Shown here piece after piece: positions 1 to 35,522 of a DNA stretch of 35,522 bases. Both the position numbers and the translations under genes were made by a program. Below the pieces are notes generated by a model. It had not been told where the DNA came from. It did no database searches and saw only the letters and a program-made list of their open reading frames with translations. The stretch comes from a virus. Position 1 is the first letter of the stretch. The number at the start of each line of letters is the position of its first letter. The stretch spans positions 1 through 35,522 of IMG/VR virus record IMGVR_UViG_3300006853_000010, one strand, 5' to 3'.

Positions 1-90
1 CGATTCCGTCTCTGTGACCGTCTCCCCGCCTCCAATTTCGTTTCTGACAGATGGCTATATTTTGGTTCAGGGAATTACGCGAGGTCAGCA
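1..90. repeat. Terminal overlap of a circular sequence (left copy)
   Basis: Bases 1-90 are identical to bases 35433-35522. The late gene starting at 35203 reads in frame through the join to its stop at 436, which would not be expected of a true linear end. The repeat is therefore best read as assembly overlap of a circle of 35,432 bp. A 90-bp terminal redundancy of a linear genome is the less likely alternative. Confidence 0.95.
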
Positions 91-436
91 AAGCGACCCT
101 AACAATATTGGCCAGATCGTTCAGAGCTTTGTCGCGCAGACTTTGCCGGCGATCAACACCACTCGCCGCGATCCGGTTGTGATCGACGCGATTCCATCAT
201 CAGCGCAAGGCCGGCCAGATACAGCGCAACCCAATTGGCAACAGTACACGCCGCAGGCTCAGCAGCAACAGGCGCAAGCTGGGGAATGCGATTGGGACAC
301 GCAAGGATTTGGTGATTACCTGGCTTGTCAGTTGGGGATCAATTCGCCAATCGGGGGGATTGCGGCGGGGACGGTTACGGGGCTAGGCGTTGCGCTCCTT
401 GCTGGACTCGGATTTTTGATTTTACTGAAGCGATGA
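1..436 (+). CDS. Tail-anchored late protein, 3' part of a gene crossing the join
   Basis: This is the C-terminal part of a 221-residue protein whose start is ATG 35203. The codon frame here begins at base 2; the GTG at 14 is internal. The middle is a mixed alpha/beta-looking segment, followed by a Gln/Pro-rich stretch (QPNWQQYTPQAQQQQAQ) and a final hydrophobic segment of about 25 residues ending LLAGLGFLILLKR, a typical C-terminal membrane anchor with a basic end. The next gene starts at 433 and overlaps the stop as ATGA, so the two are translationally coupled. I do not recognise the family. Being one of four consecutive late proteins with a C-terminal membrane helix, it is probably a structural membrane protein of the virion (inference). 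Confidence 0.85.
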   Translation, partial: DSVSVTVSPPPISFLTDGYILVQGITRGQQSDPNNIGQIVQSFVAQTLPAINTTRRDPVVIDAIPSSAQGRPDTAQPNWQQYTPQAQQQQAQAGECDWDTQGFGDYLACQLGINSPIGGIAAGTVTGLGVALLAGLGFLILLKR

Positions 437-1635
437 ACTTGACCGATCAAGAGCAAGTGATCTTGAAAGCTATCGGGCCAAACGTGGCTGAAATCTCTCG
501 CGTGATCAAGGCCGTTGGTTATCCGAAGGCGACAGTAAAGAAAGTGCTGGTCAGGCTGAATGAAAAGGGAATTGTTGCTCTCCATCGTCACGATTGGCCA
601 GCTTCGCTGAAGCCTGAGCAACGCAAGTTCATGGTCAAGATCGGGAGCAACTACTACAGCGCGGTAAGTGTGATGAAAAGAAACCCAAAAACAGCAACAG
701 GCAAAGGCAAAACGGCTCTGAAGAAAACGGGGCGCGCATTGAAAGGGCTTGCCAAAGGGGCGCTAAGCGCGGGCGCGCAGATTCTCGGAGCGGGGGCGAC
801 GGCTTTGAATCCATCTCGAAAACGAAAGAAAAACAAGACTGTCATTAGGGCAAAGCGTGTTGTTGTGTTGAATCCGAAAAAGAAGCCGGCAAAGAAAAAG
901 GCCAAGCGCAATGCTTCAAGAGCTATCCCTGTTAAGCCGTCAAAGACACGTCGGGCCAGGTCTTCTAGTCAAACTGGTCGCAAGAAAGCAACGCCCAAAG
1001 TTCGATCCGTGGCTAAGGCTCGCAAGGCTCCGACTCGCAGAGCTTCAAAAAATCCAACGCGCAAAGGCTTGCGGCGGGGATATGGCAAGGCTCGACGTTT
1101 ATCGAAGAAAAGCGGCGACACAAAAAGCATGCGCCTTGCGGCTCGCTACATGAAGCAAAAGGGAATCCCGCACGCGCCACGACCGAAGAGAACAAGGAAA
1201 AATCCTGACGCCGCTTCGATCCGCAAAGAGTTTGCTGGAGCGGTCAACGGAGAGCGGGATTTGTTTTTCCCGCAAGGGACGCCGGCCGGGAAGCTCGCCA
1301 AGCTCGGCAAGTTGGTTTCCATCACGACAGAAGAGGGAACCATCAAGCCTGTCTCCGGTACGGCATGGCTATGCGCTGATACGAGAGGGAAGCTCCACAT
1401 AGGGTCTACTTCCGGCGCGCCACTCTTCGACGGTCCTAAGCGTAGTTTCGGTCACGTAACAAAGCTCGAATACGAAAGCTCAAAGCCTCATCTCGGCTAT
1501 CGCGGGCCGATCATTTGGTTTCATCGAGCCGGGGAGGAGAACGGAATCAAGCCGACATTGCATGCCGATGGCAAGGGCGGGCTTGTGTTCAGGGGCGGTG
1601 ATTACAGGCTGACAAGAAGGGGGATCGAGAACTGA
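433..1635 (+). CDS. Winged-helix and RNP/Arg-Lys-rich late protein
   Basis: This 400-residue protein has three parts. Residues 1 to about 80 look like a winged helix-turn-helix (LTDQEQVILKAIG, then VGYPKATVKKVLVRLNEKGI, a recognition helix pattern of MarR-type domains). Residues about 80-255 are extremely basic and low in complexity, with NP-containing tracts such as SRKRKKNK, NPKKKPAKKKAK and ASKNPTRKGL. The last ~145 residues are a normal-composition globular domain (RLAARYMKQKGIP, later GYRGPIIWFHRAGEENG). ATG 433 is chosen because it overlaps the upstream stop; the frame is open further upstream, but only inside the preceding gene. The composition suggests a virion-associated DNA-binding or DNA-condensing protein; a regulator of late genes is also possible. 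Function is inferred only. Confidence 0.85.
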   Translation: MNLTDQEQVILKAIGPNVAEISRVIKAVGYPKATVKKVLVRLNEKGIVALHRHDWPASLKPEQRKFMVKIGSNYYSAVSVMKRNPKTATGKGKTALKKTGRALKGLAKGALSAGAQILGAGATALNPSRKRKKNKTVIRAKRVVVLNPKKKPAKKKAKRNASRAIPVKPSKTRRARSSSQTGRKKATPKVRSVAKARKAPTRRASKNPTRKGLRRGYGKARRLSKKSGDTKSMRLAARYMKQKGIPHAPRPKRTRKNPDAASIRKEFAGAVNGERDLFFPQGTPAGKLAKLGKLVSITTEEGTIKPVSGTAWLCADTRGKLHIGSTSGAPLFDGPKRSFGHVTKLEYESSKPHLGYRGPIIWFHRAGEENGIKPTLHADGKGGLVFRGGDYRLTRRGIEN

Positions 1636-1928
1636 TGATGACTGATAAGGAATCAAAAATCGAAGAAATCATCCGAGACATTCTTTTTGAGATTTGGTGG
1701 CGATACCAGAAGTACAGATGCCTGTTTGCTTGCCGCTCAATAATTATGCGCCATATCCGCGCCCACCAATTTTCTCAAAACGCCAGATTGGTGATGAGCA
1801 TTCTTGAAGAACTGAGAGAGCAAAGCAAAAAGACAAGAAAACCAATCTATCGTTGGATGGCGCACCAGATTGATCCGGCAAAGGCTTTTAAGGCTGTAGA
1901 AGGGCTAGCCAATCAATCGCATTTATAA
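1635..1928 (+). CDS. Small helical protein, unknown
   Basis: This 97-residue protein starts at ATG 1635, overlapping the stop of the basic protein (TGATG); a second ATG follows at 1638. It appears wholly alpha-helical and amphipathic, with no transmembrane segment and no motif that I recognise (IEEIIRDILFEIWWRYQKY at the N-terminus). It is coupled to the late operon, so a virion or assembly role is likely. After the stop there is a 73-bp gap with a GC-rich stretch before the next ribosome site. Confidence 0.75.
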   Translation: MMTDKESKIEEIIRDILFEIWWRYQKYRCLFACRSIIMRHIRAHQFSQNARLVMSILEELREQSKKTRKPIYRWMAHQIDPAKAFKAVEGLANQSHL

Positions 1929-2001
1929 GTTTGCGCGAGTGTGTTAGCTGCGCCGCCGCGCTTGTTTGACACAGCAGCAAGGAGAAGGAGGGCTATTCGA
2001 T

Positions 2002-2751
2002 ATGGCTCTTGTACGTAGACGGGTCGTGAATCCTGCGCCAAGCGTCTTGGCTCTGGTCAACGGCTCCAGAACAAAGAGAGGTAAAACAATGGCTACTCGC
2101 AGAAAGAGAAAAGGTGGCCGTCGTCGGGTTACGCGCGCGCGCTCGCGCAATCCGATCAATCCGGTTAATCCAACAAGGCGGCGGCGTAGAAGTTCACGGC
2201 GTAGATCAACTGTCTACGCTCGCCGTCGTAATCCGATCAATCCCACTCGACGCCGTAGGCGCATTGGTCGCCGTCGCGCTCGCCGTAATCCGGTAACAGG
2301 CGTGCTCGGTCGCGCAATCCCGCTTGTGATCGGCTCGGCAGTCATCGGCGCGACCGCTCCATTCACGGCTCAAATCGTCGGGAGATTCGCGCCGCAATTG
2401 CTCGGCAATCCGATTGGCGTTGCTGCAACGACATTCGGCACAGGATGGGCGCTATCATTGCTGGCCAGGGCGTTCGCGTTTACTCGCAAATGGTCAGATG
2501 ACGTGATGCTTGCCGGCGCAGTGTTGGCGGGCGGGCAACTCTTCACGGCGTATGTCGCCCCGATGATCCCGAGACTTGGAGGGCAGGGGGGAAACGGAAT
2601 GGGCCGGCGTTACTACCGCAACGGAATGATGTCCGGCATTGGTGTGATGACCGGTATCCCACCGGGTATGGCTCTGGCGCCGCCAGTTAATAACAGTGGC
2701 ATGCAGGGCGTAGGGGTAATGACGGCCATTCCTCCGGGGATGCCGCGCTAA
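2002..2751 (+). CDS. Arg-rich basic protein with hydrophobic C-terminal half
   Basis: The N-terminal ~100 residues are nearly all arginine, lysine and repeats of the type RNPINPxRRRRR. They are followed by about 100 residues with two or three hydrophobic segments (IPLVIGSAVIGATAPF; VAATTFGTGWALSLLARAF; DVMLAGAVLAGGQLFTAYV). The C-terminus carries a near-duplicate GIGVMTGIPPGM / GVGVMTAIPPGM. ATG 2002 is chosen because GGAGAAGGAGGG lies 9 bases upstream; ATG 2089, with AGAGAGG upstream, is a credible internal start. Basic head plus membrane part suggests a protein holding packaged DNA against an internal membrane, sited directly before the capsid gene (inference). Length from 2002 is 249 residues. 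Confidence 0.85.
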   Translation: MALVRRRVVNPAPSVLALVNGSRTKRGKTMATRRKRKGGRRRVTRARSRNPINPVNPTRRRRRSSRRRSTVYARRRNPINPTRRRRRIGRRRARRNPVTGVLGRAIPLVIGSAVIGATAPFTAQIVGRFAPQLLGNPIGVAATTFGTGWALSLLARAFAFTRKWSDDVMLAGAVLAGGQLFTAYVAPMIPRLGGQGGNGMGRRYYRNGMMSGIGVMTGIPPGMALAPPVNNSGMQGVGVMTAIPPGMPR

Positions 2752-2770
2752 GCCCGAATCGAAAAATAAA

Positions 2771-2787
2771 GATTGATCGAATCAATC
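2771..2787 (+). promoter_or_regulatory. Small hairpin before the capsid gene ribosome site
   Basis: GATTGAT and ATCAATC form a perfect 7-bp stem with a 3-base CGA loop. It sits just upstream of a strong AGGAGAAGGAG ribosome site for the gene at 2810. It may be a 5' mRNA stabiliser for the most strongly expressed late gene (inference). Confidence 0.4.
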
Positions 2788-2809
2788 AAGCAGGAGAAGG
2801 AGAATAAAT

Positions 2810-3643
2810 ATGTACGGCGGATATGATAATGCCCCCAACATCGGTTTTACGGGGTCAAATATGGCGGGCTTGCCGACTACACTCGATCAGGTCAACCCCG
2901 GTTACTACAATCAAATCGCGGCGTTCATCGCCAGCAAAGGACCGAATGCCCGCCTTGCGTCGTTCTCAGGTCTTGTGTTGTACGACACGCTGAGAATTGA
3001 CGCGGGCGTACTCCCATCAAGAGACTTCACTTTCTTTACGAACCCTGTCAACGCAACCCAGGGCTTGTTTGTCGCTGGCACTCAGTACACGAAGCAGGAC
3101 ATCGACGTTCACCAATGGGTCACAACGGGCGGTCAGTTGTCCCAAGGGTATGAAGCCTTGATATGGGAAATCGGCGTTCAGTTCCGCATTGTAGGCTCGC
3201 TTGATAACTCGCTGCAAACAGCGGGCAACTTCATCAACCTTGCTCTCGATCCGGGAACACACACAACGGCCGTTGCTGCAGATGGTGTTCTGATGGGGAA
3301 CACGATGCGGGCGTTTCAAGAGAGCTTGTTTTTCAGTTTCTTTATCAATCAGACGAATTTCGAGTTGGGGCCCGGGTGGAGATTCCCGGCCGGCTGTTAT
3401 GGTTCGTCGGGCTTCGCTACAGCGTACTCGGGCGCGACCGCTCCGGCATTTGGGGTCGAGGACGGCTACGCAAACAACGGCTTCGGATGGGCCTATCAAA
3501 TGCCTGTGATGCGGCATCTGCCGCCGCTCACCAAATTCGGAATCAAGATGAGCGTGCAAAACCCGTTTACGACGGCCTTGGTTGGACCTGTGCGAATAGT
3601 CGTCACACTCGGCGGGATCGGCGTCCAGCCTGTGACCGGCTGA
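2810..3643 (+). CDS. Candidate major capsid protein
   Basis: This 277-residue protein is rich in beta-prone, Gly/Asn/Phe-rich segments, has no signal peptide or transmembrane helix, and has the best ribosome site of the late block (AGGAGAAGGAG, 7 bases before ATG). Motifs include YDTLRIDAGVLPSRDFTFF (about residues 57-75), TGGQLSQGYEALIWEIGVQF (about 104-123) and a C-terminal strand pair FGIKMSVQN ... VRIVVTLGGIGVQP. The length is close to that of jelly-roll capsid proteins of tailless phages such as PM2 P2 (269 residues), and a strong terminator follows directly, as is common for a dominant structural gene. No homologue is named from sequence alone; capsid identity rests on context, composition and length. 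The C-terminal strand pattern also occurs in the products of 4202, 4675 and 5753. Confidence 0.6.
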   Translation: MYGGYDNAPNIGFTGSNMAGLPTTLDQVNPGYYNQIAAFIASKGPNARLASFSGLVLYDTLRIDAGVLPSRDFTFFTNPVNATQGLFVAGTQYTKQDIDVHQWVTTGGQLSQGYEALIWEIGVQFRIVGSLDNSLQTAGNFINLALDPGTHTTAVAADGVLMGNTMRAFQESLFFSFFINQTNFELGPGWRFPAGCYGSSGFATAYSGATAPAFGVEDGYANNGFGWAYQMPVMRHLPPLTKFGIKMSVQNPFTTALVGPVRIVVTLGGIGVQPVTG

Positions 3644-3671
3644 TTTCTGACGTTCGGTTCTTCTCATTACT

Positions 3672-3714
3672 TGTGGGGCGAGGCTTTTGCCTTGTCTCGC
3701 CCCACAGTTTTTTT
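3672..3714 (+). terminator. Rho-independent terminator after the capsid gene
   Basis: TGTGGGGCGAG (3672-3682) pairs perfectly with CTCGCCCCACA (3696-3706), with a 13-base loop, followed by seven T at 3708-3714. It lies 28 bases after the capsid stop, inside the late operon, so it probably lets only part of the transcription pass to the downstream genes and sets a capsid-heavy ratio. Confidence 0.9.
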
Positions 3715-3737
3715 CAACGGGAGAAAGAGAGAAAGAC

Positions 3738-3941
3738 ATGAAATACACAATCATCGACAGCAAAAAGAAAACCCTCTTCATTCAACAGAATTACGACAAG
3801 ATCGAAGAAGCTCAAAAGAGGCTTGAGGCATTAAATCAAAAATTCGCCAGTCGCTATTCGCTCGCCATCGTCGGCGTTGACGCTGATGGAAATTTTCAGG
3901 ATCTAGCAGACAAAGCGCCAAGCAAAACACCGAGCAAATAG
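3738..3941 (+). CDS. Small acidic/basic helical protein, unknown
   Basis: This 67-residue protein starts at ATG 3738, after GAGAAAGAGAGAAAG. It opens with a short beta hairpin (MKYTIIDSKKKTLFI), continues with an amphipathic helix (KIEEAQKRLEALNQKFASR) and ends with a low-complexity tail (KAPSKTPSK). It is the first gene after the terminator and 12 bases ahead of the next gene. I do not recognise it. Confidence 0.75.
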   Translation: MKYTIIDSKKKTLFIQQNYDKIEEAQKRLEALNQKFASRYSLAIVGVDADGNFQDLADKAPSKTPSK

Positions 3942-3953
3942 GAGTCTCCATTC

Positions 3954-4190
3954 ATGAACCCTGTAAAACAAATCGGTCGCTATCAGTTGCCCATTCTCAA
4001 CGTCGTGGCGATCTCGCTCCGAACAGGCTGGCGCGCATGGCTCAGGCCGGGATACGACGCAACATTGATCAATGGCCATGTGATTCATTTGACCGAAGAA
4101 GAGAAGGCCCAATTAGACCAAGAACGCGAAACGCATGAAACCGTCATGCAGATCTACGGAATGGCGAAAGGCTTAGGGCTTCGCACGTAG
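3954..4190 (+). CDS. Small late protein, unknown
   Basis: This 78-residue protein has AGGAG 9 bases before ATG 3954. It contains a hydrophobic N-terminal third (LPILNVVAISLRTGWRAW) and a helical, charged C-terminal half (LTEEEKAQLDQERETHE). The hydrophobic part is short and broken by Arg residues, so it is not convincing as a membrane segment. It sits between the capsid gene and the beta-rich protein genes. Function unknown. Confidence 0.75.
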   Translation: MNPVKQIGRYQLPILNVVAISLRTGWRAWLRPGYDATLINGHVIHLTEEEKAQLDQERETHETVMQIYGMAKGLGLRT

Positions 4191-4201
4191 TGGGGGAAGC
4201 A

Positions 4202-4678
4202 ATGTATTATTTCAATAAGTTTACTTACAAGATTCTCGATCTCTATCAGACACACCTGATCTTTTTTGACACTATCCCAATTGGCTTTGCCGGAGTCGCA
4301 AGCGAACGACCAGCGCCGGTCTTTACCAACGAAGTATCAGAGGATGTGCTGTACTTCGGCGGGGAATTGAGCTTTAGCAATGCCGGTGTGTTGGTCAGAA
4401 TCAAGGCCATCAGCCCGCAATATGAATGGATGGTCAACGATGACGCCTTGCCGCAAGACACCCCGGCTAATGCCGTGTTTGGCGTGTTCTCGCAATCTCT
4501 CCCAATAATCCCTTGGGTATCTCCGTTTTTTCTGAAGAAACAAGGAAGGCTTCAATTGCAATGGACAAATTCAGCCGCCGCGCCAACAACAGGCGGCTTT
4601 GTGACGTTGCATGGTCTTCGGCTAACGAACCCTGTCAACGGGTCAGGATGGGATTACGCTATGGGGCTGACTTCATGA
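4202..4678 (+). CDS. Beta-rich capsid-type protein A
   Basis: ATG 4202 is preferred over GTG 4190 because GGGGGAAG lies just upstream; the product is 158 residues. The protein is beta-rich. Its C-terminal third reads SPFFLKKQGRLQLQWT ... GGFVTLHGLRLTNPVNGS and matches the pattern of the N-terminal half of the next protein (LPEAFFLPRGVQLKLDWT ... ASLTMIGVQLINPKQGS). An N-terminal pattern is also shared (DVLYFGGELSF versus DVLILGMSALVF). This indicates homology by duplication. The size suits a single jelly-roll minor or major capsid subunit or a vertex protein (inference). Its stop overlaps the next start as ATGA. Confidence 0.75.
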   Translation: MYYFNKFTYKILDLYQTHLIFFDTIPIGFAGVASERPAPVFTNEVSEDVLYFGGELSFSNAGVLVRIKAISPQYEWMVNDDALPQDTPANAVFGVFSQSLPIIPWVSPFFLKKQGRLQLQWTNSAAAPTTGGFVTLHGLRLTNPVNGSGWDYAMGLTS

Positions 4679-5751
4679 ATCGAAAGACTAAAACTTGCCG
4701 AATAGAAACCGGGGATCTTGTGACCTCCATGCTGTGTGGGCCTAAGTGGTCGCCCTACGCGCAGGCTATTGCGGATCATTATCCTGTTCAGATGCCATGG
4801 TATCTGACAAAAACTGTGAACTTATCCGATACTGGCGCTGTCAGCCCGCGATTCACTCAGATCACAAGTCCGCAGTTGCATGATGTCTTAATATTGGGAA
4901 TGTCGGCTCTCGTCTTCAATACACCGCTTTTTACCGACAACGGGAACTTTATTTATTTAAATATAACCGATAAAGAAACCGGCATTCCATGGGTTGCGCC
5001 CAACACAATTGGCTATGCGCCTTTGCCGGCCTTTGCCGGTGTCAACCTTCCTACAGTTGGCCCATCGTTGGTGAATCTATCGACAACGCCCATTATCAAA
5101 TTGCCCGAAGCGTTTTTTTTACCGAGGGGTGTACAACTCAAACTCGACTGGACGGCTATCGCGAGCAATGTCAGTGTGGTCAACAGAAGCGCATCGCTAA
5201 CCATGATCGGGGTTCAGTTAATCAATCCAAAGCAGGGAAGCAAGGCCCCAAGCCATGTGACCATGCCCAATGGCGATACTATTCCGGTTGGCTCCCGCAT
5301 GCCGTGGTTTGGATGCGTTCCGTTCGGCGGAAAACTTTCAACTGGCGTGATAAGAGGTTTCAACAATTTTACTCTACCGATTGGCCAGCAATTGTTACAG
5401 TTTTTTCCACCGCTTGATTGCAATGTTGAAATGCATGATAGCTACGGAAATTTTCTAGTCTCGCCTACGGCTTATGATGGGCTGGCGGGCGCTGGGTTTC
5501 CCACCACCTTTTTAACTATGAAATTTACGGACATGGGCGCTGAAAACGATTGGACCCCAGGGCTATCCCCCACACCGGCATTGTTGGGCAAAGAAACAGA
5601 TGTTCAGCCTGTCATGCCGTTTCCCAAACCTGCTTATTTGGAAACGGGACATCGAACGGCTTTTACAGCGCAAAATAATACGACGGCTGTCGCCGGCCAG
5701 GTCAATCAAGGGACGGTGACAATCAGAGGGGTAAGGCTCTGCGAGTACTGA
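4675..5751 (+). CDS. Beta-rich capsid-type protein B, two-domain
   Basis: ATG 4675 overlaps the previous stop (ATGA) and gives 358 residues; the frame is open further upstream but only within gene A. The protein holds two similar halves. The first, about residues 50-205, resembles protein A and ends IGVQLINP; the second, about 225-358, ends QGTVTIRGVRLCEY after PKPAYLETGHRTAF, the same strand order in weaker form. Two tandem beta-sandwich domains in one chain recall the route from single to double jelly-roll capsid proteins, but I cannot verify the fold from sequence. It could equally be a penton or spike-base protein. No transmembrane segment. Confidence 0.75.
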   Translation: MNRKTKTCRIETGDLVTSMLCGPKWSPYAQAIADHYPVQMPWYLTKTVNLSDTGAVSPRFTQITSPQLHDVLILGMSALVFNTPLFTDNGNFIYLNITDKETGIPWVAPNTIGYAPLPAFAGVNLPTVGPSLVNLSTTPIIKLPEAFFLPRGVQLKLDWTAIASNVSVVNRSASLTMIGVQLINPKQGSKAPSHVTMPNGDTIPVGSRMPWFGCVPFGGKLSTGVIRGFNNFTLPIGQQLLQFFPPLDCNVEMHDSYGNFLVSPTAYDGLAGAGFPTTFLTMKFTDMGAENDWTPGLSPTPALLGKETDVQPVMPFPKPAYLETGHRTAFTAQNNTTAVAGQVNQGTVTIRGVRLCEY

Positions 5752-5752
5752 T

Positions 5753-6286
5753 ATGTTGCAAACACTTCACATAAAAAAAATCGTTGAGCTTTGTCATCCG
5801 GAGTCGCTAAAAGAAGCGATAGAACTTCAACATAATATCAAGCCCGTTAAATTCGGCGATCGCATTGGTTGGGCTGCCGGTACAGTCTCTTTCGCTAGTT
5901 ATCAGATTCCCGAAGACGCCGCTTACATGCTGGTCTTGCGTACCGAGTGTTATGTGTTTACTGAAGTCGCGGCCGCTCCGGGCTTCGGGATGTTTTCCCC
6001 GCCGCCGTTCGCCTCCGGATTCTGGACGTATACGGACATTGCCGTCGGAACGAATGCCTCATATCAACTGACGCCAACTTTACCTCTTCATATTCTTTGT
6101 GACACCGACGAAATTTTATTCGCTAAAGGCGATCACAATCTGTCACTGACGGTCACACTCGGCGCCGCTCCGGATGCAAACGCCCGATTTATTCGAACTC
6201 TGGTTTATGGCTATATGATCGGGGCTAAGATCGCGGATCGAATTGGCGGCAATGAATCAACTTATTTCAGCACACTAAGCTCTTGA
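5753..6286 (+). CDS. Beta-rich capsid-type protein C
   Basis: This 177-residue protein starts one base after the previous stop (TGATATG). A short charged N-terminal region (LCHPESLKEAIELQHNI) precedes a beta-rich domain. The end reads LPLHILCDTDEILFAKGDHN ... RFIRTLVYGYMIG, again the pattern of a strand, a turn, then a final hydrophobic strand seen in proteins A and B. It is probably a third, more diverged paralogue in a capsid gene cluster (inference). No membrane segment. Confidence 0.75.
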   Translation: MLQTLHIKKIVELCHPESLKEAIELQHNIKPVKFGDRIGWAAGTVSFASYQIPEDAAYMLVLRTECYVFTEVAAAPGFGMFSPPPFASGFWTYTDIAVGTNASYQLTPTLPLHILCDTDEILFAKGDHNLSLTVTLGAAPDANARFIRTLVYGYMIGAKIADRIGGNESTYFSTLSS

Positions 6287-6288
6287 TT

Positions 6289-6483
6289 ATGACCTCTTAC
6301 GAAAGACGCCATCCCCCCGATGAATTAGGCTGCCACAAACGGCAGTCAGGCGGGGCGATTGGCTCATTGATCGAAGATTTTCTACTACTCGAAAGCGATC
6401 CGGGCACAGAGACGGACAAGCTACTACTCGAAAGCGATCCGGGCACAGAGACGGACGCGCTATTGTTACAAAGCTCCACTTGA
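6289..6483 (+). CDS. Small repeat-containing linker protein
   Basis: This 64-residue protein begins at ATG 6289, 3 bases after the previous stop. The C-terminal half contains a perfect duplicated 12-residue block LLLESDPGTETD followed by a partial third (LLLQSST). There is no strong ribosome site, so it probably relies on coupling. The duplicated acidic block may be a short peptide that docks to another late protein; its location just ahead of the spike gene fits, but the function is unknown. Confidence 0.6.
   Translation: MTSYERRHPPDELGCHKRQSGGAIGSLIEDFLLLESDPGTETDKLLLESDPGTETDALLLQSST
6382..6456 (+). repeat. Two 36-bp identical tandem repeats, 39-bp period
   Basis: Bases 6382-6417 and 6421-6456 are identical and encode LLLESDPGTETD twice. 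Exact identity at DNA level, including third positions, indicates a recent duplication or slippage event. Confidence 0.9.
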
Positions 6484-6494
6484 TATTTTGATAT

Positions 6495-8234
6495 ATGGCC
6501 TCATCGAAACTTTCAGCGCTGGTTAGCCTGGGAGCGAATCAAGTCCCCACTGATTTGCTCTATATCGATGATGTGTCAGCTGGCGCGGCGGGGTCAAAAT
6601 CAATTACGCCTAACGACCTGCTTGCGCTCATTACGCGCAATATAACCGATGGCGCCCTCAGATTCGGAGCTTTTGCGGCGCCGGCCGTCTCAGGAGCGGC
6701 GCAGGGCGCGATCTATTTCGACTCGGCCACGAATCGACTTTTGTTCTCAGAAAACGCTGGCGCTTACATTCGAATCGGCAATGTGACCGGGCCAGCGGCG
6801 GCGACAGACGAAGCCCTGACTCGTTTTGATGGCGCGACGGGCCGTCTGATTCAAAACAGCAATATCACACTAAATGACGCTGGCGTACTCACGTTTCCCG
6901 ACGACATCAGACAAGTTTTCAATCCGGGCGCGACGGTCGCCGGCTTGAACGTTGGCGCGCTCGCCGGCGATCCTTCGACGCCGATCAATGGCGATTTGTG
7001 GTACGACTCAACCGGCAACTTGCTCCGGGCCAGGATCAACGGCGCAACTGTCAGTCTAGGCGCGGGCGGCGGCGGAACTCCGGGCGGCGCGGATACTCAG
7101 ATTCAATTCAACAACGCCGGCGCGTTTGATGGGGTGACCGGCTTCACGTCGAATGGAACGAACGTTACGGCGGGATCTGGCAATCTCCGGGCGACCAGAC
7201 CGCAGTTTACGACTTCAATTGACGACAGCGCGGGCAATGAATTCTTTTTGCTAACAGCCACAGGAAGCGCGGTAAACGAATTTGCCGTGGCCAATGCCGC
7301 AACGGGCAACGGGCCAATACTCAGCGCAACAGGCTCAGACGCGAATGTTCCAATCACGGTCTCGCCAAAGGGGGCAGGGATTCTTGAATCAACCGGACCA
7401 TTACGCCTGAGTGGTTCCGGGAGTGACACCTTTACAACTCCGGCAGCGAACAACGTTCCCACAAAAATCAATATTCCCGTTTACGATCCAGGCGCTTTCG
7501 GACAGATCGTTGCGATGGGAATCGGTAATATAGGGACTAATCGCCGGGTTCTCAGTCTATTCGATGCGCGCACGGTTGTTCATCAACCCACTTTGGCTAT
7601 ATTCACGCCCGATGAAAACAACTTAGCGGGTTTCTCATGGGAAGGCAGCAATTCAGAGCTAACGTTTAAAACCACAGTCACGAATGGTGTAATTCGCTTT
7701 AGCGATGGGACAAGCAGCGCGCAAGTATTAATCGCCCCTGCGGCGACTTCGGCGGGCGGCGGATTTTTACATGTCGTGTCAGCGAGCGCTGGCGGCGTTG
7801 CGCTTAGAGCCGATAGCGCGGCCACTCCTACTGTCGATATTGCCCGATTCACGATCAATGGCTCTACGAGCGTGGGGACTTATACCGGAATCGCCAAAGG
7901 TGGGACGGTGTTTACGCCTCGAAACGCCGTCACGGGCGCAGCCGGCGGAACGACCAATCTTGATTTTTCGCTTGGCAACATTCAGCAATTCACCTTTGGC
8001 GCGGGCAATGAGACTTTGACTTTCTCGAACATTCCAAACTCCGCAAAACTGACAATCGTGATCATTCAAGACGGAACAGGCTCCCGAACCTTGACATGGC
8101 CGGCGACGGCTAAGTTTATCGGCGGCGTTGCTCCCACACTTTCTGCGGCTGCCGGGGCGCGGGACATCATCAATTTCTATTCAGATGGGACAAATATTTA
8201 CCAGACGAGCGCGATCGCGCTCGCTGTGGCTTGA
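6495..8234 (+). CDS. Spike or receptor-binding fibre protein
   Basis: This 579-residue protein is rich in Gly, Ala, Thr, Asn and Ser with many short beta segments. Its parts recall phage tail-fibre shafts: AQGAIYFDSATNRLLFSENAG, GGADTQIQFNNAGAFDGVTG, STPINGDLWYDSTGNLLRA. The N-terminal MASSKLSALVSLGANQVPTDLLYIDDVSAG resembles the start of the product of 8630 (MASSKLTALSDLAIPALTDEMYIV), so both likely use the same attachment domain on the particle. The C-terminus (GNETLTFSNIPNSAKLTIVIIQDG, TGSRTLTWPATAKFIGG) is like distal fibre domains. As no tail genes are present, I interpret this as a vertex spike. Confidence 0.75.
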   Translation: MASSKLSALVSLGANQVPTDLLYIDDVSAGAAGSKSITPNDLLALITRNITDGALRFGAFAAPAVSGAAQGAIYFDSATNRLLFSENAGAYIRIGNVTGPAAATDEALTRFDGATGRLIQNSNITLNDAGVLTFPDDIRQVFNPGATVAGLNVGALAGDPSTPINGDLWYDSTGNLLRARINGATVSLGAGGGGTPGGADTQIQFNNAGAFDGVTGFTSNGTNVTAGSGNLRATRPQFTTSIDDSAGNEFFLLTATGSAVNEFAVANAATGNGPILSATGSDANVPITVSPKGAGILESTGPLRLSGSGSDTFTTPAANNVPTKINIPVYDPGAFGQIVAMGIGNIGTNRRVLSLFDARTVVHQPTLAIFTPDENNLAGFSWEGSNSELTFKTTVTNGVIRFSDGTSSAQVLIAPAATSAGGGFLHVVSASAGGVALRADSAATPTVDIARFTINGSTSVGTYTGIAKGGTVFTPRNAVTGAAGGTTNLDFSLGNIQQFTFGAGNETLTFSNIPNSAKLTIVIIQDGTGSRTLTWPATAKFIGGVAPTLSAAAGARDIINFYSDGTNIYQTSAIALAVA

Positions 8235-8236
8235 TT

Positions 8237-8617
8237 ATGAAAATTACGCTTCATCGATTAAACCTGAGCTATAACGCATTGACGAGGCTCGCGGCCTGCG
8301 AGTTTCCCAAAGAGCATCACAAGCTTGCGTATACAATCGCGCGCGTCGTTCGATCGGCAACGCCTGAGATTGAGGCGCTTGCCGAATCGCTCGAAGACCT
8401 TGCGCGCAAGTGTGGCGTCGGGCCAGGTCAAGAACAACAACCGCCGAATTTTGAAGGAGCGAAGGAATACAACGAACGCGCTTTAGCATTGATGAAGGAA
8501 ACAGAGTGTGAACTATGGGGCGATCCGATTCCATTCGATATGATCGCTGGCGTTGTTTCGATTATTCCTATGGAGCTAGTTTTGCTTGATTGGCTGATTA
8601 CGACTGAACCCGAGTAG
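8237..8617 (+). CDS. Small late protein between the two spike genes
   Basis: This 126-residue protein starts at ATG 8237, 2 bases after the spike stop. It is helical and acidic; the first part is MKITLHRLNLSYNALTRLAAC and the end is hydrophobic (MELVLLDWLITTEPE). The layout faintly recalls small phage proteins of the DUF1617 type that sit beside tail-fibre genes, but I am not sure. It might be a chaperone or assembly factor for the spike (inference from position). Confidence 0.7.
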   Translation: MKITLHRLNLSYNALTRLAACEFPKEHHKLAYTIARVVRSATPEIEALAESLEDLARKCGVGPGQEQQPPNFEGAKEYNERALALMKETECELWGDPIPFDMIAGVVSIIPMELVLLDWLITTEPE

Positions 8618-8638
8618 ATGGCAAGATAGATGGCAAGC
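8615..8638 (+). repeat. 12-bp tandem duplication over a start codon
   Basis: TAGATGGCAAGA (8615-8626) is followed by TAGATGGCAAGC (8627-8638). The first copy contains the stop of the previous gene and an ATG that reads Met-Ala-Arg-stop; the second holds the working ATG 8630. This duplicated a stop/start junction and created a three-codon mini-frame that may aid re-initiation. Confidence 0.7.
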
Positions 8639-9259
8639 TCAAAACTCACAGCATTATCAGATTTGGCCATTCCGGCTCTGACCGATGAAATGTACATCGT
8701 CAGGCCGTCTGATGGCGCGGCTGGCTCTCGTAGCGTCACGTTGACGAACCTGCGGGCTTTTTTGTTGGGCGGCGTTCGGGACAATATAGAAGTCAATATG
8801 TCGACAGTTGGTAATGTCGATGCAGGCCCCGATGTTCTGCATACCTTCACTCTCGGCGCTGGCAGTCTAGCGGCAAACGAGGATTATCTGTGGTTGCGCT
8901 ACGCCGGGGCGTTTGCCGCGAATGCAAACACTAAAACATTGATTATACTTTTCGGTGGCCAGACGGTTAGCAATCTTGCTCAGATCCAGAATGGAGGCGC
9001 ATGGGTGTATGACATAATTTATACGCGCGTCTCCGACACCACGGTTCGATGCGCGAGTCAAATATCCTGGGGAAGGCTGCGCAGGCCTTCAGGAGGGGCG
9101 CTCACGGATGACGGCCTGCTCACTGGAGAAGTTGCGCTAATAACCGTAGCTGACTTGGATACAACGGCAATGATCTTGGAAGTCCAGGGCGGCAACGCTG
9201 GATCTGCAACCGATGACACCGTTCAGAATCTCTCAATTATTGAGCTTGTTAAAAATTAA
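8630..9259 (+). CDS. Second spike-like protein with shared N-terminus
   Basis: This 209-residue protein begins MASSKLTALSDLAIPALTDEMYIV, matching the N-terminal attachment segment of the 579-residue spike. The remainder is a single beta-rich domain (VLHTFTLGAGSLAANEDYLWL, later DTTVRCASQISWGR, ending TVQNLSIIELVKN) of the sort found at the tips of phage fibres. Two proteins with one shared anchor and different heads suggest either two receptor specificities or one long and one short spike. No membrane segment. Confidence 0.75.
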   Translation: MASSKLTALSDLAIPALTDEMYIVRPSDGAAGSRSVTLTNLRAFLLGGVRDNIEVNMSTVGNVDAGPDVLHTFTLGAGSLAANEDYLWLRYAGAFAANANTKTLIILFGGQTVSNLAQIQNGGAWVYDIIYTRVSDTTVRCASQISWGRLRRPSGGALTDDGLLTGEVALITVADLDTTAMILEVQGGNAGSATDDTVQNLSIIELVKN

Positions 9260-9270
9260 GATCGACTCTC

Positions 9271-9396
9271 ATGCGCTTTTTGGGTGAGCGCATGGAGAAC
9301 GTTGCGGCCGGCCTCGGGGCGTTTGGTCTATGGAATCGGGGCACGATAGGCCAAATCAATGCGTTGGTGAGGAAGCCGGCCGCAACGGTTACTTGA
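9271..9396 (+). CDS. Possible 41-residue protein
   Basis: ATG 9271 (or ATG 9292) opens a short frame reading MRFLGERMENVAAGLGAF then GLWNRGTIGQINALV, ending at TGA 9394. It fills an otherwise empty 143-bp gap in the late operon. No clear ribosome site precedes 9271; GGGTGAGCG precedes 9292. The DNA also holds a 12-bp inverted repeat, so the region may be structural rather than coding. Confidence 0.4.
   Translation: MRFLGERMENVAAGLGAFGLWNRGTIGQINALVRKPAATVT
9301..9386. repeat. Perfect 12-bp inverted repeat
   Basis: GTTGCGGCCGGC (9301-9312) and GCCGGCCGCAAC (9375-9386) are perfect inverted copies separated by 62 bp. They lie between the second spike gene and the zinc-ribbon/transglycosylase pair. 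It could form an RNA stem, or be a recombination site, given that the replicon encodes a FimB/FimE-like recombinase. Confidence 0.7.
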
Positions 9397-9402
9397 TTCG
9401 CT

Positions 9403-9591
9403 ATGAAAGAACAATCAACAGACATTTCTATTCTGCCAGCGTCGGCTGATTCAAACCAGATTGAGATTGTTTGCCCCGAGTGTGGCAAAGGCGGCATATG
9501 GGCTTTTCCCGAGGGTTTTCAAGTCGTCATAGAGGGAACATTACTTGTGACATGTTCAAACGGTCATCAGTGGGGGATCTGTAATGGCTGA
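9403..9591 (+). CDS. Small zinc-ribbon-like protein
   Basis: This 62-residue protein contains VCPECGKGG and, 25 residues on, VTCSNGHQWG. The spacing CxxC ... CxxxH is that of a zinc ribbon. Its stop region overlaps the start of the transglycosylase by 8 bases, so the two are coupled. Role unknown; a small structural or DNA/RNA-binding protein is possible. Confidence 0.75.
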   Translation: MKEQSTDISILPASADSNQIEIVCPECGKGGIWAFPEGFQVVIEGTLLVTCSNGHQWGICNG

Positions 9592-10120
9592 CAGGCTGAC
9601 AACAGAACAACTGAGACAGTTGGTTGTCTCCAAGGCCAATCAGTACGGAATCAATCCGGGCATCGCCCTTGCGCAGATCGCGCGCGAATCGGCCAGCTAT
9701 CGCCCCGATGTCGTCTACGGTCCTTTTGTCGGCGGCGCCGGCGAGCGGGGTATGTCTCAGTTCACGCCAGGCACATGGGCGCGCTTTGGCTCCGGGCCGC
9801 ACACCAATGCATATGATCCGGTCAAAGCGATGGACGCATGGGGAAAGTACATGGCCTATCTCTTGAGTCTCTTTCCAAGTGATTATTCAAAAGCCCTGAC
9901 GGGCTATAACGGCGGTGAGGGCCACATCACCAACCCGGAGAGATACGGGGCCCCATCGCAGGCCGCGCAAAGATATGCCCGAGAGATCTTAGCCCAAGCA
10001 GGTTGGACGGCTGATTCTGTTGTTCGTCTTGATCGGATCGAAGTCTCTTCAGGCGACTTTCCAATCTGGCTTATAATTGGCGCGGCTGGATTATTAGTCT
10101 GGTTTGCTTTTAGTGACTGA
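9584..10120 (+). CDS. Membrane-anchored lytic transglycosylase
   Basis: This 178-residue protein has an SLT/goose-lysozyme-like domain: catalytic glutamate E35 in ALAQIARESASYR, GMSQF at 56-60, YNGG at 108-111. This family cleaves the MurNAc-GlcNAc bond of peptidoglycan with formation of 1,6-anhydroMurNAc. The C-terminus (about 160-176, PIWLIIGAAGLLVWFAF) is one transmembrane helix. There is no signal peptide. A virion transglycosylase with a membrane helix is the arrangement of P7 in phage PRD1, so this is most likely an entry enzyme carried in the particle rather than a lysis enzyme, though it may serve both. Last gene of the late operon; a terminator follows. Confidence 0.9.
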   Translation: MADRLTTEQLRQLVVSKANQYGINPGIALAQIARESASYRPDVVYGPFVGGAGERGMSQFTPGTWARFGSGPHTNAYDPVKAMDAWGKYMAYLLSLFPSDYSKALTGYNGGEGHITNPERYGAPSQAAQRYAREILAQAGWTADSVVRLDRIEVSSGDFPIWLIIGAAGLLVWFAFSD

Positions 10121-10168
10121 CTGATTTTCGATTTACTTCCTACCAACCCCAACGTTTCATTTCTCTCC

Positions 10169-10198
10169 GGGCCGTGAATGATCTTCACGGCCTTTTTT
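10169..10198 (+). terminator. Terminator of the late operon
   Basis: GGCCGTGAA (10170-10178) pairs perfectly with TTCACGGCC (10184-10192), 5-base loop, followed by six T. It is 49 bases after the transglycosylase stop and faces the incoming - strand transcripts, separating the late and early blocks. Confidence 0.92.
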
Positions 10199-10474
10199 GC
10201 GTTTAAATGACCGTGGTTGATTTTGCTCTTGTCAGGAGTCGGACAGCTTTCATGTCTTTCGACAGTGGCGGGCCTGTGAAGTGTATGGGGCGTTGTGGTC
10301 TGAAGCCATACTTCGAGAGCGACGACCGATGCTAGCACCCCGACCTTTTAGGATTCGCCGCTCTCAGGTAATGGCGACCTTTGACCACGCGAGGGAATCG
10401 ATTCCTTCCTTGCATGCTAGGGCCGTTGCTCGGCAACGCCTGTGTCTACTCCACAGCGCGCATGGTCAAGGCGA
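10199..10474. other. Non-coding stretch between convergent operons
   Basis: I find no convincing gene here. It contains a 12-bp palindrome GGAATCGATTCC (10394-10405), a small hairpin CGTTGC-TCG-GCAACG (10424-10438) and a 27-codon frame from ATG 10252 with three cysteines that I do not rate as a gene. It could hold a resolution or attachment site for the nearby recombinase, but there is no direct evidence. Confidence 0.5.
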
Positions 10475-10705
10475 TTATATATCAATCTCAGAAGGAAACT
10501 CATCGGCCTTCTTGATCAGCGTTGCCGGATCAATGCCCATAATCTTCAGAAAGCCGAGGGTAATCATGGTGAATCCTTGCATCTGTTGTTCAAGTTCTTC
10601 CGGCGTCTTCGGGTCGCGTGGAACATATGCCCGCTTCCTCTCCGCGTTCTGGGATTTGATTTTGCGCTTTCGTTCTTTCTTTGGCGGCTTTGGCGGTTTG
10701 ATCAT
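10475..10705 (-). CDS. Small basic protein, unknown
   Basis: This 76-residue protein starts at the ATG at 10705 with AAAAGGAG 6 bases upstream; longer frames lack that site. The first ~25 residues are strongly basic with prolines (IKPPKPPKKERKRKIK). The rest is helical, with a possible short amphipathic helix (LEQQMQGFTMITLGFLKIMG). It is the last gene of the leftward block and is preceded by a terminator-like hairpin, so its expression may be separate from that of the recombinase gene. Function unknown. Confidence 0.7.
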   Translation of the reverse strand: MIKPPKPPKKERKRKIKSQNAERKRAYVPRDPKTPEELEQQMQGFTMITLGFLKIMGIDPATLIKKADEFPSEIDI

Positions 10706-10718
10706 GGAAGCTCCTTTT

Positions 10719-10747
10719 AAAGAAAAGCCCCGACTCGTGCCAGGGCT
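10719..10747 (-). terminator. Terminator or attenuator upstream of the last early gene
   Basis: Read on the - strand, AGCCCTGGC (10747-10739) pairs with GTCGGGGCT (10734-10726) with two G-U pairs and a 4-base loop, followed by TTTTCTTT. It sits just before the ribosome site of the gene ending at 10475, so it either ends the recombinase transcript or attenuates entry into that gene. Confidence 0.75.
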
Positions 10748-10880
10748 CAGAATGGTCATGGAATATATTCGGAATCTCACCCAACGGCGGGGAGTATATC
10801 ACGAACAATTGGCTCATTTCCTCATAAAGCGTATCATAAACTCTAGTCTTTAAGCCTCTCCAAGCGTGTCTGTATGTGTA

Positions 10881-10905
10881 GCCGGCTCAATGGCCATTCG
10901 CCGGC
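10881..10905. repeat. Nested palindromes
   Basis: GCCGGC occurs at 10881-10886 and 10900-10905 around the perfect palindrome AATGGCCATT (10889-10898). The element lies 25 bp beyond the end of the FimB/FimE-like recombinase gene, a position where recombinases often have their sites. No function shown. Confidence 0.55.
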
Positions 10906-10929
10906 AATCAAGATGGGGTTATCGAGACA

Positions 10930-11502
10930 TCACTTTCGCCACAGCCCTTCGAACCGCTTCGAAGCGGTTCGCGTGTATCGGACTGTGTGATGAATGTTCT
11001 GATGACCCAAATAGTCTTGGATCAATCGAGTATCGAATCCCTTGTTGGCCAGGTAGTAGCCGCACGAATGCCGGAGCATGTGCGGCCGGACCTTGAACGC
11101 CAACCCTGCGCGCTTTCCGATCTGTTCGAACAAATAGTTGACGGCCTGACGCGTCATCGAGCCCCGCTCGCCCACGAAGAGATGCGGCAAATGAGCGAAC
11201 TTCGACTCTCCCCGAATCCGGAGCCAGGCGCGGAGAGCGCGCAGTTCGTCTCCTTCGAGGGGATGTTCGGTCGAGAGACTTCCCTTCAGGCGGCGAACTT
11301 GCATCCGGGCCGTTCGAAGGTCAACTTCTTCGAGGCGCACATCGATCAGCTCTGACACCCTGAAGCCGTGACGATAAGCCAGGAGCGCGAGCAAGAAATC
11401 CCGAGGGCCGTGAGTTCCCTTCCGGGCGGCTATCAAAAATTGCTCGATCTCGGCGTCGGTCAGAAAGTCTTTTACGCGACGATCCACAGTCAGTGTTTTC
11501 AT
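10930..11502 (-). CDS. FimB/FimE-like tyrosine recombinase
   Basis: This 190-residue protein (start at 11502; in-frame ATG 11532 is an alternative) consists of a tyrosine-recombinase catalytic domain with almost no N-terminal core-binding domain. That is the architecture of the fimbrial switch recombinases FimB/FimE. The resemblance extends to sequence: LLAYRHGFRVSELIDV with Arg48, STEHPLEGDE, HMLRHSCGYYLA (H141, R144), DTRLIQDYLGHQNIHHTVRY with H167 and the nucleophile Tyr176, and a terminal RFEGLWRK. The catalytic set is complete. FimB-type enzymes invert short promoter-bearing DNA or serve small mobile elements; here it could invert a segment or resolve replicon multimers. A separate full-length integrase is encoded at 28542, so this is probably not the main integrase. 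The ribosome site is weak. Confidence 0.9.
   Translation of the reverse strand: MKTLTVDRRVKDFLTDAEIEQFLIAARKGTHGPRDFLLALLAYRHGFRVSELIDVRLEEVDLRTARMQVRRLKGSLSTEHPLEGDELRALRAWLRIRGESKFAHLPHLFVGERGSMTRQAVNYLFEQIGKRAGLAFKVRPHMLRHSCGYYLANKGFDTRLIQDYLGHQNIHHTVRYTRTASKRFEGLWRK
10950..10971. repeat. 22-bp perfect palindrome in the recombinase 3' end
   Basis: The arms are CGAACCGCTTC and GAAGCGGTTCG with no spacer, a perfect 22-bp palindrome coding for the residues just after the catalytic tyrosine. Two abutting 11-bp arms equal the arm length of Xer/dif-type binding sites, although dif has a 6-bp centre. It may be a site for the enzyme itself or simply a cruciform or RNA hairpin. Confidence 0.85.
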
Positions 11503-11536
11503 ATTCTTTACTTTACAGAAGTTGGAGACCATAGAG

Positions 11537-11574
11537 AAGCCCGCGAAAATATTGGTGATTTTCGCGGGCTTTTT
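11537..11574. terminator. Strong 14-bp hairpin before the recombinase gene
   Basis: AAGCCCGCGAAAAT (11537-11550) and ATTTTCGCGGGCTT (11558-11571) form a perfect 14-bp stem with a 7-base loop. On the + strand it ends in five T; on the - strand the tail is weaker (CTTCTCT). Leftward transcription from the early block meets it just ahead of the recombinase start, so it likely lowers recombinase expression. Confidence 0.8.
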
Positions 11575-11582
11575 GCCTGATT

Positions 11583-11608
11583 CCATTCAAAAGGAACTTT
11601 TTGTTAAG
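11583..11608 (-). promoter_or_regulatory. 26-bp dyad repeat, copy 1
   Basis: On the + strand CCATTCAAAA-N6-TTTTGTTAAG. The right arm matches the consensus fully, the left arm partly. It overlaps the TAA stop of the gene at 11604. See the finding on the six-copy family. Confidence 0.6.
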
Positions 11609-11954
11609 AATCCCCCAGGACTTCTAAGGCTCGCTCTTTGGATACTTCATGAGAGTTTTGCATGTTGGCAACCTTTTTGGCCTCAGCCTCAGAATCTATT
11701 TTCCAAATAAAATCCTGCGCCCACCACGGCAAATCTATTGCGATCTCACGCGATGGAAACATCGCTACAGTGTTATCCGTGATGATGGCCTTGTTCTGAT
11801 GGATGTCAGCCGGCAATTTCTTTTCTTGTCGGATGAAAGAAGCAATTGGACAATTACACCCATTGCGGGCCGTTCCAACGGTTGAACCATCCGGCTTTGA
11901 TTCGAGCCATTGCTTAAACTCTTCTTTATCGAACAAGCTTTGATCAATCTTCAT
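11604..11954 (-). CDS. Unknown early protein
   Basis: This 116-residue protein has AAAGGGG 7 bases before its ATG at 11954. It has a compact globular composition with a CNCPIASFIRQ motif in the first third (RNGCNCPIASFI) and DLPWWAQDFIWKID near the middle. I recall no family with certainty. The start overlaps the stop of the ORF 11951-12250 as ATGA. The stop codon lies in dyad copy 1. Confidence 0.75.
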   Translation of the reverse strand: MKIDQSLFDKEEFKQWLESKPDGSTVGTARNGCNCPIASFIRQEKKLPADIHQNKAIITDNTVAMFPSREIAIDLPWWAQDFIWKIDSEAEAKKVANMQNSHEVSKERALEVLGDS

Positions 11955-12250
11955 CTCTCAATCCCCTTTCGATTATTGCTTCTCCAATTTTTCGTTAAAC
12001 CACTTCCTACACCACGCGCACCACCACAGCCACGGATTGCGGCTATTGAGATCGAGCGGCGTCTCTTTGCAGATTGGGCATATCGGCTTATCGGCCATCG
12101 GTCGAACTCCCTTTCATATTGTTCGTATGGGTCTTCTTCGTCATCATTGCGTGAGCCGAAGTCTAAATACCAAAACTGATCTAGCCTCCAAAATAGATCG
12201 CACATTTCCTCGCGCTCGCATTGTTCTCGCTGGCATATCGCGCAGACCAT
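11951..12250 (-). CDS. Cys- and acid-rich small protein, 3' half overlapped by another gene
   Basis: This 99-residue ORF starts at ATG 12250 behind GAAAGGGAATTGACCG. The first ~55 residues look like a real protein (MVCAICQREQCEREEMC, then an acidic NDDEEDPYEQYERE). The second half has an odd basic composition (AKRRRSISIAAIRGCGGARG), because that DNA also encodes the 41-residue zinc-finger protein at 11973-12098 in another frame. The stop overlaps the next ATG (ATGA), which supports translation to the end. Alternatively the native gene was shorter and lost its stop. Confidence 0.55.
   Translation of the reverse strand: MVCAICQREQCEREEMCDLFWRLDQFWYLDFGSRNDDEEDPYEQYEREFDRWPISRYAQSAKRRRSISIAAIRGCGGARGVGSGLTKNWRSNNRKGIER
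11973..12098 (-). CDS. 41-residue zinc-finger protein nested in another ORF
   Basis: The frame from ATG 12098 reads MADKPICPICKETPLDLN followed by a Trp-rich CAWCRKWF and stops at 11973. CPIC and CAWC, 17 residues apart, form a four-cysteine zinc knuckle. Upstream is GAAAGGGAGTTCGACCG, almost the same start cassette as at 12250 (GAAAGGGAATTGACCG), which argues that both starts are used. It lies entirely inside the 3' half of the 11951-12250 ORF in a different frame. Function unknown; small zinc ribbons of this sort are common in phage early regions. Confidence 0.75.
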   Translation of the reverse strand: MADKPICPICKETPLDLNSRNPWLWWCAWCRKWFNEKLEKQ

Positions 12251-12253
12251 CGG

Positions 12254-13084
12254 TCAATTCCCTTTCGATTCGTTTAAATCTATTGATAGCTCACGATCAA
12301 ACGGCGGCAATTCCACTTGGTCAACATCAGATTCAAATATCACCTTGATGCCTTGCGAATCAAAGAGCCGAACAAACTGTTCTTTAGTTGCGCCGATGCC
12401 AGTGTAAGAGCGCACGAGTAGGCAATCTGCGCCTGAACGCTTCACCTGTCGAAGAATTGCTGGATAGTCGTCTCCTATAGTCGGTTTGATTTCAACTGGA
12501 AATATGAACTCTTTAGACGTTGTAGGCCATGCTCGGTCATTGACTGATTCGCTAGCACACCATTGAATTCCTGTCCTAATATCGAAGCAAACATCAATTC
12601 CCCTTGATGTCTCAAATCTGGGCGAAGAGATAGCGATCAACTTGGCTGTCTGTGTCAAGTTCATCGCCGTTTGTGCAAGCTTCTCCTGATCCCGCTGCCT
12701 ATAATCCCTAAAACGGGCAGGGGCCATATTTGAACCTGTGTGCGCTCCATACCATTGGATAGACTGCCAGATCGTCAATCTGGCTTCTATTTCGGCTATC
12801 TGTTTCCAAGTCTCAATGGCATTGCAAAGAGCGAACAATGACAATCCTTTCACTGTGTACGCGAATCGCAAACAATATTCCTCTTCTAGAAACCTGATTT
12901 GCATCGCATTGTGTTCAGGTGTTTCTGACGGTTCAACGCCATTGTTGATGACGATCTGATATAGATTGTCATACCGCTGTTGAAACCATCCCTGAGACAA
13001 AAGCCAATCAAGATATTCACGGTCGTCAAGCAACGCTTCAACAGGCTTCCCCTTGTGTTTTCCAAATGGAATCATGTTACTCAT
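12254..13084 (-). CDS. Putative PD-(D/E)XK-type nuclease with ExoX-like N-terminus
   Basis: Start at 13084, where AAAGGGGAG is 8 bases upstream; 276 residues. Residues 3-33 (MIPFGKHKGKPVEALLD, then YLDWLLSQGW) match the small domain found at the C-terminus of ExoX-like exonucleases and in DUF3820-type proteins. Residues about 160-245 look like a restriction-endonuclease fold: GIDVCFDIR (D164), then FIFPVEIKPT (E198-x-K200), then a helix and a strand (DCLLVRSY). This D...ExK arrangement is the metal-binding core. I infer a DNA nuclease for replication/recombination or host DNA turnover. The middle (70-150) is helical. Neighbours are Dam methylase and zinc proteins; dyad copy 2 lies between its start and the Dam stop. 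Confidence 0.65.
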   Translation of the reverse strand: MSNMIPFGKHKGKPVEALLDDREYLDWLLSQGWFQQRYDNLYQIVINNGVEPSETPEHNAMQIRFLEEEYCLRFAYTVKGLSLFALCNAIETWKQIAEIEARLTIWQSIQWYGAHTGSNMAPARFRDYRQRDQEKLAQTAMNLTQTAKLIAISSPRFETSRGIDVCFDIRTGIQWCASESVNDRAWPTTSKEFIFPVEIKPTIGDDYPAILRQVKRSGADCLLVRSYTGIGATKEQFVRLFDSQGIKVIFESDVDQVELPPFDRELSIDLNESKGN

Positions 13085-13104
13085 CTTCTTCACTCCCCTT
13101 TCAA

Positions 13105-13130
13105 CTTTACAAAATAAACACTTTGTTAAG
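13105..13130 (-). promoter_or_regulatory. 26-bp dyad repeat, copy 2
   Basis: CTTTACAAAA-N6-CTTTGTTAAG on the + strand, between the Dam stop and the ribosome site of the nuclease gene, in non-coding DNA. One of the two best copies. Confidence 0.75.
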
Positions 13131-13152
13131 AGTTCGTCCACCATCGCCAGAT

Positions 13153-13899
13153 CTATCGAGGCTGCAGCAACGCCAGATCTGGCGATGTCGCCAGGTTGGA
13201 TCTTGCATCGTCAACTTGGGCGATGGCGGCCGACAGCGCACGCCGCTCCAAAATCGGCATCATCACCAATTTGCCAACCCATCGGCCGATCTTGCGCTTG
13301 ATGCGCTCGCGCTCTCTAAAAGACTCCCCCAAGTACCGATAGTCATGCAGTTCGGTCGGCTCGGGATAATTCATCCACAGCCATTCAGTAGCCAGTGATC
13401 CGCCATGCGTGACTGCCTGGAAACTGATCGCGCGCCAACCTGTCAATTTGCGGGCGTACATCTCTGACCAATAGCCCGAGATGATGACCGGAGCGTCGAT
13501 CCGTTTTGCGACGGCCAGAAAACGAAGATGGTCTTTATCTTCCATCTCGCATCGGTAGATCTGACGATGTTGACGTCGAGTCGAAAACAAATATGGCGGA
13601 TCGCAGTAGACCAACTCATCACCGCGCCAGGCGTAGGAGTCGAGAAAGCCAATGCCGTCTCCCTCGATCAATTGCAGTTCCCCGGTGATCGTATCGCCAG
13701 ATCCAACGATGAGGGCCTTATCGCCAAAACCGGCGATGGCGGATCTGTCCAGATCCAACCCGATGTTGAGCGCGGCCGGCCGCTTCGCCTTCATCACGGC
13801 GCCGCCTCCTAAAAAGGCTTCGATGTAAACGCGATGGGGCGGCATTTGGTTGATGATCCGCTGATAGATTCCCGGTTGCGCCTTTCCGCCTGGATACAT
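13153..13899 (-). CDS. DNA N6-adenine methyltransferase, D12 class
   Basis: This 248-residue protein has the D12-class layout: YPGGKAQPGIYQ near the N-terminus, FLGGGAVMKAKR (residues 29-40, S-adenosylmethionine-binding motif), and the catalytic ELVYCDPPYLF with DPPY at 100-103. The family methylates adenine, often in GATC. Phages use such enzymes against host restriction and for replication control. ATG 13899 is chosen. The frame stays open 17 codons upstream to a TAG, without a usable start, and reads PEVIARNSEVGR in family-like style, so the N-terminus may have been shortened by a frameshift. C-terminal DNA contains CGCCAGATCT twice. The ribosome site is poor compared with its neighbours. 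Confidence 0.88.
   Translation of the reverse strand: MYPGGKAQPGIYQRIINQMPPHRVYIEAFLGGGAVMKAKRPAALNIGLDLDRSAIAGFGDKALIVGSGDTITGELQLIEGDGIGFLDSYAWRGDELVYCDPPYLFSTRRQHRQIYRCEMEDKDHLRFLAVAKRIDAPVIISGYWSEMYARKLTGWRAISFQAVTHGGSLATEWLWMNYPEPTELHDYRYLGESFRERERIKRKIGRWVGKLVMMPILERRALSAAIAQVDDARSNLATSPDLALLQPR
13171..13184. repeat. 14-bp palindrome in the Dam 3' end
   Basis: CGCCAGATCTGGCG is a perfect palindrome; its left half recurs at 13145-13154 over the Dam stop. It is built on AGATCT, which contains a GATC core, the usual Dam target, so autoregulation by methylation is conceivable but speculative. Confidence 0.5.
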
Positions 13900-14028
13900 T
13901 CGGCCGACCTCGCTGTTTCTGGCGATGACTTCCGGAATCCGGAGCCATCGCTATTTTTGACGATTACCGCGGTCATCGTCAGATTTGATGGTGCGCAGGC
14001 CTCCATCGTCAGAAGTGGTGATGAAGGC
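13900..14028. other. Gap upstream of Dam with short degenerate repeats
   Basis: The 129-bp gap holds several related pieces: CATCGTCAGAAGTGGTGATG, TCATCGTCAGATTTGATGG and GGCGATGACTTCC. No gene with a credible start is seen. The Dam frame and a second frame (KNSDGSGFRKSS) run through it, so it may be a degraded start of the methylase gene. Confidence 0.45.
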
Positions 14029-14054
14029 CTTTACAAAAGGTTTTTATTGTTAAG
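14029..14054 (-). promoter_or_regulatory. 26-bp dyad repeat, copy 3
   Basis: CTTTACAAAA-N6-TATTGTTAAG on the + strand. It covers the last codons and stop of the RNA ligase gene, so the repeat has been kept inside coding sequence. Confidence 0.75.
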
Positions 14055-14597
14055 AGCCCGCTTCAGGCCGAAGTCTTTCTTTTTGATCTTCACCATGCGG
14101 CCGTCTGGATGATGCCAAACGATGCCCTCAATATCTCGATCAGCAAGAAAAGCCTTGATGCCCTCGAAATCGCGCGGAGCGTCAAGACTCTCTTCGCCGT
14201 GCAACATCAAATAGTGTTTGTCGTAGCCCTCCGGATTCCCCTGAACCTTCGGGCCGCACAGTTCATATGTGCCATTGAAGCCCTGACGTATGTTTTCCCA
14301 TCCTTCACGAAACCATCTATCCTCCGGGCCGTCTCCGACCGGCAACCATCCGGGCCAATGGCCGGTGACCGGATCAGGATCTTGCGCCGGCTCGAATCCG
14401 ACAGGCGGCCTCTTTCCTTTCTTCGCGTCATATCGCTTGTAGAGCTTCCCGTCTCTCACAAGGCAACACGTTCCGTCATATTTGCGTGTAGCAACGCCCT
14501 CGCCGGCGATGACCCACTCAGCGCCAGGGACAATTTCATCTCTCACAAGCTTGTCTGTTTCGTAGTTGCGTTTGAATAGTGAAATAATCTTTTCCAT
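14031..14597 (-). CDS. RNA ligase (nucleotidyltransferase superfamily)
   Basis: Start at ATG 14597 with GAGGGGAG 10 bases upstream (the TTG at 14606 is not needed); 188 residues. The covalent nucleotidyl transferase motifs are present in order: motif I RKYDGT with Lys39 as AMP acceptor, motif IIIa TYELCG (110-114), motif IV IEGIVWHH (156-162), and motif V MVKIKKKDFG (168-177). It is short and lacks a C-terminal domain, like the small RNA ligases of the DUF5565/Rnl1-like type in phages. Likely role: sealing cleaved tRNA or other RNA after host anticodon-nuclease attack. No partner polynucleotide kinase is seen in the window. It could act on nicked DNA, but the motif style favours RNA. Confidence 0.85.
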   Translation of the reverse strand: MEKIISLFKRNYETDKLVRDEIVPGAEWVIAGEGVATRKYDGTCCLVRDGKLYKRYDAKKGKRPPVGFEPAQDPDPVTGHWPGWLPVGDGPEDRWFREGWENIRQGFNGTYELCGPKVQGNPEGYDKHYLMLHGEESLDAPRDFEGIKAFLADRDIEGIVWHHPDGRMVKIKKKDFGLKRALNNKNLL

Positions 14598-14625
14598 CTT
14601 CTTCAATCTCCCCTCTGTTGTTTGT

Positions 14626-14931
14626 TTAAGACTCCGACCGGGCGCGAATCAGTTCAGCGCAACGCTTTGCCGATGTGACGACATATTGATAGTTGCTGTC
14701 ATTGATCCCCATTCCGTCATGGCGTTCGGCCAGATCCTCACAAGTTTTCGCGCACGCTTCCCGCTCCTGTTTGCAGCATTCCCGCGATTTGCGGTCTTCT
14801 TCGATTGCGGCGTTGAAATCTCCCGTAAGCCTTTCGATGTTCAATTCATAAAGCCTTTTCGCATCTTGGGGGTCGAAATCAAGATCGAATCCGCACAGTC
14901 GCTGCAACGCCTCAATAACTCTTTCTCTCAT
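14626..14931 (-). CDS. Small helical protein with cysteines, unknown
   Basis: This 101-residue protein starts at 14931 behind AAGGAGGTCGAGAG. It is highly charged and helical with a cysteine-rich middle (SRECCKQEREACAKTCEDLAER) typical of small phage proteins annotated as hypothetical, in which EACAKTCE-like segments occur in a coiled coil. Its start overlaps the stop of the upstream gene (ATGA). Function unknown. Confidence 0.8.
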   Translation of the reverse strand: MRERVIEALQRLCGFDLDFDPQDAKRLYELNIERLTGDFNAAIEEDRKSRECCKQEREACAKTCEDLAERHDGMGINDSNYQYVVTSAKRCAELIRARSES

Positions 14932-15209
14932 CTCTCGACCTCCTTCCCTATGGCTCCGGCCATGATCATCTCGACAATCGCCCTTTGCCCTGGAGCTTCA
15001 CAGCGTTTGTACTCAAAGACCATCTCCCATTCGCGTTCGCCTTGCTTTTCGTTTGTCGGCTTCTCGCCAACATAGATTGAATGGAGTCTATAGCCGTCAT
15101 CACGGATCAATACCTCCCATCCATGTTCGTCGGTGATCAGCTTGTAGCGGTAGCGGCCATCATCATCATTCAACAGAAATACCGTTCCATCTTTGTCTAT
15201 TTTGATCAT
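14928..15209 (-). CDS. Unknown early protein
   Basis: This 93-residue protein has GGAAGGGAGGGGG before its ATG. It is rich in charged residues and beta strands in the first two-thirds (GTVFLLNDDDGRYRYKLI, HGWEVLIRDDGYRLHSIYVG), with a helical end (RAIVEMIMAGAIGKEVER). No motif recognised. Coupled both upstream and downstream by ATGA overlaps. Confidence 0.8.
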   Translation of the reverse strand: MIKIDKDGTVFLLNDDDGRYRYKLITDEHGWEVLIRDDGYRLHSIYVGEKPTNEKQGEREWEMVFEYKRCEAPGQRAIVEMIMAGAIGKEVER

Positions 15210-15574
15210 CTCTCCCCCTCCTTCCCTTCCAAGTATTCTGGAAATTCATTAGGCAACGATCTCTTTTCAATTTCGACTCGACACACGGCGCACAGTGGAA
15301 CTCCGTCGCACACTTCCGAACTTACGAATAGCTTTTCACCTGGGGCTTTTGATTCTCGCGTTGTGCAATTCCCGCAACTTGGTTCGGGCGGGTTCAGAAG
15401 CGGAAAGGTGATGTTATCGAAATTACCTTTCCAAAACTCATCGCCAAAGTGTTGAAACCTTGCAAAGTCTTCTTTTGTCCAATAGCCAACCTCGATCAGA
15501 TTCCACAGAAAATAAATCCTGTCGCCTTCACGTCGAAGACTCAGGCGCGTATCAACATGCCGAGATACCTTCAT
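15206..15574 (-). CDS. Protein with two CxxC pairs, unknown
   Basis: This 122-residue protein contains CGNC (about 68-71) and CAVC (about 95-98), a likely zinc-binding four-cysteine site in the C-terminal half. The N-terminal half is beta/helix (RIYFLWNLIEVGYWTKEDFARF). The end, EGKEGER, is produced by the purine-rich ribosome site of the next gene being read as codons. Function unknown. Confidence 0.8.
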   Translation of the reverse strand: MKVSRHVDTRLSLRREGDRIYFLWNLIEVGYWTKEDFARFQHFGDEFWKGNFDNITFPLLNPPEPSCGNCTTRESKAPGEKLFVSSEVCDGVPLCAVCRVEIEKRSLPNEFPEYLEGKEGER

Positions 15575-15861
15575 CTCTCAATTCCCTTCCCTTCTGTTTG
15601 ATCTGTCTGGCCGGCGAGGGCGCGGATTGTAAAAACAACTGATTCCCTTAGCTCTCCAAGATATTGCCTGTCCCACTTTTCTATTTCTTCTCTTGCAACC
15701 TTCGCACAGTCTTCGATCTGATCACGGAGGGCTTGAACAATTGACTGAATCAATGCCTCGGTCTGTTCGGGACTGATGGTGATTGCCCACCATTGAGAAA
15801 AGCCCGGTGGAAGCGCTGATTGCTCGATTGCTTGTTTCGCTCTCTCTTCAACGGTCTTCAT
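15571..15861 (-). CDS. Small helical protein, unknown
   Basis: This 96-residue protein is strongly helical with a proline-containing turn near residue 20 (LPPGFSQWW) and coiled-coil-like segments (IEDCAKVAREEIEKWDRQYL). The last residues, KGIER, encode the ribosome site and stop/start of the following gene (AAGGGAATTGAGAGATGA). Function unknown. Confidence 0.8.
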   Translation of the reverse strand: MKTVEERAKQAIEQSALPPGFSQWWAITISPEQTEALIQSIVQALRDQIEDCAKVAREEIEKWDRQYLGELRESVVFTIRALAGQTDQTEGKGIER

Positions 15862-16082
15862 CCTCTGGCCTCCCTCGCGCTTATGATCTGTGTCGCGCGA
15901 ATTTCAATCTGATTAAACGTCTCCAGGTTGGACTCGATAAACGACGGAGTCATAGACGCCATCATGCTGATTCCCCATCCAAAATGCTCAATGCTCGAAG
16001 CTGTACGAATCGTATCCTGAGACATAATCCGAATCGCTCGGGCCACAAGATCAATCCATCTCAGTCTCTCAGTTTTGGTCAT
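15858..16082 (-). CDS. Small helical protein, unknown
   Basis: This 74-residue protein starts at ATG 16082, overlapping the upstream stop (ATGA). It is helical, moderately hydrophobic, and contains several Met and Ile residues (GWGISMMASMTPSFIES). Not a clear membrane protein. No family recognised. Confidence 0.75.
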   Translation of the reverse strand: MTKTERLRWIDLVARAIRIMSQDTIRTASSIEHFGWGISMMASMTPSFIESNLETFNQIEIRATQIISAREARG

Positions 16083-16300
16083 CGCTTCACCTCCATATCT
16101 TGAGATTCGATAAATCGTTTTCGATCTCTCTCACGTCTACGGCTCAAGATGAAGCGTAATCGCTTCATCTGGGCCAACAATTTCTCCAAGTCTTCGATAG
16201 CCCGATCAACTTCTTCAACGGGCGCATCCATCGCCACGCGCACAGGCAAAGGAATGTCGGGATCGGGCTTGTATTTTCTTGGCAGGCGTCTATGGGTCAT
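16079..16300 (-). CDS. Small basic coiled-coil protein
   Basis: Start ATG 16300, overlapping the upstream stop by ATGA; the longer frame to 16381 lies inside the neighbouring gene. The 73 residues have a Pro-rich N-terminus (RRLPRKYKPDPDIPLPVRV) and a helical, heptad-like C-terminal half rich in Leu, Glu and Arg (VEEVDRAIEDLEKLLAQMKR). Unknown function; possibly nucleic-acid binding given its charge. Confidence 0.75.
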   Translation of the reverse strand: MTHRRLPRKYKPDPDIPLPVRVAMDAPVEEVDRAIEDLEKLLAQMKRLRFILSRRRERDRKRFIESQDMEVKR

Positions 16301-16557
16301 CGCAACTCTCCCTTCAACCATCGTTTGACTGTCTCTTGATTTGCTCGATCTTCTTGCCACTCGCTTACGCATTGTGAACAAGCAGGATCATATCCGCTGT
16401 CTGGATGATAGAAAGCTAGATAATCTTTCACCGGCTCCGGCTTTCTGGTCATCTCTGCCCATATGATCGTATTCAATTCTTTCGGCAACTGGCTGTGATA
16501 GCGCCGGAAGATTCTGAAAGCCAGGCGCAATAGGACATTTGCGTATCGTCGGTTCAT
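16297..16557 (-). CDS. Small protein with a CxxC pair, unknown
   Basis: This 86-residue protein has AAAGGAGAGATCAC before the ATG at 16557. It has a basic helical N-terminus (RRYANVLLRLAFRIFRRYH) and a CSQC pair with a nearby Asp/His segment (AFYHPDSGYDPACSQCV). The C-terminus ends in a helix (RANQETVKRWLKGEL). Family not recognised. Confidence 0.75.
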   Translation of the reverse strand: MNRRYANVLLRLAFRIFRRYHSQLPKELNTIIWAEMTRKPEPVKDYLAFYHPDSGYDPACSQCVSEWQEDRANQETVKRWLKGELR

Positions 16558-16569
16558 GTGATCTCTCCT

Positions 16570-16920
16570 TTAGCAAAACTCTGTCAGTGAAAAGCTCCAT
16601 CCCTCTGAATCGTTCCATGTCCCGTCCGCAAAGCCGCAATACTCGCCGTGATTCTTTCCGGTCTTGCTGGCTTCGACCATTGCGATAAATTCTTGTGCGG
16701 TCCATTCCTCGCCGTATTCGTCATAAATTCTGCCAGCCTTCTTTCGGGTCAAAACTTCTTTCCAGTCTTTCCATGATCCGATCTCGATCTTTCCGTCTTC
16801 GCCCTTGTGAGCACGGAAAGAAAATTGCCATCCAGACGATTTCTTGCCGATGTGCTTTTCTTCGACATTCCACCCTAAGCGGCGGAATTTTGTTGCTCGA
16901 TAATAGTAATTTGTTCCCAT
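16570..16920 (-). CDS. MGTNYY-type conserved phage protein
   Basis: This 116-residue protein begins MGTNYYYRATKF and continues EEKHIGKKSSGWQFSFRAH, with WKDWKEVL about 15 residues later. This start and the HIGK-SSGW-F-F block are typical of a family of hypothetical proteins seen in phages and plasmids; members often carry a CxxC pair after the TNYY block, which is absent here (KFRRLGW instead). The C-terminus is GTWNDSEGWSFSLTEFC. Function of the family is unknown to me. Good ribosome site (AAAGGAGAGATC). Confidence 0.8.
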   Translation of the reverse strand: MGTNYYYRATKFRRLGWNVEEKHIGKKSSGWQFSFRAHKGEDGKIEIGSWKDWKEVLTRKKAGRIYDEYGEEWTAQEFIAMVEASKTGKNHGEYCGFADGTWNDSEGWSFSLTEFC

Positions 16921-16932
16921 GATCTCTCCTTT

Positions 16933-17169
16933 CTATCTCAACATCTTTTCCGTAAATTCTTCTCGCTCGCGTTTTTCTTTAAGCCATTCCTTGACGCAAT
17001 CAATCCCACAACCGACGTTGCAATGCCAAGTACAGTTACCACCTCGACATCGAGGGTCAGCTTTGCTGGCGCATTGAGCGCAATATGGCCGATATTGCTT
17101 CCCGCATCGCTGACACTCTTTGTTTTTGTATTTGTGGCCGATGATCAGACAAAACAGAAATTTCAACAT
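16933..17169 (-). CDS. Cys-rich small protein with N-terminal hydrophobic segment
   Basis: Start ATG 17169 with AAGGAGAGACG upstream; the frame to 17256 lies in the neighbouring gene. The 78 residues begin MLKFLFCLIIGHKYKNKE, continue with CQRCGKQYRPYCAQC, then CRGGNCTWHCNVGCGIDC and a charged helical end (KEWLKEKREREEF). Eleven cysteines suggest two or more zinc sites. MLKFLFCLIIGHKY followed by CxxCG is a common opening of small phage zinc proteins. Role unknown. Confidence 0.8.
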   Translation of the reverse strand: MLKFLFCLIIGHKYKNKECQRCGKQYRPYCAQCASKADPRCRGGNCTWHCNVGCGIDCVKEWLKEKREREEFTEKMLR

Positions 17170-17185
17170 CGTCTCTCCTTGTTGG

Positions 17186-17419
17186 TCATACGTCTTGCTC
17201 CCATTTTGATTTCTGCCAAAAGTCGCAGAGAATCCTTTCCATCTCCGAAGACACACGAGTACGATTTGGTAGTTGATGCCAGACCGTACACCATCCCACG
17301 AATCGCCCCACAGCTATGCGCGCTCCGAACAATCGAGACAGCCAAGAGGGTTCATGCAAGGTTGTAATCTCGGCTTTGCGCGGGCCTGTAAATTGACAGT
17401 GAAGCAATTTGATTTTCAT
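17186..17419 (-). CDS. Unknown early protein
   Basis: This 77-residue protein has CAGGAGGCGAAAGCGGC before its ATG at 17419. It appears globular with an aromatic-rich centre (WLSRLFGARIAVGRFVGW) and DFWQKSKWEQDV at the end. No motif recognised. Coupled to the upstream gene by ATGA overlap. Confidence 0.75.
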   Translation of the reverse strand: MKIKLLHCQFTGPRKAEITTLHEPSWLSRLFGARIAVGRFVGWCTVWHQLPNRTRVSSEMERILCDFWQKSKWEQDV

Positions 17420-17706
17420 GCCGCTTTCGCCTCCTGTTTATTCTTCTTCCAGATTTTTCCTTTACCGTTTAGGTCAATCGCCGCGCTCCATATCAGGTTA
17501 TAGAGCCGCGACATCTGACAGTTTAGATCTCCAACATTCCCCGGAGGCGTCCCAGGTGGACGACCTCCTAACGGCTGACCTCTTTGATGAGCCAACAAGA
17601 TGTCATAAAGCCTGTCTGTAAAATTACACTCGTCTCTCGCTCTGGCCATGATGTCGTCCGAAGATTCTTGCTTGTAATCAAGTTTAGCGCCGTTATGATT
17701 TCCCAC
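17416..17706 (-). CDS. Unknown early protein, GTG start
   Basis: This 96-residue protein begins with GTG at 17706, behind AAAGGAGTTTAAATC. It has a Pro/Gly-rich centre (GQPLGGRPPGTPPGNVG) between two helical parts and a basic tail (KGKIWKKNKQEAKAA). I recognise no family. The 64-bp gap upstream carries a half-copy of the dyad repeat (TTCTGTTAAG, 17749-17758). Confidence 0.75.
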   Translation of the reverse strand: MGNHNGAKLDYKQESSDDIMARARDECNFTDRLYDILLAHQRGQPLGGRPPGTPPGNVGDLNCQMSRLYNLIWSAAIDLNGKGKIWKKNKQEAKAA

Positions 17707-17770
17707 GATTTAAACTCCTTTCAATTTCCTGTTCGATCTCAATGCGCTTTCTGTTAAGAGTCTCCGGCCA

Positions 17771-18136
17771 TCACCAAAGATCCTTCGTATATCGAAAACC
17801 TTGAAAGCCGCGCTTCTTCATCGGCTCAGGTGGACGGCTTACCGGGCCTGTGCAAACAGCCCAGACCTTCGGCTGTCTGATAGTCTCATCCCAGCATTCC
17901 CGCGCATCGCCAGGCTCATAGCCGGCGATGTTGAGCCGAACTTGGATTTCGCCTTCGACCAGCAAATACATGTGCAAGACTTCAACCTTCGGGATAGCTG
18001 ACAGCGCGATGTAGATCGTCAGATCGTGGCCGCGCTCCAGCGCATTGATCGAAGCCTCATATCTCTTCTTCCCAACATGCTCAGGTCCGAGACTTGGGAG
18101 TGTGCGAATGATTCCGGTCGGTCGTTCTTTCACCAC
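17771..18136 (-). CDS. Unknown early protein
   Basis: This 121-residue protein starts with GTG at 18136 behind GGGAGGAGTTGCC. Beta-rich middle: HDLTIYIALSAIPKVEVLHM and LLVEGEIQVRLNIAGYEPGD; then ECWDETIRQPKVWAVCTGPV and a basic C-terminus. It overlaps the upstream gene by 7 bases. No family recognised. Confidence 0.75.
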   Translation of the reverse strand: MVKERPTGIIRTLPSLGPEHVGKKRYEASINALERGHDLTIYIALSAIPKVEVLHMYLLVEGEIQVRLNIAGYEPGDARECWDETIRQPKVWAVCTGPVSRPPEPMKKRGFQGFRYTKDLW

Positions 18137-18480
18137 GGCAACTCCTCCCTCTCTTCGTCTTCTTCGTCTTCTTCGCCAGCATCAATCGCGTTTGTTTCTC
18201 CGGCCGTGATCTGTTTCGGCAGTTCCCATCTATGAACCGGCTCCGGTTGGTTACTGATGGCAACGGCTCGCGCGATCTCTTCGGTTGTGGGCGTTAGACG
18301 ATAGAGGGATGAGCCGTTGAAATACTGTGTCACGAAGCCATCGCCATTCGGGATGTCAATGCGCCCTTGCTTCGATCCAAACAATTCGACCTCGGTGACA
18401 AGGCCGGCCATTCTGACGTGGCCCATCAATTCGACCACGCACCATTCTTGAAATTTTGGTATCTGTGTTGTGTTTTCCAT
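18130..18480 (-). CDS. Phage early protein with acidic C-terminal tail
   Basis: This 116-residue protein reads KFQEWCVVELMGHVRMAGLV, then VELFGSKQGRIDIP and VTQYFNGSSLYRLTPTTEEI in the first 70 residues. This beta-rich layout (a GRIDIP strand followed by a Q-x-F/Y-GxxxxYRLTP loop) is common in phage proteins of unknown function. The last 25 residues are highly acidic (DAGEEDEEDEEREELPW), encoded by a GAAGA-rich run. It sits downstream of dyad copy 4, with GAGAGGAAC as ribosome site. Confidence 0.8.
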   Translation of the reverse strand: MENTTQIPKFQEWCVVELMGHVRMAGLVTEVELFGSKQGRIDIPNGDGFVTQYFNGSSLYRLTPTTEEIARAVAISNQPEPVHRWELPKQITAGETNAIDAGEEDEEDEEREELPW

Positions 18481-18488
18481 ATGTTCCT

Positions 18489-18514
18489 CTCTGCAAAAGA
18501 TGCGATTTGTTGAG
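18489..18514 (-). promoter_or_regulatory. 26-bp dyad repeat, copy 4
   Basis: CTCTGCAAAA-N6-ATTTGTTGAG on the + strand, in the 45-bp gap between two early genes. Arms CTC and GAG change together relative to the consensus CTT/AAG, a compensatory change that supports the pairing of the arms. Confidence 0.75.
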
Positions 18515-18525
18515 AATTCTGCCCA

Positions 18526-19053
18526 TTATCGAATCCTGAGATGATTGCCGCGCTCGCCCAGGCCAGCGCCATGCGTCTCTTCATCGTTCCGAATCGCTTC
18601 CCGAATCGCTTCCCGATCCAACTCGATCACGCGACGCTGAAAGGCTTCAGGCGCAGCGGCTGGCTCGTGCTCCCATTCTTTAGGCAATATCAGGGGGAGG
18701 GCGCCGCCGTTCTGGGCGACAGTCAGCTTGAAATGCTCGGTTTGCATCTTCGATAGGCCGCACATTTCGAGGAAGAGCTTCAGACGGGATTTCAGCCGCT
18801 TTGCCTCATTGATGTCAGCGCCGGCCGAAGCCATGAGCGCTTTCGCCGCTTCCTCACGAATACTCGACCGTCCTTCGAATTCGCGGATCAGCCAGCAAAT
18901 GCTGTTTACTTTCTTGTCGAGTGAGATGTTTGTTTCGGAGAGCCACTGATCAATCGCGGCCTCGGCTTCGTCGTTCGGCAGTTCGCCGCCGCATTCTGTC
19001 AATAGATCGTGAAGGGCTAAGATTTCATCTACTATCTGAAACAGTGTCGACAT
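18526..19053 (-). CDS. Siphovirus Gp157-like protein
   Basis: This 175-residue protein has the pattern of the Sipho_Gp157 family: a helical N-terminus, then DKKVNSICWLIREFEGRSS, a long coiled-coil-like stretch (EEAAKALMASAGADINEAKR), LKSRLKLFLEMCGLSKMQT and a short beta segment EHFKLTVAQNGG followed by prolines. The family occurs in phage early regions next to recombination and replication genes; the original member was reported to affect phage resistance in streptococci, while the biochemical role remains unclear. Its start follows AAGGAGAAAATAA, which overlaps dyad copy 5. Confidence 0.85.
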   Translation of the reverse strand: MSTLFQIVDEILALHDLLTECGGELPNDEAEAAIDQWLSETNISLDKKVNSICWLIREFEGRSSIREEAAKALMASAGADINEAKRLKSRLKLFLEMCGLSKMQTEHFKLTVAQNGGALPLILPKEWEHEPAAAPEAFQRRVIELDREAIREAIRNDEETHGAGLGERGNHLRIR

Positions 19054-19062
19054 TTATTTTCT

Positions 19063-19088
19063 CCTTACAAAAGAAACGTTCTGTAATG
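19063..19088 (-). promoter_or_regulatory. 26-bp dyad repeat, copy 5
   Basis: CCTTACAAAA-N6-TTCTGTAATG on the + strand, between the PAPS-reductase-like gene stop and the Gp157-like start. The left arm shares bases with the AAGGAG ribosome site, so pairing could block translation. Confidence 0.75.
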
Positions 19089-19090
19089 AA

Positions 19091-19969
19091 TTATTCGCAA
19101 GCCGCGTAATGTGCCAGGCACAAGCGCGGCTCCATCTCCGCTAGTTGCGATTGATACAGGCCGTCAACATCGGGCGCGCTTCCCTTGGCTCTATATCCAG
19201 ATTTCGCCCAGGCAACCACATCATCAATCGTGCAAACCTTGACCGGCTTCCCCTCCGCCGAGATGTAGGTTGCGCTTCTGTACCGCATCGGCACTTTGTT
19301 TGAGGCGAAGAAACTCTGCGGCTGCCCGCTCATCTCTTTCAGTTTCGCCTCTAAATTCCTGATCTGGTCAATCCGCTCGGGATGATGTTGAATCAATCCT
19401 CTCAATTCACTTTTCCCCGAGTTGATGCAAGGAAAACAACCGACACGCTTTGCGCCCTGATAATAGAGAGGGTTTAAAGGGATGTTGTATTTAGCATGAA
19501 TGATCAAAACGTCTTCGATCTTCCAATCAATCAACGGTCGCCATTCACGCATGCCGAAATAACTTTCAAGCGGATCTCCCCACTCGGTCAGTTTCGCCCG
19601 CTCAAAACTCTCGCCCCGGCGCACGCCGGAGCAAGGAATAACTTCGCCGTATTCTTCAGACAGGTTTTCAAGGTGTCGCTTGGTCGGAATCAGTTTCAGT
19701 TCCTTGGTGCAGAATCGCCGGTGGTTGTTCGGAAAAATCTTGTGCTTTATGACGGCATTCTCAAAGCCTTCAGTTTCGAGCCATTGAATTGGAAAGACCT
19801 TCGCTGAGAGCATCGCTATGTGGTCGTAAGTTTCTGTCGCTTCGTTCCGCGTATCACAGAACGTCGCTTGCATCTGCTCTCGCGGAATCCCCGACTCATA
19901 GACCATCCACAGCAACAAGGCCGTCGAATCTTTTCCGCCCGATATTCCGATGTGATAGAGCCTGTCCAT
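19091..19969 (-). CDS. PAPS reductase/DndC-like adenine nucleotide hydrolase
   Basis: Start ATG 19969 (upstream frame to 20014 runs through the dyad); 292 residues. The PP-loop SGGKDST (residues 10-16) identifies the adenine nucleotide alpha hydrolase fold. RRFCTKELKLIP and VGCFPCINSGKSEL follow, as in phage and plasmid PAPS-reductase-family proteins related to DndC, which bind ATP and often a metal or iron-sulphur cluster through the cysteines. Here the cysteines are FCTK and CFPC. In phages such proteins have been proposed to modify DNA or to counter host defence, but no DndDE genes accompany this one, so its role is open. Linked to HNH upstream. Confidence 0.87.
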   Translation of the reverse strand: MDRLYHIGISGGKDSTALLLWMVYESGIPREQMQATFCDTRNEATETYDHIAMLSAKVFPIQWLETEGFENAVIKHKIFPNNHRRFCTKELKLIPTKRHLENLSEEYGEVIPCSGVRRGESFERAKLTEWGDPLESYFGMREWRPLIDWKIEDVLIIHAKYNIPLNPLYYQGAKRVGCFPCINSGKSELRGLIQHHPERIDQIRNLEAKLKEMSGQPQSFFASNKVPMRYRSATYISAEGKPVKVCTIDDVVAWAKSGYRAKGSAPDVDGLYQSQLAEMEPRLCLAHYAACE

Positions 19970-19971
19970 CT

Positions 19972-19997
19972 CTTTACCTTTGGATTGTTTCGTTAAG
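19972..19997 (-). promoter_or_regulatory. 26-bp dyad repeat, copy 6
   Basis: CTTTACCTTT-N6-TTTCGTTAAG on the + strand. It overlaps the TAA stop of the HNH gene and ends 3 bases before the PAPS-reductase-like start. Outer six bases of each arm fit the consensus; inner bases differ. Confidence 0.65.
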
Positions 19998-20343
19998 ACT
20001 GAAACGGCAACCACTGTTCGCCACGCGCCAGCCTTGCCGCTATCCGATTCTCGACGCGCCGGCGCATATGATCATCACGGTCAAAATCCAAATGACACTT
20101 CTGACAAAGCGCGGCCAAGTTCTCTTCCCTCACGTCATGCAAATCGTCTTTACTCCCAGGCTTCCCATCGGGCTTATCGATCCCCAAGTGAGCGACAGTC
20201 AAAATCACTTTGCTGCCTGTGATCGGATGAGGCTTGTAGTTTTCGGCTCCGCACCACTCGCAACGATTCTCTGCCCTCTCGAATCGCAAACGGCGGCTGA
20301 TCTCATGCCAGTCAGAAGGATAAAGTTTGTAGTCGATCGGCAT
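19993..20343 (-). CDS. HNH endonuclease
   Basis: This 116-residue protein contains CEWCG (28-32), AHLG with His52, and a C-terminal NLAALCQKCHLDFDRDDH (75-92): the two CxxC zinc pairs and the HNH catalytic residues of a McrA-like nuclease. The GGAG ribosome site is 8 bases upstream. Stand-alone HNH proteins of this size occur in phages near packaging or replication genes; here it is the first gene beyond the candidate origin, so a nicking or recombination role in replication is possible. It may alternatively be a free-standing homing nuclease. Confidence 0.88.
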   Translation of the reverse strand: MPIDYKLYPSDWHEISRRLRFERAENRCEWCGAENYKPHPITGSKVILTVAHLGIDKPDGKPGSKDDLHDVREENLAALCQKCHLDFDRDDHMRRRVENRIAARLARGEQWLPFQS

Positions 20344-20386
20344 TTTCGGGCTCCGTTTATTAGATTCTACCCTCTAATGTAAAAAC

Positions 20387-20737
20387 TTGACCAAATTGGC
20401 CTAAACCCTTTGGCTACAACGCCGTACTACGTTTAAAGGGTTTACCGTACTAATCAAAAACGCCATCTGTAAGTTATTGATTCTTGGTTCGTGGTCAATT
20501 CAGTGGTCAAGTTTTTTGACCCAAAAATCGAAAAATTGACCTGAATTCTCCCCGGTTTGCACACATGGGGGGGGGTATACCGGAAAAAGTTGACCAATCT
20601 GACCTGAGCATCTAAAGCACAGATACGAAAGGAGATATTGTGGTCAATATATAGAAAAAAAGTTGACCAATTTTTATTATTTATTGACCTAAAGGCCCGG
20701 ATTTTCCCGTTTAGGTCAATTAGGTCAATTTGGTCAA
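20387..20737. other. Candidate replication origin: 12 TTGACC/GGTCAA repeats
   Basis: In about 350 bp, TTGACC occurs (either strand) at 20387, 20493, 20505, 20516, 20536, 20590, 20642, 20663, 20684, 20714, 20723 and 20732. Fewer than one is expected by chance. The last three are in tandem at 9-bp spacing (TAGGTCAAT type). Between them lie an AT-rich tract (20669-20684), a run of nine G (20567-20575) and a 10-bp inverted repeat. The region lies between the replicative helicase gene and HNH, in the only large gap of the early block (20344-20822). I find no credible gene in it. Iteron-like arrays next to a helicase typically mark an origin. Confidence 0.75.
20402..20452. repeat. Inverted and direct repeats at the origin edge
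   Basis: TAAACCCTTT (20402-20411) and AAAGGGTTTA (20435-20444) are perfect inverted copies; CCGTACTA is repeated at 20422-20429 and 20445-20452. This may be a regulatory site for HNH transcription or part of the origin. Confidence 0.7.
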
Positions 20738-20822
20738 TGTTTTTCACCCTACCTCTTTCCTGGGAGAAACGAAAAAACACCTTTTTGCCGATTTTAGAAA
20801 CATTTTGGTTACTAAAATCATT

Positions 20823-23114
20823 TCATTTCTCTCCATCGAAGATCGCAGACAAAGGAATAGCGACGGCATCGAGCCTAGTGCGGGGAGTGCGTGTCTTGTT
20901 CCCTCTTCCCTTGTCTTTCGCTGCAATCATCCCTTTTTCATCGAGACGCTTTACAAGGATTGATTCCGAAACTGCGATCCCTTCACCATTCCGATGCCCT
21001 TGTGCGTTCGCAATGCCGTAAGCCGATTTCATTTCGAGATAAAGGATGTTGTTCTCAACCCATCCAACGCATTCCCCATTCGGCCGGCCGTCGCGCCAAC
21101 CGCACAGATGTCCAATCTCCGAAGGCTGGTCGCCATCAATTGTTTGCAAATTGGCGCGGCCGGAAGTCAAAGCGCTCCGAAGTAATTGAATGAAGTGATC
21201 GGCGGGATGCAAGGACGCTTGTTGCGCTTGCTGATCTTGTCCAGCGATGGAGAGTGATTTCCATATCTCTTTCCATAAAGTCTCGCCTTCTTTTTTGCTG
21301 ATGGCTTTGGCGTCTACCGCGGCCCATAGCCACACCTTCCAACTTGCGCCAAGATGCGCGATGGTCGTGGCCTGCCGCGCGTGTCCCTGTGGAGCATTGT
21401 TGAGTTTTTCACGGAGAGTAAGACGCTCTTTGTCGAATTGAGTTTTGGTCTTATCTCGATTGCCTGCGAGATGGCTCAGGAACGTCGCAAGGCTAAAGGC
21501 TAATTCTCCTTTCGCGGCTGATTGCTGCATTTTGGTGAGGGCTTCGCTTGTGATCATTCCCTTATCAATCGATACGATGTGTAGGCGGGCCTGGAGACTC
21601 ATTCCTCTCGGCAAATCCTCGCCACTTGAGATTGCCAACCCGCGCGGTTCTTTCGTTAGCCGTTCCGACATGTCTTGCTGTAATCGCCCTCTGCCTGTGC
21701 GATTTCCTGCAGCTCGGCCAACCCGCTCAGCTTTGGCGTGTAATTCTTCATCGTGTCGCTTTTGGCCGTTTGGGGCGAAGTCGTCAATAACCATGATTGC
21801 GTCTTTCGCCGTGAACAGTTTCACCAAGAGAGTGTTGGCTGTGTCGTCCCAGTTGGCCGGCATGGTGAGACGGTTGAATCCTGGGCCGAAGAAAGATTGA
21901 ATCAACCCGGTAATTTCCGACTTGAAGCATCCACTCTGCCCTACCACATAAACAGAATAATCAATCTCCCCCAACGTGGATGCGAAGACAGCCCCCAACA
22001 ACGGCACGGTCAGGGCCAGCGGAAAAGCCCGGAGAAATTTCAAAGTAAATGTGTAGGCTTCCGGTATGGCGTCGCCTGTCGCGGGATCTGGCAACACGAA
22101 GAATCGCAAGGAGTGAGGCAGCATTACCGCGATGTCAGCGCGATTGCCTTCGGCTGTGATGCCCCCGCCTCCATGTAGATAGCACCATTCATCTCCGATC
22201 TGGCGCCATCCTGTATGAGCGTAGACAACGCGAGACGCGAAGGAGGGCGACAGTTGTTTGATGGCGTATTGCGCATGGTTGCCCATGCCAGGGCAGACGC
22301 CCGCCTTCGCCCCGAGTTGAGATGTAACCCATGACATCGCATCGAACTTTGATGAAGGGATTTCGATTCGTCGAGTATCGCCTCTCACTGTAACCTCCAC
22401 TTCAAAAATACGTTGTTCTTCCGAAGATCCATCATCGGCAATAACCTCAGAAACGATCTTCGCCATGAAATCAGTCACTTGTTTTGTTTCAGGCCCATAG
22501 CGACCTGTGTTGCGAAACCAAATCCCAGATGACGTGTTGTAGTAAGACTGTTTGATCGTTTGGCTTCGCGGGATTGAATCAAGGAATTCTTCGATCTCTG
22601 CCGGCGACGCCCCATTGCCCGCCATACGCAAAAGCGTTTCAGCTTTCTTCGCGGCCTCGCGTTTGAAATTGATATCCGTAAGCTGTTTGATCAATCCGGG
22701 CATGGTTGCAGGGCCGGCTTCTCTACCGCTTACTAAGCTTGCGATGTAGGCCGGCCCTCCGACCTTATCGAGTTGATGGCGTCCGTTTAAATGGTCTTGT
22801 AGAGTCATGGGATTGATTTCCCATCCTCGGGCCTGCATGTCGACCATCGCCTCAAAAATTATTTTGTTGGATTGAATCTGAAGTAGGTTTTTATTTAGGC
22901 CAGCTTCGACCGACTTCTGTAACAGGCTAACTCCGTCCATGAGGATCAGTCCGAGCGCCTCACATTCCGCGCCCTCGGCAAGTGGTAATTCGACCTCCCC
23001 GGATGGATGTTTGCGCGCTGGATCTTTGGCGCGCTGTGATTTGGGTGTTGTCTTTGTCGGGGGCGTCGTTATTTTTTTCGACGGCGTTTCTGATGATGAT
23101 GATGTATTGCCCAT
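20823..23114 (-). CDS. Replicative helicase: DnaB-N-like domain plus DUF927-like ATPase
   Basis: This 763-residue protein has a low-complexity basic N-terminus (1-45), then a DnaB N-terminal-like helical domain (about 46-180: ECEALGLILMDG, then GGPAYIASLVSG, as in DnaB primase-binding domains). It is followed by a large domain with Walker A VGQSGCFKSE (391-400) and Walker B AIMVIDDFAP (439-448), the layout of DUF927/superfamily-3-like ATPases of phages and integrative elements. The C-terminus (about 650-763) contains LCGWRDG and a winged-helix-like end. It likely loads at, and unwinds, the adjacent repeat cluster. No primase, polymerase or SSB gene is recognised in the window, so host enzymes must be used. 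The fusion of DnaB-N to this ATPase type is uncommon. Confidence 0.85.
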   Translation of the reverse strand: MGNTSSSSETPSKKITTPPTKTTPKSQRAKDPARKHPSGEVELPLAEGAECEALGLILMDGVSLLQKSVEAGLNKNLLQIQSNKIIFEAMVDMQARGWEINPMTLQDHLNGRHQLDKVGGPAYIASLVSGREAGPATMPGLIKQLTDINFKREAAKKAETLLRMAGNGASPAEIEEFLDSIPRSQTIKQSYYNTSSGIWFRNTGRYGPETKQVTDFMAKIVSEVIADDGSSEEQRIFEVEVTVRGDTRRIEIPSSKFDAMSWVTSQLGAKAGVCPGMGNHAQYAIKQLSPSFASRVVYAHTGWRQIGDEWCYLHGGGGITAEGNRADIAVMLPHSLRFFVLPDPATGDAIPEAYTFTLKFLRAFPLALTVPLLGAVFASTLGEIDYSVYVVGQSGCFKSEITGLIQSFFGPGFNRLTMPANWDDTANTLLVKLFTAKDAIMVIDDFAPNGQKRHDEELHAKAERVGRAAGNRTGRGRLQQDMSERLTKEPRGLAISSGEDLPRGMSLQARLHIVSIDKGMITSEALTKMQQSAAKGELAFSLATFLSHLAGNRDKTKTQFDKERLTLREKLNNAPQGHARQATTIAHLGASWKVWLWAAVDAKAISKKEGETLWKEIWKSLSIAGQDQQAQQASLHPADHFIQLLRSALTSGRANLQTIDGDQPSEIGHLCGWRDGRPNGECVGWVENNILYLEMKSAYGIANAQGHRNGEGIAVSESILVKRLDEKGMIAAKDKGRGNKTRTPRTRLDAVAIPLSAIFDGEK

Positions 23115-23189
23115 GTGTGCTGCTTTCTTTTTATTTGGGTGAGGTCATTGTTAAAGCTCTGTCGGGGATTAGTTCGGGGCAAAAGGTCA
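23115..23189 (-). promoter_or_regulatory. Leader of the helicase gene with a partial dyad
   Basis: CATTGTTAAAG at 23146-23156 resembles the right arm of the 26-bp dyad, and a CTTTTTATTT element lies 26 bases away. The ribosome site of the helicase (AAAGAAAGCAG) is weak, so translation may be kept low. Confidence 0.35.
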
Positions 23190-23561
23190 TCAGGCTCGCG
23201 CCTCCTGTCCCCCTGAAGATTCAAGCCAGGCGGCAATCTCTGCGATTGTCTGCCGCTCAACTTCGTGAAGGTATGACACGTCGGCGGCAAGTTCATGATC
23301 GATGCCCAACATCTCCGCAAGGATCATCGTTCCGAGTCCCCACAGGTATTTGAGCGGGTCGTTCAGGCGTTGGTCATATCGCTTCATGAAATCATCGTGG
23401 GCTGTTTTGAAGTCGCCGCCATAGAGTTCAATGACGCCTGCGCCGAGCGCGCAAACTAAACATTGATTATCCTTGGCGCTAATGTGATAGCTAGAATCTT
23501 CGACTACTCCAGGCCGTTTACTGCCGGCTTGCATCACTCGTGCTAGTTCTCCTCTGTTCAT
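23190..23561 (-). CDS. Unknown early protein
   Basis: This 123-residue protein has GAAAGGAGATTTC before its ATG at 23561. The N-terminal part reads RGELARVMQAGSKRP, the middle CLVCALGAGVIELYGG, and the C-terminal half is helical (YLWGLGTMILAEMLGID, ERQTIAEIAAWLE). The tone is that of phage proteins that hold a conserved NQCLVCALGAG-like core; I do not know the function. It lies next to the helicase and could be a loader or accessory factor (inference only). Confidence 0.75.
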   Translation of the reverse strand: MNRGELARVMQAGSKRPGVVEDSSYHISAKDNQCLVCALGAGVIELYGGDFKTAHDDFMKRYDQRLNDPLKYLWGLGTMILAEMLGIDHELAADVSYLHEVERQTIAEIAAWLESSGGQEARA

Positions 23562-23607
23562 TTTGAAATCTCCTTTCGGTTGGCTAGAATGTGGTTAATC
23601 AATATCG

Positions 23608-23823
23608 CTAAACACTCAGGGCTGTGGTGATCAATCGCCGCAGCCTCTTTGTTTTCTCCCGAATCAAATTCGTTGTGATCTCTTGCCACGTTCTCTTTCG
23701 AGGGATGCGCGGCAGAATGCGCGTTCTATAAGGGTCGCATTTGATTTGATTGCCGCCGAGCGTGGCGATCCGGTGTGTTGATAGGTCTACTGTCGGGGCG
23801 TTTGATATGTCGTAAATATTCAT
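23608..23823 (-). CDS. Small basic protein, unknown
   Basis: This 71-residue protein has CCGGAGACACACCC before its ATG. Its second half is basic (RILPRIPRKRTWQEITTNL, REKTKRLRRL) and may bind nucleic acid. The first half is short strands (YDISNAPTVDLSTHRI). No family recognised. Confidence 0.7.
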   Translation of the reverse strand: MNIYDISNAPTVDLSTHRIATLGGNQIKCDPYRTRILPRIPRKRTWQEITTNLIREKTKRLRRLITTALSV

Positions 23824-23881
23824 GGGTGTGTCTCCGGTGAGTTGAGATTGTTGATTGAATAATTCTTGCGCCCCGTTTACT

Positions 23882-23914
23882 TCCCTCTCCGATGGGCGCT
23901 CGACCGGAGAGGGA
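23882..23914. promoter_or_regulatory. 10-bp perfect hairpin in a gene gap
   Basis: TCCCTCTCCG (23882-23891) and CGGAGAGGGA (23905-23914) with a 13-base loop, in the 99-bp gap between the genes at 23823 and 23923. There is no T-run on the - strand, so it is more likely an mRNA processing or stability element than a terminator. Confidence 0.65.
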
Positions 23915-23922
23915 GAGCTTGT

Positions 23923-24162
23923 TTATCCCTGCGCTAGTTTGGACAGTTGCCAATATTCAGGATTGCCGGGTTTTTCCATTTCAATTAGGCGTTTAGCTCG
24001 CAACGAATCGAAGACACGAAAGTCGATAAGCCTGAGAACTGGCGCGCCCCAAAAGCAAACCTCGGTTCGCCCATAGGAGACGGCATATCGAATCAGCCAA
24101 TTCTTGTTTGCTTTCAATTGATCGATGACTTGTTTTTGTTGGGGTGTGAGTCTGATTGTCAT
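23923..24162 (-). CDS. Small globular protein, unknown
   Basis: Start ATG 24162 (AAAGGAGAGGGC upstream; longer frame lies in the neighbour); 79 residues. It begins with a helix (TPQQKQVIDQLKANKNW), then YAVSYGRTEVCFWG and VLRLIDFRVFDSLRAKRLIE, ending in a strand. This helix-strand pattern with the LxxxRVFDSLRAKRLIE segment resembles a winged-helix DNA-binding domain. Possible small regulator; not certain. Confidence 0.7.
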   Translation of the reverse strand: MTIRLTPQQKQVIDQLKANKNWLIRYAVSYGRTEVCFWGAPVLRLIDFRVFDSLRAKRLIEMEKPGNPEYWQLSKLAQG

Positions 24163-24515
24163 GCCCTCTCCTTTCTGATCGTCAATTCTCCGGGTTTCAA
24201 ACCAAGCGCATGGCGCGCTCTGTTCTGCGCCCAAGCTCTAAACTCTTCGGCGTCTGCAAAGCTGCGTTTCTTTGCGAGAGCGATGTATTCAAGTTCTTGG
24301 CGAAGGCGGCGTATCTCAAGAGTTTGTTTATTCGTCTCTTCAGCCGCCTCTTTCAAATCGTCCAATACACGGCGAAGGGTTAAGACCTCAGCCATAAGGG
24401 CGTTGTAATCGAGAAGCGTGGCTTCTACCTCGCTAACCGTGGCGCATATGGCATGCCCTGGTGATTTGATCTTTGTGGCGTGAGCCAGATTGCCGCGCAG
24501 TTTTTCAATGCTCAT
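24159..24515 (-). CDS. Coiled-coil protein, unknown
   Basis: Start ATG 24515 with GGAGGATTTCTCA upstream; 118 residues. Long heptad-like stretch: VEATLLDYNALMAEVLTLRR, LDDLKEAAEETNKQTLEIRRLRQEL (quoted in parts), then FRAWAQNRARHALGLK. Reads as an extended coiled coil. Flanked by ATGA overlaps on both sides. Function unknown. Confidence 0.75.
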   Translation of the reverse strand: MSIEKLRGNLAHATKIKSPGHAICATVSEVEATLLDYNALMAEVLTLRRVLDDLKEAAEETNKQTLEIRRLRQELEYIALAKKRSFADAEEFRAWAQNRARHALGLKPGELTIRKERA

Positions 24516-24616
24516 TGAGAAATCCTCCAGCCAATAAAAATTACTGTCGCCCATATGAAAGCTCCGGCGATTGCGCTGATTGCGATTGCGCGCCAGACCT
24601 TGAAATCACTGTTCAT
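24512..24616 (-). CDS. 34-residue single-span membrane protein
   Basis: ATG 24616 follows AAAGGAGAAACCC; the frame reads MNSDFKVWRAIAISAIAGAF then IWATVIFIGWRISQ and stops at 24512, overlapping the next ATG. It is essentially one transmembrane helix with short ends. Tiny early membrane proteins of phages can be superinfection-exclusion or host-takeover factors; nothing specific is seen here. Confidence 0.8.
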   Translation of the reverse strand: MNSDFKVWRAIAISAIAGAFIWATVIFIGWRISQ

Positions 24617-25061
24617 GGGTTTCTCCTTTATTGGGCGGCTCAAGAGCTTCAATTGCCGCGCTCGATGGATGGCCGGGCCATCGTTCATCTTGGCCAATAA
24701 ATACGATGTGAAAATATGGCGTTGAGCCAAGCGGGTCGCGCGAAGTGATTACCGGGTCTTCTGTTTCATCCCAATTATCAGTGTTGGCGTAAAACTCTAA
24801 CGCCTTGCCATAGCGGGCCGCTCTCTCTTCGGCTTCCCTACGCTCTTTGACTGCAATTCGCACTAGACCGTCATGCTTTGCGCATTCAATCCCATCGCGT
24901 TCTGTGATCAGTTCGCGCAGGCGTTCGATCTCGGCTTCGGCCTTCTCTGCGCGCTGTCTGGCTTCAGTTATTTTGGCGTTGGCGTTGTCCCATCCATCTA
25001 TCGTGTCTGATACTTTATCGAGAATTTTTCTTTGGCGTCTTCTCTTCAATTGATCACTCAT
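24606..25061 (-). CDS. Coiled-coil protein with C-terminal globular domain
   Basis: This 151-residue protein starts at 25061 behind GGGGGGAAGTACAA. The N-terminus is basic (LKRRRQRKILDKV), followed by a long coiled coil (EARQRAEKAEAEIERLRELI, VKERREAEERAARYGKALEF) and a short strand-rich end (GSTPYFHIVFIGQDERWPGH). No family recognised. It overlaps the 34-residue membrane protein gene by 11 bases. Confidence 0.75.
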   Translation of the reverse strand: MSDQLKRRRQRKILDKVSDTIDGWDNANAKITEARQRAEKAEAEIERLRELITERDGIECAKHDGLVRIAVKERREAEERAARYGKALEFYANTDNWDETEDPVITSRDPLGSTPYFHIVFIGQDERWPGHPSSAAIEALEPPNKGETHEQ

Positions 25062-25366
25062 TTGTACTTCCCCCCATTGATGATCGTCGTAAGTGTGTTT
25101 TGAATCGCCCTCCGTCTCCGGCGTCTCTCGCTCAATAAATCAATCACGGCCATCTCTTCGCGGGTCGCTCTCTCTTCGGCCCTGCGAACTTGCGCGGCCA
25201 TCCAGCGTTGAACGGCGTTGAAGGAGAAGACCACGCGACCACCCAACTTGATGCGCGGAATTGAATCCGTCCCGCATCTCCCCTTCTTCACGGTATGAAG
25301 ATCAAGGCCGATCAGTTCAGCGACCTCTTTGAAGCTCAGAAAGCGGTCGGGTGTTTTAGAGGGCAT
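25058..25366 (-). CDS. MerR/excisionase-type helix-turn-helix protein
   Basis: Start ATG 25366 behind AAAAAGGAGCAATAGCC; 102 residues. Residues 8-55 (FLSFKEVAELIGLDLHTVKK, RIKLGGRVVFSFNAVQRWM) form the HTH_17/excisionase-type fold used by Xis and MerR-like DNA-binding proteins. The C-terminal half is basic with RRRRRR. It could be an excisionase for the integrase at 28542 or an early transcription regulator; location in the early operon fits either. Confidence 0.82.
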   Translation of the reverse strand: MPSKTPDRFLSFKEVAELIGLDLHTVKKGRCGTDSIPRIKLGGRVVFSFNAVQRWMAAQVRRAEERATREEMAVIDLLSERRRRRRAIQNTLTTIINGGKYK

Positions 25367-25949
25367 GGCTATTGCTCCTTTTTGCGACTTCACAAAGCCA
25401 TTCGGCCAATGCTTGCGGAGTATGCTCGCGTTCTGATTTTGTTATTTCGGGTCGCTTGCCGTCCGCTTTTCGTTTTGAACTCTTCACAACGAAAAGCGGA
25501 TCGCCCATGCAATAAGGGATTGATGGCAAATCGGCCGGCTCAATTCCGACGATATAAAGCCAGGTGGCCTTATCCGCTTTGTGTCCAAACCACCATTGCG
25601 AAACCCAAAGCGTATAGCCGTTGAAATCGTCTCTCTCGTTTTGGTATGGCAATCGTGCGGCTTCCCAAAGTGTCGAACCAGCTGGATGTTCCAACACTCC
25701 ACCCCACTTGCGAACTTGCTCAACGGCCCACAACGCAAGCTCTCGCTCTCCATCTCTCGGCTTGGCTAAGTGTCGAAGCCTGCCCCAGGCTCTACACGGT
25801 GGATGAGCAATCACCGGACAGCCTCCGGGCCAATTGCGAGCGTCACGATTGATGTCCCATACGTCGCAATCGGGTAGCGATTTATAGATGGAATCTGTTC
25901 TTGCGAAGAGTACGGCAATCATATGCAGACACGTCTGTACGTGCGCCAT
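25356..25949 (-). CDS. Putative methyltransferase-like protein (AHPPCRAW type)
   Basis: ATG 25949 is the upstream start; ATG 25922 (MIAVLFARTDSIYK) fits the family better, but neither has a good ribosome site. Residues include CPVIAHPPCRAWGRLRH, GERELALWAVEQVRKWGG and VLEHPAGSTLW. These blocks characterise a phage/bacterial family usually annotated as hypothetical; the PPC motif before a helix and the EHP motif resemble cytosine-C5 methyltransferases (PC and ENV motifs), so a Rossmann-fold methylase or nucleotide-binding enzyme is possible. This is an inference. It overlaps the HTH gene by 11 bases. Confidence 0.65.
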   Translation of the reverse strand: MAHVQTCLHMIAVLFARTDSIYKSLPDCDVWDINRDARNWPGGCPVIAHPPCRAWGRLRHLAKPRDGERELALWAVEQVRKWGGVLEHPAGSTLWEAARLPYQNERDDFNGYTLWVSQWWFGHKADKATWLYIVGIEPADLPSIPYCMGDPLFVVKSSKRKADGKRPEITKSEREHTPQALAEWLCEVAKRSNSHAL

Positions 25950-25992
25950 CAAGTCGCTAGTGGGGGAGCGGCTTATAGGCGCGGATTATTGG

Positions 25993-26220
25993 CTAGTTGA
26001 CTTCGGCTTTGGTCTTGCGACCGGCTTGTTTGTTGCGGGATTTGGAATTGGAAACGGAGCGCTTAGAAATAGGCGCAACTGGCGGGGCATGCGCGTGGTA
26101 ACGCTCTTTGAGGATTATAGATATTTGGTTGTTGAGGCTACGAAATTCGCCATCGGCTTCACTTTTTAGCAAATCGTAGAACTCAACCGGAATAGAGATT
26201 GAAAAAGTTTTGGTTGTCAT
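25993..26220 (-). CDS. Ribbon-helix-helix regulator (leftward)
   Basis: Start ATG 26220; 75 residues. TKTFSISIPVEFYDLLKSEA forms strand-helix and FRSLNNQISIILKERYHAH the second helix of an Arc/MetJ-type ribbon-helix-helix domain, which binds DNA as a dimer with the strand pair in the major groove. The tail is basic (SKRSVSNSKSRNKQAGRKTK). No ribosome site is present, but a promoter fits so close to the ATG that the mRNA would be leaderless. First gene of the early block and divergent from a second ribbon-helix-helix gene, it is a strong candidate for a lysogeny-control repressor. Confidence 0.85.
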   Translation of the reverse strand: MTTKTFSISIPVEFYDLLKSEADGEFRSLNNQISIILKERYHAHAPPVAPISKRSVSNSKSRNKQAGRKTKAEVN

Positions 26221-26231
26221 AACGGGGGATG

Positions 26232-26259
26232 TATATAACGGGCCACACACAGAAGTCAA
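26232..26259 (-). promoter_or_regulatory. Leftward promoter of the early block
   Basis: On the - strand TTGACT (26259-26254), 16-bp spacer, TATATA (26237-26232). Transcription would start near 26225, about 5 bases before the ATG at 26220, giving a leaderless message. The -35 box is 4 bp from an inverted-repeat arm that could be an operator. Confidence 0.7.
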
Positions 26260-26262
26260 CAG

Positions 26263-26322
26263 AAAAACACTGAAACACACCGAATAACCGCTTTAATAAT
26301 AGATGACTCATTCAGTGTTTTT
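26263..26322. promoter_or_regulatory. Operator-like 12-bp inverted repeat between divergent regulators
   Basis: AAAAACACTGAA (26263-26274) and TTCAGTGTTTTT (26311-26322) are perfect inverted copies 36 bp apart. The 190-bp gap between the two ribbon-helix-helix genes holds both, next to the leftward promoter, with the AT-rich CTTTAATAAT in between as a possible rightward -10. The arms are 48 bp start to start, which would allow looped binding by ribbon-helix-helix oligomers. Confidence 0.7.
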
Positions 26323-26410
26323 TGGTATTCAACGGTGAGAATCCCAGAAACTAATGGCCGGGCGTCGTGGGAACAACGCGGGTGTTTTTAACTAAAAAGG
26401 AGTGTGCCTA

Positions 26411-26689
26411 ATGATTGTCCTGTCATTTGTCCCTAAAGGAGCAATCCCCACAATGGATAAAGAACAAGAACAGCGAAACGAGGAACCGAAGCCTCGATCA
26501 ATCATTCTCCCAATGTACGTTTGGGACATGGTAGAGAAAGACGCTAAGCGTTGCCGTCGATCTATAAACAAGCAGATCGAAGCTATTCTTGTGGTGTTTT
26601 ATGGCATCGAATCCAGCGTCAATATAGACGAAGATACTTTGATTTCAGAATCAAACACTCGCAACCCGAAACTGAAGAAAACAGCATAA
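26411..26689 (+). CDS. Ribbon-helix-helix regulator (rightward)
   Basis: Two in-frame starts both have good ribosome sites: ATG 26411 (AAGGAG 8 bases before) for 92 residues, and ATG 26453 (AAGGAG 11 bases before) for 78. The core RSIILPMYVWDMVEKDAKR and CRRSINKQIEAILVVFYGIE gives strand-helix-helix of the Arc/MetJ type. The two regulators resemble each other only in fold. If both starts are used, the two forms would differ by a hydrophobic N-terminal extension (IVLSFVPKGAIPT) that might affect dimer or membrane interaction. Likely opposing partner of the leftward regulator. Confidence 0.83.
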   Translation: MIVLSFVPKGAIPTMDKEQEQRNEEPKPRSIILPMYVWDMVEKDAKRCRRSINKQIEAILVVFYGIESSVNIDEDTLISESNTRNPKLKKTA

Positions 26690-26713
26690 TCCCCTGCCCC
26701 ATAGGAGGCTCCC

Positions 26714-27151
26714 ATGAAAATTTCAATTCTGTTTTTGCTTTTGTGTTTATTGCCCTTCCCTTCAATTGGACAAGAACTAGCCAGCGAATCTATCTTGCTC
26801 AACGGGACATACCACGTGGCAGAACGAAACTATCAGGTCTTTGAGTTCTCTTTCGACCGAGATCAAGGCGCTGGTCAGATAGGCGGTAGAATCAGCGTTC
26901 AAGGGCCAGCCAGTTTCGATATTCAGGTTTGGATTGTGGATTACGCCAACCTGGAGAATTTTATAAACAGGCAGGCGTTTGATGCTTATCTCAATACGGG
27001 TAGGGTCAGGCTGAAGACATTTGATGTGACTCTTGAGCCGGGGCCCTACTATCTGATCTTCGATAATAGATTCTCAGCGATCAACGACAAGAATGTTCAT
27101 GCCGGAGTGGCTTTACGGCAGTTCAAGCGTAGACATCGGGAGAGACCGTAG
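26714..27151 (+). CDS. Secreted protein, possible lysogenic-conversion factor
   Basis: This 145-residue protein has a clear signal peptide (KISILFLLLCLLPFPSIGQ) with cleavage near residue 19-20, and a beta-sandwich-like mature part: NYQVFEFSFDRDQGAGQIGG, ISVQGPASFDIQVWIVDY, LEPGPYYLIFDNRFSAIN. The PGxYYLIFDNRFS block resembles GOLD/pre-peptidase-type beta domains found in secreted proteins. AGGAGG lies 7 bases upstream. It is expressed from the regulator/integrase block rather than with the virion genes, so it is probably made in the lysogen and acts in the periplasm or outside. Its target is unknown. Confidence 0.8.
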   Translation: MKISILFLLLCLLPFPSIGQELASESILLNGTYHVAERNYQVFEFSFDRDQGAGQIGGRISVQGPASFDIQVWIVDYANLENFINRQAFDAYLNTGRVRLKTFDVTLEPGPYYLIFDNRFSAINDKNVHAGVALRQFKRRHRERP

Positions 27152-27161
27152 ATAGAATGGC

Positions 27162-27234
27162 GCCCATCGCGGGCATACTCAGGTCGAAACCCTGAGCATG
27201 CCTAAAACCTGGGATTGGCAGGTACGCAATGGGC
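27162..27234 (+). ncRNA. Candidate three-way-junction structured RNA
   Basis: In the 155-bp gap between two genes, 73 bases fold on paper into a closed three-way junction. Closing stem: GCCCATCGCG (27162-27171) with CGCAATGGGC (27225-27234), one mismatch. Hairpin 1: GGCATACTCAGG (27172-27183) with CCTGAGCATGCC (27191-27202), one mismatch, loop TCGAAAC. Hairpin 2: ACCTG (27207-27211) with CAGGT (27219-27223). Linkers are only 0, 4 and 1 bases, a compact design. It is not a tRNA and lacks the CTGANGA core of hammerhead ribozymes. It could be a riboswitch or a stable RNA for the downstream membrane protein gene; the - strand can pair equally. Confidence 0.6.
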
Positions 27235-27306
27235 AGTTGTTTTTAAGCCATAGACTTAGACTTAGCAACCCCCTTTCTTGCCTGCCTCAAACAAAGTGAG
27301 GCGACA

Positions 27307-27993
27307 ATGAACAACATTCAAGAAGCGTTCAAATATAACAGGGCGCGAAAGAACGTGATCATCGGCGGCATGATTATCTTGCTGGCAATCACCGCGCTCA
27401 GTTGCGTGTCTAGTTTCATGATCTATCGTGATGGATTTGCGGACTTCCCGCCGTCCTTCCAGGTGGTCCTGGCGCTCTTTGCTGTCGTCGTGGTCGAAGG
27501 CGCGTTCGTTTGGTTGGTTTACGGCTTTACGCGGGCTTTCTCTTCCGGGACTGAGCGATTGGTATCTCTCGCCGGCATGGCCTTTTTGGTCGTCGTGATG
27601 CTGATTAATCTCATTACGCATTTCATGATGGTCAAGGGCATTTCCCTTTCCGAATTTCAAGAGGGATGGATTTCCTGGGGGGCTGTGAGTGTGTTTATCA
27701 CGGTTCTCTTGATTGTCTTGTTTATCACTCTGGCCGATCCGGTGATTCGCCTTGTTCGTCTGGAGCTTAGGTATAAAGGCAAACAGGAAGAGAAAATCTT
27801 GGAAGCCAAAACATCCGCGCTCGACAATCAAAAACTTCAATCTGCGATGGAAGAAAGAGCGGACATTGAAGCGGACGCCCTAGCAACACGGATTCTCGAT
27901 CAGGGGCGAATCGCCGCTCCGGCTTATGGTCATGCAGTAAGACCTACACAGCGCAAGGTTGGCTATCTTGGAGAGGATGACCGCTTGGACTGA
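27307..27993 (+). CDS. Four-helix membrane protein with cytoplasmic coiled coil
   Basis: This 228-residue protein has four predicted transmembrane helices: VIIGGMIILLAITALSCVSS (about 17-36), FQVVLALFAVVVVEGAFVWL (about 51-70), LVSLAGMAFLVVVMLINLI (about 85-103), AVSVFITVLLIVLFITLADP (about 126-145). A charged helical tail (ELRYKGKQEEKILEAKTSAL) and basic C-terminus follow. AAAGTGAGG is the ribosome site. It lies in the lysogeny block; four-helix early/lysogenic membrane proteins often act in exclusion of other phages, but nothing here is diagnostic. Confidence 0.8.
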   Translation: MNNIQEAFKYNRARKNVIIGGMIILLAITALSCVSSFMIYRDGFADFPPSFQVVLALFAVVVVEGAFVWLVYGFTRAFSSGTERLVSLAGMAFLVVVMLINLITHFMMVKGISLSEFQEGWISWGAVSVFITVLLIVLFITLADPVIRLVRLELRYKGKQEEKILEAKTSALDNQKLQSAMEERADIEADALATRILDQGRIAAPAYGHAVRPTQRKVGYLGEDDRLD

Positions 27994-28010
27994 CGACCGG
28001 GAGCGTCGAA

Positions 28011-28463
28011 ATGAAAGCGCGCGGCGCTCCCGTAATCGCCCCGTTTGTAGCGCCCACTTCAACTATCGTTTCCCCTGTTTTGCGGAATAGCCGCAAAGAT
28101 TCCGCAAGTCGTGTAAAGGCATCGAAGAAGACCGAGAGATTGAATGTCACGAAATCACGATCAGCGGGTCAAGAATGCTGGACGATCAAGACAGGCAAAC
28201 GCGGCGAAAAGCAAGCTGATTTTCGCGTTCGCTTGGCAGACTCCGGCTTTCGTGTTGTGTTGAGTTTTTACGATGATTCCAACGTTCGGCGTGAGAGATA
28301 TTGTTGCTATCTGAGCGCTGATGAATGGCGAGAATCGAAACGTAAAAGCTTGACTGATTTTGCTAGATTGATTGCTGACAAAGTTGACGCTCGACATGTA
28401 GCCGGCGATCTTGACGCCGCAAGGTATCAGGAAATTGCGCCACGACTATCTGTAATCGCATAG
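28011..28463 (+). CDS. Unknown protein before the integrase
   Basis: This 150-residue protein has GGGAGCGTCGAA before ATG. The N-terminal ~50 residues are low-complexity (PVIAPFVAPTSTIVSP, then KKTERLNVTKSRSAG). The C-terminal part is globular: QECWTIKTGKRGEKQADFRV, GFRVVLSFYDDSNVRRERYC, DEWRESKRKSLTDFARLIAD. The second half has an integrase-arm-like, DNA-binding feel, but I recognise no family. It may be an accessory factor for integration, given its position directly before the integrase, or a regulator. Confidence 0.7.
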   Translation: MKARGAPVIAPFVAPTSTIVSPVLRNSRKDSASRVKASKKTERLNVTKSRSAGQECWTIKTGKRGEKQADFRVRLADSGFRVVLSFYDDSNVRRERYCCYLSADEWRESKRKSLTDFARLIADKVDARHVAGDLDAARYQEIAPRLSVIA

Positions 28464-28497
28464 AGCGACAAGAACGACAAACCAGCAAAGACAGGAG

Positions 28498-28533
28498 CGA
28501 CAAAGGCCGGGGGATGATCTCCGGCTTTTGTCG
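28498..28533 (+). terminator. Terminator/hairpin ahead of the integrase
   Basis: CGACAAAGGCCGG (28498-28510) pairs with CCGGCTTTTGTCG (28521-28533), 13 bp with one G-U, 10-base loop, with TTTT within the 3' arm. It lies between the 28463 stop and ATG 28542 and would limit integrase read-through. Confidence 0.75.
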
Positions 28534-28541
28534 TTGAGAGC

Positions 28542-29660
28542 ATGCAAATCAAAAAAGTCTGGCGCAAAGATCTGGGCGAATGGCGCTACAAAATCGACGT
28601 GACTGTGAATGGTCAAAGGTTCAGGCGGGCGGACTTCGAGAAGAAGTCAGAAGCCGAAGACGCAATATCGGCTTTGCGGTTGAAAGCGAGATCTGACCGC
28701 TACGGCCTGACTCTACCAAAGCCAAAAATCACACTTGCATCTCTAAAGAGTAGTGTGACGAAAGATCGAAAAGACATGCGAATTTTTAAAGAGTTTGTCG
28801 AGCTGGTTGGCCCGGAGACTTTATTGACTGACCTAACGCGGGCCGATTGGAAAAACTATGTTGACTGTCTCAAAGCCCGGAAATGCAAGCCCGGAACGGT
28901 CAACAGGTATATGGCCGAGGTCTCGGCTATTCTGTCTTCAGCGTCAGAGAGATTCCCGGATCTAGGCGAATGGCGATGTCCTAAAATCCCATGGCTGACA
29001 TGGCCTCTCGGTCGCAATAGAGTTTTATCCAAAGAAGAGATTTCAAAAATTCTCTTTGCTCTGAAGGCCGAGAGACAACATCACGAACAATATTTTTCCG
29101 TCAAGAATCGGGCCGAGGTCTTTGATCTGTTTCGGTTGATGCTTCTCACAGGCGCAAGGGAAGGGGAGATTTTAAATCTTAGGCAAGACCAAATTTCATG
29201 GGACTGGCGCACGGTCAAGCTTGTCTCGAAGAAAGGCGGCGGATCTGTTCGCGTTGTCCCGCTGTCTGGCTCGGCTCTGGAGATATTGCGATCTCGAAAT
29301 CAGGGCCAGAGATTCTTTTCGATCAATCGGGACAAGCTTTATAGAACGCTCGAAAGAATCGGCGTCATGTCCGGTGTGGCCTATGGAGACAACATTGACG
29401 GGGGATGGGTGATTTATGATCTCCGCCACGTTGCCGCGACAGTGATGGAGAATGCCGGCGTCCCATATAGCGCCGTCTCTGCGATACTCGGCCATAAACG
29501 AAAAGACCAAACAGCCACGTATGCCCATGCCCAGATGGAGACATTGAGAAGGGCGGTTGAAGTTCTTGAAAACCATTGTCGAGAGATTGACGGGTTTGAT
29601 ATTCCCAGATGCCATGAAATGCCCCTTGATGCCCCTTCGCCGCAGCAAGCATTTGGCTAG
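28542..29660 (+). CDS. int: Phage integrase, full-length tyrosine recombinase
   Basis: This 372-residue protein has an arm-binding-like N-terminus (EWRYKIDVTVNGQRFRRADF, 13-32), a SAM-like core-binding domain (about 70-155) and a catalytic domain (160-330). Catalytic residues are Arg206 in LLTGAREGEI, a lysine near 230, LRH at 294-296 in YDLRHVAATVM, GHK with His318 and the nucleophile Tyr327 in TATYAHA. This is the usual layout of temperate-phage integrases that join attP and attB. ATG 28542 lies directly after a hairpin terminator and has no strong ribosome site, so expression is limited. It differs clearly from the short FimB-like enzyme at 10930. A C-terminal extension after the tyrosine (MPLDAPSPQQAFG) is longer than usual. 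Confidence 0.93.
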   Translation: MQIKKVWRKDLGEWRYKIDVTVNGQRFRRADFEKKSEAEDAISALRLKARSDRYGLTLPKPKITLASLKSSVTKDRKDMRIFKEFVELVGPETLLTDLTRADWKNYVDCLKARKCKPGTVNRYMAEVSAILSSASERFPDLGEWRCPKIPWLTWPLGRNRVLSKEEISKILFALKAERQHHEQYFSVKNRAEVFDLFRLMLLTGAREGEILNLRQDQISWDWRTVKLVSKKGGGSVRVVPLSGSALEILRSRNQGQRFFSINRDKLYRTLERIGVMSGVAYGDNIDGGWVIYDLRHVAATVMENAGVPYSAVSAILGHKRKDQTATYAHAQMETLRRAVEVLENHCREIDGFDIPRCHEMPLDAPSPQQAFG

Positions 29661-29931
29661 AAGTCTTATAATGTCAATGGTTTCAACCATGTTTGGAGAC
29701 CATAAATATCCCCGCCAAATTCTGACCGATAATCCGGTTTAAATCCTGTAAATAGCCAAATAACTAGGTTTATAGTTGGGCCTGAAAGTTTTAGCGTCCA
29801 GATTTTGCCCACAATTGACCGTGGCTGAATCGAAAAGCTCAGGCCATAGGGCAGGGTAGGGCAACGGGAAAAACTCTAAAATCGGCTTGGTTCTGCTTGA
29901 AAGTCGCAGGGTATAGGGAAGGACAGGAGAC
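29661..29931. other. Candidate attP region downstream of the integrase
   Basis: No gene is seen in this 271-bp stretch. CCGGTTTAAATCCTG (29733-29747) resembles the T-arm end of tRNA genes, a common attB core. GCAGGGTA occurs at 29851-29858 and 29906-29913 as direct copies that might be arm-type integrase sites, and GGTTTCAACC is a palindrome at about 29679-29688. The position next to the integrase gene is typical of attP. The core assignment is inference. Confidence 0.5.
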
Positions 29932-29959
29932 AAAAAAGGGCTGAATCTCTTCAGCCCTT
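29932..29959 (-). terminator. Terminator for the leftward block
   Basis: AAGGGCTGAA and TTCAGCCCTT (29936-29945 and 29950-29959) form a 10-bp perfect stem with a 4-base loop; on the - strand it is followed by TTTTTT. It lies 26 bases after the stop of the small membrane protein gene and ends the leftward operon. Confidence 0.9.
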
Positions 29960-29984
29960 ATCAGTAGGATGTCATGCCAAACAA

Positions 29985-30158
29985 TCAGATCGAAGGCTTT
30001 TGCTTTGCGTCGTAAACGGCAATGAGATTCAAGACGGCTTTGACAGTGATCAATACCGTAAACACGTTGATGGCGTTAGAGCCAAGCAAGACCAACCATT
30101 GGCCTATAAGGAGCATCAGCAAGAAACAAGTCTCAGCCGTAAGAGAGGTCTTGATCAT
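29985..30158 (-). CDS. 57-residue hydrophobic protein, possible holin-like or membrane protein
   Basis: ATG 30158 overlaps the upstream stop (ATGA); the frame ends at 29985. It reads MIKTSLTAETCFLLMLLIGQ, then WLVLLGSNAINVFTVLITVK and AVLNLIAVYDAKQKPSI. It holds two hydrophobic stretches separated by a short NAIN turn, so two membrane spans are likely, with a basic end. Size and layout suit a class II holin, but no endolysin is adjacent and this block is not known to be late, so the role is uncertain. It is too short to be seen in ordinary gene lists. Confidence 0.75.
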   Translation of the reverse strand: MIKTSLTAETCFLLMLLIGQWLVLLGSNAINVFTVLITVKAVLNLIAVYDAKQKPSI

Positions 30159-30547
30159 TGCCCTCTTCTCCCTCCTCCTCCGACTCCGACAATCCGACCG
30201 GGCTGGACAGCGCCTTGCATTTCGGCTTGGGCCTGCAACTGCGCGGTGATTTCTTCTTTGATATTGTTTTTGCGATTGGCCTTTCGATCCTTCAAAAGTC
30301 TGTCGAGAGTGATCATGTCATCAAGGCCAAGATCGTATTCTTCATCGTTGATCATCGTCAGTATCCATCCGTCGCCCTCTTCGGCTTCAGCAAGACTGGC
30401 GATGTTGCCCAGGCTGATTGCGGCTTTGCCGTTGCAGATCGGGACAAGGCCGAGAGAGAAAGTGATAAATTCAAAGTCGAAAGGCAAAGGCTCTACGATC
30501 TCAGGCTCCAGGGCCACTTGTTCAAGTTCAAGATTATTGTTTTCCAT
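30155..30547 (-). CDS. Acidic protein, unknown
   Basis: This 130-residue protein has GGAAGGAGAGCC before its ATG. It begins with an acidic, Leu-rich segment (LELEQVALEPEIVEPLPFDF), has a globular centre (FSLGLVPICNGKAAISLGNI, GWILTMINDEEYDLGLDDMI) and ends in Gly/Arg (RIVGVGGGGRRGQ). No family recognised. It ends in an ATGA overlap with the small hydrophobic protein gene. Confidence 0.75.
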   Translation of the reverse strand: MENNNLELEQVALEPEIVEPLPFDFEFITFSLGLVPICNGKAAISLGNIASLAEAEEGDGWILTMINDEEYDLGLDDMITLDRLLKDRKANRKNNIKEEITAQLQAQAEMQGAVQPGRIVGVGGGGRRGQ

Positions 30548-30920
30548 CTTCTTGGCTCTCCTTCCTTCGTGAAAAATCCATGATCACAAAATTATTGACA
30601 ACCGTTGGCATGTGACAGCAATAGCCGTCGTTCAAGATTGCCTGTATCTCTTCTTCGACTTTGGCCGGGAGCGTTCGATCAGTGAATCGAAAGACTCTGA
30701 CCTTGTGTTCGGTCTTCGGGGGCGTAGTAAAAGCCATTGGTGGTTTGATTGAATCCAGACAGCGACCAAGCATTTTCATGAGTGGTCCCATCGGATTATC
30801 GAAAAACTCATCATTCATCATTGCTTCAAGAGGGAGCGGATAGCCGGCTGAATCGAAAACGCCTTCAGTCTCAAGCCTGATCGGCTCGTTTGGGACTTCT
30901 GTTTTATTTTCTTCAACCAT
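30534..30920 (-). CDS. Unknown protein of the leftward block
   Basis: Start ATG 30920 behind AAAAGGAGACGAAC; 128 residues. Contains VFDSAGYPLPLEAMMNDEFF, MGPLMKMLGRCLDSIKPPMA, then a strand-rich part VRVFRFTDRTLPAKVEEEIQ and MPTVVNNFVIMDFSRRKE. Mixed alpha/beta globular appearance. It overlaps the downstream gene by 14 bases. Function unknown. Confidence 0.75.
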   Translation of the reverse strand: MVEENKTEVPNEPIRLETEGVFDSAGYPLPLEAMMNDEFFDNPMGPLMKMLGRCLDSIKPPMAFTTPPKTEHKVRVFRFTDRTLPAKVEEEIQAILNDGYCCHMPTVVNNFVIMDFSRRKESQEDGKQ

Positions 30921-31113
30921 TGTTCGTCTCCTTTTCGTCAAGTTCTTGCTGTCGGCAAAGAACAAGAATAACCATCGGCGGGCAGATAATTTGCGCGTCG
31001 ATGTACCAATCGTCTTTTAGATAGCCTGTCAGATCGACGTATTCTTCGACGGCGTTAAATTTCAATTGCTTGTATTCTTGCTCGTATTCAATTCGTCTTC
31101 TTCGTCTCGGCAT
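30913..31113 (-). CDS. Small protein with basic N-terminus, unknown
   Basis: Start ATG 31113 behind AAAGGGGAAACTTC; 66 residues. It begins MPRRRRRIEYEQEYKQLKF and continues with a strand-rich part (WYIDAQIICPPMVILVLCRQ). The ends overlap both neighbours. No family recognised. Confidence 0.7.
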   Translation of the reverse strand: MPRRRRRIEYEQEYKQLKFNAVEEYVDLTGYLKDDWYIDAQIICPPMVILVLCRQQELDEKETNNG

Positions 31114-31453
31114 GAAGTTTCCCCTTTCGTCTCCGTGATGCGGGTTTTGAAATCTGCGAATGATTGTCATGGTTTGCTCTCTCTCGATAGCAGGCTTGTA
31201 ATGTTTCGATTGCTGATTTGACTTTTGTTGCGGCAGCGGGAAGAGTGAAAGCCATCACGGCCAATGGGCCGTATTTCTTCGAGGACAGCATAAGAAGTTC
31301 ATCAAAGACCTGACCAACTGTCTGTGTTGACCAGCGTTCAAAGCGCTCGCCGTACTCAGGATTCTTTGCAAGCCAATCCTGAAGCATTGCCCATCGGCCA
31401 TCAGGCGTGAGGGCTTCGAGGTCGGGGAATAGTGAAGTGATGTCGAAGTTCAT
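31088..31453 (-). CDS. Helical protein, unknown
   Basis: This 121-residue protein starts at 31453, overlapping the upstream stop (ATGA). Mostly helical: LTPDGRWAMLQDWLAKNPEY, VGQVFDELLMLSSKKYGPLA, VKSAIETLQACYRERANHDN, with a basic tail (KPASRRRKGKLHAETKKTN). It overlaps the next gene by 26 bases, a long overlap for this replicon. Function unknown. Confidence 0.72.
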   Translation of the reverse strand: MNFDITSLFPDLEALTPDGRWAMLQDWLAKNPEYGERFERWSTQTVGQVFDELLMLSSKKYGPLAVMAFTLPAAATKVKSAIETLQACYRERANHDNHSQISKPASRRRKGKLHAETKKTN

Positions 31454-32859
31454 GATTCACTCTCCTGACTCTCTTTGATAAGCCTCTGCAATTCGGCACA
31501 CCACTCTTTCGCATGACTCAAAGCCGCGATCTGTTCGCCGTTCGGAAGGGTCTTCACAAACTCAATCACTTGATCTGTGTTCATTGCCCCAAGCAAATCA
31601 ATGTAGCCGTCAATTGAAAGATGCGGGGCTTGATCGTTTATCGCGTCGGCGTAATTGATCAATCTGTCGAAAGCTATCTTGGCCGGGACGTTTCGCCGAC
31701 AATGATCGATCACAAGCGCGAGGGCTTGCTCTTCTGTCGTCATCGTTTGTTGCCTGGGAGTGGCATCCGAGCCATTTTCAACAACGCTCGACGCGCCTTG
31801 CGACTGGCCTTGCGCTGGTAGACTCTGCCGAAATTGATCAACTTGCCCGTTTTGATGTGGGGGATTTTCAGATTCAGAACTCTGCGCCAGTGGCGTCGTA
31901 GCCATCTGCGTTTGCCCATTGTTTTGACCTCCAGGGAACAAACCTCCAAACAGACCGTTAGGGAATAACGCCCTGACGACTCCTTGAACCGTTGGCGCTA
32001 ATTGGCCTGTCGTTATTGAGTCTTTTAAGATGTCTGCCCACCACGGCGTATCATCGGCAACCCCCTTACCGCCGAAGATTGTTTTTGCAAGACCGCCTGC
32101 AATCTTCTCCATCACGTCGGGATTTTTCGTGATGAGTTGCAGCGCGGCTAATTCGGGGTCAGTTGTTTGTTGTTGCTGTTGTGTTTGCTCAGGAGCGAAT
32201 CCGTAAGCCTCGCGCATGAGCTTTGCCATCTCAAGTTGTTCTTTCAAAGCCTCGCGCTGAGTTTTCATGATATCTTTGATCGACATCGGTACTTGCTGCG
32301 CTTGCCCATCGCCATTGACCGATTGATAGATCACTTGCGGGGAAGTGGGGTCATTTGGGTTGACGTGTTGAATCACAGGGCCGGCGGGTGTTGCGCTGAT
32401 GCGTTCGTCGAAGGCGTCAACAATCCGGTTGTCCATTCTGATCGTGATTCGATATTTGCCCGGACCCCACTTGCGAGCAGCGTCAATATAGTCTTTGTTG
32501 AAAATGTGTTCTTCGGTTGTGCTGTACTTAGTGCAAAACTCCGTCTCTGCCCATGAACCTCCGGCGTCTGTTTCACTGTGAACGTATCGCTCTATGTACA
32601 AACGCAGATTGCTTGTAGGTGTGACACCCTGCGCCCTGAGTTTCTTGCGCATTTCCTGAATGGCATTCTTGGTTCGCTTGCGCGGCTTATCTTCGATCCC
32701 AGTATCTTCAAACTCTTCGCCAATCTCTTCGGACGCATCTTCCACCACTTCAACCCACTCAGTTTTATGTTTGATGACCTTCTGTGATGGTTGGCTATCT
32801 TCAGCGGGTAAACGCTCGGGCTCAACGGCTGCGATTTTCCTCGGTCTACCTCTCGGCAT
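31450..32859 (-). CDS. Large low-complexity protein with AT-hook-like N-terminus
   Basis: Start ATG 32859 behind AAAGGAGTGGGA (GTG 32865 is in frame); 469 residues. The N-terminus has an AT-hook-like core (RGRPRKIAAVE) and an acidic stretch (VVEDASEEIGEEFEDTGIED). A globular part follows (NLRLYIERYVH, WGPGKYRITIRMDNRIVDAF), then Gln-rich coils (MKTQREALKEQLEMAKLMRE; QTQQQQQTTDPEL), Gly-rich FPNGLFGGLFPGGQNNGQTQ, and a helical C-terminus (DHCRRNVPAKIAFDRLINYA). KYRITIRMDN-type blocks with a following coiled coil occur in phage/plasmid proteins linked to DNA transfer or scaffolding. It may be a scaffold or DNA-organising protein; not established. Confidence 0.75.
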   Translation of the reverse strand: MPRGRPRKIAAVEPERLPAEDSQPSQKVIKHKTEWVEVVEDASEEIGEEFEDTGIEDKPRKRTKNAIQEMRKKLRAQGVTPTSNLRLYIERYVHSETDAGGSWAETEFCTKYSTTEEHIFNKDYIDAARKWGPGKYRITIRMDNRIVDAFDERISATPAGPVIQHVNPNDPTSPQVIYQSVNGDGQAQQVPMSIKDIMKTQREALKEQLEMAKLMREAYGFAPEQTQQQQQTTDPELAALQLITKNPDVMEKIAGGLAKTIFGGKGVADDTPWWADILKDSITTGQLAPTVQGVVRALFPNGLFGGLFPGGQNNGQTQMATTPLAQSSESENPPHQNGQVDQFRQSLPAQGQSQGASSVVENGSDATPRQQTMTTEEQALALVIDHCRRNVPAKIAFDRLINYADAINDQAPHLSIDGYIDLLGAMNTDQVIEFVKTLPNGEQIAALSHAKEWCAELQRLIKESQESES

Positions 32860-32939
32860 TCCCACTCCTTTCCGAGATGTGAAAAAAATTCACTAGATTT
32901 GGTGACGTTTTTATCAAGAAACCAGTGAAGACCGGATGA

Positions 32940-32952
32940 CCAGTTACACTGG
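32940..32952. promoter_or_regulatory. CCAGT-TAC-ACTGG inverted repeat
   Basis: The 13-bp operator-like dyad lies downstream of the leftward promoter, about 80 bp before the ATG at 32859. ACCAGTGAAG at 32921-32930 carries the same half-site CCAGT. Possible binding site of a regulator from this replicon. Confidence 0.5.
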
Positions 32953-32973
32953 ATTCGCTTAACAGACATAAAG

Positions 32974-33003
32974 CGTATACGCCTTAAACCTAACGAATGT
33001 CAA
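32974..33003 (-). promoter_or_regulatory. Leftward promoter for the 32859-29985 block
   Basis: On the - strand TTGACA (33003-32998), 18-bp spacer, TATACG (32979-32974). The -10 lies within the palindrome GCGTATACGC (32973-32982), a likely repressor contact. A leader of about 110 bases with the CCAGT dyad precedes the ATG. Confidence 0.65.
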
Positions 33004-33086
33004 CCTTTAATGCCTTGACACTTAATATCTTTCTGTGGTTTCTTGCGCTCCGATGATGGTCGCGAGCTGATTTGAGGCTTTGACTT
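33004..33086 (+). promoter_or_regulatory. Upstream region of the late operon
   Basis: A second TTGACA lies on the + strand at 33015-33020, but no good -10 is found at 16-18 bp, so the late promoter may need an activator. GAGG (33074-33077) 9 bases before ATG 33087 is the ribosome site. No gene in this stretch. Confidence 0.45.
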
Positions 33087-33701
33087 ATGGCGGCTTTGGG
33101 CGCGACTTATCCCACGACGGCACGCGATCATCATCTCGCTGTCAATCTGTTCGCGCCCGCCGTCTCCCTTCCTGAGCCTGCGATTATTTACTCCCCGCTG
33201 GCTGAGGGCGCAGGCGGGACTTGGCAAACACTCGCGGCGATGCAAGCTTGCGTGTTGGGCCAAGTCCCGCCTGATTACTCAGGCTATCAGGACGAATTCA
33301 ATATCAGCGCGGCGGATGCAATCTGCGCCAATGCTCCCGGCCAAGAAGCATTGGCGCAGATTGCCGCGCTGTTCAAGTGGGTGACTCAGAACATCACCTA
33401 TGAGCCTCATCCCTTCAATCAACAAATTTGCCAGGACGCTAGACGCACACTCGAACTGAGAAAGGGCGACTGCGTAAGCCTGTCAGTATTGCTCGCAACT
33501 CTGTTGGCCTGTGTGGGCTATCAATCACAGTTCGTCACGCAATTTGTCGATGGCGAAGACGCTTCGCACGTCTACGTCGAAGTGTTTTTACCGAGCGGTG
33601 AAACGCTCGCGCTCGATGCGGTTGCCGATGACAAACCAATGGGATGGAGACAACCCACACTCGATGGTGGTTTTGAAGTTGAATGGCCGATTTTTACTTA
33701 G
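33087..33701 (+). CDS. Transglutaminase-like protein, first late gene
   Basis: This 204-residue protein has the transglutaminase-like triad: Cys129 in RKGDCVSLSVLLATLL, His161 in DASHVYVEVFL and Asp177 in TLALDAVADD. The preceding helix WVTQNITYEPHP is typical of the fold. Such proteins act as peptidases, cross-linkers or, in phages, as proteins of unknown function in the structural cluster. In this operon it could cross-link or process virion proteins. There is no signal peptide. Start ATG 33087 with GAGG upstream. Confidence 0.85.
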   Translation: MAALGATYPTTARDHHLAVNLFAPAVSLPEPAIIYSPLAEGAGGTWQTLAAMQACVLGQVPPDYSGYQDEFNISAADAICANAPGQEALAQIAALFKWVTQNITYEPHPFNQQICQDARRTLELRKGDCVSLSVLLATLLACVGYQSQFVTQFVDGEDASHVYVEVFLPSGETLALDAVADDKPMGWRQPTLDGGFEVEWPIFT

Positions 33702-33709
33702 GAGAAAAG

Positions 33710-34093
33710 ATGCCTGATCCCTATTATCTTGAGCCGGTGGCAGATTCGTATTATATGCCGTTTGAATCTTACATCGTCCCGCCATACGAGGAATCGCCAT
33801 CAAGAAATCCTCCGCCTTCTGCGCCGAGTTATGAACAACCATGGTGGGTTGACACGATCAATCGAAGCATTGAGAGAGCCGCGCAAGTGGCGACGCTCGA
33901 AGTGGCCGGCTATCCGCCATACCCAAGTTACCCAACTCCCGCGCCAGCTCCCATGCCTGTGCCCGCGCCTGTGCCCGCGCCTGGAGTTCAAACGCAACCG
34001 GCAACAGGATTGGGCTTTCAGATCTCGCCCACGACTGCATTGATAGTGCTGGCGCTCGGATTTGCCTTTTTCTCTGGTAGGGGGAGGCGTTGA
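33710..34093 (+). CDS. Proline-rich tail-anchored late protein
   Basis: Start ATG 33710 behind TTAGGAGAAAAG; 127 residues. N-terminal two-thirds are Tyr/Pro-rich (DPYYLEPVADSYYMPFESYI, PYPSYPTPAPAPMPVPAPVP), followed by TTALIVLALGFAFFSG (about 108-123) and a basic end GRGRR. The single C-terminal hydrophobic helix with the basic end fits a tail-anchored membrane protein. It may form extended spacers between membrane and capsid. Overlaps nothing upstream (8-base gap). Confidence 0.8.
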   Translation: MPDPYYLEPVADSYYMPFESYIVPPYEESPSRNPPPSAPSYEQPWWVDTINRSIERAAQVATLEVAGYPPYPSYPTPAPAPMPVPAPVPAPGVQTQPATGLGFQISPTTALIVLALGFAFFSGRGRR

Positions 34094-34097
34094 GCGT

Positions 34098-34265
34098 GTG
34101 GCGACTTACTTTGACAAGCGAGAGGGAAGGGAAAAGACCGTGCCCGATTGTTCAAAACACGGCCTGGTCTGGAATCCCAAGTCGCAGCGTTGTGAGCGGC
34201 CAATGTTTTCAGGGCTCCTGACGCTAGGCGTTATCGGACTTTTGATTTGGTTCTTTAGGAAATAG
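34098..34265 (+). CDS. 55-residue tail-anchored protein with a Cys motif
   Basis: Start GTG 34098 behind GGGGAGG; the frame is open upstream, but only inside the previous gene. It reads ATYFDKREGREKTVPDCSKH, then GLVWNPKSQRCERPMF and SGLLTLGVIGLLIWFFRK. The motif C-x6-W-x6-C resembles the repeated C-motif of the next protein, and the C-terminus is one transmembrane helix with a basic end. Together this suggests a small virion membrane protein. Confidence 0.75.
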   Translation: MATYFDKREGREKTVPDCSKHGLVWNPKSQRCERPMFSGLLTLGVIGLLIWFFRK

Positions 34266-34267
34266 TC

Positions 34268-35203
34268 ATGGGAATGGAACAAGGCGCATATATTGATGGA
34301 GATAGTGGCTCCGATTTTACCTATGGCTATGGGGGTGGGGGCGATGAGTTCGCCATTGATTACGCGGCTGATTATGGCGGCGCGCAGAATTACACAAGTG
34401 ACGGCGACTTGTTTGGCGCTTACTACGATTATTACATGGGCATGGGCCTCGATCCGTCGCAAGCTGCGAGCTACGCGGCCGAGGACGCCACGGCGGGCTC
34501 AATCGAGATTCCGACTTATGAACAAGCCCCATTGCCTGACATCTCATTGCCGTCTTACGGATTGCCTTACATCCCTAATTACGATTATTGGCAATCGCCG
34601 CCTTACATCCCGGTATTTTCGGATTTGCCGACCCCACAGCCTCCGGTAGGGTCTTTGCCTCAATCGCCTGCAACGCAACAACCAAACTTACCTCCGGCAT
34701 GCCCAGGCGGATACTACCATCCATATCCAATAGGGCATCCGCAGCAAAATGAGTGTAGGCCCTTTCCACCTGCGCCGACTCCGGCGCCGGCGCCGCCTCA
34801 ACAAAGGCCGCAACAACCATCGTCGGGCGGGGGAGCGCAAGCTCCCAGGCCACCACAGCAACAATGCCCAACGGGTCAATATCGCGATCAGGCGACAGGT
34901 CAATGCAAACCGATTCCGCAGGGACAACCGCAACAGTGTCCAACGGGCTACTACAGGGCGCCAAGCGGTCAATGCATGCCCATACCTCGATGCACGACTC
35001 TGGGAACTACCTTTGATCTGTCGAGAGGGATTTGTGTCCCACAGGGCCAGGCTGTTTTGCCTGCGCCGAGCGAAGCCGATGACCTCTTAGCGAATCTGAA
35101 AAAACTTCCGTGGTGGATCTGGCTCGCGCTCGGAGGCTTTCTGTTGTTGGGCCGGGATGAAGACGGAAGGACAACGACAGTCAGATATAGGAGGGCATCT
35201 TGA
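34268..35203 (+). CDS. Large tail-anchored protein with four Cys-pair repeats
   Basis: This 311-residue protein begins acidic and Gly/Tyr-rich (about 1-90), passes through a Pro/Gln-rich linker (PPVGSLPQSPATQQPNLPPA, then PAPAPPQQRPQQPSSGGGAQ) and carries four related C...C units: CPGGYYHPYPIG...C, CPTGQYRDQATGQC, CPTGYYRAPSGQC and CTTLGTTFDLSRGIC. The units resemble small disulphide-bonded carbohydrate- or chitin-binding repeats. It ends with a membrane helix LPWWIWLALGGFLLLG and a basic tail. It is probably a virion surface or spacer protein anchored in a membrane. The start follows TAGGAAATAGTC; the stop overlaps the next ATG. Confidence 0.8.
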   Translation: MGMEQGAYIDGDSGSDFTYGYGGGGDEFAIDYAADYGGAQNYTSDGDLFGAYYDYYMGMGLDPSQAASYAAEDATAGSIEIPTYEQAPLPDISLPSYGLPYIPNYDYWQSPPYIPVFSDLPTPQPPVGSLPQSPATQQPNLPPACPGGYYHPYPIGHPQQNECRPFPPAPTPAPAPPQQRPQQPSSGGGAQAPRPPQQQCPTGQYRDQATGQCKPIPQGQPQQCPTGYYRAPSGQCMPIPRCTTLGTTFDLSRGICVPQGQAVLPAPSEADDLLANLKKLPWWIWLALGGFLLLGRDEDGRTTTVRYRRAS

Positions 35204-35522
35204 TGGGTTGTAGTTGCGAACAATCAGGCATGAGTGGTTGCTGCGGTTCGGGGCTGAGCGGTTTGTATGGCCTTGATCGCCTGATGGGCGCTTTGCTTGC
35301 CCCAGGATCACAAGTCCGCGTGGGCTTCGCCTATGAATCAGTGGCCACACAGAGCCAGATCAATCAGGGCTTAGAGCGGCCTGTGTATATTCAAGACATG
35401 CTCCGAAATAGCCTGCTCGAAGCGGGTATTTTCGATTCCGTCTCTGTGACCGTCTCCCCGCCTCCAATTTCGTTTCTGACAGATGGCTATATTTTGGTTC
35501 AGGGAATTACGCGAGGTCAGCA
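35203..35522 (+). CDS. Tail-anchored late protein, 5' part of the gene crossing the join
   Basis: ATG 35203 overlaps the previous stop (TGATG) behind AGGAGGGCATC. The N-terminus is Cys/Gly/Ser-rich (MGCSCEQSGMSGCCGSGLSG), followed by LDRLMGALLAPGSQVRVGFA and YIQDMLRNSLLEAGIFDSVS, which continues in frame to base 2 of the window. The whole protein has 221 residues (81 here plus 140 there). The N-terminal cysteine cluster has no recognised motif; it might carry disulphides or a metal. The C-terminal anchor is described at 1-436. Confidence 0.85.
   Translation, partial: MGCSCEQSGMSGCCGSGLSGLYGLDRLMGALLAPGSQVRVGFAYESVATQSQINQGLERPVYIQDMLRNSLLEAGIFDSVSVTVSPPPISFLTDGYILVQGITRGQ
35433..35522. repeat. 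Terminal overlap of a circular sequence (right copy)
   Basis: Identical to bases 1-90; see the left copy. Confidence 0.95.

Follow-up and report, generated by a model that had tools for sequence, protein, structure and literature searches.

Related single and tandem jelly-roll domains encoded by overlapping genes in a putative capsid module of a closed phage genome

The locus analysed here raises the question of whether a one-barrel and a two-barrel protein encoded side by side in a virus are built from the same domain, and what such a pair may say about the origin of double jelly-roll (DJR) capsid proteins. This origin is debated between the fusion of viral single jelly rolls and descent from a cellular double jelly roll, and a published case for the latter rests on structure comparison (PMC8812541). 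The window, by which we mean the whole stretch of 35,522 nucleotides that was analysed (IMG/VR record IMGVR_UViG_3300006853_000010), contains the genes of protein A (4202..4678, + strand; 158 aa from the ATG) and protein B (4675..5751, +; 358 aa), and the A stop codon and the B start codon overlap as ATGA. Protein A is predicted to contain one jelly-roll domain with an N-terminal helix and is a paralogue of both halves of B. Protein B, the likely major capsid protein (MCP), is predicted to be a tandem (double) jelly roll, with a first jelly roll, B1, at residues ~26-192 (4750..5250, +) and a second, B2, at residues ~193-358 (5251..5748, +). A sequence-only reading of this DNA had proposed that A and the two halves of B, and more distantly the 5753 product and the end of the 2810 product, arose by domain duplication, and that the single and tandem versions represent the intermediate expected in the origin of double-barrel capsid proteins. 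The sequence strings that it quoted and the four open reading frames (ORFs) were present at the positions where it had placed them.

The relationship of A to both halves of B was recovered well above chance. Profiles made from one part at a time were searched against 1,665 ORFs from six genomes and against their reversals. The A-only profile found B in all six genomes, matching one stretch per half (E 3e-10 to 8e-8), the first-half stretch being often weak when taken singly. In the reciprocal searches, A was found in all six genomes by the B2-only profile (E 4e-10 to 2e-7) and, more weakly, by the B1-only profile (E 2e-5 to 5e-3), and the best E-value among the reversed ORFs was 0.6. As no part was trained on another, this result is stronger than the profile-profile scores, which were obtained with six sequences per protein. 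The A-B2 score was 65 over 65 columns, against a best of 22 in 200 column shuffles and 44 in 200 ten-column block shuffles; the A-B1 score was 39 over 98 columns, against 22 and 27 in the same numbers of shuffles. The direct comparison of B1 and B2 was weak (24.9, with a best of 21 among 80 shuffles). The two halves thus hardly recognise each other directly, and A forms the bridge between them.

The structure models agreed with this relationship. Protein A was modelled as residues 465-622 of an artificial read-through that joined 2810 and A, which lie in the same frame (table 4, TGA = W), with pLDDT mostly 70-80 in the strands. The model of B had a mean pLDDT of 64 and a pTM of 0.70, and B1 was better modelled than B2. 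The strands of the A, B1 and B2 models followed the same order and were in register along the three-way alignment, as was the N-terminal helix in the models of A and B1. The expectation that A and both halves of B would be predicted as jelly rolls was thereby borne out, with a common strand order and capsid-type fold matches. Convergence of unrelated beta-sandwich proteins on a similar arrangement would be in keeping with the low identities of A to B1 and B2 (22-23%) and with the fact that much of the signal is carried by the C-terminal part. However, the reciprocal profile matches, which occur in each of the six genomes and far exceed the reversed and shuffled controls, and the several A-B1 matches that cover almost the entire domain (e.g., 5-148 of 157) make convergence highly improbable. 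The analysis supports a relationship among A, B1 and B2 and a jelly-roll fold for all three.

The best fold matches listed for the A model were SPV1 (Z 8.0), HCIV-1 (7.1), SH1 (6.9), HHIV-2 (6.8) and P23-77 (6.3). All five are vertical single jelly-roll capsid proteins and ranked ahead of other jelly rolls, although matches at Z 6-8 can reflect a common arrangement. The B model matched the STIV MCP (Z 10.8, 247 residues, 4.4 A, VIA), PRD1 P3 (Z 9.9), PBCV-1 (8.2) and FLiP (8.2), in each case across both halves (VIA). The first Foldseek matches for B included the PR772 capsid chain, and also the STIV coat and the Wip1 MCP. A BFVD match to B was I1ZBI0, of 256 aa, the same length as SSIP-1 gp47. 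These models support B as a probable tandem of two jelly rolls; the two tandem jelly rolls that mark DJR capsid viruses were found in B by fold only, in a model of moderate quality. Cellular double jelly rolls matched B equally well (PHM Z 11.1, DUF2961 10.4, PNGase F 9.0). The fold is therefore no proof of a capsid role, which for B rests on the genomic context.

The family proposed by the sequence-only reading did not extend beyond A and the halves of B. Protein C (5753..6286, +; 177 aa) lies directly after B and is conserved in all six genomes, and the 277-aa product of 2810..3643 (+) is one of the best conserved in the module and a candidate second capsid protein; neither has a detectable relation to A or B. 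Among the 1,665 ORFs of the six genomes and their reversals, the profiles of these two products matched only their own families. Their profile-profile scores against A and B were mostly reached by shuffles; the B2-C score exceeded those of 40 column shuffles, yet block shuffles reached it. Neither product was listed by a profile of the C-terminal hairpin that A, B1 and B2 share. The 2810 part of the joint read-through model had a pLDDT of ~30 and no usable fold; the BFVD search with the joint model was uninformative. A match of 2810 in a phage collection was at chance level (E 0.6). The PDB sequence search returned nothing for 2810 or B, and B had no Pfam match. No relatives of B outside IMG/VR were found in the annotated phage, plasmid and genome-contig collections searched, nor any of A in the phage or genome-contig collections searched.

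The first 90 nucleotides of the window (1..90) are repeated identically at its end (35433..35522), so that the contig closes on itself at 35,432 bp. Seven related IMG/VR contigs were collected, of which five were distinct enough to be aligned with the window (six genomes in total). These five carry terminal direct repeats of 123-127 nt. The direct repeats of 90-127 nt at the ends of all six contigs indicate closed genomes of 34.2-39.6 kb. The relatives retain the 427, 1966, 2810, 3954, A, B, C and SLT genes, and the gene order is the same wherever the loci allow it to be read.

Several of the conserved genes encode possible virion proteins. The 427..1635 product (+) is very basic (24% K+R), has five NP motifs and is a possible DNA-binding virion protein. 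The 1966..2751 product (+) is likewise very basic (19% K+R), with repeated NP motifs and one hydrophobic stretch whose hydropathy lies at the scan threshold, and is possibly a membrane- or DNA-associated virion protein. The NP motifs of these two products read RNP, KNP and INP. An SLT transglycosylase with a C-terminal hydrophobic anchor (9584..10120, +) is possibly a virion-borne wall-cutting enzyme, and a transglutaminase-like protein (33087..33701, +) could be a maturation protease or a cross-linker. A Pro/Gln-rich protein (34268..35203, +) has a C-terminal hydrophobic stretch by eye that lies below the hydropathy-scan threshold. All five are present in 6/6 genomes. Several window proteins have single hydrophobic stretches, and two tyrosine integrases are encoded in the window.

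Other genes of the window were annotated in passing. The fibre-like genes 6495-8234 and 8630-9259 have their first ~50 residues in common (46% identity), and the C-terminus of the 6495-8234 product matches tail-fibre families. On the minus strand there are an RNA-ligase-like protein (14031-14606), a Mu Gam-like end-protection protein (18526-19053), a PAPS-reductase-domain protein (19091-20014) and a replication-type protein (20823-23114) that has, besides a DnaB N-terminal domain, the unusual P-loop-like stretch GQSGCFKS. In the phage collection, the latter protein matched two short contigs of faecal phages; a different P-loop protein takes its place in some related genomes. A helix-turn-helix (HTH) protein (25058-25393, -; 111 aa) had an excisionase family as its best match and a weak match to a terminase small subunit (E 3e-4).

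Searches for terminase, portal and packaging ATPase families returned no match. Terminase_6N and Phage_portal had none in seven records including the six genomes, and FtsK_SpoIIIE had none in eight records including the six genomes; the control genomes were positive in both cases. PHROGs or Pfam scans of 42 window proteins gave no capsid, portal or large terminase match, and the two PHROG 'head and packaging' matches were an endolysin-domain protein and the weak small-terminase match of the HTH protein. No Walker A protein common to all the genomes was found; the Walker A motifs of credible proteins sit in replication-type proteins that are not present in all of them.

Our favoured reading, at a probability of about 0.55, places 2810-6286 within the capsid-shell module of a phage that has no tail, probably contains a membrane and carries a circular genome of ~35 kb; A, B1 and B2 would have arisen from a common domain by duplication. 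The lack of terminase, portal and FtsK matches, together with the integrases, the anchor of the SLT protein and the hydrophobic stretches, points to a tailless, temperate and probably membrane-containing phage. In such a particle, trimers of B would form six-sided capsomers with upright barrels over an internal membrane vesicle, and A would most likely be the five-fold vertex (penton) protein, present as pentamers, or else a second capsomer subunit together with B. A jelly-roll penton beside a DJR MCP is the usual plan in DJR viruses (PMC9719478). A chain of the PRD1-type penton (P31) was absent among the best 50 fold matches listed for A, which is not an exclusion. Enclosure of the DNA would proceed with no recognised packaging ATPase, as has been proposed for FLiP and the Odin group, which also lack one (PMC5894146). 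The capsid-forming roles of A and B, their pentameric and trimeric states and the internal membrane are inferred.

The same two genes might instead build a helvetiavirus-like shell with two MCPs, in which A would be the small one-barrel subunit (VP7/VP16-like), B the large stacked two-barrel subunit (VP4-like), and the two together would form mixed capsomers. The best fold matches of A are capsid proteins of these viruses, HCIV-1 VP4 has two stacked jelly rolls and VP7 one (PMC6414509), and the genes of A and B adjoin and overlap. We nevertheless consider this arrangement unlikely: over both of its halves, the B model superposes on the side-by-side double jelly rolls of STIV, PRD1 and FLiP; a VP4-type chain was absent among the best 50 matches listed for B, although this is not an exclusion; and no packaging ATPase was found here, whereas helvetiaviruses encode FtsK-HerA ATPases (PMC8812541).

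Conservation raises a different doubt about the role of B. The identity of the 2810 product is 60-89% across all the relatives, against 41-86% for B, and in the distant relatives the conservation of 2810 is similar to that of A and exceeds that of B. The 2810 product could thus be the main capsid protein, with A, B and C as vertex, spike or minor shell jelly rolls, and its low content of basic residues (4% K+R) and strand-rich appearance by eye would suit such a role. As the double jelly-roll match belongs to B, and as neither a homologue nor a fold was detected for 2810, we hold this assignment to be doubtful. It is quite improbable that A and B are carbohydrate- or receptor-binding jelly rolls of spikes or fibres and not part of the shell. 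While the B model scores as well against double jelly rolls from carbohydrate enzymes as against capsid proteins, and the downstream genes 6495 and 8630 resemble fibre or spike genes, A and B are conserved in a fixed order with 2810, 1966 and 427, and Pfam or PHROGs detected no other capsid protein among the scanned proteins of the closed genome.

Under the favoured reading of a capsid-shell module, A, B1 and B2 would have descended by duplication from one single jelly-roll domain. An unrooted tree of A, B1 and B2 resolved B1 and B2 each as one group on a long stem (2.96 and 2.58), while the stem of A was short; the tree method warns of long branches meeting. This grouping and the stem lengths suggest that the split predates the six genomes and that A has changed least. 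The part of the duplication claim that concerns the kinship of A, B1 and B2 stands, while the direction from A to B does not follow from the data. As an unrooted tree of three groups leaves the direction undecided, and with the split older than the six genomes and the stems of B1 and B2 very long, the interpretation of the pair as an intermediate in the origin of double-barrel capsids is not demonstrated. Three histories would fit the data: A was duplicated and fused, A derives from one half of B, or the duplication is old and took place in cells. For viral double jelly rolls in general, structure comparison favours a common ancestor with cellular DUF2961 (PMC8812541). With a single and a double version that are still related in sequence within one genome, the origin becomes approachable by sequence trees, given more members, and the overlapping one-barrel and two-barrel genes are a good place to test how double-barrel capsids arose.

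In genome size, circularity and architecture, the nearest known phage is SSIP-1, a tailless, membrane-containing phage of 100 nm with T = 49 and two MCP types (PMC6260650, PMC6356626). Its circular dsDNA genome of 44 kb encodes an integrase and a PAPS reductase, as the window does; the annotated PAPS reductase is gp25, and the window protein with this domain is that of 19091-20014 (-). NP motifs occur in the SSIP-1 structural proteins gp41 and gp44, as they do in the 427-1635 and 1966-2751 products. Unlike the genomes described here, SSIP-1 carries an annotated ATPase (gp40). The comparison of 2810, A, B and C with 28 SSIP-1 proteins gave no significant relation (best E 0.07-0.2), and the scores of the three best pairs were reached by 10-71 of 2000 shuffles.

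The large terminase and portal protein that characterise tailed phages (Caudoviricetes) were not found in the searches made. The Helvetiavirae (P23-77, SH1, HCIV-1 and HHIV-2), which with SPV1 supply the best fold matches of A, combine a small one-barrel with a larger capsid protein, as A and B would; they differ in that the B model is a side-by-side tandem and that no FtsK/HerA ATPase was found here. Of their two vertical single jelly-roll MCPs, the A model would fit one, and the barrels of the B model appear to be placed as in DJR proteins. DUF2961/GH172, PNGase F and PHM have the same overall fold as B, but are cellular enzymes; DUF2961 is a proposed relative of viral DJR capsid proteins (PMC8812541). 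The MCPs of STIV, PRD1 and FLiP are matched by B over both barrels, and sequence similarity between a single jelly-roll protein and the MCP barrels is not mentioned for PRD1, PM2, STIV or FLiP in the literature consulted. An FtsK/HerA ATPase, usual though not universal in DJR viruses, was not found here. The known prokaryotic members have genomes below 20 kb, roughly 7-18 kb (PMC8812541, PMC5894146), a descriptive and not a defining limit, compared with 34.2-39.6 kb here. The present group, which has no recognised packaging ATPase, appears to bring closed genomes of 34-40 kb into the range of prokaryotic double jelly-roll phages.

Follow-up and report, generated by a model that had tools for sequence, protein, structure and literature searches.

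The helicase-proximal region and its repeat array

The window, i.e. the whole stretch of DNA that was analyzed, is an entire virus record of 35,522 bases. Because the record carries an exact 90-bp direct terminal repeat, the genome was considered circular with a length of 35,432 bp. A gene-free gap of 479 bp (20344-20822) lies between two minus-strand genes, encoding a putative initiator helicase of 763 aa (20823..23114) and, downstream, an HNH endonuclease-like protein (19993..20343; phrog_1571, E-value 1.4e-20). As the original prediction had stated, this gap separates the helicase and HNH genes. By the gene list used here it is the largest in the early block; genome-wide it is second to the 494-bp gap at 29661-30154. 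The latter gap comes after the second of two tyrosine recombinase genes (10930-11586, minus strand, and 28542-29660), both of which are retained in two related phages (G001 and G002, see below), and it may hold attP. A perfect 22-nt palindrome with CTTCGA repeats (10950-10971) at the 3' end of the first of these genes, a tyrosine integrase gene, is perhaps a recombination or terminator element.

The gap next to the helicase gene contains 12 exact TTGACC/GGTCAA hexamers (20387..20737), six per strand, at 20387, 20516, 20536, 20590, 20663 and 20684 on the plus strand and at 20493, 20505, 20642, 20714, 20723 and 20732 on the minus strand. Both the predicted count of 12 in 350 bp and the predicted trio with exact 9-bp spacing (20714, 20723 and 20732; in register within 20711..20738, minus strand) were reproduced. 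We regard these hexamers as iterons and as the proposed binding sites of an initiator. The whole window has 47 copies (17.8 expected, sd 3.6), and the 35 copies spread over the remaining ~35 kb correspond to ~0.35 per 351 bp, compared with 12 in the array. When the genome was compared with 40 dinucleotide shuffles, TTGACC formed its densest 6-mer cluster (12 in 400 bp), while the best shuffle reached 6 and none of the 40 attained the observed density. Copies in the array have an extended form, with an A-rich 5' flank, TTGACC, and then A/T and A (approximately AAAAAnTTGACCWAA), whereas the 35 copies outside have random flanks.

Beyond what the original prediction described, the complete array forms an imperfect palindrome, bracketed by outer arms of 27 nt that are 85 % complementary (left arm 20378..20404, plus strand; right arm 20720..20746, minus strand). 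When all 400-bp windows of the genome were ranked for inverted repeats, this region was the best of 701. The AT-richest tract of the genome, a candidate melting site, also lies within the array (20621..20690; the 60-bp windows at 20621 and 20631, with 75 % AT, rank first of 3538). The iterons at 20642, 20663 and 20684 fall within this AT-rich stretch.

A conserved protein encoded across the array had been named in advance as evidence against an origin. The reading frame that crosses the array, a 108-aa ORF (20454-20780, minus strand), had no match in the Pfam and PHROG families searched. An Rfam search gave no match, and the sole terminator-like site in the gap was at chance level, so that a terminator reading was rejected. 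The DnaA box consensus is TTATCCACA; no exact copy was found in the genome, and of boxes with one mismatch there were four (5.2 expected), none in the array.

Domain structure and predicted fold of the helicase

The helicase gene ends at 20823, and 85 bp separate it, in the reading direction, from the end of the nearest iteron at 20737. Thus, the array is positioned immediately 3' of the helicase gene, as an origin of the SaPI/PICI type requires.

Pfam analysis of the 763-aa protein found a DnaB N-terminal domain (PF00772, residues 47-129, E-value 1.1e-10) and no match in the motor region, the RecA-type motor domain of the DnaB C-terminus not being among the matches. DUF927 (PF06048) was not matched by the helicase at E<=0.001; the homologue in locus L009 (see below) gave an E-value of 1e-4 and 22.5 bits against a cut-off of 22.6. 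An AlphaFold2 model built from 29 sequences had a mean pLDDT of 70.9, with residues 1-209 mostly poor. When this model was compared with known structures, the best matches were SaPIBov1 Rep (8tch), with a Z of 23.1 and an rmsd of 4.9 over 443 residues, and SCCmec Cch (5dgk; Z 22.4), followed by MCM helicases with Z of at most 14.9. Foldseek gave E-values of 6e-12 and 1e-12 for Rep and Cch, respectively, and a PDB search with the 29-sequence profile found a single chain, again 8tch (E-value 0.0021), over part of the helicase. The matched ranges run to the C-terminal residue 763, as judged by range ends only. By its modelled fold, the motor region is therefore SaPI Rep-like, and the helicase was placed in the SaPIBov1 Rep/Cch family including the C-terminal part (helicase plus C-terminal domain, residues 195-763).

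Relatives of the phage and joint exchange of helicase and array

No close DNA relative of the window was found among 50,697 phage records. When a conserved 277-aa protein (2810-3643) was used as the query, three related records, named G001 to G003, were obtained (89, 88 and 63 % identity); all are circular, with 127-bp terminal repeats. Further viral scans with this protein gave no additional record. The protein had no match in genome contigs, and thus no host was assigned. Its AlphaFold2 model had a pLDDT of 31, and calling it capsid-like is a guess. The four genomes have structural genes in common, and the window has a large conserved non-replication block with tail-fibre-like and transglycosylase genes. 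In this it is unlike a PICI proper, a helper-dependent island that lacks a complete set of virion genes. The main structural-block proteins of the lineage had no PHROG match, and the window proteins scanned had no match to the terminase large subunit, portal or major capsid families. A literature search found no paper on this lineage, although one may exist. Two other genes of the window are an RNA ligase gene (14031-14606; phrog_14301, E-value 9e-79) whose product has at most 57 % identity to mycobacteriophage ligases, and a gene (25356-25952) of phrog_12600, which is common to tailed phages, microviruses and an 11-kb Xanthomonas phage.

The helicases of the four phages are unrelated. The helicase of the window was found in none of the three relatives, which carry, in the same slot, a Toprim-type primase (by PHROG matches) with AAA_25 (G001), a PrimPol-PriCT_1-AAA_25 protein resembling RSF1010 RepA (E-value 5.7e-5; G002) and a fourth type, a protein of 616 aa whose PHROG match is of the primase/polymerase type (G003), in place of DnaB-N with a SaPI-Rep-like part. 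In BLAST comparisons of the four, the only match under an E-value of 0.1 covered 96 residues (E-value 0.001) in non-corresponding parts of the proteins.

In all four genomes, the top-ranked inverted repeat lies at the 3' end of the phage's own helicase gene, each time with a different sequence. In G001 it consists of CCATACTG in 93-nt arms (19485-19677; 698 windows ranked), in G002 of ACCGACA (15972-16110; 738 windows) and in G003 of ATCCTGC, eight times, with perfect 39-nt arms (15590-15761; 784 windows). Inverted sets around an AT-rich region are clear in G003, where the perfect arms are 94 nt apart; the window has inverted sets and its AT-richest 60-mer there, but three of its iterons are inside the AT-rich stretch. 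The k-mer cluster of G001 is not unique, as it is tied with a coding repeat at 33107, and that of G002 is marginal (1/40 shuffles).

The borders of similarity also separate this region from the rest of the genome. The window and its nearest relative, G001, share 86 % DNA identity as far as 17722, and 93 % again from 23558 onward. The segment between these blocks (17723..23557) shows no similarity and contains the helicase gene and the array. Homology between G001 and G002 ends at 17189/13632 and restarts at 19861/16549, so that the exchanged piece is essentially the helicase gene and the palindrome, with one small additional reading frame in G002. Accordingly, it appears that close relatives have swapped the helicase together with what is very probably the start point of DNA replication as one cassette.

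Local GC skew

The original prediction had proposed a GC-skew check over 20.3-20.8 kb. In the whole genome, the skew minimum (25871) and maximum (10305) are both away from the array, and this check did not bear the prediction out. These extremes fall where the reversed, minus-strand gene block begins and ends. Whole-genome skew was dropped as an origin marker since it tracks gene orientation, and the analysis was restricted to the one-direction gene block.

A minimum in cumulative (CUSUM) skew is the expected sign of a bidirectional origin. In the block of the window, the skew was -0.126 to the left of the array and -0.030 to its right, and the CUSUM minimum (20291) was 271 bp from the array centre (chance of a minimum so near, 0.042). 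The corresponding minima were 1011 bp off in G001 (18570; chance 0.151), 29 bp off in G002 (16012; chance 0.002) and 384 bp off in G003 (16059; chance 0.039). These are not four independent tests because the genomes, which are not fully independent outside the cassette, share DNA. As block limits were set by hand from the gene map, 16 trimmings were tried, and the minimum was at most 1 kb from the array in 12/16 for the window, 16/16 for both G002 and G003, and 0/16 for G001, where it was always 1.01 kb off. AT-skew CUSUM left the array unmarked in the window and G001.

Homologues of the helicase in other phages and plasmids

Plasmids and phages encode distant homologues of the helicase, with 21-31 % identity. 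In viral contigs, a scan with the single protein gave none, a first alignment two and a second alignment 34. The analysis covered 36 loci, mostly in tailed-phage contigs and with near-duplicates included. Only one of the 36 (L009) has a clear 3' repeat array, and the tailed-phage homologues have no array at the helicase 3' end. The top-ranked inverted repeat is 3' of the helicase in two loci (L009 and L026), while 34 of the 36 have no dominant one there. Thus, the helicase family as a whole does not share this arrangement.

L009 is a contig of 49,312 bases without a terminal repeat, from another phage, encoding a homologue with 29 % identity. Directly 3' of this gene, CAGTTAG occurs eight times (rank 1 of 979 contig windows), and the protein has CHC2, Toprim-like and DUF927-like matches. 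As read from the sequence, this phage has ParA-like and ParB-like frames (L063 18160-19518; L009 6886-7650) beside terminase- and tape-measure-like ones, and it looks like a phage-plasmid.

Plasmid homologues were found in 41 records, and in the 10 that were opened the next gene follows at once or within ~180 bp. Actinomycete plasmids, several of them linear, carry distant homologues (L056, L058, L062 and other loci); some of these are annotated as telomere-binding protein, with a terminal-protein or helix-turn-helix gene directly after them. They represent the same motor with a different initiation partner.

Other explanations of the array

A regulatory role is unlikely, though it is the strongest of the alternatives: a phage regulator would bind TTGACC as an operator and control either the downstream HNH, PAPS-reductase-like and Gp157 genes or the helicase operon. 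The array is upstream of the HNH gene, TTGACC is similar to a -35 box, and three promoter-like sites were found where 0.9 were expected. However, an operator does not usually comprise as many as 12 sites spread across 350 bp, together with arms that form a palindrome and an AT-rich core. In addition, the small putative DNA-binding proteins at 25058-25393 (77 and 66 % identity to G001 and G002, respectively) and 26402-26689 (68 and 53 %) are kept in the relatives, in which the array is replaced entirely along with the helicase; this argues against these proteins as its binders.

Slightly less likely is recognition of a hairpin and not of the iterons, as at the stem-loop origin of pRN1 or the single-strand initiation hairpins of RSF1010, both as described in PMC4234260. 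The regions fold well as single-stranded DNA (z of -5.9 in the window, -10.0 in G001, -7.8 in G002 and -7.0 in L009); G001 has its 93-nt arms, G002 its RepA-like helicase, and the pRN1 stem-loop is likewise 3' of the replicase gene. On the other hand, inverted arrays fold well in any case, the outer arms of the window are 315 nt apart, and its repeats are also direct, with 9-bp spacing.

We consider it improbable that the array is a parS-like partition centromere. Iterated centromeres are frequent in low-copy circular elements, and a ParA-like gene, judged from its sequence, lies downstream in the phage of L009; but the window proteins scanned (part of all proteins) had no ParA or ParB match, and the array moves with the helicase and not with a par gene. 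Finally, TTGACC is over-represented across the genome, but an origin of the array by chance or as a low-complexity artefact was refuted by the shuffles, by flanks conserved inside the array only and by the same placement in the relatives, and can hardly be credited.

Proposed replication origin

These computational results, from which we infer both binding and replication, best support the reading that the array is an origin bound by the neighbouring helicase. We consider it likely that the circular ~35.4-kb phage replicates in the theta mode from the array, with the 763-aa helicase as the dedicated initiator, in a SaPI/PICI rep-ori arrangement. This reading, which supports the helicase-bound origin of the original prediction, is based on the Rep-like fold, the SaPI/PICI placement, the exchange of helicase and array together, the local skew change and the AT-rich tract.

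By analogy with SaPI Rep, the helicase would use its C-terminal domain to bind TTGACC iterons on either side of the array, assemble as two hexamers facing outward and melt the AT-rich tract (20621-20690). Two forks would then be started and copied by the host polymerase. In view of the role of this domain in DnaB, the DnaB-type N-terminal domain may serve to recruit the DnaG primase of the host, replacing the fused primase seen in L009.

For the lineage as a whole, we see about even chances that these circular phages have one slot for an initiator helicase and its cognate palindromic origin, in which unrelated whole cassettes are swapped so that initiator and origin remain matched, and that in the window the DnaB-N part of an MCM-like, self-loading initiator would bring the host primase directly to the origin. 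Natural swaps of this kind indicate which DNA goes with which helicase, and the four genomes offer naturally matched initiators and origins on which binding and specificity could be tested. They also suggest a rule for locating origins in phages that have not been studied: at the 3' end of the replication helicase gene, one would look for the strongest inverted repeat, together with a local GC-skew change in a one-direction block.

Comparison with known replicons

The iterons bound by SaPI Rep are found directly downstream of the rep gene (PMC7581432), and PICI origins are immediately 3' of rep, the mapped examples always having two iteron sets around an AT-rich region (PMC6092414). The SaPIBov1 Rep replicon resembles the window in its helicase gene followed by a short-iteron origin with two sets around an AT-rich region, and in the fold of the protein (Z 23.1 over residues 195-763). 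Unlike SaPI/PICI elements, the window is a phage with a circular 35-kb genome and structural genes of its own, its iterons are also inside the AT-rich tract, its helicase has a DnaB N-terminal domain, and its relatives hold unrelated helicases in the same slot. SCCmec Cch/Cch2 shares the helicase fold (Cch, Z 22.4) and downstream repeats, which Cch2 binds downstream of its operon via its C-terminal domain (PMC7581432), but it belongs to a different element with just three iterons and separate primase-polymerase genes.

In pRN1 a stem-loop located 3' of the replicase gene acts as the origin, and between pRN1 and BIP-1 the origin sequence diverges while the symmetry stays; thus, DNA with inverted symmetry at this position can serve as an origin (PMC4234260). 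The window shares this inverted-symmetry element 3' of the replicase gene. However, the pRN1 origin is iteron-free and its replicase is a PrimPol-SF3 protein, whereas the window has 12 iterons and so does not have an origin of that type. Satellite P4 alpha, a phage-encoded initiator helicase whose winged-helix domain binds origin repeats (PMC4234260), is similar to the window helicase in these respects and differs in its fused Toprim primase, both the likeness and the distinction being by description only.

Taken together, the analysis supports an element that would function as a SaPI/PICI rep-ori replicon, and it was not classed as a PICI. The rep-ori type is already known; the new elements are its occurrence in a phage with a circular genome, the fusion to DnaB-N, and the finding that relatives have exchanged initiator and origin as matched pairs.

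Follow-up and report, generated by a model that had tools for sequence, protein, structure and literature searches.

The locus described here raises the question of whether the main lysis-lysogeny decision of a temperate tailed phage can be built on two homologous proteins of the ribbon-helix-helix (RHH) type. An initial annotation had proposed such a switch, in place of CI/Cro, around a short intergenic gap. We have analysed the whole stretch of DNA in which this gap lies (the window in what follows), i.e., one entire virus record in IMG/VR (35,522 bases), and we consider it somewhat probable that the two RHH proteins are indeed the main switch. What the sequence itself shows is a divergent pair of RHH-type genes with an array of repeats between them, the excisionase-like and replication genes in the operon to the left, the integrase gene in that to the right, and no match of the CI/Cro type.

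The window appears to be the nearly complete and circularly permuted genome of a temperate tailed phage, because in one related contig (L008, see below) the places matching window positions 35102–35338 and 426–1051 are only ca. 560 bases apart, i.e., the end and the start of the window are neighbors there. No completeness value is attached to the record, which may be incomplete. No tRNA was found in the window. The genes that matter for the argument are the following:

6495–8234: tail-fibre-like gene.
18526–19053, minus strand: Mu Gam-like gene, leftward operon.
20823–23114, minus strand: DnaB-like gene, leftward operon.
25058–25393, minus strand: HTH_17, excisionase-like protein, leftward operon, probable start at ATG 25366.
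25993–26220, minus strand: RHH-L, a Mnt/Arc-like RHH protein of 75 amino acids, predicted to be leaderless, at the head of the leftward (lytic-side) operon.
26411–26689, plus strand: RHH-R, a probable RHH-type protein of 92 amino acids homologous to RHH-L, with the SD AAGGAG, at the head of the operon that ends in the integrase gene.
26714–27151, plus strand: protein of 145 amino acids with a signal-peptide-like start (by eye), different among relatives, putative cargo in the lysogeny-side operon.
28542–29660, plus strand: tyrosine integrase, last gene of the rightward operon.

The integrase shares ca. 24% identity with P2 Int. Another ORF of the integrase family, a short one (218 amino acids, Pfam Phage_integrase 2.6e-38), was found at 10930–11586 on the minus strand, with ca. 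57% identity in two relatives and just 25% in the other two. Among the 62 scanned window ORFs there was also an RNA ligase (RLIG1 Pfam 4.1e-9, phrog_14301 9e-79). The early operon codes for a phosphoadenosine phosphosulfate reductase-like protein (19091–20014, minus strand; phrog_424, 6.2e-49), and at 25356–25952 on the minus strand lies a phrog_12600 protein (3.8e-71) that has at most 61% identity in Pseudomonas phages and is present also in microvirus records.

Both ORFs of the pair have the limits first annotated for them (the left one from ATG 26220 to 25993, the right one from ATG 26411 to 26689), and the gap between them, 26221–26410, has the expected 190 bp. We found four related contigs in IMG/VR, from uncultured tailed phages that form a small family together with the window: 3300049733_000280 (L002), 3300037479_000222 (L003), 3300049070_000183 (L009) and 3300049189_000060 (L008). 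They were reached from RHH-R, from the integrase, from the HTH_17 protein and from a profile of each RHH protein, some of these searches missing some of the four; the single-protein search with RHH-L retrieved none of them, and one further contig had a match of only 26% to the integrase. L008 equals L009 across the gap region, which leaves three distinct relative sequences for the gap. The divergent RHH pair was kept in all four relatives, and identities to the window proteins were 56, 54 and 47% for RHH-L and 72, 57 and 41% for RHH-R in the three distinct ones. In the relatives, the HTH_17 protein is found 3' of RHH-L with either no or one variable gene intervening, and RHH-R is followed by variable secreted-looking proteins, with the integrase last. 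The membrane-protein gene that precedes the integrase in L009 is on the opposite strand, and therefore the compactness of the rightward operon is unequal among relatives. No match to the DnaB-like gene of the window was found among them; therefore the proposed switch is conserved, and the module beyond it only in part. Among named phages there was no relative of RHH-L or RHH-R at a useful E-value, and none by DNA for positions 18000–35522. RHH-R revealed no prophage copies in genome_contigs, where the integrase had a single match, of 25%, in a MAG of Clostridia.

Judged by its profile, RHH-L is a member of the RHH (MetJ/Arc) superfamily. The top PDB sequence match of this profile was P22 Mnt (1mnt, E 0.0064), and hhalign gave it a score of 32.2 with Mnt, where the best of 150 column-shuffled controls reached 17.8, and of 25.1 with Arc, where the best control reached 15.8; the matches to Pfam Arc and RHH_5 were below the cut-off. 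The profile of RHH-R aligned to that of RHH-L over 41 columns with a score of 37.3 (the best of 200 controls reached 17.9). RHH-R is placed among the RHH proteins solely because of this homology: its scores against Mnt and Arc were equalled by six and four of 150 controls, and neither a Pfam RHH family nor a PDB entry matched it. The simplest reading of these profiles is that the two divergently placed proteins would share one fold. The original description of both genes as RHH regulators appears sound for the left one by its own profile, and plausible for the right one via the left. AlphaFold monomer models had low confidence or showed just one long helix, and no RHH structure came up in Foldseek for either protein. 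RHH folds form only as dimers, and for this reason the monomer models neither help nor refute the assignment. In the P22 record the mnt gene itself (NC_002371 14519–14770, L034) is annotated with the product “partition protein ATPase”, which is the label of phrog_2685 and phrog_795; this label is misleading for Mnt-like RHH proteins.

The order of the genes suggests which protein would do what. From 26220 downward the leftward operon runs on one strand and includes the excisionase-like, Gam-like and DnaB-like genes, and the rightward operon consists of RHH-R, secreted- or membrane-looking proteins and the integrase. RHH-L would thus be in the Cro/Cox place, because it heads the operon that includes the excisionase-like gene and those for replication, and RHH-R in the repressor (CI/C) place, because it heads the operon that ends in the integrase. 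The parallel drawn at first with lambda cI mRNA from PRM has to be turned around, since the gene predicted to be leaderless holds the Cro position and not that of CI. No other repressor of the classical type was recognised, in agreement with the original proposal: HTH_3 and peptidase S24 had no match at E 1 in the window or in any of the four relatives, with search controls positive in 14/14 and 13/14 genomes, respectively. Pfam searches at E 0.01 with 62 further window ORFs gave HTH_17 as the sole regulator-type family (325–1635 had a weak winged-helix family score below the cut-off, E 0.0089). At 0.001 at least 25 PHROG families were matched, and the excisionase/regulator and DNA-binding labels among them are those that also fall on the HTH_17 protein. 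This family was found at one place per genome, always in the leftward operon, in all five genomes.

Transcription toward RHH-L would start very close to its first codon, at the following promoter:

26230–26259, minus strand: predicted leftward promoter, TTGACT-16-TATATA or TTGACT-18-TATACA, predicted RNA start at ca. 26223–26225.

The first of these arrangements, already pointed out by the initial annotation with an RNA start ca. 5 nt before ATG 26220, is present (TTGACT at 26259–26254, 16 nt, TATATA at 26237–26232), and the second scores about equally with our approximate sigma-70 matrix (9.0 v 8.7), giving predicted leaders of 3–5 nt. The promoter score alone is ordinary, as it was reached by 88 of 500 shuffles; rarely, in 3 of the 500, did such a score coincide with a leader between −1 and 6 nt. 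A stricter, simple promoter scan omits the site, the second hexamer being without the required final T. In all four gaps the top-scoring site was a leftward promoter whose −35 reads TTGACT or TTGACA, and the distance from the first base of the −35 to the A of the ATG was 39 nt in the window, 40 in L002, 39 in L003 and 46 in L009, corresponding to predicted leaders of 3–5 nt in the first three and of 12 nt in L009. Between the window and L003 just 13 of 34 columns agree from the −35 to the ATG at an equal distance, and therefore it is the spacing that has been kept and not the sequence.

The bases 5' of the RHH-L ATG are pyrimidine-rich and contain no ribosome site in the window, L002 and L003, with SD energies of +1.2, +0.6 and +1.0 kcal/mol, compared to −10.8 kcal/mol in L009, where (as in L008) GGAGG precedes the ATG. 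The value for ATG 26220 was the weakest among 38 window starts (hand-picked, one per ORF), 27 of which have −5 or below, so that the reported lack of a ribosome site is borne out. RHH-L is probably translated from a near-leaderless mRNA, as far as these predictions go, and one phage family seems to hold both kinds of start for a single gene: two of the three distinct relatives share the predicted leaderless layout, which is not family-wide, given the GGAGG of L009/L008. We think it unlikely that the RNA starts farther upstream or that translation begins at an upstream start such as GTG 26280, an arrangement that would be compatible with either role of the pair discussed below. The frame is open up to this GTG, the promoter score by itself is unremarkable and L009/L008 use an ordinary SD. 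Against it, the upstream extension is dissimilar among relatives, whereas M1, as encoded by the ATG, can be aligned in all four sequences; besides, an SD is absent in three of the four, and the top promoter of every gap suits the ATG start.

The gap contains repeats that overlap these signals. The perfect 12-bp inverted repeat that had first drawn attention to it (AAAAACACTGAA at 26263–26274 and TTCAGTGTTTTT at 26311–26322, arms 36 nt apart) is real, as none of 300 dinucleotide shuffles reached 12 bp (mean longest 6.9). We do not consider it an operator by itself, since the relatives lack it in its perfect form (the longest inverted repeats in their gaps are of 8 bp, often reached by shuffles) and its arms hold copies of an array with a 10-bp period:

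26247–26284, plus strand: operator-like array, four repeats of [AC][CA]ACNGAA at 26247, 26257, 26267 and 26277, exactly 10 bp apart.
26311–26318, minus strand: inverted fifth copy, ACACTGAA, just 3' of the predicted rightward RNA start.

The stretch 26247–26286 is thus made of four 10-base units with this common core; it covers the left −35 (26254–26259, overlapping units one and two) and the upstream part of the rightward promoter. Over both strands of the 35,522-bp window there are four exact copies of ACACNGAA, all in the gap, at 26247, 26267, 26277 and, inverted, 26311, compared to a mean of 0.04 in gap shuffles, and none of 400 shuffles was as high in lag-10 similarity as the window gap. 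The L002 gap has five copies of ACACNG (0 of 1000 shuffles), three of them in a common 10-bp register (5817, 5827, 5857). Neither the ACACNGAA array nor the ACACNG motif was found in the L003 and L009 gaps. That of L003 showed only weak 10-bp similarity (P 0.075), and L009 has a perfect palindrome, GCACCACAGTGGTGC, at 4835–4849 inside the spacer of its left promoter, a possible candidate operator of another immunity type. The missing array in these two relatives would look like operators that diverge with immunity type, and would also look like chance loss. Matching RHH strand residues to operator sequence by eye gave no clear assignment of protein to site.

The −10 of the likely rightward promoter and two RNA-like elements are conserved:

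26295–26300, plus strand: conserved −10-like AATAAT of a putative rightward promoter, with a poor −35 (from alignment and scores), predicted leader of ca. 104 nt.
26356–26424, plus strand: conserved block of the leader, predicted to form a long hairpin in which GGC-GGGCGTCGTGGG pairs with the start-codon region of RHH-R.
25925–25982, minus strand: conserved noncoding RNA-like element of 58 nt directly 3' of the RHH-L stop, one copy in each of the five genomes.

The right −10 sits just beyond the last unit of the array and reads AATAAT in the window and L002, GATAAT in L003 and AATACT in L009 (RATAMT in the alignment). The block GGCGTCGTGGGAA..ACGCGGGTRTT 5' of RHH-R is the best conserved noncoding DNA in the gap; its pattern was found in viral_contigs only in the four known relative contigs and at one exact place in the window. 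The consensus fold of 26356–26424 had an energy of −18.8, compared to a mean of −9.6 for shuffles that kept the conservation classes, and one in 1000 of these was as low. Two-sided covariation was found in no pair of the hairpin, and among 300 dinucleotide shuffles of the single sequences 0 did as well in L009, 17 in L002 (weak), 75 in L003 and 88 in the window. For longer stretches, folding was without significance in all four sequences (156, 103, 159 and 26 of 200 shuffles). A leader peptide in 26356–26386 was discarded, as its frame is broken by indels of 1 and 2 nt in L003 and L009 (by eye). The element after RHH-L consists of a hairpin, AAG.CGCU/AGCG.CUU, and an outer GC stem, followed by GACGTGTCT. 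Its inner stem is invariant and its outer stem is partly compensated and partly broken, with two-sided change in three of 18 pairs. The consensus fold was matched by 8 of 1000 shuffles and the single-sequence folds by 3 (window), 15 (L002), 67 (L003) and 114 (L009) of 200. Rfam gave no credible match. The nutR and put sites are located after the first lytic gene, and by analogy the element would be in a nut/put-like position, which we take as a lead only.

Put together, the switch could work as follows. RHH-R would be the repressor that stays expressed in the lysogen, and its oligomers on the ACACNGAA array, with units 10 bp apart and hence on one face of the helix, would shut the leftward promoter, whose −35 lies within the array. 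RHH-L, as the first lytic product, would be the counterpart of Cro and would lower the rightward promoter, probably at the ACACNGAA array and the inverted copy; with an mRNA that begins 3–5 nt before the AUG it would need no ribosome site. The leader of RHH-R (ca. 100 nt) can fold in such a way that the start codon of this gene is covered, and translation of the repressor would thereby be held low. The fully specified version, i.e., a primary decision by the two RHH proteins alone, with a repressor masked by its leader hairpin, a leaderless partner in the Cro position, a shared array of 10-bp iterons and an RNA element after RHH-L that acts on lytic-operon transcription like lambdoid nut/put, is offered tentatively, as a possibility that we would not yet call probable.

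A different role for the pair has to be weighed against that of main switch. The nearest known arrangement is the immI region of P22 (NC_002371 14519–15022), where two homologous RHH repressors are also divergent (Pmnt, Pant) with operators in a short gap. The likeness is one of layout, the operators in the present gap being putative; the P22 gap is of 90 bp with other operators, and P22 mnt has the ribosome-site-like GGAGTG. This region is described as the control of ant, distinct from c2/cro, the primary switch of P22 (PMC2629481), i.e., mnt/arc, the best-known divergent RHH pair, is accessory in a phage that also has c2/cro. By the same token the pair described here could govern a side function (antirepressor, exclusion or cargo), the true immunity repressor being an unrecognised protein elsewhere, and the cargo-like secreted proteins after RHH-R do differ among relatives. 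We regard this as rather doubtful. Unlike immI, the pair stands where the integrase operon meets the one for excisionase and replication, the genes after RHH-R (26714–28463) have no antirepressor-like PHROG or Pfam match, and HTH_3 and S24, as said above, are unmatched in the window and the four relatives, with no c2/cro-type match. A repressor of another, unrecognised fold may nevertheless be encoded elsewhere in the genome.

The repeats themselves would also fit plasmid-like maintenance, as iterons for partition or of a replication origin, with the RHH proteins being ParG-like or involved in replication control. ParG- and CopG-type RHH proteins bind iteron-like repeats of this sort. For ParG, binding to iterons is described in the part of the literature cited here (PMC6669507). 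RHH-L also has weak matches to phrog_2685/795, “partition protein ATPase”. However, this label is a misnomer, as P22 mnt bears it too, no ParA/ParM-type Pfam match was found in the 62 window ORFs plus those scanned singly, and an integrase gene is present. We therefore consider maintenance of this kind very unlikely, and return to the reading of the RHH pair as the main switch.

In the P2 switch the C repressor goes with int, and Cox with the early genes. The window resembles this type in having the gene in the repressor position and the integrase in one operon and an excisionase-like gene on the replication side, but it has two RHH regulators and not P2 C, and its excisionase-like HTH_17 protein is a later gene and not the divergent partner. 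The CI and Cro of the telomere phage PY54 are helix-turn-helix proteins and not RHH, which sets PY54 apart from the window. Its cI and cro mRNAs were both found leaderless by RACE, as stated in the section cited (PMC4488713), and RHH-L would be similar, as a putative switch gene with a predicted leaderless mRNA. PY54 is a better comparison than lambda cI/PRM, because RHH-L sits in the Cro place and in PY54 cro, besides cI, is leaderless. Outside tailed phages, F55 of SSV1 is a lysogeny regulator of the RHH type that binds tandem repeats in promoters; going by its description it is akin to the proposed switch in maintaining lysogeny and in binding such repeats, and differs in belonging to an archaeal fusellovirus and in being a single RHH protein, with no divergent RHH partner in the account cited (PMC5569661). 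YosL of SPbeta, for which an RHH domain of the Arc type is predicted, is treated alongside Mnt and Arc in PMC10516654. In the portion of the open-access literature covered, we recognised no report of a primary switch in a tailed phage made only of RHH proteins.

This phage family offers a natural comparison for the leaderless translation of one gene, with three sequence types without a ribosome site and one with it. Phage RHH repressors are best known as side regulators, as in P22 immI, or in archaeal viruses, as in SSV1 F55. If the reading proposed here is true, the logic of CI/Cro can be rebuilt on another DNA-binding fold, without a helix-turn-helix partner, and this would account for the failure of searches for HTH-domain repressors in some temperate phages.

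Follow-up and report, generated by a model that had tools for sequence, protein, structure and literature searches.

The locus and its gene neighborhood

The window analyzed here is the entire IMG/VR virus record IMGVR_UViG_3300006853_000010 (35,522 nt), whose ends carry an exact 90-bp direct terminal repeat (1-90 and 35433-35522); the record is therefore probably a complete genome, circular or terminally redundant. An upstream plus-strand ORF (26714-27151) and a membrane-protein ORF starting at 27307 are separated by an intergenic gap, and in this gap, as the sequence-only reading held, lies a 73-nt three-way-junction element (27162-27234, GCCCAUUGCG...CGCGAUGGGC), which begins 10 nt after the upstream ORF and is assigned here to the minus strand as a proposed antisense RNA. 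The membrane-protein ORF (27307-27993, plus strand, 228 aa), the proposed regulated gene, is followed by ORF2 (28011-28463, plus strand, 150 aa, no family), the second ORF of the proposed transcription unit, and by a tyrosine recombinase (integrase) gene at 28542-29660. Between ORF2 and the integrase gene, there is a terminator-like site (28506-28530, GCCGGGGGATGATCTCCGGC followed by TTTTG), so that the integrase is probably outside the transcription unit of ORF2. The virus additionally encodes a second tyrosine recombinase (10930-11586, minus strand; PF00589, E 2.6e-38) and a transglutaminase-like protein (33087-33698; PF01841, E 1.7e-13).

The membrane-protein ORF has no Pfam or NCBIfam match above the cut-off and no match in named phages or plasmids, and its structure model is a low-confidence helix bundle (pTM 0.45). 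Homologs are encoded in four other viruses (L004, L014, L015, and L016) and in Acidobacteria chromosomes (L017-L020 and L031), the latter being the sole basis on which the host of the virus is probably to be sought among Acidobacteria. In the chromosomes, the homologs are found close after lexA (TIGR00498), with an ORF2-like gene and an ORF of only 89-99 aa downstream (L017, 4383-6729; L031, 1480-3230); to judge from this context, the family may take part in the SOS response, e.g., as a division inhibitor. A 387-aa distant homolog (30% identity, E 6e-12), apparently fused to an ORF2-like tail, is encoded at the same place on the opposite strand in another viral record (L005, 4839-6002), without the three-way-junction element. 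The leader of the homologous ORF in L016 contains, at 4850-4960, a tRNA-like remnant (GCCGGTTCAAATCCGGC) whose ends, GACCGCG and CGCGGTC, are complementary and which is not called by ARAGORN.

A three-way-junction fold retained in four viruses

The element consists of a 10-bp closing stem, P1 (27162-27171 paired with 27225-27234, the latter arm being the predicted 5' end of the minus-strand RNA), a 12-bp hairpin, P2 (27172-27202; arms 27172-27183 and 27191-27202, 7-nt loop 27184-27190), and a 5-bp hairpin, P3 (27207-27223; arms 27207-27211 and 27219-27223, 7-nt loop 27212-27218), joined by linkers of 0, 4, and 1 nt. This layout had been proposed from the letters alone, and both the predicted minimum free energy structure and the centroid reproduce it exactly on either strand, at -35.9 kcal/mol (z -5.3) on the plus strand and -43.4 kcal/mol (z -7.0) on the minus strand. 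Shuffled controls, the comparison by which the original proposal could have been refuted, never folded as well as the element (0/200 on either strand). Only the minus strand pairs throughout the 10-bp and 12-bp stems; on the plus strand, each contains one mismatch, C.A in P1 and A.C in P2, both of which are G.U pairs on the minus strand.

Searches that used either the membrane-protein ORF or patterns of the element as query showed it to be present in three further IMG/VR virus records (L002, 5856-5927; L003, 5857-5928; L007, 532-605, the latter identical to L012), in all three upstream of the same membrane-protein ORF. In a hand alignment of these four members, three P2 pairs (alignment positions 14-40, 15-39, and 19-35) are changed on both sides with pairing kept, and the column-shuffle test gives z -6.8 on the plus strand and -8.9 on the minus strand (0/500 as good). 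P3 and its linkers are invariant, as is most of P1, and these parts are uninformative for covariation, so that the evidence consists of three double changes in the variable P2 stem among four sequences. The covariation whose absence would, by the sequence-only reading, have refuted the structure is thus present. P1 forms 10 standard pairs on the minus strand in all four members, with one to three A.C pairs on the plus strand. No copy beyond these four was detected with the covariance model of the element (R1) in 14 related records. Searches of 396 Acidobacteriota genomes and of 162 genomes from a single class gave no credible copy either, and pattern scans likewise left the total at four. The single weak model match of 25.7 bits (L028) was set aside as a chance match because, read by eye, it apparently lies inside a coding gene, and L029, L030, and L034 were read and similarly set aside.

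Rfam 15 yields no match at the gathering score in the window and none up to E 5 for 27100-27320, and an ARAGORN search for tRNA and tmRNA finds no genes, in agreement with the earlier view that the element fits no recognized class and is not a tRNA. Hammerhead and purine-riboswitch readings were rejected, the core bases being missing and Rfam matches absent, as was a T-loop (tRNA-like) reading of the P2 loop, in which positions 54 and 56 are not retained. The folded-RNA element is real and previously uncatalogued. This much of the original interpretation, a structured RNA outside the catalogs, is upheld by the covariation and by the empty Rfam and tRNA searches; the suggested sensing of a ligand is not, given that no known aptamer class was matched in Rfam and no metabolic gene is adjacent. 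The other suggestion, a stable small RNA, is possible; here the evidence points to the minus strand and to a role as antisense of the downstream gene's leader, a possibility not considered in that reading.

Between the window and L003 or L007, the element is 82-85% identical and the stretch from the element to the ATG 78-97% identical, whereas the 150 bp upstream are unrelated (50% identity between the window and L003, 54% between the window and L007); the gene preceding the element in L007 is encoded in the opposite direction. The records L005 and L006 encode an integrase 86% identical to that of the window, and the covariance model finds no element in them. Given this break of homology at the element and the integrases without it, the element marks the left boundary of a cassette that, by these comparisons, comprises the leader, the membrane-protein ORF, and ORF2; judged in the same way, it follows the membrane-protein ORF and neither the upstream gene nor the integrase. 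Placement in a lysogeny block, proposed earlier, is fair as a description of the location near a tyrosine recombinase gene, with which the element is not consistently found. In the four distant viruses with homologous ORFs, structured two-hairpin regions precede the ATG by 66-182 bases and bear no evident sequence similarity to that of the window; no such structured leader was found in the chromosomal homologs scanned (L017-L020).

Facing promoter-like sites, strand bias, and the leader

The element is flanked by two facing promoter-like sites, at equal offsets in all four relatives. The plus-strand site (27130-27158, TAGACA-17-TAGAAT), whose predicted start (about 27165) falls 3 nt within the element from its left end, is the top-scoring site of its locus and ranks at locus percentiles 100, 99.8, 92, and 97 in the four members; its TAGnnT is retained in all of them, even though the DNA preceding the element cannot be aligned in L003 and L007. 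The minus-strand site (27240-27268, TTGCTA-17-TAAAAA; TTGCTA-18-TATAAG in L007) has a predicted start at 27234 +/- 1, the right end of the element, and ranks at percentiles 97, 98, 97, and 99. Both sites rest on consensus scores and are candidate promoters, not proof. The predicted plus start drops the first three bases of P1 on the plus strand, whereas the minus start retains the whole stem. On the minus strand past the element, no intrinsic terminator-like site was found, so that a discrete short minus-strand RNA would need processing or another ending.

The mismatches in the stems also differ between strands. Where a change on one side only has left a non-Watson-Crick pair in the four members, it is always a transition; of these events, five are A.C on the plus strand (G.U on the minus) and one is G.U on the plus strand (A.C on the minus); five thus favor the minus strand and one the plus strand, a small number of events for which a simple sign test gives about 0.11, not significant alone. 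The fold is more stable on the minus strand than on the plus strand in all four members. In the distant viral hairpins (L004, L014, L015, and L016), all ten non-Watson-Crick pairs are A.C on the plus strand, in a stem search that scored G.U and A.C alike. Shuffles of these sequences gave A.C and G.U in a ratio of 98:36 on the plus strand, that is, about 73% A.C is predicted from composition, compared with 159 A.C vs. 187 G.U elsewhere in the same loci; since composition favors A.C there, the 10:0 ratio is only suggestive against composition (p ~0.04) and not decisive.

On the plus strand, the element is followed by a second hairpin (27236-27269, GUUGUU.UUUAAG / CUUAGA.AGCAAC) that overlaps the minus-strand promoter-like site; a hairpin of different sequence, read by eye, occupies this position in L007. 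Closer to the start codon, a hairpin (27283-27303, UGCCUCA / GUGAGGC) is predicted to sequester the Shine-Dalgarno sequence of the membrane-protein ORF. The P3 3' arm region (GGCAGGUA, 27217-27224) can pair, in place of P3, with UUGCCUGCC (27278-27286), which overlaps the anti-Shine-Dalgarno arm, in a predicted alternative of eight pairs. The two leader folds differ by no more than 1.3 kcal/mol in all four members. Such predicted near-equality fits a switch but is often seen between alternative folds, and in the second one the ribosome site is not clearly released. The leaders of the window, L002, and L003 are mostly the same sequence, and these three members are not independent. A leader peptide from the start codon at 27229 (MGSCF) was rejected, this ATG being lost in L007.

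Proposed antisense control and its alternatives

The best explanation, to which we assign a probability of roughly 0.4, appears to be a minus-strand cis-antisense RNA that would repress the membrane-protein operon via the overlapping 5' end of its mRNA. The computed part of this model comprises the fold, its conservation by compensatory changes, the link to the ORF, the strand bias, and the facing promoter-like sites. The mechanism that we infer, with transcription of both strands, loop-loop pairing, and repression, would run as follows. The element would be the region shared by two transcripts that overlap where the mRNA of the membrane-protein operon begins. The minus-strand RNA, beginning at about 27234, would adopt the three-way-junction fold with all stems perfectly paired and would be complementary throughout to the first ~70 nt of the plus-strand mRNA. 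Its two 7-nt hairpin loops would pair with the nascent mRNA as in the RNAI/RNAII or CopA/CopT systems, and the RNA would then occupy the P3 3' arm (GGCAGG), such that the anti-Shine-Dalgarno strand would keep the ribosome site of the ORF shut. In the rest of the virus, there is no other stretch of at least 11 nt complementary to the minus-strand RNA, which leaves the overlapping leader as its only evident target.

The loops are compatible with recognition of this kind. The pair of P2 and P3 loop sequences is different in each of the four viruses, and in L002, five of the seven P3 loop bases differ while the stem is unchanged. A YUNR motif is found in the minus-strand P2 loop of all four members despite the loop changes, compared with 23% of random 7-mers. 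In antisense systems that act through loop-loop contacts, YUNR is reported to be ubiquitous in one of the recognition loops, and new incompatibility groups are reported to arise from loop mutations (PMC4485353). A more far-reaching proposal, which we regard as improbable, is that a closed three-way-junction antisense RNA, encoded between facing promoters and with loop-coded specificity in each virus, would allow a resident virus to silence the same gene only in incoming, loop-matched relatives; viruses of Acidobacteria would then control superinfection by means of an RNA.

The main rival, itself rather unlikely, is a plus-strand cis-regulatory leader alone, in which the junction would be the 5' part of the mRNA leader and no antisense RNA would be made; a protein, temperature, or a translation event would set the leader either to the junction with a closed ribosome site or to the pairing of the P3 arm with the anti-Shine-Dalgarno strand. 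The strong plus-strand promoter-like site ending 3 nt before the element, the retention of the element only with the membrane-protein ORF, the near-equal energies together with the Shine-Dalgarno hairpin, and the U.G pairs seen by eye on the plus strand of the second hairpin are all consistent with such a leader, whereas the poorer plus-strand fold in every member, the five A.C events, the loss of three P1 bases from the predicted transcript, and a ribosome site not clearly freed in the second state argue against it. The strand and promoter evidence applies equally to a minus-strand small RNA acting on host RNAs or a protein, with the leader overlap incidental; such a target is less probable still, considering that the leader is the only evident complement in the virus, that the element is tied to the membrane-protein ORF in every member found, and that there is no terminator. 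Of low probability, too, is a DNA-level structure, a single-stranded or extruded hairpin bound by a protein, e.g., in replication or recombination: the good folds on both strands and the mix of A.C and G.T, which needs no RNA, are in line with it, and the facing promoter-like sites and the location fixed to a gene leader speak against it. An attachment site of this integrase, in particular, is contradicted by the L005 and L006 records, where the integrase occurs without the element. Finally, a terminator of the upstream gene, suggested by its end 10 nt before the element and by TTTTT 5 nt past the stem in the window, is nearly refuted by L007, which has no such T run and an upstream gene in the opposite orientation, as well as by the unrelated upstream sequence in L003, and the element is not reported as terminator-like.

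The preferred antisense reading can be compared with several known systems. In ColE1 RNAI/RNAII and R1 CopA/CopT, an antisense RNA overlaps the 5' part of its target RNA, with hairpins of 7-nt loops and specificity residing in the loops. The element would share the overlap geometry, the 7-nt loops, and the loop specificity; it differs in forming a closed three-way junction rather than separate hairpins, in a proposed target that is a membrane-protein gene rather than a replication primer or Rep, and in the lack of a detected terminator and of an Rfam match. Without a defined 3' end, it can be said to work like a cis-antisense pair and is not filed as a member of this class. The phage P4 CI and P1 C4 immunity RNAs are small structured RNAs of temperate phages, processed from the same transcript, that repress by pairing with phage RNA. 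The element would resemble them as a small structured phage RNA repressing by pairing, whereas its RNA would come from the opposite strand and have a different target, and it matches nothing in Rfam. In ermC-type translational attenuators and riboswitch leaders, mutually exclusive 1:2, 2:3, and 3:4 pairings end on the ribosome site. The mutually exclusive pairings predicted for the present leader similarly reach the ribosome site, in contrast without a conserved leader peptide or a match to a ligand class. With respect to the kind of evidence, the element is closest to candidate structured RNA motifs from comparative genomics, compact conserved RNAs before genes with unproven function (PMC2864571), without being among the motifs cataloged in Rfam.

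Altogether, the structured element is real and new, although ordinary in kind, and the mechanism proposed for it is attractive but unproven. The virus group is unstudied and the RNA absent from the catalogs; since it has relatives as well as a clear partner gene, it lends itself to simple reporter tests. If only the leader reading is true, the element would be a new regulatory leader for a membrane protein with chromosomal relatives beside lexA. If the antisense reading is true, plasmid-type antisense control would now include a compact junction RNA encoded by an integrase-carrying virus, and the four viruses would provide a natural series of loop variants for studies of specificity.
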